Source: Ectocarpus siliculosus (lineage: Eukaryota > Sar > Phaeophyceae > Ectocarpales > Ectocarpaceae). From it: a stretch of 64,000 nt of DNA. Of this stretch, positions 1 through 64,000 are shown in pieces. Position 1 is the first letter of the stretch; each line of letters opens with the position of its first letter. The notes beneath the pieces were generated by a model, which saw nothing but the letters and a program-made list of their open reading frames with translations, was not told where the DNA came from and ran no database searches. The position numbers were made by a program, and so were the translations under genes. The stretch is taken from NCBI GenBank assembly GCA_000310025.1, contig FN648512.1:62001-126000 (forward strand), given 5' to 3'.

Positions 1-989
1 CGGATATTTAGCTGGCAGCTCCGCACAGCAATAATAGCAGTACCCAAGCGAATCCCCAGCAGCTGATCGAACACAGACCTACACGCGCTCGAGTCTTCCG
101 GGTTTAGTGTCTGCTAAGCTATCCATGAAAGACCGAGAGCGCGCGCGAGAGAGGGCGCGCACATGGCTGATGTGTGTGTTCATGCGCAGCGAGATGCGGA
201 GGAATCAAGCCATTCGGCCTTCCAAGTGGTTGGCACACAGTCATTGGGCGAGCAGAAAGTAATGTTCCACGACTGCAACCGAAAGCAACCGGAGAACCAC
301 TACCTAGCAGAACTCTAGACTGAAAAGCAAGGAACTGGTGGTGCCATACTACTGCCACGCTTACCTTCGACATGTCTTCTTACACGCATACAGCGCACAA
401 CCTGTGCACCTCACGGTGAGGTGAGGTCATGTTCAACTTGGAGTTGGCGATACAGCAGCAGCAATGCACATTGGAGGCTCTCTCGACGCATCGATCTACA
501 TCGATCGGACCTACCGCTGCCGCCGCCGCGTCGAGGATCCTCCCGAAAGCCGCTTCCTCGTCTTGTTTGTGGTCTTGGGGAAGGAGCTGTGGTTGGGTTG
601 GTTGTCAACATTCCGCACGAGGGGCTCCGCAGAATGAGGCGTTGCAACGTACAGCGTACGTACGTACCCCGCTGCCTGAGTACGTACTCGCACGCGCGAG
701 GTTTGGTGCCGGTTGAGGTTTTGAAACGTCATCACATGAAAGATGAGGGTTGGGCACCGCGCCTCCGCTAGACCGCGACTCTAAATCAAATGATTGGTAG
801 TGGTCCCGCTGCTACTCTGCTGCTGCGTATGGCATACACCCAGACCTGTTTGGAGAAACTACTGTTATCCCCAACCACACGATTATCCTGCGAAGTTTCC
901 CTCACAGAGCAGACAACCCTCACCAGAGAAGAAGACATGATCCACACGGGATGATGCTGGCGAGAGCCAGCAACCAAACCCCTGCCGCC
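1..989. other. 5' flank, no gene supported
   Basis: No reading frame here shows a recognisable domain or a consistent exon structure. It holds a short TACG-type repeat near 655-690. The region probably contains the promoter and 5' UTR of the LRR-IQ gene that starts near 990, but no core promoter element could be identified. Confidence 0.4.
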
Positions 990-3900
990 ATGACGTCCAT
1001 GTCAATAGCCGATCCCGATGTCACCAGCTTGGAAGATGTGCAAAGAGAGCTGGATGCAATCAAGGCTGAGCGCAGACGCCGACAGCGAGCGCTGTACGAT
1101 GGAACCCTAGCTGGGGCTTCTCGTGTGACGACAAAAATGCCGGCTACCTCCTCCAAGGTTCGATTCCCCGCCGCGGCGCGCACTGTAATATGGGCAAACG
1201 CGCTCCACCGAAAAGAAAAGGGGGAGGAGGGAATGCTGCCCTACGAACCAGAGGCTTGCGCCCCTTTTCAGCTGCTGACGATGGCCTACGTGCCCTGGTC
1301 GGACGGGCGCCTCGGTCCTTCCCCGGGCCACTTCATGGGCAGCCCCGTCGAAGCGCTCGATTTGAGCCCGTGGGATATATCATTCGCAGGGCAAATAGAC
1401 GCCTTATGGAGGGCAAACAGGCGAGCTTGTATGGCATGAACATTGGTGATGTATGAGCATACGAAGCCCTGGCAGCACACAACTCGGTTGTGTAAGGCCG
1501 TGTGTCTGAACTCTGGTCTTGTTTGCGCTGAGGTTGTTGGAAGGACAAAACATTTCACGGGCACTGATGGACCTCCATGCGACCGTCTGAAGCACTGTGC
1601 AGGACCGCATCCCGACTTCTCGATCATGTCTTTGGTGTCTTGTTAAAAAAATATCGGGACCGGAACACATGTTTCTATGTGTGCATGCTCGTCTGGACAC
1701 TCGAATTCGGTCCGTATCCGCTACAGATAGACAGTAGTTGCGCGAATGTTTGGAGTCACTACAGTACTACTGTATGTATCGTACAACGTGCTTGCAGTAT
1801 CGGCTTCGTTCGGAACCTGCAGTACAGCTCGAGTTGTGTCCCCGGTATTTTCTTCTCGTGTGTGCAAGTGTGTGATACGAAGGATATTCTTTTTGCTTTC
1901 TTCACAACAGCAGTTACTCAACCTTCGAACTGCTTGCAGTCTACTTAATTTACATGCATGGTACTCAGAGTCTTGCGGCAAGACACTGGCGGCATATCTT
2001 CACAAACGGCGGATTGTTCTCTCTTCTCATGTGTGCACCAGTCACACCAAACCTCTCTCGTTTGGGCGGGAAGCATTGAGGTTATAACAATTATTGATGC
2101 GTGCGATTGAATGGAATGCGATTGACATATCTGATTTGTCTTTTGGCTGAGTACTACAGTATATTACTTACAGCATCGGGTGGGTAAAAAGCTTTTCACA
2201 TGAAGTGCGGGACGTACAAGCTGCGAGGTCGACCAACCTAACGAATTCGCGCCCACGACCTCCCAGTTAGAAGAATTGGTTAAGCTTCAGTGATGCATCA
2301 AACAAATCAGTACTTCGAATTTTTCACCGCACCTGACGGGTATGTTCTTGCACGGGGGCACCTAAAATACCCATGAGCAATCAGGTGCCTTCGGACGCTA
2401 AAGCTATCCGGGAGGAATTTGGGGCCTAACCAAGAGGAGGTTCTGCAGGCCCTGTCCCGGGTGGGTGAGCAGCTTACAAGCCTCGAGATCACCAACTGCT
2501 CTGGCGTGACACCGGGCGCGCTGGGGATCCTTCTACACGGAGTCGGCCGGCAGCTTGTCACTCTGGACCTCTCTGGGTGTCTGGACATGGGGGACGAGTA
2601 AGCTATTGTATTCTCGAAACCGCCACACGCGAGTGATGTTACCGAGATAAAGAACTCATCGCGATTGGTGTTATTGGTGTTTATATGCTGTACAGTACAC
2701 ATGTACAACCTGAAACGTGACTTAGGTAGGTTGATCAGCTCACTATTTATCGTGGGTACTGCCATCTGGACTGGCGAGAGCAAGAGCTGAAACAGTCCAA
2801 GAACACATTCATGCGACTGATTGGAATTCGCGTAATTGAAGCCTCGGGCCTTGTGGGCAGATGCAAACCCATGACGTCGGTGCACGCGACGAATTCACAA
2901 GTTCTATGAAGTTGTCATGTGCTGTGAAGCACCAAGCGCGCATTTTTACCGTTTCCGCGCCATGAAGCTCAGTAGAAATTCCCTCGCCGACATGCACCCT
3001 CTCTTCGTTCCTCTACTCGTGCCCCTCGTAGTCACGTTGCCGAAGTGACCCGCGGTTGCCCGGCTTTGTTGAGCCTTGACCTGTCTTCATGCATGGGACT
3101 CACAGACCAAGGCAAGTCAATATATGATAAAAGGGGGGCATGGGGGCTGGGTTCTGAGGTGGGAGAGGGGGTACTCTGGGAAGGGTTTCGTCTCTACCTC
3201 TGTTCTAGGTTGTTTTCTGAAAAAAGACAGGTTGGTACATCACAGAGCTTGTCCCTGGAAAAAACTCCTGGGGGCGGTGGAGGTACATGCCGACAATCGC
3301 CTTTCCCGCAAGCGACTGACCACAACCTTTTGTTGAACCGGGGTGGAGACGGGTGTTGTGGTGATGTCTCAGCCGCCGACCACGTAGTTACCTTCCTCGA
3401 AATGGAGAGCCCGTCCTGGTTCACTTTATCTAAGCTTGCCCCCGAAACACACATTGTTCTTCCGCGATGCGCAATCTGTCACGGAGTCGGGCTGGACAGC
3501 TTAACGAGGACGGGAATTGTAGAGAACCGTTCGTCGACAAATTCCCCGGGGAACTTAGCATACTACTGTGCTTTCGTTGTTTCTGACGGGTATGTAGCAG
3601 ACGTTTCGCACGTGTTCGTGCACCGAAACACAAACCAATTGTGGGGGGACTTTCTCTGTCTTTGCGGATACATGCGTACGCCTGTTTCATCCGAAGGCAG
3701 GCCGCAAATGAGTGAGCGGCCACCTCCAACACCCCCCTGATTTTGCTCGATGCAGGTCTGTCTGCGGCCACGTCCAAGGACGGACTCTCGTGCCTGAAAC
3801 GGCTGCTTGTCTCAGATTGTCCGGGTGTTGGGGACCTTGGTCTTCGAGCAGTCCTGGATGGGTGTGCCGCTCTCCAAGAACTCTCAGCGGGTGGCTGCGA

Positions 3901-6900
3901 CCGGGTACGATCAATGCAAAACGAAGCCGCGCGAGTACTGTGTCAGGGATATTTACATGTCCGTGTAGACAGTAGTCAAGTTCTATAGCAGGGCAGAAAC
4001 CACATTCTGTGTGACAATGTCCCCGTACGGGACTGTCAGCGAACGGTCGGAATAGTGCTCGGGGGAACCCCACCGTAGCCGGTTGACTATCCGGGGTCCC
4101 CGACAGTAAACGTTGTTTCTGCTGTTTCTAGGGATTGAGAGCCTCTCTCTCTTCGACTCTCATCTTCTACCATCAAAACCTGGTGCGGGGGTCAGCCTGT
4201 ATTAACGACATTAACGACATCTTGTATCCCATCGTTCCGAGGGTCACCGAGGTGTGTAGCAGCATTCAGCAGTGTTCTACCTCTCGCATTCACCAGGCTG
4301 TCTTGCTTTTCAGCGCGCACCTGGTGTAAGTTCTCGCGAGCGATTTAGCCCGACGCGCTACCGCTGTAAGCTTATCACCATGACGCTGGCACACCATCTT
4401 GGCGGTGGTAGGAGCCATTGAATAAAGAGGGTTTAAGCATGTTTAGTCTTGATTGCCGCTCGGATACGGACTGTCCAACGACAAAGTGATAGAGCTACAA
4501 CAGTAGGAAGGCTCGTCGTGGCCCATTTGTTGAGATCCTCGGGGGATGGAGGAGGGGAGGGAGGGGTGATTTGTGACCGCCTATCTGCAAATATCGAGTA
4601 ATCGGCAGTCTTCGCCGAACGATGGCTTCGAGCAACAAAAATGGATATTGAAGACACAATTTTCCTTCCGCTGTAAGGCTTCGCGTGTTTGAGACATGAT
4701 ACACTATTCGGAGATGTTAGAAACGTCTGTTCAAAATAGCCTACGCGGTTATAACTTTCATGTCGGTGACACATCCAGGCCGTGTACCATGTTTACGAAC
4801 GTCCGTTCCAGGTTACGGGGAGGGTCTTCCTTGGAGAAATGTTCGCAGGCGGGGTGGCAACTGCCCCAGTGCGCGGCCTCAAGCTGCTAGAGCTTCCTGA
4901 TTGCCAGCAGTTACACCCGTCGGCGTTGGAGTGGATAGCCGCGGGATGTTCGGACCTCCGCTCTCTCGTTGTTTCGGGATGCATGTCGACAAACCCAGAG
5001 GGTGTTGAACTTCTGGCTGCAAGTCGCCCAGACCTGCTCCGACTAGGCTTGGCGGGATGCGTGGGACTCGGCGGGTCGACTGCGCTTTCGTTCGTTGCTG
5101 ACCGAAGTGGTCGGTACCTCCAACACTTAGATATCTCCGACATTCCAGCAACAGCAGCTTCTGTCGTGGGGAAGTTTCTCAGGAACTGCGGGAAGCTAGA
5201 GTTTGTCGATCTCAGCGGGCTCGTAAAAGTGGACGAATCCTCGTTTCATGGTCTGGGGGGAGGGGGTGGAAAATCTGTTGATGGTGATGGTGACACGAGT
5301 GTTGCCGACCCTCGCGGCCGGACAGACCAGGCCAAGCACAACAGCTCCGCGGAAATGGGCATCAACCCTGCAAGGGAACTAAACGGCAAGGGGTCCATGA
5401 CTAGCGAGGCCCCTGCTCTGCCGCACCTACGGGCGGCGCGTATGCTCCGACTCCCGGGCCTCGACAACGCCTCCGTGGTACGATTTGCGAACGCCTGTCC
5501 CTCCCTTGAGGAACTCCTCCTGTCCGACAGCCGAATGGTCACGGGCGCATGCTTGGCGCCCTTGGCTTCCCTCTGCCCCCTGCTACGATCGCTGGGGCTG
5601 GATCGCTGCAGCGCCGCCTCCGACGAGCCTGCCCTAGCTGACGCTTGCAGGCGCCTCCCGGGTCTGGAACGCCTAGCTGTCGCGATGGGGGACGGGAATC
5701 GCAGCCGATTCATGACGGATGCTGATCACCCTGGCAATAGCGGGCACGCCCGTGGCGGCGGTCGCAGTGGTGGGAGTAGCGGGCAGCACAACACGCCGCA
5801 CGCACCGTCGAGGCGAGCTCCTTACGGCGGCCTGCTAGACTGTTCGGTTTCTTCATCTACGGTCTTTTCTTCTTCTTCGGCTGCCGGTACGAGGACTATG
5901 CGGGGCAGCAACCTGGCATTTACAGGAGGTGTTCTGCTCGAGGCGGCGTCGCGCCACTGCCCCCGATTGACGACGCTCGGACTGGAGGGCCATGAACAGC
6001 TCAATTTCTCGTCGGAGCATTCCCCTGCCGAGGCGTTCCCTTGCCTAACAGAGCTGAGACTGGTGGGTTGTACGGCCGTAAACGACACCGGCTTGGTAGC
6101 GCTCTTGAAAGCATGCCCCCGTGTTCGGTCGCTGTCCCTCATAGGCTCTGGAGTCACCCAGGACGCCCTCGTGAAGCATTCGGCATCATCGGTAATGGTG
6201 AGCCAATCAATCGCGGAGGTGTTGCCTCCTGTGCCATTCTCCTCCGCGTTGGCAGACGGAGATTCTCGTTTTACGGCGACTTCCTCCCGTCGCACACGTA
6301 CGGCGGAATCGACCGGGTCACCGGCGCAATTTGTCACCGCTCCTCCGACACCGCCACCCCCCAAGCAAGGTTACCGGCAGCTTCAAACCATGGAAAGCAG
6401 CACATCGATGCAACAGGCATCCGACCTGGCAGGGGGTAGCTGCACTAGCAGCAGCCAGAGTAAGCACAGGGTGGGGCAGGAGAATGGTGGAAGCGCACTG
6501 GCTGCGGGGTTAAGGCCGGCCCCGCACCACAAGCTGCACCTGGCTGCGGCGGCGGTGGTTTCGAGGTTTGACGAAGAGCAGCGGGCACTAGAAACCCTCG
6601 GGCGCGCCCTCCGGCACTTCAGAGACCGTCGGGCTCGTGCGCTCATGTCAAGCGCGAGGAAGATTTGTCGACGGATGCTGGCGTATAGATTCAAGAGCAA
6701 CACCGGTCGGCCGGACAAGGTGAGTTGGTTACTCCGTTAATACGACAGAGCATCTCGGGAGCAGCCATCATCATCCGAACACCTCTGTTTTCGCTCCAGA
6801 TACTGATCGGCTTGGGTACTACCCGCGAAGCTTGTCTCACGCGGAGGTGTCACGGAGGTAACCTTCGCATGACCCAGGGAACGACTTACAGGAACCAATA

Positions 6901-9900
6901 CATCTCACCGACACAGTGCATGGATAACGTACAGACATGTTAGACTCCCATGTAACAAACGCTACGTCAACCAGATGCGCTTGGAGCTGGCGAAAAAAGC
7001 GGCGAAATCGATCCAGGGGTTGGTCCGAGAGCACCACTCGCGTAAGCGAGACGCCCACGCCGCCAAGATTCAATCGCTGTGGAGACGGTACACAGCACGG
7101 TAGGTTATCAGAATTTGTCGGTCTGTTGGTGGAAATATATTTACCACCGGTGCGGCACGTAGATATAATTTTGAGGTACTTTGAAAGCCTAGGATGTACT
7201 CTGCGAGCAGCTACACTACGCAAAACGTGGGACCGATACCTGATCGTTTATTCGACATGAGCTGGTGAGTTCCTTTGCATCTATCTCTATCTGCCATCGT
7301 ATCAATGTATCTTCGTATTAACAGCAGTCACCGAGGTGTTAACGCTTGTACTCGACATAGAAATACTGAACGTGCCAATTGTCGCCTGCGATGTGGTGTG
7401 ATCGTTCGACTATCACGAAATTTGTCCACCATCAACCTTCTCAGGAACCTGACTGAGGGATGCTCGAGCGTAATCTCCTGCGTCCTACAAAGCCCGTAAA
7501 CTAGACGCTCTGATATACATGTGTCTGCCATCAACCTTTCCAATACCTAACTCTTCCTTGATCGATTTGATCGATCGTTCCCAAAGGTGTATGTTCGTGC
7601 ACCAGCTGCGGTTGCGGCGTGCCGCTATCGGGTTTCAGTTGCTGTGGAGAGGGTACTTCGTCCGGACGCGGTATCGGGTCCGAGAGAAGGTTCGGGCGAA
7701 AGTTTTATCCGGAGACCTGCCTAGAGATGCTTCATCCTCGGGAGCGAACACCCCAAGCGGTATTGGGATTGTTGTTCTTGCGTTGACACCGCAGGGTCCC
7801 CGCCGAAAGCAGTTCTGTGTTTTGTCCTCCCCAGTTCGATTGCCACGAGTTCATCTTCCACATTTTACTTTGGAGCAGGAAGGACGTTTTCCTTCTAGTA
7901 TGACGTGCCATGTAATGCGGTTCGCTGACAGACGCTTGTTTCGTTTCAAGTCATCGCTCCATGTACCATAGCTTGTTTCCCAGTGAGCTTGAAATGAATA
8001 CTCTCTCGAACACTTTTTTTTTCTGCTTGATTATATACCAGCTCCCAGGGCCAAAACAGAAACATTTTCAATGACGTCATACTTCAATGCCTAGCGACCA
8101 CCAAGACACGTACTTGGTCGAAGCTGACTCTGCGTGCAGCATGTCGATCACAACCTTCCTTCCGTGACCATTCTAGGGTTAGGGTAAGCACCGTTTTCTT
8201 CTTCTTCGGCCGCTGACGTTGTCGTTGTCGATTTCTTTTTTGTTTTTGGTTCGTCAGATCCAGGAACTTAAGCTGGCCAAGAGAGCGATTGGCAAGCAGT
8301 GGTTCAAGGCTGCTGCTGCTGCCAGGGACGCCGACAAAGACCCCGACAAGATTGCAGCCGAGAAGGTAGTAGTCAAGCCGTTGGGATACATGTTTGTTGT
8401 TGAGCCGCGACCAATAGACGTGTTTTGCCGCCGGCGGAGAACGCCATCCCATCCCACTGCACTATGTCCATGAAGGTGCAGCAAGAAAACGTGTCGGAGA
8501 AGAGCTGTTCACGGGCTTCCTGGCACAAAGTACACCCGTATGCCGAGACCCACACCACGAAAAAGTGACGCTGTGTGAAACACAGGGATGCGCTACAACT
8601 TGTGCAGAGGCCATGGGGTACGTGTAAGCGCACACCCTCACGGACCCATCCACCAACCCGTCTTGATCCCAAAATACATCCTCCCTCCAGCCATTTTCGT
8701 AGACCGAGTGCCAAACAGGCCGAGTTTGGTCGACGAGACTATGGCTCTGACAACGACCCCCAACCAAAACCTGTATCCTGCAACTATTAAATACGCCACG
8801 CCCTGAAGCGGCGGCGCGAAGAGATACGGGTCGGCGTCGAGCAATGTGCCTCGTTCGTGAGGGGGGAGCGACGACGCCTGGGTGCCGTTGCGATGCTGAA
8901 AAATCAGGCGATCCTTGAAGACGAACAAGTGGTTAACTTCGGTGCTATGCCGCCGGCCCCCACGCGCAAGATTGTTCCAGGTGTCAACTGTTCACGCCAA
9001 TTGCACTGGTTTCATGTGCTGGCTTTTCCACCACAATGTCGCACGCTTCAATTTTTGTAGTACAAGGAACACGGATGTGGATGGCTAGGATTGCCGCGGC
9101 GAGTACGTTTGAGCGGCTTTGTAGGTCGCCAAAGAAGGAAAACATAGCAACGGTGCCGGCTTCCCACCGGTTGAGGTAGTCCCAGTCTTGGCTGCTACTT
9201 TAGCGCCCGATTGTCGTTGCTTTGCTGAACCTCTAGTCAATGCCCGCAAGCAGATCGAACTTTTCCCAATCTCGAACCCATGTTCTCAGGGCCGTTCGAC
9301 ATCCACCCAAAGGCGAAACGCCTTCGCGATGGTCGCGAGGTCCCTTTCGACGGGGAAGCTGACTTCGTGCGCCCCCCCCCCGCCCAAGCAAAGGGGTCCT
9401 CCCCTTCACTATCCGCGACGACAAAGACGAGCTTGCGGGAGGTGGAGAGGGTCACCGCTTTCAAGGGCGACACAGCGGTCAAGGACCCACCCGACTTCGA
9501 CGTTTTTCGGAAAGGGCCCGGCGAGCTCTGGGGCGAAGACGAGGAGGGGGCCGCAGCGGCGAAGGTCAGCAAGCACCACCACTCATTTCGCTCCCAATAG
9601 CCAGGCACGCTTAACGCCTGTGCTGCCTCTTCCTCAGCCCCGTCCCCACCCCTTCCCGACGATATTCTTACACCCGCTATTCCGACAACCAAAGAAAAAG
9701 CGAAGGCCCGGCCAAAATAACCCAAGCGATTTTAACCTGCCATCGGAGGCCCAAACAAAACAAAAACAAATTATTGTTTCCACCCTAGGGCCACATCTTC
9801 GTATAGTTCTATATTTCCCTCATGGTTGGCATTCTGTGGGGAAACCGTATGGGTGGCACTCTTTCCGTGCCTGTGTCAGGTTGCGGCGGACAGAGCCTCG

Positions 9901-12900
9901 GAGGCGATGAGGGCGGCAGGTTCCGGGAGTAGCAAGGAGAGAATCCTCTGCTTTCACTGCAAGAAGCGGTTCGCTTCGGTGTCATGCACCGAGTGTCGAA
10001 GTGGCTACTGCCACAGGTTAGTCCGTGGGTGGGTGGCTGGATAGGCGACTGGCTTGATGGAGGGGTCAGTCGATAGTTGTCACTCAAGATATCTCGCGCT
10101 ATGCTTCTTACAGGATTCATCTTGTTGTTACGCTTGTTTTAATCGTGGAAACGATTTCTTGCCTCACGACGACAATGTGCAGTGTATGTCAGGATGTGCT
10201 CTGAAGCAAATTTATCCTTGAACAACAGGTACGCAAAGTAGAGGGGGAACCAAATGAGAACGGTTCCAATAGTGGTACTCTCCGCTGGACGTCCTCTGAA
10301 GCTCCATTATCCTTGAATACAGAGGGTGGGCCAAAGGAACACTGTTCCGAACGTGCTTGGACGTACGTACAGGTGTTCCACGCATGTCCACTCTCAACCT
10401 GGCCGTCTTGGCCACGACTTGGTACCGTTCCAACGCCCGGAGAAGACAACCAACGCTTCGGAGAGAGGGTTGGACGGCGGCGGGAAAAGGGGTGATGCCA
10501 AGAAGGCCAAGCGGGCAGCCAGGAGCCTGCCCGACTGCGCCAGGCGGGCAGAGAGTTGCCTCAAGAGCATGGCACTCTTGAAGCACAAAGTAAGTCTCAG
10601 TGTCGATATTTGCGAGACAATGTGGATATTCGCCTTCCCGTGCCTGCTGACCGATCGTTCAGATGCAACTCGAAGCTCTTACGAAATTCGAATGAACTCC
10701 CCCCTCGCCTCCGTAGCTTCGCGCTTTATTGATCCCTCACTCCGCGCAAAGGGGATGATCGCACCACGTTGTGCTAAATTGGTCAAGCACCTTCGAGGTA
10801 GTTATACAGTGCATATAACTGTCTCTGGAGGTGAAAGCACCAGAAAAAAAATAACTCATACGCAGCTGCCATCCGTACGCAAGGAAGTAAGCACAAGATG
10901 CTGAATACCCTTCGCAGGATGCAGCGCACCCTTCACGCGACTCGCCGAGTACCTGACGGTGCTTCGCGCTTGGTGATGTGAGAGCCTGGTCCGGTGAAAT
11001 CCCGGCGTGCTCCGTCCCGGCTTTGTAGTCATGCGAGGTCAATGGTCGAACGAATACGGCATGCGCGGCTATGAGTGCACACCCACCTCCGTAGCTTCGT
11101 TTTCCGGTATGATTCACCGTGGCTATCGGCGAGGCGTTTCCAGGCGTTACACACGTTTTGTTCGCTGCTTCCTTTTGGGCGGTCCAGGAAATGATCAGGG
11201 CTGACGAGAACAGGGTTAAGATGAAGGCCAAAGACCGCAAAGAGATGGAAGAGGCCCAAGAGAGAGACAGAAGGGCACAGGAGGAGTACAATCGTGCCTC
11301 CACCGAGGAAAAAAACGCCGCAACAACTGTAAGCACCGGTTGAGGTTTGTCGCAGCGATCCCCAAGTGACGATGGAACTTTGACCTTGCCCTTTGGGCAG
11401 CGACACAGCATTTTTGGGAATACACAAGCAACGATGAATTTCGACGATACCCTGCGGGCAGCGATGCAGGAGAGTGCGGTATGGCACGCCGGTAGTTGTT
11501 TATGTTGCGTGAGCCAACATGTTATCATAGTTGTCAATGTTGAAATATAGTGGCCGCCTCGGTACGTGCCGAACAAGGCGCAGAAAACGTCAGCGACAGC
11601 ACGCCAATAGCAGCAGCTCTCCCGTTTCCACCAACCCCTAGTCTTTCCCTTCCGGAAAATCTTTTCAACCCTTTCGGAATACCCAACGTCCACCGGGCAG
11701 GTCCAAAACGCTTGCAAGGGCCTCATGAGAAAGCTTCTGCTCAAACGGGAATCTGATATACGCCGGCGCGCTCAAGAAGAAGACTCCAAGCTCAAGCTCA
11801 AGGTGAGGCACGCTGGATTCATTAGCTAAAGCGGTGGCTCGCCACGACGCGCAGGGAGGGAGGGAGGGAGTTAGAGAGAGAGGGGGGGAGGACACAGAGA
11901 GAGAACGTAACGAGCCCCGACATCGACCGATCACATGCTATTTCCAGGCAACCCAACGTCCAACACCGGTTGGGTTTACTATCAGGTGTCCTGTAGGGCC
12001 TCGCTTTTGCCAAAACCAGCATGTACCGATTTCCTCGATTCAAGTCGCGAAAGAAGAACCGTTCTACTCTCGCGTTTCGCTCTGTACATGTACGTATTTG
12101 TAGATACTGAACGCGAGCAACCACCTGGCGTTGTTACTCCTCTGCAGGAGACGGTAACACGAGTCCAAGCGCTGTACAGGGGCTTCTCCGTCCGACACTT
12201 TCTGAAAGAGTCGGCGGCCAGTGTTGGCGAGACGAACGCGGGCTTGGCGGCAGTACTCCCCGAGGGTGTACGCCCAATTCTCCCCGGAATGTCGCGAGAC
12301 AAGACGGCGGCGGCGGCGAGGGCGAGGCGAGACTGTACCTTCCGGCGACGGTGGGAAAGGGAAGCGGCCATATCGAAAATGATACACCTCGAAGAGGAGT
12401 CGACCAGGTACGGTACAAGAATATCACTTCGTCTGTCGGGCTACATGTAGTCTCCAACTTTGAGAAGCTCGACCGCCGCGAAGTGTTCCTAGGCCCGCCC
12501 CGTACACGTTTTGATCGTGCTTGCCTTCTCTTCGGCTGGGCCACAGGACGTTTGCGTCGGACGTCCGGTGGGCGGTCGAGAACCACACAATGCTGCGAGT
12601 GAAGAGCAACTTGCTCAAGACCCGACGAGGGGCCGCGAGGTCAGCGTGGACCCGTCTTCAGGCAAGAACAGGAAGACACGAGCCCCCTATCGTTGCTAGT
12701 CTAGTTTTGAGCTCGGCGTTGGTAACATAGAATGTCCTTGGGCCGTCTTTACGACAGATACGCAAGAAAATCCTCTTGCCACGCAGTCGTGGTCCGAATC
12801 AAGCTAGTAGAACTTCACCGCAGTGAATGGAAGACCATTGAAGTACGACCCTGTGAGCCAGGATGACCTTCAGAAGATAACAGTAGTATTCTACTTCCGC

Positions 12901-15900
12901 GACGTCAGCCGGTGGTACTGCTGTTCCCGCTTTGGAATGGCCGAGCGGAAACATGGCGGTCACGAGCGCTTGCTGCCTTACAAACGTAGAGAATGACATG
13001 GTCTCGTTTCTTCACCTACCCACCCCGATCTTCTTCGTCGGGGCAGAAACCGTTCGCCCTCCCCCCCGCTAGCGTTAGGTGGTGTCGACTTGTTTCTTAC
13101 CCAAACCGTGATGTGGTACACCGGGAAAGTCGCCATTGTCACTATGGCAGTTCGCCCTCCCCCTTCTATCTCCACCCCAATGATGTGCTCACCGTGATAC
13201 AGATGGCGCCCGCACTTAAGAACATCTTAATTTGCGTGAGGCTGGGGTTCTTAGTTGCCTGTTGAGGCTGCGAATGGCCATTATATAGGTTTTAGTGTGA
13301 GGTTCTTAACGGGGACCACTAAAATACGCTCATGTTCATGAGTTTTGGATTTTTTGAGCCTCATGTTCTTAACAGGTAGGTTCTTAAGTGCGGGCGCCAT
13401 CTGTAGCCGTTTCGACGTGACCCTTTTGATGTGTTTTTAGGAAGAAAAAAGCGTTCTGGATCCCGCTCTGCCCCCTGATGACCCGGAGAGGACACGTCTC
13501 GCAAAGGAGATCGAGCTCCAGGTGCGCAAATTGTTTGTGACCTACAGTATTTGTACACGTATTTATGTACTACGCCGGAACGGTCCGCGTCCCTCGACGT
13601 GAGGCTTGCCATGGAAGCTCTCACCAAGACTGACGCACGCGAAGAAATCTGTTCTCCTGCAGATCTCCTGCGTTCGTCGCTATGGTAAACATGCACAATG
13701 CCTCCCTCCCCTGTGACCAACCTACCCAACGAAAAAATCGTTTCTTGGAAGGTTCTTTGGAAAAGTATAAAAAAATGAGTCCAGTTCCTCCGCCAGGATG
13801 TTAGCATCGTTCATCTGAACCACCCCTTTGGATTTCAAATGGGAATGCGATGACGGGGTCTGGTACGTAGAAACATATTGTCATGCTCCCTTGAACGTGG
13901 TAGGGCAGAGCATTCACCTCCTCTCTGAATGGGCGCAAGGATTTACGACCTCGTCTTCCGTCTGACTCCCACAGCCTCAACCAATGTCGTTACAGGATAC
14001 CCGCATCCTGCATCAGACGAGTATGTTCGAGATAGTGGAGAAGGGGCTGTATTGGACCAGGGCTTTCATCAGGCAGCACTACCGGCGGCATGCTGCCCAC
14101 CTGGCTAGCAAAGCGTGAGTCGGTTAAAACCAGTAGGAGACGACAATCTGGGACAATAAAACCTCATGAAAATTTGGCATGACTCATGTTTTTCGTCTTT
14201 CAGGGAATTTTGGGTCAAATCCTCAAGATAGTATGTGTTCTTCGTTCCACCACATTGTGAGTCCCACCAGCTCACAAGATGTTTGAGAACAGTATGTGCC
14301 AACAAACAGAAACCAAGAGTTTAATAAAAAGCATCTCTCGACGCAATGACCAGAGGTTCGCGACACACGTTCGCGTGGTTGGAAGAAGAGCTGTATGTCC
14401 TTGACGAAGTGGTGGCCTTTTCGACTAAGAAGCTAGACGGGGCCGCTGAAGTCCTGGAACAGGAGTTTTTCAGGTGGTGTTGTTCATACTGTTGTTGTTG
14501 AAAGTTTCGGCGTTGCTAGTGCCGTGGGTGCTTACCTCATTAGCACCATCTCTTGACGTCGCGCCATCTCTTGACGTCCGTCCCACTGCCTTCGAAAACT
14601 ACGTGTAGTGTTTCCAAAGACGATTCCCGCCCAGGCTGAAGAAGGCGTAGTATCGTCTCGGTCTCCTGTCTGTGGCGTCGTACTTTTCGTATCCCCGACG
14701 ATAAGGTTAGGGTTGTGGTCTAAGGGCCGGATTTCTACGAATTACGATTTACACATGTATGCTCTTTGAGCATGCAATTCTCAAAGTCGCCAGATAAAAA
14801 AACGTCGTCAAAACTGGCGTTTAACATGCACTACGTCGAATTTGCATATCACCATCACCGTGTGTTGGTGCCAACTTCCATTCGTTCTCCCAGGGGTTGG
14901 CTTTCGGACCAGATATCACGCGCGGGGAAGCAGCGGTTGATGATTGATCTTGAGCAGGTGAGCCTGGGTCCTTCAGAGTATCACCCTAATATAACCTCCA
15001 ACTGTAATTCCCACCCTTCTGTGAATTGCCTTCATTCGCCCATGAGGATTGTATACGATTGACAATGCCGAGGACGCCACCCCAACAGCAACTCTTGGCT
15101 AGATGAAACAATGACGGAAGAACGTAACCCGGTTGTCCTATGGTTGGGTATGAAAAGAAATTGGACTTGTGTATCTCGTCCGCTACTGAATCTACAGGAA
15201 AATCTCTTGGAGTCGGAAACGGCCCGTCTTTTGAAAGAAAATGAACACGCCTCCAAGTGCCGGGAAAACCTCCAGGAGCTTCTCAAAGCTTACCACATCG
15301 ATGCACAACTCGGGGCAGAACGGTGAGTCCTGGCGGTTGAGCCAGCAAGCTTACAGCAAGCTGGTGGGAATTTTGGCTGATTCCGTGAATACGTCATTTC
15401 TCTGAACCGCCATGAGTCTTGAGGTTTCACCACTCTCAACAAATGACTCTCAATCAGACTATTTTAGGCGATAGCACCTGGCTTGTGACTACTTCTTACG
15501 TCTGATGAAGTACCCATCAATCTTCCACCTTTCATCAGCACATACCCGAGAACTTTGATCACCCTTATCGCTGGGGATGTCGGTGGGCTTTTTTCTCACA
15601 ATGGAGGTGCAGCCAAGTCGTGTCTTGTGTGGCGTTGAAGACTAGTCGGCTCCAAACCTTTGTTGATTCTTCCTTCAACAACCCGTTGCGGATTACTCTA
15701 GGGTGGGAGCGGAACTAGCCAATACCGCCTCGGAGGAAGGCACAGACGAAAGGTTCTTGTGGACCACACGGGTAACCAGGCTCAAGGTATATGTCGTTGT
15801 TGTTCGAATGGCGTTTCTGATGTTGTTTTGACTGCCGTTTATCCTTTGGTACTGGCCACCTTTGTAGCACCTTCGCACTCTTCAATTTGCGGTATATGAC

Positions 15901-18900
15901 CAATATTGTAGGTAGAAGGCTTGCCCGACCACTGTTCCCAGCAAAACCACTTGCTGAAAAAATGTGCTACGTCCCGCTAGAAGAAGGGCAGTCGAACTTT
16001 CTCCTCACGCAATCAACCCAAAATCATGCCTAGTATCTTCCTTCGGAAACCTCACCTATGTCCCTCTGACCAGAACAAGGAACAGAGCGTTCGCGGAAAG
16101 GTTCAGGCGTCCTTACAGAGGGGTCTGGAGGAGGAGATCGCCTCCGAAGACAGGTAAGTAGGAATCGTGTACATGATTATTGCACACACTTCTTGCTCAA
16201 GTTGTGACTGGCGAGCGAGTAGCGTGAATCCCACCCTTGATCGCGACACTTGAGGGAGAACAATGTGCATTCGTAATGAAGAAGTAGACACAGTTGATGA
16301 AGCGTTCCTATGATTTTTGGAGGTCTTTGACATAGGTCCGAAGCGGTAGCGTATCCACGGCCCAACCAAATGCTGCGTCGAGGTGCTAGCCTGGACGCGC
16401 AAGTAACCCCAGGGAAAGCACCATGATCATGCCCACTACATGTCACAATCAGGAGAACCACGACGTTGCACAAACACACTTTCAAGCTCAATACCGGGTT
16501 TCTACTCCTCGGGGGTATTACTTTTCATCGTCCTCTTTACACAAAGGGCATTTGGGATTTAGTCATTTATCTCTTCGCTACGGACGATCCCAGATGCCCC
16601 AACGTTGCATGTTTTCTGGCATGACTTGTACACATTGATTCATTCTGTGGTGGCACCAGCTACCTCGATGTGCCATCGGCAAGGGGTTCCCTCTTGCTGT
16701 TGTCATCGGTACTTGCGTGACCCGGCTGAATGTCAGGTACATACGCCGAAAGGACCGTAAACCGGCGCCCGAATAGACGGGACGAACGCAGACACACACA
16801 CACACACTAGACGAGGATGCGAAGGCCGGCGAGGCCTGTGAATCGTTTTAACCCTGTCGTGTTGTTGTTCATTCGGCACTCTCAAGGTACCTTACCGAGG
16901 AAGTGACGATCACCGGAGACGTTGCTGACGCTCCTATCGCGCATTTCGCCAAGATTAAGGCCTCCTTGGTGGAGCCCCCGCGTCACCCCGCACATATGTC
17001 TTTCGAGTCATGGAGGAAGGTTTACAGGTGAATAACTTGAGTCGCTTCCAGTGCGCTACTCGCAGAACAGCTACTGAAGCTCGAGGATACAAGCTGCGCC
17101 ACAACGGCCCTCTTGCCCCGATGAATCAGGGCTGTGAGTGTTGAACGAAGAAGGACTGAGCGTGAGGCCCTCAGAGCGAACGAATATCTACCTGTGGCAT
17201 ACAAATATGGGCAACATGAACGACCACAACAACTAATGGTTGTTTCTTCTTCGAACGTACCCGCAACCCGCAGGGCGCAGCCTTGGCTAGCGGCGCAAAC
17301 CCAGGCAGAAAACAAGAGAAAGGCGGCTAGAGCGAGCACCATTGACGGTCTTGAGGTAAAATCTACTACTTCAGTAGTACTTTTGTGCGGGACTGACATT
17401 ATGGCGAATATGTCTGATCCAATGAACTAGGTTCTGCGTGTCTCCCCGCGACTGTCACTCGCTTCTCCCATAGCGTAGAGGCCTTCTTCTCGGTAGCACC
17501 TTGGGGGGACCTGATGCCAATTCTCATGCAGTGCAAAGATCTGCTCTATGGCCTCACATCACCCTGGCGCGACAGTAAGTGCCCCCTTCCAGTTACAATG
17601 TGACAGAGAGAGTGCTTGACGTTGCGAGTAGTGGCGCGATGTCTGATCACCTCAACGATATAGGTTGGTTAACCCCCCTCCCCTCTCCGCAATAACGGCA
17701 GGAAATGCGGGCGGTGGTTGCTGCAGCGAAGAGTCAGGAGGCGTTCGCCGCAAAGGAGGTCGCTTCTCTCAAGGCCGAGATCGAGGCCTTTCAGAAACGC
17801 TTGGCGTTCAAACGCTCGGGCGCCCCCGAAGGTATCGACCAGCACCTCGAATCCAACCATGCTGGCGATGAATATAGCTCTATCGCGTATTGTGAATACG
17901 CAGAGACACAGAGCCTCTGCTGCATTACGGCTTTTCAGAGTCTGGTTCGTTTTCGTCCGTATCTCTGCCTATCTCGTATTTTGCCTCGGTTTTGTGAAGG
18001 TGCTGCTCAAGAGCCGCTGTCGGACGATGAGCGAATCCGCATGGAGGTGAGAGTCGATCAGCCGGAGGGGCACACGAGCATGCTTGGATCCGATTAACGA
18101 CCAATACCATCGGTGCCTTTGGTGATCTCATCCACTTGGCATCACCACAACCAGTATCCACTTTGGACCAATCATCTGATAACCTGATACACGCACTTTG
18201 TGAAGTATCAATCATAGGATGACCAAACAACTGTGAACCATGCGCTTGAAATATTTACAATTTACTCAAGCTCGCTTCTACTCTCCTGGAGTTTTGGTTA
18301 GATGAGGCGATCGTCCTACATAACCATTGACTCCCATGGTACGTCCCTAAACTTGTAGATGGGTCAGAAAAACGCCTGTAGCGCACTAACCACAACGCGA
18401 GACAGACAATGCTTGTGCTCGCCTGCTGAGTATGGCTTTTCTATATGTACGTTTTCATGCTGGTAGGAGTGCCTTGGTTGCTTGACGCAACAACGTGGGA
18501 ACTACACAAACGGGAAAACCATGTTGGCACCGAACGCCGCTAATTATTTGTGTCCAGGGAAACGGACGCTTGCCATGGTTTTACTTTTCAGCATGAAATG
18601 TATGCGAAGTACACGACGCGTCAACCTGTTATCTGTCGTTAGGGCGTGACGGACTACAGTACCTAAAGGGGTCGGCAGTTTCTCCTTGTCATTGAGCCTA
18701 TCGACAGTCGGCCGCATACGGTTTTACGACCTTGTCTCTTGGAATGACGAGGTCCGCTCTAGGCCTATTCAGAATGCGGTGTGCCCCGAAGTGATTATAT
18801 TTAGTGAAGATCTTAACTCTATATGCCGTTTCCCATACATATGTGTAGCCATGAATACACGCCTTCAAGTATTTGGCACGGGAATGAGGTAAGCACACAT

Positions 18901-21748
18901 CCAGCCGGAAGTTCGACTCCCCCCCGGTTTGTCGCCCTACGGTTGTCGAGGTTTCCAACCAGGCCATCGGGGCGAACGAATCCTCACCCTTGTCTGGCAG
19001 ATCGATCTGGCAAAGGCTAAGGAGAAGTTGGAGGATCAAGAGGAACGGCTTGAGAGAAGAAGGACGGCCAACTCTCATAAAAACGAGGAGCTGAAAAAGA
19101 AGGAGGCGGACCTCGAAGCGGTACGTGTGCGACCAGGTCCACGATTGGGTTTGAATGACGCTTTCCCCAAAACGTTCATGCTATTTTATCTGTGCTCAAG
19201 GCTGATCATTGAAGACTTGAATGAATTTCAAAGTGCACCCAGGTTTGGGGTGATCGAACCTCACCAAGAATTCCTGGCAAAGATGGGAGGGCCCACCCAA
19301 AAGCTCTTGTGGTCTATTGGAAAATGGGTGTTGAGTTGATGGAATTTGCTACTTGGCCAACACTCTGTGACTTCGGGGAATGTTTCTTCGTCGAGCAGAT
19401 ACAATATACTAGGGTTTATTGATGTAATGGTCGAATTACAGCCTCGTTAGTTGTCGGAAACCCGGGGTCATGAGTGAAAAAAATAGCCCTCTCTTTGTCA
19501 TTCTGTGGACAAGAGCACACAGCGACTGTAGCAAGTTGAGTAACGAGGGGAACCTACAGAGCGCGTGAAAGAGACGACAACACAGTAGCGGCCGCCCAAC
19601 GTAGTGGCGACAGAATAGCAAAACTCTCGCAATCCCCTCCCTTTTCTTTCGAAGGTGAGGGAAAGAGCTCGGGAACATTCGGTATCTTGTCGGGTGTTGT
19701 GGATGGCGTGTACTATTTGAGGACTTGGTCAGTTTCGGGAGCCCTGTATTCGCAGTAGCAGTCCCTCGGCTGGTATTTCGTGGGGGGAGAGAGGCGTTTT
19801 TGTGACAGTTAAAACCGTGCATCGCTGCCCATACGGCTGGCGAGACGATGCCCGTTCCGCGTGTCTCTCTCCCCAGCACGTGGCCTAGAAACCGCATAAA
19901 TCATGACGCAATTCGAAAGGAAACAACGGTAAACATGAATAATACCGGATACACATGGTTCGATGTTGGACACAAAAACAAAATGTACATAGTTCAGGTT
20001 GCGCCTATAGTGCTAAACCAGTCGTCGTCCCGCGTTGTGCGTACACCATCAATCCGATGCGTAGTCGGTTTCGTTTCCAACGTGTACGCCAGAACCTGTT
20101 GTACGCACAGCCATTCTACTGCATGCTACGAGTTCGTCTACAGCAATACGCTGTCACTTTGGATCACGACGTTCATGCACCACCGCTAGGAAATCACGGC
20201 AGAGGAGGAAAGACACTCCAGGCAGGCTGCAGCAATGAGTGCCTTCCGGGCCGCCGAGAGAGATGACAGGGCGGCACAGTTCGGGAAGGACCACGCCGAC
20301 GCCGCCGTGGAGAGAATGAAGCACCGCATAGAGAAGCTGAAGGAAATACAGGTACTGCTACAGGCGAAGGTGTGAACTGATTGATATCCTCAGGAGTGAC
20401 ACTTTGAGACCGGTTCGAACGATTCTCTGCTTTCATAGTTCAATAATAGTGACCACTCTGTGGCTTCGTTCCGAAAACCATTCGGGAGGACGAGCGAGGG
20501 GTTTCGAGCCTCTCTGTAGTCGAAATTCCCAACGTGTTCACTTTCAAGCGCACGAGCAGTACGAGCGCCTCTCTCGGCATACGTGTTTTGTTCGGTACCG
20601 TAACCCTTGCCATGCATCGTTTGGTACATTGCTTACAGGACGGTCTCAGCGACAAGACACCTGAGAAGCAGAAGGGGAAGAAAAAGGGGTTCATGGGCAC
20701 AATGGTGGAGTTTGCTCTTGGCACTGGCGGGTGAGAGGATGCACGCTGCTGCTTCCCAAACTCTCAGTTTCGAAGCAGCAGCTCTCGTATTCAATGGTTA
20801 AGAATGCGTGGGTGCAGTGCATCGGAACATCCCACGGTGCCGTCCTTAATCTCCAATAGTTCGTCTTTCTGGGACGAACCTTTTAGCTTGTGCGTATATG
20901 CCAACGCCCACGTTGTTGCATCAATTATGTGGACCCATCGTGTGTCAGGGAAGATGACGATGTCAGTGAGGCACAAGAGTTGGACTACGCCAAACAGACT
21001 CAGCTTATCGCCAAGAAGGCCAAGCTCGCATTGGTGAACCGGCAAATAGAAGATCTCAAGAGGGCCAAGAAAACCATCTCCTCGGATTACGCGTCTGCAG
21101 ACGCCCAGCTCATGCTTGCCGAGGTAAGCAAGGACTTTCACTTTTCCGTCTTTCGCTGTCTGTTTTGGTACTTTGATGGTTTGGGGAACACCTAGGCTAA
21201 CCGAAAGCAGGGTTGTTGAGGGCCGAGAAGGCGCGTGTGTACGGCCCAATGTACCCCGAAACATTCCGCAAGAGATGTACCATCGCGGGCAACAGCGAGA
21301 ACGCCAACACTTCCGGAGCGTTTCGAATCAACTGTCTGTGTAGTCGTGCGACCGGCCAAGCAGCCTTTTGAAAAATCGTCGTGGGCGTCTTCATGTCGCA
21401 GGACGCACTTGTCGGAGATGAAAGCGGCCAGGAGGCAACAGCGGAAGCTCAGAAGCTGCAAAAACGAGTGAGAGAAGCGAAGCAGAGAGCAATGGACGCC
21501 AAGGAACAGCTAGAAAATGAACGCCAACAGACAAAAAAGGTGAAGTAAGAACGATGCCAATGACCGTTGGTGTGAAAAGGACAAGCGTTTGGATGCTTGT
21601 AAGTCCATACAACGGCAGGTAGTTGATCCGATGTATTAGGGACATCGCGAGGGTCATGAAAGAATTCCGTGGCAATCCGAGGCAGGAGACGGGACTCGGT
21701 CAGAGCACACCTGATAGCATTGACTATTCCAAACGCTTTCAGCCATAG
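990..21748 (+). CDS. Giant LRR / IQ / B-box / coiled-coil protein (about 2206 aa, 34 exons)
   Basis: Exons: 990-1369, 2385-2597, 3032-3111, 3756-3904, 4812-6719, 6800-6846, 6944-7099, 7587-7689, 8258-8365, 8809-8980, 9251-9564, 9880-10016, 10373-10589, 11188-11328, 11701-11802, 12148-12407, 12547-12661, 13441-13521, 13996-14114, 14354-14473, 14894-14957, 15198-15322, 15702-15786, 16074-16153, 16887-17027, 17130-17355, 17702-17831, 18000-18046, 19001-19120, 20190-20351, 20639-20730, 20949-21123, 21402-21544, 21640-21748. The sum is 6621 nt, a multiple of three ending in TAG, and every junction phase matches. Domains: LRRs about 123-360 and 600-720 with Ser/Gly-rich inserts, IQ motifs about 865-1030, B-box about 1228-1275, further IQ-like helices about 1376-1610, then charged coiled coil to about 2170. 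Start 990 has a GCCGCC context; 951 is an alternative. Exon 1 and its donor are the weakest part. The likely role is a calmodulin-binding structural scaffold. That is inferred; I do not recognise a named orthologue. Confidence 0.8.
2385..6719 (+). other. Leucine-rich repeat block of the giant gene
   Basis: Four exons encode cysteine-containing LRRs of the AMN1/F-box type, with the repeated pattern L-x-x-L-x-(L/I)-x-x-C and phrases such as LVTLDLSGC and LLSLDLSSCMGLTD. The joins are 2597/3032, 3111/3756 and 3904/4812. The first intron inside the block uses a TAG acceptor and the next a GC donor at 3112. In the 1908-nt exon the repeats are interrupted by Gly/Ser-rich stretches (about 5250-5400 and 5690-5900), resume at about 5940-6180, and are followed by a Ser/Pro-rich linker before the first IQ-like helix. 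LRRs of this kind usually bind protein partners. Confidence 0.82.
6560..8365 (+). other. IQ-motif cluster of the giant gene
   Basis: Basic IQ-type helices are read across five exons. Visible cores are KSIQGLVREHHSRKR, AAKIQSLWRRYTAR and IGFQLLWRGYFVRTRYR. An earlier degenerate helix (ALRHFRDRRARALM) ends the large LRR exon. The pattern (I/L/V)Q-x3-(R/K)-x4-(R/K) is the calmodulin or light-chain binding signature. The micro-exon 6800-6846 is supported by phase alone. The donor at 7690 (gttcgg) is weak but required by the frame. Confidence 0.75.
9880..10589 (+). other. B-box zinc finger of the giant gene, split by an intron
   Basis: Exon 9880-10016 ends in a Cys-rich segment, and exon 10373-10589 continues it in phase. 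The joined order is C-x2-C-x8-C-x2-C-x4-C, then CSTHVH, then GRLGHDLVP. This gives the C/H spacing expected of a B-box zinc finger. B-boxes bind two zinc ions and mediate protein contacts, usually near coiled coils. Here one lies between two IQ clusters, followed by a Lys/Ala-rich helix. Confidence 0.72.
10722..11085. mobile_element. 364-bp non-autonomous insertion with 14-bp target duplication
   Basis: The segment is flanked by perfect 14-bp direct repeats, CCTCCGTAGCTTCG, at 10708-10721 and 11086-11099. A diverged copy lies at about 29768-30118. It has no coding capacity and no obvious terminal inverted repeats. A long target duplication favours target-primed retroposition (SINE-like), but the class is not certain. 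It sits inside the intron between exons 10373-10589 and 11188-11328 and does not disturb the reading frame. Confidence 0.8.
13200..13403. mobile_element. 204-bp MITE, Tc1/mariner type, TA target duplication
   Basis: The element has 24-bp perfect terminal inverted repeats that start CAGATGGCGCCCGCACTTAA. They occupy 13200-13223 and, inverted, 13380-13403. A TA dinucleotide flanks both ends (13198-13199 and 13404-13405), the target duplication expected of Tc1/mariner transposases. GTTCTTAA-like subterminal motifs recur inside. It encodes nothing and lies in the intron between exons 12547-12661 and 13441-13521. Confidence 0.88.
18906..18978 (-). repeat. tRNA-derived SINE head
   Basis: Read on the minus strand this resembles a degenerate tRNA: GCCCCGATGG, an A-box-like TGGCCTGGTTGG and a B-box-like GTCGAACTTCC at tRNA spacing. 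It matches the element at 30733-30800, sharing the GCCCCG-nTGG start and an AACCTCGA block. The stems do not pair fully, so it is not a functional tRNA gene. It lies in the intron 18047-19000. Confidence 0.5.
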
Positions 21749-22809
21749 AATTTGTTTGTTTGTTTGTTTTTCTTCACATTAAACTCGTGTCAGTTGCTAA
21801 TCCCAAAATCTAGCAAAGACTCGGCCCGTGGTCACAAAAATGTTAAAGCCATCAGAAGATCTAAAGAACACGCACACTATTAGCAAGAAAAGGGTACACA
21901 AGCCCGAGGAGGTACACCTACAATCCCTGCAGCACGTTTGCGTGCTCACAACTGAACTACACGCCCACACACTACAATTCGACTACAGCAGGCGGCATCA
22001 CCCCCTTTGTCCCGCACTTACTTCACCAAAATGGATGTTTGTTGACTACAGCGTACTGCTGTCTGAAGTGCTGTCTGTACAAAATAACACCATGGTGTAT
22101 GGTGCACAACAAGCTCGGGGCATGCAGCTGCTGTCTGAAGTGCTGTCAGAATGGTCCCGTGGACATACAATGAAGAAGAACAACCAACCAAAGCCATCAT
22201 TGCAATTGACAATCGCCCGAATCTATCCAGATCATCTGTGTTAGACACAGAAGTGTAAACATCGGTACTGACTAGGAATCGTTCCACATTGAAGGGGTCT
22301 TCCACGATGCAGGTACACAATTAAGGCACCCGGGTTATCCGCGCCATCTCTGCCGCGTCTCTCTACAAAACCAGTGACGTCATTACACACACCTAACACC
22401 TATATTCAGGAAAAAAAACGGAAAATAATTGACAACACAAGAGATAGATGTTTGTCCGTGCGACACGGTTCGATGCCGTCCGCATGCTCCGGTTCCGCTG
22501 CTGCTCCGGTGCCGCTGCTCCGGTGCCGCTTCTCCGGTGTCGCTGTGGCCAGTCCTAGCACGACCAAATTCGACCCGCTCCGCTTCGTACACGCTCTCGT
22601 TGCTGTCCTTCCCAGTCGGTTCCTCGCTTTCTCCCTCGTTGCACTTAGGGTTCTTGGTCTGAAAATTCTCGCGCCGAAGGGTCAACCAGCCCAGTCAGCT
22701 CGTCACCACCTGTCCCCTCCTTATTTGATGGCAAAACCAGGTTACTGAGACAGTACAGCTCCCTCTAGCAAGCATAGGGCCGTGTACATAGTGCCCGTCC
22801 ACCTTTCTG
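21749..22809 (+). other. Intergenic spacer between the two large (+) genes
   Basis: No gene is supported. It should contain the 3' UTR of the giant gene and the promoter and 5' UTR of the next. A 20-bp direct repeat (CTGCTGTCTGAAGTGCTGTC) occurs at about 22058-22077 and 22128-22147. GTTT repeats occur near 21750-21770. A longer transcript that reads through this spacer cannot be excluded. Confidence 0.4.
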
Positions 22810-25800
22810 ATGGCGTCTGCCTCCGCGCACAAAGATGAGATGGGCATTGCTGCCTGCACCGACGGCCTCGAGGCCCGCGCATCTGCACCTTTGTACCTGA
22901 CGCACCAGTGCCGACCCAACTCCACCACTACGCACGCCTTGCGGCGGGTGCGCCGTAGCAAGAAGGTATCGGTCCCTTGAGGGTGAGTCTAGCCCTGCTC
23001 GCTAGAAAGACCCCCCCCCTCGCTTTGGGTCATGCCTAAGCAAAACCTTGCCGAGGCAGCGAGGGGAAGAAGGGAGAATATCACTAGCGAAATCGTTCAT
23101 TGCTTACCATCGGCATGTTTGTGTTGCCTACCCGCGAAGAACACGAGACGACCTGGTCTCGTAAATCCGCCAGGGCGTTACAGTTTAGAGCAGCACCCGA
23201 CACCCAAAGGCAGGTGGATACTCATCAACAAGAGTGTGGGGCGCACCTCGATATTTTTCGACTGCGCTCCTTAGCAATGCATTGGACATACGTTCACAGG
23301 TAACGCAACCTCCTACACTCACATACCAACCCGTAGGCAGAACAGGTGGCACAAGCAAAATCAATTCTAGTGGAATTGCCAAGACGCCGGCTTGCACACA
23401 CGCACCCCTCTCCATCCTGTATCGAACAGCCTCCAGGTAGGGTGGCGCGGTGAACAACCATGTCCGATAGAAATCAAACTCTGCCGACCAATCTCAAGGC
23501 CTGTATCAACACAGGATCTGCAAAACGCCTCAGTTTACGACACGAGTCTGCCTTCCCAGCCCGCGACAATCGGGTGGGGCGCGAGAGAGATCACGCGGGG
23601 TGAATGAAGTGCCCACAAACTTTCAATATCAACCGTTTTACCTTCCTAAGTCTCTGAAGCTACCTTCACGCAAACATATCCATGCGACAGCGACGAGGCC
23701 GTGCTCCAAGGGACGGACGCAAGTGCGAAAAAGAGAAACGGAAGGATCCCGCCATTGAAAACAGTGACCCAAATTGTTCTCACTGGGAACAGTGGGAACA
23801 ACCGAGCACAACATACTATACGCCTTGCTTAGAAGGTATGAATGTCACCTTTCAGGCTAAAACAGCCGAACAATCGTACGAGATGCCGCAAAAGCACTGC
23901 CCACGCGATACCAACGTCTTGAATCTGCCTTGTTCTGCTACTGTCGTCGTGTGGTCGTTTGCTCTTTTCCTTGGTTCTGCTGCTCAGGAGAAAGCTGTAC
24001 AGAAAGCTAAAGAAGCCAAGGCAAAGGCAGAGTTGGATGCAGCCAGACGGGTGGCGGAGGAGATGGGCATGGGTAGCGTGGGTAAGGCTGATGGCATCAG
24101 GCTAGCCGCACACCGAATCAAGAGAAAAATCGCTGGGACCAAGGTGCGACACACTTTTTTCTGTACGGTGAACTTCGTCCTTTTGGGTGCAGGGTTTGGG
24201 TTTCGGGCTTGGTGGGACGGGTGTGGGTGGAAACCTGCGGATCCTACCACCGATTGAGTGCTACTCGCATGAGAACTTCCTCTTGTTTGTATATATACTG
24301 TAAGTTATCCAGAAGCTCTGGCCTTGGCACGTCAGTTTTTCATGCCGAACATGGTTATTGTAACTAGTTGAGGCGTCTCTTCCAGCTGCGTTGAACAAGG
24401 GAGGAATGTTTGTTTTGTCCGTTATTATCCCCTTTTTTCGAGTTTCCATCGGACATCGACCAGCCGAAACATAGCGCGAATGGGTCAAATACGACAAAGC
24501 AGAAAAAGTTCCCCGACGAACGGTATAGTACTTGGCCAGCAACGTCAGGAAAACAATAGCAGGATGTGGCAGGAAACGCCTTCCACAAGATGATTCGAAA
24601 GGTGGGTTACAAAACATACTAGAGGATTCAGGATTATCCGGGAATTTAGTCGCACCCCCTACCGCCGGGAACTTTCAATGCCGGCTATGATCTCATCGGC
24701 TAGGCCAAGCTCACTTCACCCCGCGCAGGGTTGTAAAGGGCTTAAATATCAAATCGAAACCAAGCAAGGAAGAAACAGCCACGTGCACCCTGCAAGAAAG
24801 TGTTGAATTTCACCCGTGGGAGCATCGATAACTGATACCAACGGTACCGTTCTAGAATATGTGACGGTCAAGGGGTTCAAACCAGACCTCCTCTTGGTCG
24901 CAGGGAGCGGACGTTTAGCGCCACACTTCGTGCAGGGTGTCGTTTCACCATGAAATTAAAAGAAGGCATGACGTCAACAAAGCACATCCAACTTTACATC
25001 ACATCAATACTATAGTACACTATTGGTTGATGACGGCTGGAATGGCTTCGGTTGAAGGGAAGAAATGCAATGCGAGGGGTGGGATTCATCGAAACTTTCA
25101 GATACATTAAGGCACCAGAGATCTATCCGATACCGTCGGTGAGTGCATGCATCACAACATTCGGGTTATATTGTGTCTTGTCGAAACTCTGCGACAGGAA
25201 CACTTCCAACCACGCAAGGATCGATTCCTACACACCTTCCAGCTTGGTGTTGGTTGTGGCCGATGACAATGCCACACTCACCGAGCTACAATGAGGATGG
25301 TATATTACGACTACCCTTCCTTTCCATGTTCCCGTACATGGAAATTTCTGTTCTTGTCTCAATATGTCACATAGACTCTACCAATCCGCGACTTGTCCTA
25401 ACGTGAGCACGCCGATGTATTGCGAATGTCCAGACGGTGTACGGAGGGGCGTTCGACAACGAGAATGCGGCTGTGGAAGCTGCCATTAAAAGTAGGCACA
25501 AGGCCAAGCTGGGCAAAGTCGAAGCAGTCGTCGAATTCGCCTTCACAGTCGGCGTGGAGGAGACCGATGCCATGGCCTCCAAACAGGTGTTTGGAACACA
25601 TTGTGTCGTCGTTGTTTTGGTGTTTGCACCTTGTTACTGTAGCTGTCCTCGTGGTCGAGATTCTCATCCTTGGACGATACGGTTCGACCGCCAGTGGAGG
25701 CTAATATCGTCGTATCGCAACCGCACACCGAGGGTGTGGCTTTCAATCTCGACGAACGCATTGTGAAAAAATATCTGCTTAATGGGGTGCTGAAGAGGAA

Positions 25801-28800
25801 CCACCGGGCAGACATAGGGTCGCACGTACGGGAAACAACCTCCATGTGCACCATGGAAGCTCGCCCCAATGCACCGTTCTCCTACCTGCGGCACCTTACG
25901 AGCAGGCGAGGCTTGAATCGCAAGGGCTACCCAGCTATCGAAAGATGTCCAAAGGGCTCGGCGGTAAAGACGTCGTGTTTTTGTGGGTCAGAAAGACGCT
26001 CGACTCATCGGAGTTCATCACCGAGATACAGATCACACACGCGGATCCCTCAAACGCCGGGTGGGTGTGTACCAATTTTTCAAGGATTCTAAGTTTGAAA
26101 TGCCTTAGGTGTATTCTTTGGCGGTATGAACGGCATGCTTTGTGCAAATTGAAAGCTTGGGCTCGAAAGTACAGGCTAGTCGCTAGGCATGACAACACGC
26201 GAGAAGTAGCCACAACGGTTGAGGTACTCATGATTTTCCTCACCCTCAGGACAGCGCCGGTCTGCTCTGAACACAACCAAAACAGAGAGATAAATCCTCC
26301 CGGATCCATGCCACGAGGGCAAGGCTTGTGAATGATCGGTCGGCACACAACCGGTATCTGTGACCCATCTGTCTGGTGAAAGGATGCAACGATGAATTCC
26401 CCACCCTTGTACCGAAGTGTGTCTTCAACGTAAACGACCGTTTGCCACATGTTGATCATTTCGCAATTTGGGACAGGCCTTTCTTCCTAGTTTCTTTGAA
26501 CGCGTCGACGTCGCTCTTTTCTGCACTTCCCCCAGCTACAAGAACTTGAAGCCGCTCGGGTTCACGTCTTGGGGTCATCCACAGCTGGCTGCGAAGGTTG
26601 GCGGGCAGCCAAGCATTTTGTTGTGGGGAAAAAGGGACCCACACAGTGATGGCATCGCGGACATCGACCTGTCGTACAACCAAGCAGACGAGGTGCAAAG
26701 CTCGAGACTCAAGGGTTCGGTGCCGGGTATTGGTTGTCTGCATTCTTCTTCTAGGTCGGATACCGTAGTTGTTGATGAGAACGTCCCATTAATTGCCCTG
26801 ACTTATGCAATACACGGTATCGACGTGGGTTGGCCCTGCTTTGAGTAGAGACACAAATGCACGTCACAGACAAAATCTCTTGTTTTTGAAGGGGCTCAAA
26901 ACCGCAACGACTGCGCCAACAATCTGCTGGCGTTTCGAGAAATATGACGCCGAACCTGAGTCGGATGCACCTTTGTTGTCTGTGATTAACGGCGTTCAAA
27001 CACACAGAAAAAACTGGCGGACGTGGGCTTCAAGGTGGTGCCGGGTGCATTGGTAGATTGCGGTCTTCCCGATGTCCGACTTTGGTACAACAGCATCAAG
27101 CGCGGCGCCCATACACTCCCCACCGTCAAAGTTATCCTCCACGAGATTGGCGAGGTTCGAAGCATGCGCAAGCAGAACCCAGGTGAGAGGCACACGCGTG
27201 CCGTTTCGCTGGAGACACGGAAAAAATTACTTCGTACAAGGCAATAATCCCCGGTAGTACTCTCTTCGGTTCCCGAGAAGGGGCACAAGGGGACAGTTTA
27301 CGTTTGTTCCGGGGTTTCTTGGAAAAAACGCATACTCTACAGCTTCACCGTGGCTAAGCCCGGGCTTTCGGAAACAACAGCGTAGATACGCTACGTTGTG
27401 CGGAAGTCTCGCACTGGGAATTTTTTTGCTGTTTGGGGAAGGGCAGAGCATTGCATATACCAAGAATACGGTGCTGCCGGTTCTGACGGAGTCTTGTAGT
27501 GAGGAGGCCAGAGGTCAGGAGTACGCTTTGATTGGAGGGTTAGGCCGCCCAACAACAGCCGATTTGAGAGTCTTCAGTCGCAGTCCCCGATCTTACGCCC
27601 CGTTTCGATAGCTTTGCCATGTATACATGCTCGAATGGACCATTGTACACATTGTTTCACGCAGCTTGCGACGGAGTACGAACTTGCTTTATATGCTCGA
27701 GAGCTTCCAGGAAATGAGTCACAATTGCGGGTCACGGTAAAGTGGTAGCTTCGCGACTGGCATGGTTCGACATAACTTTAAGCGCCTAGAACGCGGGAGA
27801 TCGTTTGCCCATTTTCAGGCCAACGTGTGCGAGAGCACGGATGGTCTTGGCCGCAGAATCGGCATGGGTGCCGTGATAAATGTATTTCTACGGCTGGTTC
27901 TGGAGCGCTAAGGCCAGAGAAGCTGAACACGGGCAGTCGCTTCGGCGTATTTCGGAGATTGCCCATTTCTTCAACATTCAAGTTCGTGAAACACACTCAT
28001 ATGTCTGTGCCTAATGCAGGCGATGCCACGCTTATGGACGTCGAGTCCAAGTTGGAGTCCAAGCTTGCCCAGGTGAGTGGACGCCAAACCACAGCAGCGT
28101 ATACACCGAATACTTCTGTCGTAGATGACAAACGCATCTTATTCATGTTGCCAGTGCCCAGGTTTTCTAGGAATATTGGCTTTCGTGGAGAGTTGTCGTT
28201 GTTTTGGGCGGTACAGCCACGTTTTGAAGAACCTTGGATAGCTTCGCCTCAAACGTTACGGAAGGCTGAACGCAGCGGGATGGGGTCGGCTATCAAAAGG
28301 AGCTGACACGTGCAATGATAACAAAAAACCATTTCTGGAATGGAGTGCCTGCGAAGCCAGCCCTCTGTCATTCGGTTCATGGAGCACCTCGTCAAGTTTC
28401 AAACAACGCCTCAGGCTCAGGATCCTGTTCAGTGTCCCTTGGTCGTCAGCACAAGAATCGTAAGAGAGCCATCCACTGCGACAAATTCCGCCTGAAGCTC
28501 ACTACCGAACTAGACCATCAAATCGTTGGACTATCCAGACCCCGCTCACGTCGTTCAAGCGATGCATTAAAAGAGCTCCGAAACGACACGAAATACCAGG
28601 AACCATACCCCCGCCTCTGACTCCGTTGCCGGCATTGTTGGGGAATTGCAGGCACGCGAGGCAGAAGAGAGAAAAGCTGAAGACCGCAGCAACCCCCTCA
28701 AGAGCGCGATCGAAACCTATGCCCTCACCGGAATGGATATCGACGTCTTCATCTCCCACTTCGCGGCGATCGATGTTGAGAGAAAAGGTGAGCAACCCGC

Positions 28801-31800
28801 GATACCTACACAACATTTTGATGCTAGGAGACACGCATCCATGAGGGGTCCAAGTAGACCAATATCAATTTTAATCCGGAATCACACATTGTACAAATAA
28901 CGATCAGAGAGCCTTGGATGTAGTCGCAACGACGAGCCAAACGCACCAACCAACACGTCCGTAACCTGTTCGTATGACTGATCTTCTCGCCTACTGGCTG
29001 CTCCTAGGTGTCTACGTACCAGTCGATTTACACTGGTTTCCCATTTTTCGGACCGATTGGTTCGTGGGAAATTAGTTGTTTATGTTCGCGTCAACTGGTT
29101 TCCATTGGAATGAGCTTTTCCCTGCATTGGTTTGTGTACGTGTGGTTTTGATTCACCGCTCTCATTTCTTGTGCAGGGACAATCGGCGTCGGGGCGTTCT
29201 TCGAGTACTTCGAGTGGCCTCGAAACGCTTTCGCCAACCATCTTTTCAGCTTCATGGAAGCAACAGACGAGGATGGCCGAGTGGATTTTGGTGATTTTGT
29301 GAAGGTAATGTGTGTGGATAAGTTTTCGTCCTACTTGTTCTGGCGACAGGCTCCCCATTTTTTGTGGTGGGACGTGTACTGCACTCTTCAGTGTTGTGGA
29401 ATACTACACTTTTCAGTGTATTTTTCGTACAACTACAACCATCCAGGGTCACACAGGACGGTAAACACCGGGGTTATTTTTCTTACCGTTTTAATTTTCG
29501 TGCCCCACCTCCCCCCCGTAGCGCAACGATGTTTGCCATCGGGGTTGGGTTTTCGTCGCTTGGCAACGACGTTGTAAAACAGGCCGCCCCCCCTGGTGTT
29601 TGCCATCGGGGTTGGGTTTTCGCCGCTTGGCAGCGATGTTGTAAAACAAGCCGATCACTTCGTGAGCTCGGCAACCAGGCTACCGCTTTTTTTTTCGTCT
29701 TTGTTTTCTTTTTTTGCGGTAACCATGAATGGTGGTCGAGAAGATTATGTTGTGCGGGGTCGAGAAGCCTCACTCCGCGCAAATGGGATAATCGCACGTT
29801 GTGTTAAATTGGTCAAGCACCCTCGAGGCAGTTACACAGCGCTTCCAACTGTCTCCGGAAGTGAAACCACCAGAAAATAAATTAAGTCATACGCAGCTGT
29901 CATCCGTAAGCAAGGAAGTAAGCACAAGATGCCGAACACCCTCAGCAGGATGCAGCGCACCCCTCATGCGACTCGCTGAATACCTCACGGCGCTTCGCGC
30001 TTGGTGATGTGAGAGCCCGGTCCGGTGAGAACCCAGCGTGCTCCGTCCCGGCTTTGTAGGGATGCGAGGTCAATGGTCAAACGACTACGGCATGCACGAC
30101 TATGAGTACACCCCCCCCCCCCCCCCCCCCCCTCGGAGCTGTCACAATNNNNNNNNNNNNNNNNNNNNNNNNNNNNNNNNNNNNNNNNNNNNNNNNNNNN
30201 NNNNNNNNNNNNNNNNNNNNNNNNNNNNNNNNNNNNNNNNNNNNNNNNTTAAAATTGTTAAAGAACCTTAGGGGAAGTTAAAAAGGGTTTTAAATTTTTT
30301 CGGGAGGGGAAACTCCGGGAAATTAATTTAATTTTTGGGGAGTTTTTTTTTTTAAGAAAGGAATTAAGAAAAAGATGGGAAAAACTTTAGGAGGGTTGGG
30401 GGGAACCCTTATTGGGATTGGGTGATTATTTAAGGGGGTTTTGGGTTTGGGGATGGGAGAGCCGGGTTGGGTGAAAACCAAGGGGGTTCTTTCCGGGTTT
30501 TTTGGGGATGGGGGGTAAAGGTTAAAAGGATTGGGGAATGCAGGATTTGGGTTAAACCCCCCCCCCCCCCCCCCCCACCTCCCTCCTGCTGTGCGTGCTG
30601 ATTTTTTTTTCGCGAGAAAGTCCAGTCGTCCCTTTCCCTCGTAAACGGTGCTAGCGTCGAAGTTTGGTACTCACGAGAGCTTTTCAGCTGTTGTTCGCTT
30701 TCACCCGCAAATTTGAAATGTTTTCATCTCAGGGGGACTCGAAGTCACGACTTTACGATTAGCGTTTTCGAGGTTACCACTAGACCAACGGGGCGACCGG
30801 TGCATCGATTGCATCATATGTGGACAGCATTGAAGGCCACGCTCAATGTGCAATCGTTTCGCATGTCAACCGCATACAGCCCGTGCTACACACGTTAAGG
30901 GCACGTGAATAGTCGTCATGAAGTTTTCTTGCTGATCATGACCGCCCTACATAACGATGCTACATACTACATACCGGAGAAAAAACATCTCTTCAACAAC
31001 GGCCCTCGTGCATGCACATTTAATAATCACGAAGGTGTTACTGGATAGAGCGCTACACTCTTCTACTTCCCACTAGCAAGCCAATCCCCCCTCGCCTCTC
31101 GTCCCGTCTCCTCGTGCGTGTTGGTATTTTCATACGTGCGATGAACTCGCGTGGTCTTGCTTGTGGAACGACACTTCAAACGTCTCATCGGCGGGGAATC
31201 GGTCTGTTCGGCAACCAACATCGGCGTCCCCGACCTCCTCTCAGCTAGTTTGTTCCTACTGTATGTTCGGAAAGGCGGATCTTTTGAGATACGCCTACAC
31301 GGTCTACGATCAGGGGAAAGGGTGAGGTGGCCATGACGGTTATGTCTTATCGAGCACACACGGAACCTGCCCGCAATTCGTGACACAATTTCTTCAGCAG
31401 TGCCAACACGTATTTCGATTGGTATTTTGTTGATGAGGAGATGTGTTTCGTGGGAGAATTCGGTGGGGCTCCAAGCATGACGAAGCCTGTGGAATGTTTT
31501 CAGGTCCATGGCGACTATTCCTTTTCCTGCAGAATCCGATACTATCAACAGCACAACCATCCTGTAACTTGACGTGTGAAACAACGACCGTCGCTCTCTG
31601 CCAAAACCAGGATATCATGTTTTGCATGCAATATACTGTGGCGACATACCTCGAATATCCACGGTGCCCCCTGGCTGAACGACACGGTACTTTGAGATGA
31701 ACCTAGTTGGTTCGTTGGTGATTCATGCACAACCAAGTTGACAAACGCTTGTTGAGTTACCAGCCATATTGGTTTTTCCCCTTCAAGCAGTCACGATCTT

Positions 31801-33789
31801 GTGTCACATATGCTCCTTTCGGTTCGCACAGCCACGCCCACCCAAAAACCCCGCCCCGTCGGCATGCTTCCGTCTCGGTCGCAGAAAATCAATACTGGTG
31901 CACGGATGGTCCTCCCGGGCGAGTATTTTTTCTCAGCCTTGTACTGTTACGGTTAATTCTTGTACCACAAGGGTCGTTTCTTACATTCTAATCGTCGTTC
32001 TTCTTTGCCTGCGTTGCCTCATACGCCGCCAAGATACGTGTCGTTCGAGGACCTGCTAAGCTTGCTCAACGACGTCCACAAGACCAACTCCGGTCCGATC
32101 GAGCGAGCCCTTCGCGACGCTGATATCGAGAGGATCGGCAAGGCAAGGCACTTTCGTGGCTTCTACGCATATGCTTCGTAGGAGAGAAATTGGCAGAATC
32201 AGGACTTCTTGCACTCTAGCATTTAAAGCTTCACTGACATGTCCGTACAGTTTGCTGGCGTCATGATTATATAAAGACATGATGCTGCTCGGAAGGGCTA
32301 CTGCGATTTTCGCAGTGCCCGGTGATAGTCTTCTCCAACGCAATGAATATTTGTCGAAGCGCTTGGCGTGCAAACCAACGCCCCAACATCCCTGTTGTCG
32401 CCACGTCCGACCACAAGCAGCTGTCCTTCAACCATTTCTTGGACCTCGACAAGCGCTTTCCAAAGATGTTCTACCCGGTGGCCAACCTCCAGGTGATAAG
32501 TACTACACACCCCCGAGGTCGTTCATGTGTCTAGATTCTCTCCATTGCGATGTCCAGAAGTGAGAAATCCCCAGGTTCGCTGAGTTGGGTTTTTAAACGC
32601 GAAGGGAGAATTCCTCGGGAGGACACAACCTGAACGGGGAATTCCTCGGGGGAACACCCTTGCAGTCGAAATTCGCGAAGTTTGGTTTGAATACAACAGC
32701 AGTTCCGATGGACACACATGGAGTCACTTAATTTGAAAGTTCGACAACTCCCCGGGCGCAAGTCATGGGAAAAAAAGTAGAATTGACATGGTGTCCTCAC
32801 GTTTTCGTTCCTTCAACCGGAAGCGTACGAGACGTGCGGGAGCAAGTTGCATTACATGAAAACATATGGGCAGAAAAATCAGTTTTTTTGTTGACCCTTT
32901 ACATTTCTGATTTCTGCCTACCGTTTGCCTGCCACACTGCGTTTCATGACGGCAGTCCGAAATGAGAAAAATGTTTCTGGGAGACGCGTTCTGGGTAAAG
33001 AAATTGCTGATTTTCAACGAGGGCCGAGAGAACATCATCAAGGAAGCCGACGGATCAGCATCCAAGGCGGTGAGGACCCCGAACAACTATTATACTTTTA
33101 ATGGAGAAAGTGGGATGTGGTGAACTATGTGTATGTACTGTAGGACGAAGATGTTCTTGATTTATTCTTCCTTCAATACAGCATTTTCCAATTTCTCGAT
33201 GTTGAACTCTGTTGAAGAGCTGAAGATCGCAAGCCGGCTCGCGTGCTGGGGTAGGCACCCCCTCAGTGTGATCGAAGGGTTGCATCCCTTTCAGCTAGTG
33301 TGCTTGGTGACACGACTTCCATGTCCGGCATACGATCGCGCCTTTTCTTGTCGATTACGGTTATCTTCACCCTTACTCAAATATTGGCAGTCGGTTCCAC
33401 TCCTCCACGCTTGGTTCACGTTCAAAGCCTGTGCGTGTCCTTCATCGCCTTGCAATACGAAAAAACACCTCACCCCCTTCCCTCTGCTCTCTCTCTTCGT
33501 GGTGGTGGTGTTTGATAAACCATTTCCCACGCCACAGTTGGGTTCTACTTCGTCTCATGAACACTGCATGCACCATAGACGATATTAATTGTAACTCACC
33601 ACGTGTATGATCTGCGACGGTTTTTCATGCCCACAGCTCAAGGCGAAACTACGAGAAGAGGAGCTCATGTACCTGAAAACCAAAATGAAAAAGGCGTTTG
33701 CGGCGACTCCGAAGAAGACCCAGATGGTGGCTAATCGGGCGCGGCAGAAGATCGAAGGGTCAAAATGGATGTCAAGACTTCTGTCGTGA
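22810..33789 (+). CDS. MABP-like beta-prism / EF-hand protein (about 693 aa, 15 exons)
   Basis: Exons: 22810-22965, 23988-24143, 25434-25586, 25643-25825, 25906-26060, 26536-26692, 27008-27182, 28020-28072, 28652-28787, 29177-29304, 31245-31321, 32034-32142, 32316-32492, 32956-33069, 33637-33789. The sum is 2082 nt, in phase throughout, ending in TGA. Order: basic N-terminus, Ala/Lys-rich helix, a segment I cannot assign (about 105-216), three MABP-like modules (about 217-380), a charged linker, EF-hand-like units (about 425-570), and a basic C-terminal helix. The MABP domain of MVB12 and DENN proteins is a beta-prism linked to membrane association. EF-hands usually sense Ca2+, but the loops here are degenerate. 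The first exon is least certain, and extra exons may exist between 22966 and 23987. The intron 29305-31244 contains an assembly gap. Confidence 0.75.
25906..27182 (+). other. Three MABP-like repeats (beta-prism) of the EF-hand gene
   Basis: Three exons encode three homologous units of about 52-58 residues. Unit 1 has YRKMSKGLGGKDVVFLWVRK followed by FITEIQITHAD. Unit 2 has GFTSWGHPQLAAKVGG, then ILLWGKR, then GIADIDLSYN. Unit 3 has GFKVVPGALVDCGLPDVRLW, then LPTVKVILHE. The shared pattern is G-(F/L)-x(n)-G-(G/L)-x(2,3)-(V/I)-x-L-W, then (I/V)-x-x-(I/V). It matches the three-fold internal symmetry known for MABP beta-prisms. One unit per exon suggests growth by exon duplication. Confidence 0.7.
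29531..29653. repeat. Two-copy tandem repeat, 67-bp period
   Basis: A segment starting GTTTGCCATCGGGGTTGGGT occurs at 29531-29585 and again at 29598-29652 with a few substitutions, separated by a C-rich spacer. It lies in the intron 29305-31244 and is not coding. Confidence 0.8.
29768..30118. mobile_element. Second copy of the 364-bp element (3' end merges into poly-C)
   Basis: It aligns over almost its whole length with 10734-11085 in the same orientation, including the shared motifs CACTCCGCGCAAA, AAATTGGTCAAGCACC and ATGCGAGGTCAATGGTC. The 3' end runs into a C tract of more than 20 bases at about 30110-30132, just before the assembly gap. No target duplication could be seen because the 3' flank is lost. 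Confidence 0.78.
30149..30248. other. Assembly gap (100 N)
   Basis: Exactly 100 unknown bases, an arbitrary length typical of scaffold joins. The gap follows a long C homopolymer and lies inside the intron 29305-31244 of the MABP/EF-hand gene. Confidence 0.99.
30249..30580. other. Low-quality sequence, corrupted copy of the pre-gap element
   Basis: The segment is full of homopolymer runs and lacks normal composition. Its landmarks follow those of 29800-30118 in order: GAAA..AAATAAATTAA, AAG-AAGGAA-TAAG, GATG-GAGAGCC-GGT, then a C tract at about 30557-30576. This looks like poor base calls over the same repeat, not genuine DNA. Confidence 0.7.
30733..30800 (-). repeat. tRNA-derived SINE head
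   Basis: On the minus strand it carries a perfect A-box, TGGTCTAGTGG (matching TRGYNNARNNG), and a B-box-like GACTTCGAGTCC at tRNA spacing, headed by GCCCCGT. The acceptor and T stems do not pair, so it is a retroposon head, not a working tRNA. It is related to the elements at 18906-18978 and, more distantly, 51800-51874. Confidence 0.6.
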
Positions 33790-35086
33790 TGTATGGTGGA
33801 TCTGGATGAAGATCGAAACCATAACGATAAGAAATCTATGAGACACAAGAACATCCTAGGCCTAGCCTCTACCGGCTTGCCACGTACTTTCGTGCTTGAC
33901 ATGTCACAACAACGCGTGCGTAAGCGACCAATGTCGAAACCTTGCTGGGAACTGGAAACGCCTAAACGAACGCCTTCTTGAAGTTCTTCTCACATCGAGA
34001 TCTAGATGTCTCTTTGTGCCTGGGTGCCCGAGACACTGTTTTAGAATATGCGGGGAGAACCAACCTGACTCTACATATTTTATGTACAATGTACATGTAG
34101 TAAACGTGCACCAATCGTTTCCATATTGCTTTCTGTGAGGTATGCGGGATGAATGTAGTATTGGCGGTCATTCTCTTTTTGGCTTTCGTAGGCAAACGGG
34201 CAGCGCGTGTATGGGAAATTTAGAAACAAGATGAGTCCGACCAAAGAGCGTTGCCGATGCGACCTTTCCATGATGGTGTCATGTGGGAGAGGCTATCACG
34301 TGATAGACTAGATATATACTGTCTACGTGAGCACTTGGGTTTCTTCTGGTGTGAGAGGGTTTGATTTAGCAGAATATTGACCATCGCACTTAACTGTTGA
34401 TCGGGGAGGTACATGTTCGTTGAAAGACGTTATAATCATCAGACCGTACGCGTCGATGCGAAAAAGTGCGTCAGCATTCAGTCTCGCCGCCACTCGATGG
34501 CATGCTCCTTAGGACTCTTGGGTCCTTCAGAGGCTACGGCCAAAAAACCGTTTCAAACGAAACATGATGTGCAAGACCGTAAGACTGCCACCATTTGCAC
34601 CCACTGATATGTTGGCTCGCTTTCTATTTCAGTAGGATCCTGATACCACAAGTTAAACACCTTCACTAAAACGCGGCTACACAACCGAAGCCCTCCTATT
34701 GGCCAGTCGGTATGTAACATGTTTTTTTTTTTTCTTTTTTTTTGTCTTTACTTCAAGTCAGCGCTCACAGCACTAGTGCCGTTTACTCCAACCCGTGGTC
34801 ACACAGAAGAGCCCCTCTCTACTATCCCCTCCTGCGGTACATTGCCTTCGGTTTTTAATGCGAGAAGAGTTCAGCACTCTCTTCCCTCTGTGTACACACG
34901 AACTAGCGCTATTGCAGAGCCTTGTGTTTTTCGCGAGGGGTGAGGAGGGCGGGGGAGGTGCCTTGTACGAAGAAAGAAGCGCGAGCGCGTCCTTAGAGCA
35001 CAGAGAAGCGAGAATGGGACCAAATCGCACCCGACCCCCACCTTTGGCAAGGGTTGCCACCAACAGCACGTTGTTCCGTCAAACGA
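33790..35086. other. Intergenic region, no gene supported
   Basis: No convincing exon was seen. It carries a T-rich homopolymer stretch at about 34720-34745. A long open frame at 34795-35328 lies in a different frame from the following oxygenase exon and has no recognisable domain, so it is not called. Confidence 0.45.
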
Positions 35087-38000
35087 ATGTTGCACGGGCA
35101 GCAACTACTGGAAATATGCTTTTCTTATTTTTGCAACCTTTTCGATTTTGGCGTGCTTTGGTTGGGGCAGGTTCGTCCGAAAGGGAGAATAACGCTAAAG
35201 CTGCTCCCCAAGACCGCGGCTACCGCAGCGTCCGTTCCGGCGTCGTCGCCGGCGTTCATCCTCTCCGCCGCCACTGCTGTCGCGGCTCTCGTCTCTTCAG
35301 TCCGCATCTCCTCCCCCACCGCCGCTGATACGTCTCCAGCTTCCTCGTCCTTTTCAGGCCTCGCCACCGCTGTCGCTGCCACAGCTGCGGCCTCGTCGGC
35401 GGCCTTCTATTTCTACGCGCGTGATCGTGGCGCAGCTGCTGCAGAGGAGGACGCTGCGGTGAAACTGGTGCTGCCCGAACCGTTCTTCCCTCAGCTCCCA
35501 GAAGAAAAGGGCAAGGAACTCCTGGACCGCTATGGCGGCATCGAATCAGAGTACTTGGAGAAGGTACAAAACCCTCGTATTTGAAGTCTGTCTACATTAC
35601 TCCTTTCTCAAGAAATCATTGGGCCGCCCCGGCACCAACGACCAAGATTTCGCATTTGTATCAACATGCCCGACCAGAGAAACGAACTGAATCCTTAACC
35701 TGAAGGAGCTTATCAGCAATTTCCTTCTCAACCAACCGGCTGCAAGGTGCTCGAGGCGTTCAAGGCTACCCCTTTGAAATATCATTTTGCGAACCTCCTA
35801 CACAAGGTGTTCGAGCCCTCCCCCTTCAGCCATGGCGGTGAAACTGTATTGGACAACAGCGTCAGGAAAGCCGTGCAGGTATTTGAACGCCTTCGACAAC
35901 AGTACTACTGGTATGCCCGAGAGGATTACAGGCCCCAAACGGTACTCGTCGAGAGCTGATTGGGACTGGGTGAAAGGAGTGGTCAGCAATTGCCCCGGTT
36001 GGTGAATTCCAGGAAGCATGTGTTGTAGGGAACGACTGGAGAGTGATCGGTGTCTTGCAGGAAAACTAGCATGATAGACACAAGAGTATCAAATATTGGC
36101 GGTGCAAAATGGCCGCCGGCCGGAAAGGCTTTTACAGGAATCGCGCCGTGTTACGCTCCCGGCGGGTCTCTCTCCTTGGCCCGACAAACAGAGAGTTGCG
36201 AAATGACCATGTGCTGGAAGGACTAGACACGAGTCACGCCATGTGCCGTTCCGTGCGGGTGTCTATTTCTTGGCCCATCACACCACACGGGCCCGTTGTC
36301 GTCCGAAGAAAGCCATCCTTGCAAAGCACACCTGCAAGGGTTCTTGGAAACCCGTCGCCCGTGTGGCATTCACGCTTTAGACCAGTTTATCTGTATGCCT
36401 TAGAGATGTTGCGTCCCCAGAACTGCAAACTAGTAACGAAACAATACAAAACGCTAACTTCCTATTGTATTCTCTGCTGCAAACCCCGCAGGTGAAAGCG
36501 GACAGGACCGTGTCCACCGGCGTGGACTTGGAGCAACTGGGCATCTTGAAGGCGGTTCGCGCTGGCCTTGCCCCTGGAGCAAAGCGCATCCACACTTCCC
36601 TCGACAAGCTGAACATCTACGCAAGAGGAGGGGTACGATTCGAGTGTTTAGTCTACTCAGGGTTACGTAGGTTGGTCAATATTGTGGTGCGGTCTAGCTC
36701 TGGTCGTCGCCGAGGTGACTCGCCCTCCGAGTTCTCTCGGTTGGGTTTTCTCATGTGTTGTTGTATAGTGCTTCCTGGGACGAATCTTGCGCTCGGGATT
36801 CACAACCACGATCGAAAATCCACCCTAACGTTTATATTCTTCCGTTACAGTTGTTGAAGTGTTGACCCTTCGCCGCCCACCTCCCTCGATGTGACCCAGC
36901 ACTTGAAGTCCCACCGCGACACGCCCAGGGACAAGCTGACCTTCGGCACCCTCGTGGTTGCCCTGCTTTCCAACTTCGTTGGCGGGAGGCTTGTGGTGCG
37001 GCACCGCGACAGTACGCACACGCGTGACTGGGGGGACAAGACAGGGCAACAAGGAAATCTAATGGGACTCGACAGACTATCAAAAACTCCGGAGAATGTT
37101 CTGCAGTGGTGAGGCTGTCCAACAGATGTCAAGATTATGAGATTGGGAGGGCATGTAGGGACATGCCATGCCGCGCCACCCCTTTCCGTGGAGCAGAAGT
37201 ATAACTGAATGGTTGTGTTTGCCCCAGGACCGACTGTCGAGTTACGCTCTCTGTGGTGCCCTCTCCTCCCGCCTTGACCATGAAACTGTTCCGAAAACAG
37301 GGTGCGCCTTCTTCGGGCAATGCGAATCCAACATCGAACAAGTTGTGGAGGGCCACCGGCTGACGCTGACCTACAGTCTCCGCTATGACCCTTCAGACAA
37401 GGGAATCGTCGACCAGACGAAGGGAATTTCTGCTCTCCCCTGTCTTCCAGCAGGTTAACCAGCCCCGCGTGTTGCGCTCGTATTTTTACACATCAAGTGT
37501 TTGGCAACCCCAAGGGTTGGTGCCGGGTTTCTTCCAGATATACTGAAGGTATTGTCGGTTTCCCTCTGATCGCGTAAAGTGATAAAATGTCGGGGCGTTG
37601 GGTGTGGGGCACTGGGCATTCGGTTTCTAGGGCAGAACCCTTGTCAAATAGGGTCGGGGACGACGTCCTGTCCTGTATCTTACGGCCTGGTCGAGGTCTG
37701 TACTGTGGCTACAGGGTCGACCTTCTTCACCTGCCGCCTTTGGCCAAGGTTAGTATGTTCACGTCGTCCTGAGATGTAGTGAAGACGCTGCAAGACATCC
37801 TGCGTATTCATGAGTAGTTTCCTTTCGTACCGTAACATTTTCAGGAGAGACCAGGTAGTGGGGTTTGCTTTGAGAGAAGAAAATCCACGGACGATTGCAG
37901 CGCGTCAGAGATTACCATGCAAACGCTGATGTTCCTCGAACGTACAAGGCTTATTGAAACGCCAACTGCTTGTGGCTGTGACCGTGACCGCTTCAGAAGA

Positions 38001-41000
38001 ATCCGAGTCAGAGGATGGAAAAAGCGAGGAAGAAGAGGAAACTGAGGAAACTGAAGAAACTGAGAAAGAAGAAAGCGAGGAATGTGACACCAGAGGGATG
38101 ACAGTCGAAGAGATGCGCTCCACGCTATCGTTGGTCCCGATCGAGAGCCTGGAATCATTGTGCCACATTGGGGGCGAAGATGTGAGTGGCGTCATTCTGT
38201 TGGTCAATCGCGTGCATCGTTCGAGCATAGCCCTAATTTCAATATTATTCTTTCGCCAAAGAACACGGGATATTTCCCATCTGACCAAAATAATACACCG
38301 ACATTTTAGAAGGTCGTGGTCTTAGATTGGTTATCAGGAAGTATCGGTTGACGCGTAACGTGTAGACGGGAGAGATACGGGTGACTTCGAAGAAGAAATA
38401 TGGATCCCTCGTTGAGGGCAGTCCTGAATATACGAAGAGCTGCGCGGTGTGTTATCCAACAGCCTTTAACCTCTCTGAGGTTAGAAAATTAGAGAACCGA
38501 CTGATGCGGAGTACCCACATCGTTGCACTATGTGGACAATTGACGCCCGTGCCTGAAAGTGATCATTTCGAGTCTGGGCAATAATTAACAAGAACGGAGG
38601 AATTCTGTTGGAGATCGCTGTGCGTATACCGCCAGCCGGGTGTTTTTCATGTTACATGTTTCGCTGGCTTAATTTCGACCGCGCAGTCCATGCCTTGGTG
38701 AAGATAGACCCGCTGCTCCATGTTGTCCACAACACTTTCCCCCTTCCCCGAAAACAAAAGAAAACAACGCCAAGGGTGATTGGGCTTCCGTTGCCGGCGG
38801 CTGTGCTCATCCACATGAACTTGCCCGTTCGTTGTCACCCCGCTTTGTGCAAACTCAACATCAACCCTTTGTTTAAGCAATTCATGACGGAGTGTTTAAG
38901 CCTGTCCTAAAAGAAATCCGGGACCGGTTAACCCTCTTAGTACGCCGTCCCTCCTCACAAAAACAATATTGCACAATCATTGGCCACGGGGCTACAGTCC
39001 CTCCAAAGAAAACAGAGAATGCTGAGCTGCTTGCCAGACAAAGGGTGATTTGACTTCCGTATAAAGTGTCCCCAAAACACGTGGGGGCGCTTTTCATACT
39101 GAAGCCAAGTCACTAATTCTTTTCCAGGTTTTACCAACAAGGGGCACCCGGGTTGGGAGATTGATAGCAAGTCAGAAGCCGAGGAGGGGCATCACACAGC
39201 GTACCACGTCACCCACACGGCGGACCTGGGTGACGATGATGCGGTAAACAGACATTTGAGTGCTGTTTCCCCGGTTCGTCCCCAGTCGCGCGTCCAGTAC
39301 TAGGAGGGTTAAGCCCCGAAGCTCTCCCGTTTAGCCAAGGTTATCCATTCAGCAAGGGCAGAATATCAGCCTTTCCGAAGTGTGGTCGATGAGGGTTGCC
39401 AGGGCGAATGACTTCATACGTTTGCTTCGACTTAGGTAATGACATTCATGAACCTTCATTACAGCGATGGCGTATTTGTCCATCACTCAATGGACCATTA
39501 GTGGTTCAGCTGGGAAATGTCATGTTGGACCCGTTTTCGAATTTTTCATGTTTCCGCCAATGTACTTCCGAGGTTGGAGACTGTTCTAAACACCCAGGTT
39601 CTTTGTGAACCCGGCGTGGCGTTGTCAGCAACACAGTCCAACGCCGAAAACCCCGCAATGGCAACACCAGGACAAGCAACGACAACCCGGCCGCATTGCC
39701 ACCATCACCACTCGCAGGCAAGCGGCAGCAAGAAGGAGCTCATCTAGCGAGTTCTCAGACTAGGTGGGCTCGATTACGACCAAAACACCTCTTCAGGAGG
39801 CCGAGAGGAAAGGCGGCATTCGGCGTCTTCAACCACGACGAGGGAATAACCGACGATGCCGGAAAAAGGAACTTACCCGGCGGCGCTGGCGGCATCGCTG
39901 AGTGTCGGCTTGTACCGGGAGCTTGTTGATGCCCTCAGGGACGACAGCTTCGTCAAATAAGGCGGTTTGGTGGGGGTTTACTTGCATGCACCTTTATTGC
40001 CAGGTGCGGTGGACGCGGCTCTCAGCACTCCGCCTTGTGTTTGGTAGGAACAGTTCGCATGTGCGAATTGCTTGGCACCAAAGCTATTGTCCAATGGAGT
40101 TCTAGTGCTTGCCTCCTACACATTGTACAACCGCGGTGGAAGAACTAAATCTTCCCCCCGCGCGTGTCTTGGCCGAACGAGTGCTTGACAAGAAAGGCAG
40201 AAGACACGTATGGATTCCAAGTCTAGCTCGGTTTCGGATTGCACAATGCAACATTATGGGACTCAGAGAAGAGCAGCAGTTATTGTTTTTTTCGTCTTCA
40301 GGGGTGTGACATGCTTTGTATCTCGAAGGTGGCAAGGCTGCAACGCTCGCCGCCGCGGTGAAGGTTCGTAGGCTTTGTTGCGTCCAGGCCCGGCTTTCAT
40401 GCGAGCAAACGTTGCTGCGACAGTCGTCCGATGAGACGGCAACAGCTCGTTGATGCGCACCACAGGGTATGATGCCCCACCGCTGGCAGCGGGCGTTACA
40501 TTTTCCTTGTGAAACCGTTGACTCTCGCGCCGCACTTTCGATTATTTCATTCAGGACGCGGAACTCCCTCCGCTCCGTAAGGAGGTGCTTGACGGGAAAT
40601 TCGATCCCGAAAAGCCATTCATGCTGCTGGAAATCCCCCCGAAAAGGGGGGAAAAGGGAAAGGTTAGTTATTCGTTTTCGTCTTGAGAGCAGGACCGTCA
40701 TCCTCTTTGTGGCGTCGGCTCGTGTCTATTTTTTTTCTTTATACGAAGCAGCCGACTGCCGGGGAATTTGTTTATGAATGCTTCGGTTCGCTTACGGTGT
40801 TGATTGTATCTAATATCCATGCTTGTGTGCTGCAGCTCGCGATTGGATACCAGTGCAACAGGCACGTGAGGGGGAACGGGAGGGGAAAAGAAAAAGAAGG
40901 GGCCGCGCCTCCTCCAAACGTTCGTCAAAAGGCGTTCGCGCCGGAGACCTTCATTTGAAAGGAGCCGACGGACAGGTGTACACGTGTGCTGCCAGGCTGG

Positions 41001-41060
41001 GCTTGAGACCGATGGTCCTGCGCGTGTTCTGGACAGAAAACTGTACAAACGGCGACAAGG
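35087..41060 (+). CDS. 2OG-Fe(II) oxygenase (P4H-like), partly resolved
   Basis: Supported exons: 35087-35563, 35747-35878, 36492-36632, 36900-37108, the segment about 37303-37400, 37997-38181, 39128-39242, 40555-40662, 40836-40865 and about 40946-41060. Order: hydrophobic Ala/Ser-rich N-terminal segment that could anchor in a membrane; EPSPFSHGGETVLDNSVRKA; KLNIYARGG joined to HLKSHRDTPR (the HxD iron motif); FGTLVVALLSNFVGGRLVVRH; CAFFGQCESNIEQV; GHRLTLTYSL (2OG-binding arginine region); an acidic Glu-rich insert; then HLKGADGQVYTCAARLGLRP. These motifs follow the usual order in this oxygenase family. The family hydroxylates protein or small-molecule substrates with 2-oxoglutarate. The second iron-ligand His appears as Ser. 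Several joins and the 3' end are unresolved, and the start is provisional. Confidence 0.62.
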
Positions 41061-41259
41061 TCGTTTGCAGACATGGAAAATCGACACCCCACCGAAGGAT
41101 TTATGCTGCCCGGGGGCAAGTGCCCGCGCCGTATTTCGTGTCTGGCTGCCTTCGCTCTGACTGAAGATGCGTCCCCGAACTTGGCTCTCTTGATGGTGTT
41201 TTACCCAAACGATATCATCCTTCCTGACCCTGCCTTTTTTATGTTGCGGTGGTAAACAG

Positions 41260-42592
41260 TTGGAGGGGCTGCGCCTGGAGAGATTCGAAAGCAGATCGCG
41301 CCCACATGGACTAAAACCAAGGCGGGGGTTTGACCAAGAGGAGTCTTCTTTTTTGTCATTGACGGTATGGCCGCCTTCTCTGCGACAACTTGAGTTTGGG
41401 GATGGGTTCACCGTGCGGATCGCCACGCTCAAATGTCCGCCCTCCCTACAACAGCTTTCGATTGGGCATTGGTGCGACGAGCATATTGCCAGGGTCAGTT
41501 GGACGATGTCTCTGCAGCAGGCATCATTCAGTGGAAACTTCGATCAGACCATCGCCGAAGTCATGTGGCCGGCCTCCCTGCAGCAGCTTTCGTTCGGGGA
41601 AAGGTTCAATCAGCCCATCGCCAAAGTCGTATGGCCAGCGTCCCTGCAGAAACTTTCGTTTGGAGACTCGTTCAACTGGCCCATCGCCGGAGTCGTGTGG
41701 CCGGTCTCCCTGGAGCAGCTTTCTTTCGGAGATTGGTTCAACCAGCCCATCGCCGGTGTCGTATGGCCGGCCTCACTTCGGCAGCTCTCGTTTGGGAATA
41801 GGTTCAACGAGCCTATCGCCCTAGTAGTGTGGCCGGTCTATCTGCAGGAGCTTTCGTTCGGAGATTCTTTCAATGAGCGCATCGCCGAAGTCTTGTGGCC
41901 GGCCTCATTAAGGTAGCTGTCGCTCGGCCGGTGTTTTGACCAGCCTATTTCGGGGGTCATGTGGCCGACCTCCTTGCAGCAGCTTTCCTTTGGCTGGTCG
42001 TTTCGACAGTCCATCGTTGGAGTAGTTTGGCCAGCCTCACTGCGGCAGCTATCGTTCGGGTTCTACTTCGACCAACCTCTCGCCGAAGTCGAATGGCCGG
42101 CCTCCCTTCGGCAACTTTCGTTCGGTTTGTGTTTCGACCAGCCCATCGCCACAGTCGTATGGCCGGCCTCCCTGCAGCAGCTGTCGTTCGGAGATAGATT
42201 CAACCAGCCCATCGCCGAAGTCGTATGGCCAGCTTCCCTGCAGCAGCTTTCGTTCGGGGATCAGTTCGAATACCCTCTCGCTGAAGTCGTATGGCCGGCC
42301 TCCCTGCAACGCCTGTCGTTTGGGGACGACTTCAACCAGCCCATCGCTGAAGTTTTATGGTCGGCTTCCTTGCGGCAGCTTTCGTTCGGGGATTGGTTCG
42401 ACTACCCTATCGTCGTCGTCCCTGCAACGCCTGTCGTTTCGAAACGACTTTAACCAGCCCATCACCAGTGTGGTGTGGCCAAGCTCCTTGCGGCAGCTTT
42501 CGTTTGGGAAACGGTTTTCCCAGCGTACAGATGGAGTCGTGTGGCCGGTCTCCCTTCAAACAGTGACGCGAATAGGGGTTTCTCTGCTGTAA
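41260..42592 (+). pseudogene. FNIP-repeat gene copy 1, 5'-truncated pseudogene
   Basis: About 18 tandem 22-residue units of the form WPASLQQLSFGDxFNQPIAEVV. They resemble FNIP repeats, an LRR-like repeat best known from Dictyostelium. Compared with copies 2 and 3 it lacks the N-terminal exon and about 110 residues of the second exon, beginning at LEGLRLERFES. An in-frame TAG at 41914-41916 replaces the CAG of copy 2. A deletion near 42409-42420 shifts the frame, after which FNQPITSVVWPSSLRQL continues in another frame to 42592. It has about three more units than copy 2. It cannot make the full protein, though the first base follows a plausible splice acceptor. Confidence 0.82.
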
Positions 42593-42902
42593 TGGCGCAA
42601 TCATCGTGTTTTCTCTCGGGCTTCGCTATAATAGTTGTGAAAACGTGGAGAGGCTACGGATCAAGCGCATTGTTCCTGACCATGAGTAACCACACGAAGG
42701 TTCGCCAAGCTACGGTTGCACCTGCGCCCGAAGTGATTTTGTAGCATGATCGAATGCGTCTGAGTACGAATACAATGCCTTGACGGGTGTAATTTTTTCG
42801 GGGGGTACATCGGTGCTGAGAGGGAGGGCATATTCTCACTTCTAACTGGTAATATAGCTTTCACTTGTGAACATCCTGGTTTTCAAGAAGTAGAACGACC
42901 TT
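41260..42902 (+). repeat. Left arm of a large inverted repeat
   Basis: It is homologous in reverse complement to 44602-46058. Similarity covers the FNIP units and about 300 bp of noncoding sequence downstream, including a shared block ACCACACGAAGGTT near 42691 and a block GAACATCCTGGTTTTCAAGA near 42869. The arms differ in length mainly by FNIP units. Confidence 0.85.
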
Positions 42903-44601
42903 TTCATTAGATTGATAGTCTACACCTTTGGCGACTATGGGACCCTACGCAACTCTGCGTTTTCAGTAGCACGACACGGTCGTCAAATTGTTAGTGAAAG
43001 TTAAGCCAATATTCTGTGACATTCCAAAGGAAAATGGTACGGGTCGATGAGGAGAGTGAGGTTCGTCCGCGGATACACGGTCTTGACGTGTCCCCTCATT
43101 CATTCCTGCGCACGACATTCATTGGCATGGAAAACGGAAGAAAGCGCTACTTCACGGTACGTCATAACTCGCAACATGTACCCCGCAAGCAACACCGTTG
43201 GTCTCCCACGAGCCACGGCTCTTCAGCAACACCAGGACAGTACAAGCGTTCGAAGGCTCATAGAGAAAAGAGGAACACGAAAGACTTTCTATCGTACTCT
43301 TGATGCAGGAGCAGCGAGGCAGCAGAATGAGAACTCCGTGAGACCTTTCTTTTTGGAAGACCCCAGAAAACCAAACCAAGACAACCCAACCAACACGCCA
43401 CAACAAGAACTCAAATACAACCGTAGATCTGGGAGATGTTCCGAATTCTTCCGTGCACAATAAACTACTGGTACAGTTTATTCGGTCTTCGACAACAAAC
43501 TTTCATTTTTTTTTGTGTCTCCTGTCGTAAGGGCCGCTCCCCCAAAAATCTCCCCTGGCAGAGTCCAATCTGGCCAATCTTGCGTTCATATCTCCTCCCC
43601 ATAAGAACACGGCGTTCAAGTCGATCACAGTACCGTAGGTAGGCAGTGCTTGCGCCCCTGAGCCTTGTTCTCTGACACAAATATGTCACGCGCTTGCTCT
43701 GCCTCACGTCGAAGTTCTGTGCAACTTTCCTCTTGCCCATCGCACCCTTACGCCGTTGCGGCCGTGTTTTTGACCAACGCCATCCACCAATGTATGGCTC
43801 AGGATTCAGGACACGATTGTCTCATGAGCTCGCTATTCCTATGGTTCCCTGTTATACAGAAGCGGTTTGCTGCTTGTCGTCCGTGTCCGGCAGCGTCGGT
43901 CAACCGGCAAGATTGAGAAGTTGGTCGTCCTGCTGCGGACCTCTGGTAGAATACACTTGGCCTCGCGTGTGTGCGAGTGTCTTAATTACATTCAACAGTC
44001 TTAGCATCGACCACGCTTAACCGGCTGACCAATGTAACGGCGTCCGTCTCAGTGCGACTGAAAAAAAACGTGACAGTTAACGCCTTTAGGCGATGTTCTG
44101 CGGACTTCAAGGCAGGAGCAACGGCGGCAACTGAGGAAGAGAAAAATACACGTGTCTGCCCCGAGGCTGGTACTTTTTACTTGTCGTGGTTGTTTTGGTT
44201 CTCCCCGGGTATCGTTGGCTCCCATCATACGCCCTCATTGTGCGACCACCACTCTCTCCGCTTGTTCTCTACCACTCACACCTTTGGGTTGATATTTGTT
44301 TCGCCGGCTTCCTTGTAGCGTGGACGATCGGCTAGGTCGGAAATATTACTCTATGCCAACCTCTCTTCCTTCTTCCTGTTTCCGTTCGTCCATAATCTCC
44401 CACTTCTTCCTCTTTCTCATCCAAGCCAGCGTCATGCTGGTTTCCGCCAGCAGCATAACGCTGTCTTGGTCAACCTCCTCGTTCGATGTCCTCTCCTCGT
44501 TCATTTGCAACCAACTAATGCGTGAGTGTTGTCCCATATTTTCTGGTCAAATGCGAACAACCGTCAAAGACAAGGTGAATCCCTCTGAGATGATGAGGGA
44601 A
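42903..44601. other. Spacer between inverted repeat arms
   Basis: About 1.7 kb of mostly noncoding-looking DNA with one plausible exon at 43034-43156 (listed separately). It has no relation to the FNIP repeats and no transposase frame was recognised. Confidence 0.5.
43034..43156 (+). CDS. Possible isolated exon, unknown product
   Basis: A 41-codon frame, ATG to a consensus gtacgt donor at 43157, reads MVRVDEESEVRPRIHG and ends MENGRKRYFT. Its mixed charge and donor look like real coding sequence. No partner exon was found. It could be the first exon of a small gene, or a 3' exon of the oxygenase gene separated from it by the FNIP pseudogene. Function is unknown. Confidence 0.3.
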
Positions 44602-46058
44602 GTCGTTCTCCTTCTTGAAAAGCCAGGATGCTCAGAAGTAAAATTTGTATCATCGAGAATACTCCCTCCCTCTCAGCCCAGATGTATCCCCCCCCCCCTC
44701 GACAAAAATTGCACCCGTCAAGCTTTTGCATTCCTATTCAAGCGCTTTCGATGAGACACTCGAGGCGCAGGTGCAACGGTATCTTGGGGAACCTTCGTGT
44801 GGTTCCTCATGGTCAGGGACAATGCGTTCGATCTCTAGCTATTCCCTGTCACCACGTTTTTCAATAATAGCGACCCCACTCTCGAGAAAAAACAACGATA
44901 CTTGTGCGACTACAACAGAGAAACCCCAATACGCGTCACCGTTTGAAGGGAGACCGGCCACATGACTTCATCTGTACGCTGGGAAAACCGTTTCCCAAAC
45001 GAAAGCTGCCGCAAGGAGCTTGGCCACACCACACTGGTGATGGGCTGGTTGAAGTCGTCCCCAAACGACAGGCGTTGCAAAGAAGATGGCCATACTACTT
45101 CTGTAATAGGATAGTCGAACCAATCCCCGAACGAAAGCTGCTGCAAGGAAGCCGGCCATACGACTTCGGCGATGGGCTGATGGAATCTATCTCCGAACGA
45201 CAGCTGCTGCAGGGAGGCCGGCCATACGACTGTGGCGATGGGCTGGTTGAAACACAAACCGAACGAAAGTTGCCGAAGGGAGGCCGGCCATTCGACTTCG
45301 GCGATAGGTTGGTCGAAGTAGAACCCGAACGATAGCTGCCGCAGTGAGGCTGGCCACACTACTCCAACGATGGACTGTCGAAACGACCAGCCAAAGGAAA
45401 GCTGCTGCAAGGAGGTCGGCCACATGACCCCCGAAATAGGCTGGTCAAAACACCGGCCGAGCGACAGCTGCCTTAATGAGGCCGGCCACACTACTAGGGC
45501 GATAGGCTCGTTGAACCTATTCCCAAACGAGAGCTGCCGAAGTGAGGCCGGCCATACGACACCGGCGATGGGCTGGTTGAACCAATCTCCGAAAGAAAGC
45601 TGCTCCAGGGAGACCGGCCACACGATTCCGGTGATGGGCCAGTTGAACGAGTCTCCAAACGAAAGTTTCTGCAGGGACGCTGGCCATACGACTTTGGCGA
45701 TGGATTGATTGAACCTTTCCCCGAACGAAAGCTGCTGCAGGGAGGCCGGCCACATGACTTCGGTGATGGGCTGATCGAAGTTTCCACTGAATGATACCTG
45801 CTGCAGAGACATCGGCCAACCGACCCTGGCAATATGCTCGTCGCACCAATGCCCAATCGAAAGCTGTTGTAGGGAGGGCGGACATTTGAGCGTGGCGATC
45901 CGCACGGTGAACCCATCCCCAAACTCAAGTTGTCGCAGAGAAGGCGGCCATACCATCGATGACAAAAAAGAAGACTCCTCTTGGTCAAACACCAGCCTTG
46001 GCTTTGGCCGACGTGGGCGCGATCCGCTCTTGAACCTCTCCAGACGCAGTACTTCCAA
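44602..46058 (-). repeat. Right arm of the large inverted repeat
   Basis: Reverse-complement partner of 41260-42902, with most of FNIP copy 2 inside it. Homology to the left arm ends near 46058, where copy 1 is truncated. The copy 2 gene continues beyond that point and there matches copy 3 instead. Confidence 0.85.
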
Positions 46059-47709
46059 ATGCTTCCACTGCCTATCGCCTGCATTTAGAACAAAATCATT
46101 CATCTGGCCATAAACCCACGTCAAACGGAGCGCCAACACGACCGGCACACGGCTCGAGATGCAAACCTCAGGATCCCACAAGCTGTGCGGCGTCTGATCA
46201 TCGATACGCACGTGCCAGGTCGGGACACTTCGGCACGCGGAGCAAAACGCCAAGCACACACATTGCAGCTGCAGGGTAGACTTGTACCAGTGCCCCCCCC
46301 TCCCGCCGTAAGCTTGGTGCAAGGTGATGGCGAAGGCGTCAAGAAACCGAGACCCGCCTGAACTTCGTCGACGAACCAGACGGAAAAGCGTGGACAAAAC
46401 GAAAGTAGTATAACAACGGTTTAAAGGAGACCGGTTCCTTCACCAGACGAAATACTGCCTCAAACGTTACAACACCACCTCATCCCATGGAGCTTGCCCA
46501 AATCAGATGTGAATTCACGTTGCCCCAAGAGCAAGCAAAAGCACTACCACGCCAGGCAACGAAATGCAAAAAGGAGGCAAAAAACATGCAGCCATGTCGT
46601 GGTACGACAAAGCCTCGTCCCGAACTCTACAATGCTAGCCAGTCCTGCATATGGTGCTGGAGAAGAAGCACAAAGCTTGGATCTACGCAAGCGCAGTTCC
46701 ACCATGCTCGGGTCAAACGTTGAGGCGCTCCTCGTTGACTCATTCCCGTTCATTTACAACGTAAGCTCGATGTGCGTAACGAATGTTGACCAGGACAATG
46801 ATGTACAATAAAAGCGTGCAATCTCCTGCACCACAGCGTGTCTCAGGTGTACAACAGCTTCCTAAATATTACTATTTAGAAGTAGTCACAACTCGAAGGA
46901 AGTAAAGAGGTTCTGAATCTTGCAGGAAGGCTACTTTTTGAGCATACATGCCAAAAGATTGAGGATCTATGTCGTTTTCCTGAGGGTTCGTTTTCCTGAG
47001 AGAGTGGTGGCTAACCACAAGGTATACACGAAACTGTGGACGTACTCTACATCAGGGTGGGAGAGCGACAACCATGTCCAGCAGAGACAATTGCTTGCTG
47101 ATCGACACAAGAGAGGGGCAATACACCCACTACGCAGCAACGTGGGCGTGAGAAAGGACATCGTTGGCAATCGGGTGCAACTCCAAGAAATCCACCAATC
47201 AGGAGGATATATTTTCTGCTACCCCCAAGATTCTCTCGTGTATTGCGTTCACCAAGGCCTCAGAGCTCCTCCTGTTTCTCGTCAACAAGATCATGGCTCT
47301 CACAAACGTCGGTCGCGCACAAATACTAACTAACAGCTTGCCAAGGAATCACGGGAAGGCAATCCTAACACATTCTCGAGGTGATTTCTACAGTCGAACG
47401 TACCTGGATGCGGTGATCGCTCGCCATTGTTGGCTTTGTCGTTGTCGATTACGCCACCACCGCTGCTATCGCTGGGAGGCTTTCCACCGCTACCCTTGGA
47501 CACCAGGGAAGAGGAGCGGTAAGGTGGCGAGCCCCAGCAATCCCCGCAGTCGCTGGGTGAAGGACCGGGAGGCGAACGTTCCCTCGAAGCTGGTGGGTCT
47601 GGCGAGGTTGGGGCGATCACTCTGGACGTATCTAGCGTGACCATTGCTCTAGCGTCACTTTCACGGTCTCGGTTTCTGGCGTTCCCTGGCTGTTGAAGGA
47701 CGAGCTCAT
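44910..47709 (-). pseudogene. FNIP-repeat gene copy 2: intact repeat exon, frameshifted first exon
   Basis: The large exon (46357 down to 44910) is open throughout. It encodes an N-terminal region (LDAFAITLHQAY, WYKSTLQLQ, RIDDQTPHSLWD, ALRLTWVYGQMNDF) followed by about 15 FNIP-type units and a TAA stop. It has no initiating ATG, and its first bases follow a TTCAG acceptor as in copy 3. The matching first exon (47709 down to 47404) begins MSSSFNSQGTPETET, homologous to copy 3, but carries a net length change and an in-frame TAG. The Ser/Pro-rich SPDPPASRERSPPGPSPSDC part continues in another frame. Either this copy is recently disabled or it uses a different first exon. The repeat domain itself is still under no visible decay. 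Confidence 0.7.
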
Positions 47710-48968
47710 CTGGGACAGGGGCAATAACCAAAAGGGCACACATGTGAATGCGCACCGTCTGAACCAGGCTACCGCACGGAGGGACAAGGAGAAGGTTGTG
47801 AACAACACGCCTAGCGGACGCACGGAAATGTTTCGTCGTGGTACAGCATAACAACTGACACGGTGCTGCGTAATGCTGTGCTAAAGAAGGCATCAAATGA
47901 AAAACCGTTCGAACTTGTGCCGCAAGGCTTCATGGAAACACGAAGCCAAAGACTGCAGGTCCAGACTTCGCTTGATGTTCTGCGACTATCCTCTCACAGG
48001 GATTCCTTCCGGTTCGCGTGTGTGGCCGGTTTCGAAAGCTGCCATGCACCGAGAGGTATGAATGTTGCCCAATGATTCATGTCCGTACAGCGTTTCCGTG
48101 TCCATTGATTAGCGAAGCGCTCGTATTCAAAAGACACCACTTTGCTGTAACGAAGGTTTCCAACAATACGCTGGAAAACCCACCCCTTCACTGCCGACCC
48201 AGGCTGGCCACGAAATATTCTCTTCTGACCTCTTGTCGAATGTGTGTGTGTGTGGATGTTCGCCCCACAACATCTGGCGCCAGTTCACGTTCAATTCGGT
48301 TCATACGTTTGACGTCCCAGCCAGCCGGGGTCACCCAGAGGAATGCCACACCGGAGCTCCTTTTCATTTTTTTGCTCCACCTTTCCTTCTGCTGCACTTG
48401 CCTTACGGTAGTGATATGCTGAAAAGGGTTCAGCCGCCCCTTCCCGACGTCGACCGTAGAGTCGAACAGTTTTGTCTAAGCTCACAGAATTTTCCGATTT
48501 CCGCTGCAAATTGCGGCAAAGAAAACTCTCCGCACAAAAACCCGAACCCACAACCAGGTACTAAATAGGTTGTGAGGTTATTCTCTAGACCAACCAGGGA
48601 ACCGGTCAGTGTATTGTTGTTGTTGCTTTTGTCTTCGCACAAAAAACCGTTCCATGTATGGACATAATCGAGGCGAGAGTTCCATATGTAAACCAACCCT
48701 ACCTGGGAGCGTTCTGAGTGGTACCCCAACGGCGTCCCTTCCTCTCAATGTCGAGAAAATAATTACTAGATGAGGGCACTACCGTATTTTATCACGAGCT
48801 TCGGGAGATAAGCGCACCACGCCTGTGCCGAGGTGTTGCATCCACCAGAGCTTGACCTTGTCTGCAGCTCCCCAAAACAGGCAACGTACGTGTAGTGCGA
48901 GCTTGAGCTGCACACTGTGTTTAGCACAACAGATTGAAGTCAAGAACGGCCGTCGAGCTAGAGTGCGA

Positions 48969-49001
48969 GCGAGAGAGAGAGAACGAGAGAGAGAGAAGAG
49001 A
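48969..49001. repeat. (GA)n microsatellite
   Basis: An interrupted GA dinucleotide tract in intergenic DNA. Confidence 0.9.
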
Positions 49002-49844
49002 GTTTCCGCTGAGGCACGCTTCTCACGAGGTCGTAGCTGTACGGCTCTCGGCCCATGCTTGTTTTCGGAGGGACTCCAATGCTCATGAACCCCGCCAGCG
49101 GTCGTTTTGAGTCGACATTCGTTCACGCTTCACCTACAGTAGTCCGTGATGATTCAGTCTCCATCGAGACAAGAGGGTATCGGTAGGAAGAGCTGTCCTC
49201 ACCGCGATTCTCTCGCCGCCGGGGAGGGTACAGTCGCGTCAGGGCTACGTGCAGAAAGGGCAGACCGGTACGAGCCTTTTTGAAAACCTTGGCAGTCTCT
49301 TGGTGGTGGAGGAATCGAGCTTGGGATGTAGTCGAGGGTATGTGTGCACCACCACGGCGGCGCGGTACGCAGAAATGGTGTCGTCTGGAATGGTTGGACT
49401 TGCTCACCGGCGATCGCCGCGAGGCGGGTTTTCGAGGCAGTCTGAAAATTGGAGGCATGCTACAGTATACACCTACGCACAATATTTAGGTTTACCTATA
49501 TCCCCCCTCCGGGTTGCGGGCAGTTCGTATGGACCTATCTCTTAGACTATCACACCCTAGAATACTCGGAAACCCGCGTCCGCACTCATTAATGAATAGA
49601 AACTCTGTGACCAGCTCACGTTGGGTGGTGAGCAAGAAGAATTGCCTCTCTTTCCCATGTTCTTGAAGTTGGGCAAAAAAAAACAAGTTTGGGAGACGGA
49701 CCCTCTTCCCCGATATCCGACGTTAGTAAAGCGTGTACTGTCTAACTCCAGGCTTGAAGCCCGTGCGCCCTCTACGGTAGCGTCAACCAGCGTGGGCCCG
49801 ACTTGGGTCGTTGCATGCTGCACGTCTCCACCAACAAAGAGGGT

Positions 49845-50745
49845 GTACTTTCACCTCTTCCCTTTTCTCGGACACACCGTAGCAGGCTGGGACCTTCGAA
49901 TGTGGCCGACCGTACACACACCTCCATTCCCGCATCTTACCTGTGTTGGTGCAGTGAGACTGTCGTCCAAGCAATGGGCGTGAGCAACTCGTCCCCATGG
50001 AGGCCCGAAGTGTCGGAAGAGAATTGTCGCGGGAGTAACAAGTTTGGGAGTAAAGCTTTTGTACGATATTCCGCCGCGGGTTGACCTACGAGGACCCTCC
50101 AGTGCAGCTACAGCAGTGGTGCGACGGGAAACTTTGAGAAAGATGGCGGCTGACGGGCAGCGATAGAAGGGAGGTGCTCTGTGCCGGGAAGAGTAAACGT
50201 GTACACTCTACACTAGAGGTCTTGCCGCCCGCGATTGTCCCGCGAACTTGTCCTAGCGTACCCTGTTTCTGGGAAGAGGCGTTGCTGCTTGTCATCCACG
50301 CCCACCGGGGTCGGCCAATCAAAGAGGTTGACGATGCTCATCCCTGCCCCGGACCCCGGACCTCTCGTAGTGTAGAGTACCATCGCAAACACGTTTGCTC
50401 TTCCCGGCACAGAGCGCTTGTCCCCTCTATCGCTGCCCGTCAGCCGCCACCTCTTCCAAAGTTTCCCGTCGCACCACAGCTAGCTGCTAGCACTGGAGAG
50501 GGTTCCTCGTGGGTCAGCCGGCGGCGGAATATCGCAAGCTTTCCAAGGTTTCGGCCAAAATTCTCTTCCGACTTTTTGGGCCGCGATGGGGACGGGGACG
50601 AGTTGCTCACGCCCATCGTTTGCTTGGGCAGCGGTCTCACTACACAAATACCGGTAAGATTCGGGAGTGAGGGTGCGTGCGGTCGCCACTTTCGATATGA
50701 TTCATGTCTGCTACGTGCAAGAGGACAAGGGTAGACGAAGTGCAA
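49845..50745. repeat. Hairpin-type inverted repeat, arms about 370-385 bp
   Basis: Left arm about 49845-50215, right arm about 50360-50745, spacer about 145 bp. The reverse complement of the right arm repeats landmarks of the left in order: GTAGCAG, CCCG-ATCTTACC, AGTGAGAC, ATGGGCGTGAGCAACTCGTC, GGTGCGACGGGAAACTTT, GGCGGCTGACGGGCAGCGAT and CTCTGTGCCGGGAAGAG. The arms differ by scattered substitutions and small indels. Both carry a frame starting MGVSNSS, which matches an N-myristoylation start, but the downstream frames are not conserved. Confidence 0.85.
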
Positions 50746-51799
50746 AACGCGTGCCTACACATGTTGGTGGTGGCGTGGGGTGTGGAGACGTCAGCGTTCA
50801 GCAAATCCCCGGCGGCTGTAGATACACATTTCGATTGATTCTACAGCAGTGGAGGGCATGAGCTTCAAGAAGTCTTAAAGAGGTGAATTAGGCAGCTTGG
50901 TGAGGATCTCCTTCGCCAAAATAGGATGTCGGAAAGGGCTCTCTCTTGCGAATTGTTTGGGTAACTCAACAGCTTCAGCAGCGTAAACTTCAAGCACGGT
51001 GGGGGGAGAATAATGAACTAACTCAAGTTTTCTCGCCAACGGGTGCTGACACTGGATTCATGCGTACCAAGTCTAGTGGATACAGCGGTGGTCTACAGCA
51101 AGCGTAGGTCCAGCGAACTGTCCTAAACACCATTTTTTTTTGGGGGGGGGGGGACAACAGTGAGTGGGTGACATGACAGCATTGGGTACATAACGCGAGA
51201 GTCCAACGAATCATAGCCCCATTCTGCTGCCTGGACAAGATGGCCAGGGCCCATGCACAGCATGATCATCAACGTAAACAATTGTTGAACGTCTCCAGGC
51301 CCGACACCAAGGCGGTGCACAAGGCCGCACCAGGTGGCCATTATTTTATATATTTTCAAGAGGAATATATAGACAAGAGTGGGTACTTGACAAAAACATC
51401 CTTTGCGGAGTCCACTCGTGAAAGGGCCGAACCTCTCAGTCTCGTTCCGATACCAGGACAGCATGTGCAAGGCCCATGCACACCATCGACTAACTTTGAC
51501 ATTTTAACGGAATGCCGGGGACGTCTTCAATCTGCACACCGCCTCGGCGCACATGGCCTCAACATGTGGCCCTAGTTGGGTCCGAAATTCCGGTTGGTAT
51601 ACCCACCGAAATCTACCAAATATTGTACGTGGAAGTATGTTTTTCATCTACCCACCTTTGTCTATATTGTGAATCACTTTTTTTGTCCGAAGTGCACCCA
51701 CTCATTGTCCGTTTTCATTCGGAAACCGATCTACATGTGTATCCACACGAGTTGCCCCTCATTTTCCAAACAAATGGGAGCAGTATTATTATTTCTCCT

Positions 51800-51874
51800 C
51801 AGAGAGAGAGAATCAACCCACAAGTTGCTACTACCAACAGTAGCCTTTAAGAGAAGCACTAGACCACGGGGCAA
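51800..51874 (-). repeat. Diverged tRNA-derived repeat
   Basis: The minus strand reads GCCCCGTGGTCTAGTG at the A-box position, as in the element at 30733-30800. The B-box is degraded (GGGTTGATTC). It is probably an old SINE fragment. Confidence 0.35.
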
Positions 51875-52351
51875 CTATCATAGTTTGTGTTTTGTTGAAA
51901 GCGCTGGTTGGCCCCGGTGTAACGCCACCGGCAGGATCTTGAATATCACCCGAGCAATATCACCACGTTCTCCAGTTCGTGGCTTTCACCATGACACCAA
52001 ACATGCGAAAATCGAATGGTTATTGATCGCGGTATTCGTGGAGGACATTATTTTAGTTCCCCGTGAAGCAGGTTGTAGACAGGTATCTTCAGCAGCACCC
52101 GGGTTGATGGCATACTGCCCTGCTGCGACTGTCTCCTCCCTTGGGTGAGGATCATAGTGAGCATTTCTCTTCCCACAAGCGGGCCCTTTTCGTCTCGATT
52201 AACACCGCAACCAATGAGCTAAGGAGAGTGAATAAGTCATGGCGATACAAGCGGCCTGGAGGAGGACATCGGCAGTGGGGTCTCTCCCGCCAATATGGGC
52301 GAAGCGGAAGCTGCACAGCTGTGACCTTGTGGGAAGCGGGGCCAACGAAAC

Positions 52352-52360
52352 CTCTCTCTC

Positions 52361-52408
<48 letters not shown>
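52352..52408. repeat. (CT)n microsatellite
   Basis: A nearly pure CT tract of about 57 bp with one interrupting GT, in intergenic DNA. Confidence 0.95.
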
Positions 52409-52410
<2 letters not shown>

Positions 52411-53260
52411 GCTCGCGCGCCCTCAACGTCTAAAGCCGGGTGTGCTTCACACCGACCGGTCGACAGCTCAAACTCGAGCGTTGTGGCCTATTTCGAGGAA
52501 GTCCAGGCAATATCAAAATTCTTGTAGATACGTATGGCACTTCCAACAATGGCCTCTGCATGCACTCTTTCCTCCTGAACCTCTTGGTGACGTACGAAGA
52601 TTTAAACGGAGCTACGTGACGTGGCCCGCATCTAGAAGTTTGGTCTCGGTCTTGAGGGGGAAATAATCTTTTGAGTACCAATCATAACTTCACCAGGTAG
52701 AGTTTTTAGCATAGAGGAGGTCGCCCCGAATTTGTCATACACACACTCGAAGGCAATAGTAAACTATTTTTCGTGGCGAACACAGGCCGGCGGTGAGAGG
52801 ATTTTATGGGACGTTGCAAAAGTTGTTGCGACATATAGCGGCGTCTTTGAAACTGAGTGATTTGTTCAACCAATAGTCACGCTGCCTGCACAGTACGGTG
52901 GATGAGATTTTTTTTCCGGATCATCTCGGTGCGTTAAGGGATACGAAACCAACCATAGGCCCGATGCCGAATGTATCCCCCTGTGGGAAGGTGATCGCAG
53001 AAGAAAAATCGGAACCAGAACTGTGATCTTTGTCTTCGGGTTGCCATGAAGATTGGCAGCACCAGTGCACGTGCTTTAGTCTTGATTCCAACTTTGACAC
53101 AGCCGTATACAGCATAGTGCAAGTTGTTTCTCCCTCGTTTTCCTTGTGTCCCCTGGGCATGTTATTCCACGTTTTCCTTGTGCCCGCCGACCGGTAGCCC
53201 GGTTCAGGAACACGCGCTGACACGAGTACCCTTTTTAATTTCCCCCCGCCGCACCAGACG

Positions 53261-56200
53261 ATGAGCTCGCCCGCCCACAGGCAGAGGACGCGAGAAACGG
53301 AGATAGTGGAGGTGGCGCTAGTGAAACGGCCGCGATTGTCCTCTAGAGTATTGGGTACATCCTCGCCAGACCCACCGGTTTCGAGGGAAGGTTCGCCTTC
53401 CGGTCCTTCGCCCAGCGACTGTGGGTATTGCTGGGGCCTGCCACCCATCCTCTCCTTTGCACGGGCGTCCAAGGGCAGCGGTGGAAAATCTCCCAGCGGC
53501 AGCAGCGGTGGTAGTGCCATCGACAACGATAGTGGCGACAATGGCGAGCGATCACCACATCCAGGTACGTTCGAGTGTAGAAATCGCCTCGAGAATACGT
53601 TAGAACGCCTTCCCGTGATTCCTTTTGGCACGCTGTTATTTTGGTGCACGATTGATTGACGCCTGTCAGAGCCATGATCCTGGTGGCGAGATACAGGACG
53701 AACTCTGAGGCCTTAGTGGCCGCAAGACACAAGATAATCTTGGGGGTGACATAAGTATATCCACCTGACCGTTTGTTCACTGCAGTTTCACCGCATTGCC
53801 AACGACGTCCTTTACTACGCTCACGTTGCTGCGTGGTGGGCGTGTTGCCCCCTGCATGTGTCCATCAGCAAGCAATTGTCCCTCCTGAGCATGGCAACAG
53901 CTCGTCCCACCGTCATCTGTACTACATCAGACAAAATACGTACCAAGTGTACTTTGTCGGTGCGACCGTGGCTGATGCCGATCTATCTCTTACTCTCACT
54001 CTCACTTTCTCGTAGGTCGCGAACTTTCGAAATATTCCTTCTTCGGCTCTCTCTTTCTCCAATCACGCGCCCCCACCCCAAGTGCGCCCCCACCCCATAG
54101 GAGGGCGATGAAGCTGCAGGAAGGCAATCAAAATATTGTCAATTGTTTGGTATGCTCAACCCAGTCACGCTGGAAGGGTCAGATTATTTTTTGCTTCCTT
54201 CTTCGTGACCGACAAGAAACGGTTCGAAAACCTTGTGGTACACATCCCCCGAGACGCCTTACGATGCATTCAGCAGAACTGTTGGAAGGCTGTTGCACAT
54301 CATACTCCTGGTGCAGAGTCGTTGTACACATCGATGCTTGAGTTGTAGATGATCGGGAACGAGTCAACGACGAACGTCGACGATACCTATGGATTTCTTC
54401 TAGCTGTAGGTATTCAAGCTCTATTGTTCTTCTCAAGGATACCAACGACAAGCAGGATCCGATAGCGTGGAATGCGGAACGGCACTTCCTTGTTCCGCTG
54501 CATGACTCACCTTTGCATGCCATTGCTGAGCGTGGTGGTGTTGTTTTTCTAGTGATGCGACATGGAATCACCTCTGGCCTGGGCGGGCTCCAGCCATTCA
54601 TCGGTTTGTTGTTTTCGGGTGCCCCGAGATATCGTTTCTCCCCCATTGTTCGATCGTTTGTCGGGCCTGTGAGCACTTACATCCGTGAGACTTCCTTAAG
54701 ATTTTTACGTTTTCGTTCTGAGGTTGGCTGTGCTCTTCCAGTGAAACCGTGTTACACTCTAGTTGTGTGCACCGTTGAGCTTGGGAAATGTCGCAACTGG
54801 TAGATGCCAGCCAGCTGTGCGGCTGACCCTGCTGCTTGCATATGTCTTCATCTTGTGCGACCCCTTGAAACTACGCTCTATCAAATCCTCTCCGGAGGGA
54901 TCCCGTGTAGTTGTTTGAACTTGCGTCTTGTTTCACCGCCTTCGCTGCGCGTTTCGCCGATGAATTTCAGGCGTGTCTCTGTGTCTTGACGCTATCGCCA
55001 TCGCCTTGAACCAAGCTTACCGAGGGGAGGGGGAGTACTGGTACAAATCCTCGCTGCAGCTTCAACTTGCGTGCTTGGCGTTCTGCGGCGCATGCCAAAG
55101 TGTCCCGGCCTGGCACTTGCGTATCGATGATCAGACGCCGGAAAGCTTGTGGGATCCGAACGTTCGCATCTCGAGCCGTGTGCCGGCCGTGTTGGCGCTC
55201 CGTTTGACTTGGGTGTACGGCCGGATGAATGATTTTGTTCTGGATGCAGGCGATAGGCAGTGGAAGTGTTTAGAGGTGCTGCGTCTGGACAGGTTCAAGA
55301 GCAGATCGTGCCCAGATCGACCGAAGCCAAGGCCGGTGTTTGACCAAGAGGAGTCTTCTTTTTTGTCATCGACGGTATGGCCGCCTTCTCTGCGACAACT
55401 TGAGTTTGGGGATGGGTTCACCGTACGGATCGCCGTGTTCAAATGTCCGCCCTCCCTGCAACAGCTTCCGATTGGGCATTGGTGCGACGAGCGTATTGCC
55501 TGTCCCGGTTGGCCGATGTCGTCGCAGAAGATATCATTCAGTGGACTCTTCGATCAGCCCATCACCCGGGTCGTATGGCCAACCTCGTTGCGGGAGCTTT
55601 CCTTTGGGAATTTGTTCGGACAACCCATCGTCGAAGTGGTATGGCCATCTTCCCTTCAGCGCCTATCTTTCGGGCGCAGATTTGACCAACCTATCGCCGA
55701 AGTCGCATGGCCGGCATCTCTCCAGCACCTTCCGTTCGGTTTGTGTTTCAACGAGGACATTGCCAGCGTCGCTTGCCTGCCTGCCTTGGAGCAGCTTTCG
55801 TTCGGAGATTGGCTCAACCGGCCCATTGCCGATGTCGTATGGCCGGCCGCCCTGCAGCACCTTTCGTTCGGGCAAAGGTTCAATCAGCCCATCACCGGGG
55901 TCGTGTGGCCAGCTTCCCTGCAGGAGCTTTCATTCGGAGATTCATTCGACTACCCTTTCGCCGAGGTCGTGTGGCCGGCTGCCTTGCAGAAGCTGTCGTT
56001 CGGGAATTGGTTCAACTGGCCCATTACCGATGTCGTACGGCCGGCCTCACTTCGGCAGCTTTCCTTCGGGAAACTCTTTAACCGGCCCATTGCCGGAGTC
56101 GTATGGCCGGCTTCCCTGCAGCAGCTTTCGTTCGGGGACTCATTCAACCAACCCATCAGCAGCGTGGAGTGGCCATCTTCCCTCCAACACCTTTCGCTCG

Positions 56201-56313
56201 GGGATGGGTTCAACTGGCCTATTGCTGGAGTCGTTAAAGCAGCTGTCGTTCGGGAAATGTTTTTCCCAGCGCAAGGCGGAGTGGCAGGCGTTTCTTCGAA
56301 GGGTGATGCGTAG
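53261..56313 (+). CDS. FNIP-repeat protein, copy 3 (about 549 aa)
   Basis: Exon 1 (53261-53564) starts MSSPAHRQRTRETE and encodes a Ser/Pro/Gly-rich, probably disordered segment ending at a GTACGT donor. Exon 2 starts at 54971 after a TTCAG acceptor. The phases join to give one continuous frame into LDAIAIALNQAY, WYKSSLQLQ, RIDDQTPESLWD, LRLTWVYGRMNDF and then 13 FNIP-type units (core W-P-x-S-L-x-x-L-x-F-G-x-x-F-N-x-P-I). Near 56230 the frame shifts relative to the other copies. The stop at 56311-56313 follows a novel tail, while a 14th unit, SLKQLSFGKCFSQRK, continues in another frame to 56335. FNIP/LRR-like solenoids usually bind proteins. No signal peptide or membrane segment is visible, so it is probably intracellular. 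Further small exons in the 1.4-kb intron cannot be excluded. Confidence 0.75.
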
Positions 56314-58203
56314 GGGAATTTCTCCGTTACAGTAGCCTGAATTATTATTTGTTCTCTGTAGGGTCCGGTTGATATGGTTCGGGTTGTTACAGCGAATATG
56401 GCGAGGGATCAACCGCAGTGTTTCTGACTACCGCATGAGGACCAGACGCGAAATTCGCGAGCTAGCGCTGTATCTGCGACTCGAGTGTATGACGTGGTCG
56501 TATGCGCAACAGTAGGAGCGCAATAGCCGTGACAAAAATGAATGTCATCGCCGTGTACGCGCAATTCCCGATGATGTTATACACCGGTTTTTGTGCGACC
56601 ATTAAAGTTCTAGAAAAAATAATATTTTAAAGTTTTTTGGCACATGCTTTTATTCGGGAATCTTGTTGAAAAACACTTTTCCTGCACGCCCACTAGGGGG
56701 CGAAGGGGCTGGTGGAAGGTGGAGGCGTGGTCATTTGGTGGTCTACAACCTGGCGCTGTGCCTTCCATCGAAGCTAGGAGGATGTCAATGATATTCACGT
56801 TGACAGAAATTGTTGCGTAGACTCTAGAGACATAGTTTATTGTCAAATGTATTCTACACAGCAGCGGCCATCGCAAGCAATTCCAACTTGTCGTTCAAGT
56901 ACTCTGACTTGGCCGTTCACCTCTGGCGTGGGTCGTGCGCGTGTGTGTGGCGGGAGAGGGTCTACGTGTGTGGTAAGGGCAAGTGATAGACGTGGGTTGG
57001 CGGAAGCCTCCCCGCGAAACGTTTCTTCGGCATTTTTTTCGCGAGAAAACATTATACAGGTTTGCTCTCCAGATCGCGCCATTATTGTCGAAAACAAAAG
57101 TTTCCAACTTTTCTCGCAACTTTATGCTCCCACACAAAAGCGGTGTCTTCTCAGAATATTTACTTCGGAGCAGCCTTTTTTCAACGAGGAGGACGACCAC
57201 CTTCTTTCAGAGAGATGTATCGTGGGTTTGAGAGTTGTCCGCATTTTGGCCACGCGTTCATCACAACATATTGTCATACCACCGGTGCCGCGGGACCTTC
57301 CTCCTGCTTGCCTTGTGGCCGCCTAGTTTCGCCTGGCGAACGTTTTCCCGCATCTTTCTGGCGTACAAAATGCACCCAACATTCATCTCTCATTTCCGCC
57401 CGCTTACTTTTCTCGTTTCCCCCGCTCACTTTCACGAGGACTTCACCTGCGTCCTAAAACAATGCAACTACGCGACTTCTACCCCACCTTGCCTTGCGTG
57501 ACACGCTCGTCCTTCTTCTCCTTCCGGTAGAGAAGCGACGCCGCACGCGACAGGTTTCCCCGCGAAATGACTCGACTATGCACGCGTACTTGCGTGGGCG
57601 TGTGTTTGAAGCGCAACAAGATGGAATTCTAGGTGGTGCTGAGGTGTCTGGCTTTCTGTACAGGGAGTGGGCGTGCGCGGCGAAAGGGGTACTATGGCGG
57701 CATGCCGAGTGTGGCGGAGAGATGCTTCAGAGACGCATTAAAATTGAAAACGACTCACACGAGTCATGTCACAAGCCATATGCGCTAAATTGAAAAATTC
57801 TCCATCCAGATCCTCCTACGGGGTAAGTTTGTTATTTCCTCTTCGTCCAAGCCTGGCTCCTTGTGTTTCCCCCAGCGTACTCTACATTCGGCAGTTTATT
57901 ACGCCAGCTAGTACCCCAACAACAGTGAAAACGGACCAAAACAACGTCAAACATCATGGCTGCTGTTGCTGCTGCTGCTGCTGCATGGCCGCTTCTCAAG
58001 CGACATTGATAGGTTTGAAGTCGACGTGTGTTCCGCACCAGAATATTCCACCTCTCTTGCGCTTCGCGAAACCACCGCCTTCAACTCAACCGCGCATCGG
58101 TTGACATCCACGCAAGACCAAACGTCTCCATTCCTCACCCCTCCCACTCCCCCTGTTATTCCGTTAAACTCTCCTCTGGCTTCCTCCGTCGAGTCACCGG
58201 CAT
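56314..58203. other. Convergent intergenic region
   Basis: It lies between the 3' ends of FNIP copy 3 (+) and the TRM10 gene (-). No exon is supported. A short CTG/TGC repeat sits at 57961-57984. Both 3' UTRs should lie here. Confidence 0.5.
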
Positions 58204-61200
58204 TCACTCTGGACCTGCGGACTGCGAATTCCTGCGCTTAGCGTCCAGACCAGAGGAGGATGTCTCCTCCCTACACCCGTCGTCTAGCACCCGTTTCACC
58301 CCGGTTTCAATCTTCTCCTCTTCAACTCCCGCGTCCACCTTCTCGCCCCCCTCCCCGCTCTTCTCGTTGTTATCTCCCGCTGTTGTCGACCCCTCCTTAC
58401 TCTCACCACCAGGGTCCGCCCCTGCTGCCCGTTCTCCCTCCTTTCCCGCTACTCCCAACTCCGGACTGTTGCGGTCGGATTCCGCAGATGTTTCGTCGGG
58501 TTTCTCCGATTTCTGTTTGCGGATAGGCATGCTGGATGGGCCTCGGTCATCACCGCCAGTCCAGTTCGCACGCTTGCGGGGAGGTAAGGCCTTCTTCTCA
58601 ACTTTCTCAAGGTCGCCCCCGTTTCCCATCGCCCGGACTAGGATGTCGAACACGTGGTTTGTTGCTAGGACCTGACCAAAGAGGACGAACGCGGACAAAG
58701 GCGGTGTTTGTCCTCAGGGGACAAATCCTCGACGCATTCCCGGGATTTGCTGTCGTGACGAGCATGGTCGTTAGACGTGAATCGGGGCGCGGTACTTCTG
58801 TCCCCTGTCTTCTGCGCTTAGTCTATCGGATCCTATCGCGTATGGCACGGATCATGACGACAAACGAGTGGTTTCCGGGAGGCCTGTAAACAACGAACAA
58901 TCACAAATGATGGCTGCTGTGGGCAGAAAGAACAAAGAGTCCCAGAACATCCTGACGCTGTCAGCTTTGTCTGAGCAACGGGATCCAAACAGCAAATCTA
59001 ACGTCAGTGTCATTGCCCCCCCACAATTTCAATAATATCAGCGAGCGAGACACAAGTGTTTCAGCCACATCACTTTCCGACAAGGGATGCCTCTTCTTGT
59101 ATGGTATGAGTCCTTATCCCCCAAGGAAGCAGCGCTGTTGTCAGAGGTGGTCCATTAATCAGGGAGGGGGAGGCACAACTCCCCAAGCAATGTCAAAGCT
59201 GCCACAAGGTAATTTTCACCCGAATACATACAATTACCACGGCCACCAGGCACGCCACATTGCTTTTCGGCACGTAGACTGATGATAAACAGACACACAA
59301 AACGACGAAAACACAACGGCAACGCAAATACCAGTAGTTACAGGGTGGGCGTGCGGACAGCGATGAATACAGCCTGCAAGCAGAACTGCCACTGGCCCAC
59401 CTTGCTGTGGGCTCCATACAAGTCTTCCTTCTTGAGAGGGAGCCTGCCCGTCACGATCTCTTGTTTCTGCAAATACGAGTCATTCAACGAGAGCGCAAAA
59501 ACGAGCCGAGCCGAACAGGATAATGATCAGTACGGCTAGGGACCAGAAAAAAACGCGTTTACAACAATTCGGAGCAGTTCACAGATCAGGTCATTGCCCC
59601 AAAACCATGAGGCATAGATGAGAATACAGCGAGACACATGTCTCTTAAGGACATTTGTCCACGCGTCTCAGCCACGGGCGAGAATCTGTGAGCATGTGAT
59701 GCCAGGAAACTGCGCCAACAATGCTCGAAATGCGGCGAACGATCCCGCAAAATTAACAGGCGTCGGTGATACGGTGGACGGCAGTTCTTTGAACACGCGT
59801 GCATTGGTGATAGCTTGTGTGCTTTACGACTTAGAGCTATTGAGGTATGTTGCGGCAAAAGTGTATGGCCTGCCGACCTGGCGCGGACGACTTTTGAACT
59901 TGGACACGCCCAAACCGTGTGCAACTGACGTGGGTGGAAGTCATACCGTGCGTGTGTATCGTGTGTGTGTCGGCGTTGGAAAGAAAGCAGAGTTCTTGAA
60001 ACGACGAACACGACGGCGCCGACGTGCAATTACGTGGTGTACATTGCGGGGTTTCTACTTTACCTTGGCTTTCTCGTAGCACAGTCCCTTGTGCGCGTTC
60101 CTGTCGACCAGACCCCCCACGATGTACACCTTGCCCTTTTCTAAATGGGTGATGGTGGCTGGCGAATCGGCGCTAAGGTATATCAGCTCCTCTGCGGCGG
60201 CACACATCCGGGGCGATGAAAGGCATCAGCATGCACGTGATTGGAACGGGGTGCGGCGAACTTGGCTAAATTGGCGTGAGGAAAAGGTGCCGAAGTCGTC
60301 GTGTCTTCGTTTAATCTACACGCATGTGCTCTTGTGTCCTACCTTTGTCGAAGATCTCGGTGTAACAGCGCGAGTCAGTGGTCATCCCAAGCCACGTGTC
60401 GAAACCTTGCAGCTTGTTCACCTTCGCGGTCATGATCGGTCCCATCCCGCTCAACGTCACACGACACGGCTGAGCAGCCTTCCGATTCGTGCCGTATGCG
60501 TAAAGGACCTAAAGATTTCGATCCATCCATCAAACGCGTGAATAAGGCGGCAGATTAAATACGAAACAGGAAAGGCTGCCGTCTTAATGTCGTGAACGTC
60601 GCCATCCCTGTGGTTCCCCCTCCCCCCTAGAGTATGGGTCTTGCCATGGTATTTGTTTGAACTGAACCATGCGGGCAAGAAGCTGTTGCAGATGGGTTAA
60701 TGTGGAGCTTTGATGTAATCTACTCGGGGAGGGAGTATCCCCGGCGGAGGCCGCAAATAAAACGTCTTGCACACACGCGCGATGTTATCTCCAGACCTCG
60801 CTGAACCCGCGATGGACAAGGCTTGTAGGTATATACGAGCAAGAGCTGAGACGAAAAAAGGACAGCACGTGGGGATCCCGGCCATGCCGATCCCCCATTG
60901 GCAACAACGGGTTAGGAAGAATCCCCGCCAGCGACGTTCACGCCTCGACGGATGAATCGCCCTTCGAGCGCACGTCCTACAGAAAAAACGCCGAAGCCGC
61001 GCTACACACTGCTGCTGAGGTACGGTGATGCGGGATGAAAAATCGTCAAGAGCGATGCTCAAACAAAATACCGCGGGCGGGCCTCATCGGAAGAAATTAT
61101 TCCCTGTATGGGGGGAGATAAAAATGAGAGAGGGGATTATTTTCTCTTTGGCCTTCCGCCGTGGGTTCATAGTTTTGACGATTGCCGGCCGAACATGGGG

Positions 61201-62569
61201 CAGGAGGGAGGTTCACACAACGGGAGCGGGGAAACAAAGGGATCTGCGGCAGTGCAAACTCACGAGAAGTTGGTCACCTGCTGCACTAAGCTAGCTTGCG
61301 CCTTCTCCAGCATGAGGTCGTCGAACGCCATGTCGATGCACACGCGGTACCCGCCCTCCTTGGACAACGTTTCGAACTCCATCCGCTTCGCGTTTCGAAT
61401 TCGCTGACTGACGGACCACTGTTCTTGAGGGAGGTCTTTGTAGTTCGTTCCCGCCACCGGGATTTCCTGTCCCTCTTTGCGCATCGCTTCCTCCCTTGAA
61501 CGGCCCAAAAACCAAAGCCGGACAATCGAGGGCAAGAACGTCAATGTCGTACCGCAGGTGCACCCTCCAAAAAAAGCGATGTACAACCTTACAGAGTTGA
61601 CGGATGGGCGCTTGTACTTCGAAACCAGGAATCGTGTATAGGTACGCATATCATCCCCCCTGTACCCTGGCCGTTTGTGACCCTCCCCGGTCACGTGTTG
61701 CGGCAGTCTACACGCATCAAGAGACCTCTTGGCGCGTCGGCAAGAACATACGTGGGTTTTGTTAGTGTGCGCATGTGCGCATGTGCGCATGGATGGATTC
61801 AGCTACCCAACTGAACTTCAGATACCCACCTGCACTTTATAATGTGGTAAATAGTACGTAGTAGATATTGAGGAACTTATAGTACAGTATCCCTGGGGGC
61901 GGTTCGCGGTTTGCCCACGGGGCTTGGGGCTCTGCGTAGTGCACGCATCGACACAGCGTGCTGGGTGTTCGTCCATCTTGCCGTCATTTCAATACTTCCA
62001 AGGCAAGGGTTACACCTCAGCCAACGGAGGGAGGAAGAGGCAACGCGTAGTGGACATCCAAACACACCTTTTGTATGCCACAGGCGCAACCTAACTGCTA
62101 GTGTAATTTAAACTACCGCATGGTACGGGTGGATTACAACGTGTACACGGTAGTAGCATTTCCAAACAGCGCCGCACCTCCGTTCTCGCTCTTCCCTCTT
62201 CTTCTCCTTGATCCGGGCTTTCTTCGCCGCCCATCCCGCCTTCCGTTTCTCTTTCCGACCCTGCCTGATTGATTGCGTTCGAGGCGGCCTTCCATTCCCC
62301 GCTTCTCCCCCGTTCGTAGCAGCAGCAGCAGCAGCAGCAACAACAGCCGCCCCATCATCGGCGCCCAAAGCGGCACCTGTTGCGGCTGTATTCGGCGTAA
62401 CATCGTTGGCGGTATTGGTGGTGCTGCCGTCGTTTAGCTCCCCATCATTGCCGCTCACGCTACCGCTCGCACGTTTTCGGCCTTCTTCAGCTGTCGTAGT
62501 CATCTCCCGAGTGGCCGGGGGGTTGTCGGAGGCTAGCGACGGCCCGGCGGTGGGTGCTTCGTCTGCCAT
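58204..62569 (-). CDS. TRM10: tRNA (guanine-9-N1)-methyltransferase, TRM10 family (478 aa, 6 exons)
   Basis: Exons in transcript order: 62569-62178, 61494-61278, 60508-60343, 60191-60064, 59466-59401, 58671-58204. The sum is 1437 nt, all phases match, and it ends in TGA. The enzyme methylates N1 of the purine at tRNA position 9 with S-adenosylmethionine, using a SPOUT fold. Visible family motifs: basic N-terminal helix KKARIKEKKREERERR; RVCIDMAFDDLM; YAYGTNRKAAQPCRVTLSG; LIYLSADSPATI; KVYIVGGLVDRNAHKGL, with the conserved Asp near the active site; TGRLPLKK; and VLATNHVFDIL followed by LPPRKRANW. The N-terminus (about 1-100) is low complexity with a polyalanine tract encoded by a GCT repeat. 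About 115 residues after the SPOUT domain form a charged, disordered tail. Nuclear or cytosolic action is likely. Confidence 0.93.
62317..62345 (-). repeat. Coding trinucleotide repeat (polyalanine in TRM10)
   Basis: An AGC/CAA repeat on the plus strand reads as GCT alanine codons in exon 1 of the TRM10 gene, giving a tract of about eight alanines. Tracts of this type are often length-polymorphic. Confidence 0.85.
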
Positions 62570-64000
62570 GTGTCGCTTACTCTGACGCTACCAAAGCACT
62601 CCGATTGGGGTTGCTGAGGCACTCTCCAGACCTTCCCTCCGCTTGGGCGAGAAACCGTCAAGGAACCCACGAATACGAGACACCCGGGTAACCGCAAAGT
62701 ACCCTCTGGCGGGTGTCCGGTCAACAACAACGACTCACGCAGCAGAGTCTACAGTAAGCATTTACGCATGGAGCACCGAGCATCATCTACACGGCACATC
62801 TCGGTCGTGAGAGTTGCCGGGTTCTCGATGCGAACCTGTTTCGCATTGTGTTGACCAATCAGCGTTACCCAAAAAGACGCTCTGCCCGGGATCGAGCCAC
62901 CCTTGCCCCACCAACATCGCCCCACCGTACGCCCACGCACCCCGCCCCTTGGTGCTGCTGCTAGCCACCATGTTTAGATCCCGCATGGACCATGGGGGTT
63001 GGACTTCCGAAGATTGGAGAACAAAGCAAGCAAAGGTGATTGATAGTGTGGTCAGTTGAATTTTGGGGACAACCCTCCCTCTGTTCAGCAGCCACTAAAC
63101 AAGCTCGCACCCGCACACACGCACACACGCGGCAACGGGACCATGCCCCCTAGGCACCTGTGGAGAGTAGAACCCCTTCCGCATACTGCTGTTTTGCGGT
63201 TTTTGGGTTAGGCAGGCCATGGTTCCGCTGCGACAAGGATGTCGGCACCTCGGCATACCGCAGAGTACACCCCCCCTGCACTCGCCCGATATGTAGTCTA
63301 ATATGTACTGTCAGCCGTCGACTACGGTACTGCTATAGCTGACCTGCTGTGCGTGGGTCGACGAAGAAAATGGACGGACGCTCGAGTGCAAACCTTGGGT
63401 AGGCAGTGCCGCTTTCCTTTTTTTGCTGCTGTGCAGGTTTGGTGCCACTGAAGCAATTGCTTGGCGACCACCTTGTCTTGTCTTGTGCTCTTTTGACCGC
63501 TCGCGCTTGGAACGAATCTCTTGCAACAGCATACGTTACGTATGCACCGATGCAACACCACATGTTCAAACCGCGCGAACCATCAATATCAGGCATTCCA
63601 ACACGGCTCTGTCACGAGAGACAATGGAGTAACCCCATTTCACTCCAATGGCAGCGGTACTGCTGTATGAATATTGTGTACTTCATGACACGCAGGGAAC
63701 CATGTGGAGTGATCAAAGATGAGATTCGTCCTAAGGATTGTCCACCAAGATACGTATTGATGTGAACATGCCACCGTTGCGCAAGCGCGAATCGGTTTTT
63801 CGCTTGTCCGTCGGGTGACATGTGATCCTTTTCTCAGGAGCCGAAAAGGCCCAAGTTCCGCCATGGTGTTGTCGACACGTGCTGCCTAACGCAATCGGGT
63901 CAAACGCCTGACCACCGCGTTTTATTTGTTCGCGTCACCCCTTCCCGCCCACCAAAAATCCTACATTCCCAGCATCGAGCCTACAGCGCCTCACGCAAAA
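62570..64000. other. Upstream flank of TRM10, no gene supported
   Basis: It contains the probable TRM10 promoter and 5' UTR. A frame on the minus strand at 62783-62986 looks mildly protein-like but has no recognisable domain or exon partner. A CA-rich stretch lies near 63110-63130. The window ends without a further identifiable gene. Confidence 0.4.

Follow-up and report, generated by a model that had tools for sequence, protein, structure and literature searches.

The 64-kb window analysed here (the whole stretch of 64,000 nucleotides from Ectocarpus siliculosus) contains three neighbouring arrays built of FNIP units, each unit being 66 bp, or 22 residues, long. A six-frame unit scan reproduced the counts of 18, 15 and 14 units given in a preliminary description of this DNA, and across the 64-kb window it found no further runs of FNIP units:

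41365-42538, plus strand: array A (copy 1), 18 FNIP units
44964-45953, minus strand: array B (copy 2), 15 FNIP units
55375-56284, plus strand: array C (copy 3), 14 FNIP units

All four array pieces searched against Pfam matched PF05725, with E-values from 1e-37 to 7.5e-59 and bit scores of 128 to 196 against a cut-off of 21. The consensus of the units is LxxLxFGxxFNQPIxxVxWP, in which L, L, F, G, F, P, I, V, W and P each occur in 28-33 of the 33 interior units counted; the remaining 14 of the 47 units (units 1-3 of each copy, A17, A18, B15, C14 and the stop-bearing A09) were excluded. Both L positions and the G are invariant (33/33), W and P are present in 31 units, the first F in 31 and the second F in 32. 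The W-P, L, F and G positions are indeed fixed or nearly so, as had been proposed, but the N of F-N, placed in the same class, is found in only 20 of the 33 units, and Q in 19. The locus is a small cluster of FNIP/FGxxFN LRR genes of the W-P subclass. Elsewhere in the window there is a separate LRR ORF of 656 codons (4770-6737, plus strand; PF24758, E=2e-10) and a pair of dispersed direct repeats, each some 350 bp long (10735-11084 and 29768-30115, 88% identical). An inverted repeat pair, 79% identical, lies between copies B and C (49896-50202 and 50389-50695) and may be a foldback element. The window yielded no tRNA genes and no Rfam families at the gathering score.

Only copy B holds every unit in one frame. 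For copies B and C we could derive two-exon models:

47404-47644, minus strand: copy B, predicted exon 1, whose start codon lies downstream of the ATG aligned with that of copy C and which ends at the donor CCAG/GTACGT
44910-46357, minus strand: copy B, exon 2 with predicted start (acceptor TTCAG at 46358), comprising an N-terminal region, 15 units and a C-terminal tail
53261-53564, plus strand: copy C, exon 1 predicted from the B/C comparison
54971-56313, plus strand: copy C, exon 2 with predicted start, comprising, by its reading frames, the N-terminal region and 13 in-frame units (55375-56232)
56219-56284, plus strand: final unit of copy C, out of frame, starting 52 bp rather than 66 bp after the beginning of the preceding unit

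The predicted intron is common to both copies, with the donor CCAG/GTACGT and the acceptor TTCAG at matching places. The model of copy C has 548 codons and that of copy B 562 codons if translation starts at 47644. For copy B the downstream ATG was adopted because the ATG aligned with that of copy C runs into a stop after 25 codons. In copy C, a frameshift replaces the last unit and the tail. Homology between B and C upstream of the arrays continues beyond predicted exon 1 with an identity of about 77% (47072-47828 and 53139-53894). Over exon 1 and the N-terminal region together, the pooled pN/pS between B and C is 0.61 (p=0.031, one test, unadjusted), suggesting that both copies were probably under some constraint. 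Taken separately, exon 1 and the N-terminal region give 0.57 and 0.64, and for the N-terminal region alone the test of constraint gives p=0.084.

Searches of Pfam, PDB sequences, PHROGs and NCBIfam returned nothing convincing for the N-terminal region. FNIP proteins of mimiviruses are annotated with an F-box at their N-terminus. Part of the N-terminal region here bears what we take to be a loose resemblance to F-boxes; there was no Pfam match to an F-box at E-values up to 5, and the structure models are unreliable there. Pfam matches to ROC-COR were likewise absent from the ORFs, N-terminal regions and predicted exon 1 of copies B and C, and no signalling domain was recognised in the two copies by searches of the same four resources.

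Copy A differs from B and C at its 5' end and within its reading frame. Its main features are as follows:

41249-42592, plus strand: copy A, a putative 5'-truncated FNIP gene relic with 18 units, a stop and a frameshift (reading frames, self-comparison, Pfam)
41827-41892, plus strand: unit A08, without a counterpart in copy B (a gap of exactly 66 bp in the A/B alignment)
42223-42472, plus strand: units A14-A17, opposite the two units B13 and B14 (unit pairing)

The likeness of copy A to copy B begins at about 41249, so that this copy lacks exon 1 as well as some 96 codons of exon 2, and self-comparison of the window revealed no match for an upstream part of this copy. An in-frame TAG is present at 41914-41916 in unit A09, where copy B has CAG, and the frame shifts at about 42407, between units 16 and 17. 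Judged by its reading frames alone, copy A would therefore be broken. The base change that gives the TAG also creates a possible splice donor, AAG/GTAGCT (41901-41930).

The extra unit reported for copy 1 is real, although it is A08 at 41827-41892 rather than 41842-41907, and so is the two-unit difference described near 42240-42470, where A14-A15 (42223-42354) and A16-A17 (42355-42472) stand opposite B13-B14. The closest unit to A08 within the three arrays is 82% identical; A14 and A16 are 80% identical, A15 and A17 77%, and all four are 83% identical to their B counterparts. Since none of the extra units is more than 83% like any unit in the arrays, they are not recent duplications, and the identity of 77-80% rules out a recent two-unit duplication in copy 1. 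The similarity of two-unit blocks in this copy is itself weak (p=0.069 against shuffled unit order, best start A13). We also rejected the idea that B13-B14 arose from A14-A17 by a simple deletion, the best single-breakpoint mosaic matching only 116 of 132 positions. As no outgroup was found, gain and loss of the extra units of copy A are not polarised.

The frameshifts of copies A and C have much in common. At both shifted junctions (about 42407 in A and 56219 in C) the unit spans 52 bp rather than the usual 66, and the unit end GTC joins straight onto position 15 of the next unit. The two shifts thus appear, from the sequences at the junctions, to be losses of the same 14-bp junction segment at different units, with the exact edges of the loss in A left open by a run of TCG repeats. 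In 28 of the 41 other junctions (all except A17/A18), TC is found at both ends of the 14-bp segment, and such a direct repeat could prompt deletions of this size.

The comparison of arrays A and B revealed a step in identity. The unit pairs A01-A07/B01-B07 and A09-A13/B08-B12 are 92-100% identical, and A18/B15 are 98% identical. The tract that stands out is the following:

41365-42222, plus strand: putative conversion tract of twelve units, with 15 differences to copy B in 792 positions (A/B alignment)

Over these twelve units A and B differ at 1.9% of positions, compared to 16.5% and 21% in the flanks (Fisher p=4e-26 for the twelve units against the two flanks). Specifically, there are 19 differences in 115 positions of the 5' cap, 16/111 in A14-A15, 6/140 in the end of A17, A18 and the tail, and 61/289 beyond the stop. 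Synonymous sites show the same step, with 3 differences at 207 sites in 13 units versus 7 at 25 in the cap (p=7e-6). Likeness at synonymous sites is not expected from selection on the protein, and the step is therefore best read as a tract of conversion or crossover. We infer gene conversion as the mechanism, a double crossover being a reading that would be equivalent. The changes between A and B within 13 units, with the stop excluded, fit neutrality (13 nonsynonymous and 3 synonymous, ratio 1.39, p=0.77), and all A/B indels are multiples of 66 bp except for the 14-bp loss. The identity step, the TAG, the frameshifts and the missing 5' part of copy 1 are absent from the preliminary description and are new here.

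Copy C presents a different picture. Its first three units are 94, 89 and 85% identical to those of copy B (pN/pS 1.17), and further inside the array the correspondence is lost. A04-A17 and B04-B14 are collinear (p=0.0005), whereas the order of C04-C13 shows no agreement with either B04-B14 (p=0.46) or A04-A17 (p=0.74; 2000 shuffles in each case). When the best match of each interior unit of C was chosen from 24 units, the pooled pS was 0.34 (0.10 to 0.47 by unit), higher than for the N-terminal region (0.19, p=0.014) or for units 1-3 (0.095). The one exception among the ten interior units is C08, for which pS to A04 is 0.10, as low as in the common ends. Both the lost order and the raised pS imply that at least one copy has had its interior replaced or rearranged. 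There was no sign of homogenisation within array C, identity within C being 0.672 against 0.69 to A and B. The same applies to recent duplication of single units, neighbouring units resembling each other no more than units in shuffled order do (p 0.80-0.95). Thus, with neither the units within C nor adjacent units showing extra likeness, recent slippage is not responsible. Suggestive within C is a block of three units, C07-09/C10-12, with p=0.006 in one of nine tests.

Variation among the units is concentrated at a few positions. Entropy over the 33 units, near-identical A/B pairs included, peaks at positions 9, 16, 8 and 12 (2.83, 2.50, 2.48 and 1.81 bits). The preliminary description had proposed a test for diversifying selection at the variable positions. 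In 25 non-redundant interior units, pN/pS pooled at positions 8, 9, 12 and 16 is 0.79 (0.64-1.09; 60 bootstrap resamples) and thus not above 1, although with pS at 0.68, near saturation, this is a weak test for positive selection. Neither do the A/B changes, fitting neutrality, speak for it. At the solenoid core positions of the same 25 units, pN/pS is 0.08.

Structural modeling placed the encoded protein among known folds. For copy B exon 2, the AlphaFold model (3 sequences) has a mean pLDDT of 69.6; by ten-residue block, values are 32-61 over the first 130 residues, 51-88 in the first units and 77-94 over residues 221-450, and then lower at the end. The N-terminal region modelled alone reached a mean pLDDT of only 32.9. 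In a Foldseek search of the PDB, the copy B model matched 6nyr (Crov588, E=6e-19) and 7zal (Crov539, E=4e-16, TMt 0.77), with internalins, Toll-like receptors and Roco ranking far behind. A sequence search gave the same order: 6nyr (E=8e-145) and 7zal (E=8e-55), then, as a weak match, the LRR part of a bacterial Roco protein, 5il7 (E=1e-6). Among viral models, FNIP proteins of CroV and Gaeavirus came first in Foldseek, some of them annotated with an F-box. The encoded protein is thus predicted to be a curved LRR solenoid like Crov539 and Crov588, and it probably binds other proteins via its concave side. According to the available passages of PMC9525666, these two proteins of Cafeteria roenbergensis virus have the same 22-residue unit, solenoid fold and strong variability at positions 8 and 9 as here, and the Crov539 type has a pattern resembling LxxLxFGxxFNQPIxxVxWP. 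Unlike Crov539 and Crov588, the genes of this locus have a predicted intron, an unmatched N-terminal region, variable positions 12 and 16 and divergent terminal units.

Searches for closer relatives were less productive. No relatives were found among phage records. In the viral_contigs set the copy B ORF gave no pattern match, and a 10-row alignment of two-unit blocks gave 32 matches there and 28 pattern matches in genome_contigs, none of which was confirmed in either set. A degenerate DNA pattern for FGxxFNQPI occurred at 39 loci of viral_contigs, one of which had one unit motif and none of which had two or more; the same count finds 19 in the window as a control. With a unit motif at one locus in 39, we take the pattern matches as chance.

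The family itself has been described before. Saccharina japonica is listed with 121 FNIP proteins (PMC4421812), and one brown alga with 104 FGxxFN sequences, mostly W-P (PMC9525666); in the available parts of these sources, the brown-algal sequences belong to the same Pfam family as the locus described here and, in the second source, have the same W-P sub-motif. FGxxFN LRR families are described as reaching large sizes in brown algae, slime moulds and giant viruses, with a role that is poorly known, and their variability has been proposed to serve recognition of many ligands (PMC9525666, in the passages available). In Dictyostelium chimeras, one FNIP protein is mentioned among genes co-expressed with cadA (PMC4118049, in the part accessible). 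The view that the locus is the best candidate for an undescribed recognition system thus does not hold as put, since both the brown-algal families and the recognition idea had already been published (PMC9525666, PMC4421812, as far as their passages go). The passages available from the two papers count proteins, without treating the turnover of units between neighbours. Among the titles and passages listed in our literature search, outside which most subscription journals fall, none dealt with unit turnover in algal FNIP arrays.

Taken together, we think it probable that this W-P FNIP/FGxxFN LRR cluster owes the differences between its copies mostly to birth-and-death turnover within a tandem-repeat family, since its units are prone to recombination, loss, exchange and conversion. 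The 66-bp units would make the locus recombination-prone, so that units may be lost or exchanged. Gene conversion may copy long stretches of an array between inverted neighbours, and the short direct repeat at the unit junctions may twice have led to a frame-breaking 14-bp loss. The extra units of copy A might then reflect loss elsewhere rather than gain.

On the other hand, the cluster could be a modular recognition system in which recombination and selection diversify an FNIP-LRR binding surface and broken neighbours donate units. Several observations are in line with this idea: variability is greatest at positions 8, 9, 12 and 16, the interior of copy C is unlike that of copy B although their ends are common, and a broken copy and an open one have undergone conversion-like exchange. 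Parallels are known as well. In the available part of PMC11378527, the LRR units of brown-algal ROCO proteins also vary in number and order and have a candidate recognition role, and their exon shuffling is one parallel alongside a virophage FNIP gene, which in the accessible text of PMC10945749 is the one significant difference between two near-identical relatives (MV20; EV1/EV2). Neither parallel is exact. Each LRR of the ROCO proteins is described as its own 72-bp exon accompanied by ROC-COR domains (PMC11378527, same passages), whereas the units of copy B are 66 bp long and lie in one continuous frame; the virophage comparison concerns isolates (PMC10945749, same text), and ours neighbouring paralogues in one cellular genome. 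Moreover, the pN/pS at the variable positions does not exceed 1, weak as that test is, the extra units lie in the broken copy, and no signalling domain has been recognised. Hence, of the proposed modular surface diversified by recombination, the modular units and the recombining arrays stand, while the location of the extra units in a broken copy counts against the remainder, and we regard such a system as unlikely. With the copy carrying the extra units broken, selection unproven and the family already published, the data point to ordinary turnover and not to a demonstrated new recognition system. A related and somewhat more doubtful idea is that array ends are fixed while middle units are renewed from partly broken copies, which would amount to a pseudogene-fed diversification of the binding surface without exon shuffling.

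It might also be argued that the arrays are decaying relics of a giant-virus insertion, with all copies degenerating. Indeed, giant-virus FNIP proteins supply both the nearest experimental structures and the top-ranking viral models, and an FNIP-repeat pseudogene has been noted inside a viral fragment in Ectocarpus (PMC2373305, from the passage available). However, the intron predicted in both B and C has consensus-like donor and acceptor sites, these two copies show some constraint, none of the 14 pieces searched, which cover a minority of the ORFs in the window, matches a viral Pfam family above the cut-off, and GC content is 0.51-0.55 across 40 to 58 kb, in a window that spans 0.47-0.58 in 2-kb steps; a viral origin of this kind seems to us improbable. 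Least plausible is an assembly or sequencing error in which collapsed or misjoined repeats produced both the frameshifts and the differences in units: assembling tandem repeats is difficult and the window does contain a scaffold gap, a single run of 100 N (30149-30248), but that run is more than 10 kb from the arrays, the extra units, at most 83% like any other, are not duplicated reads, the shifts of A and C lie at different units, and the flanks clearly differ.

Turnover of the tandem-repeat family therefore remains our preferred reading. Differences in array length alone are no evidence for selection. The locus offers a worked example of how such arrays change, with near-identical arrays set in diverged flanks and ends that are kept, and it also exemplifies the loss of interior order and the repeated occurrence of a frame-breaking deletion. 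With strain sequences, the recognition idea proposed for this family becomes testable here.
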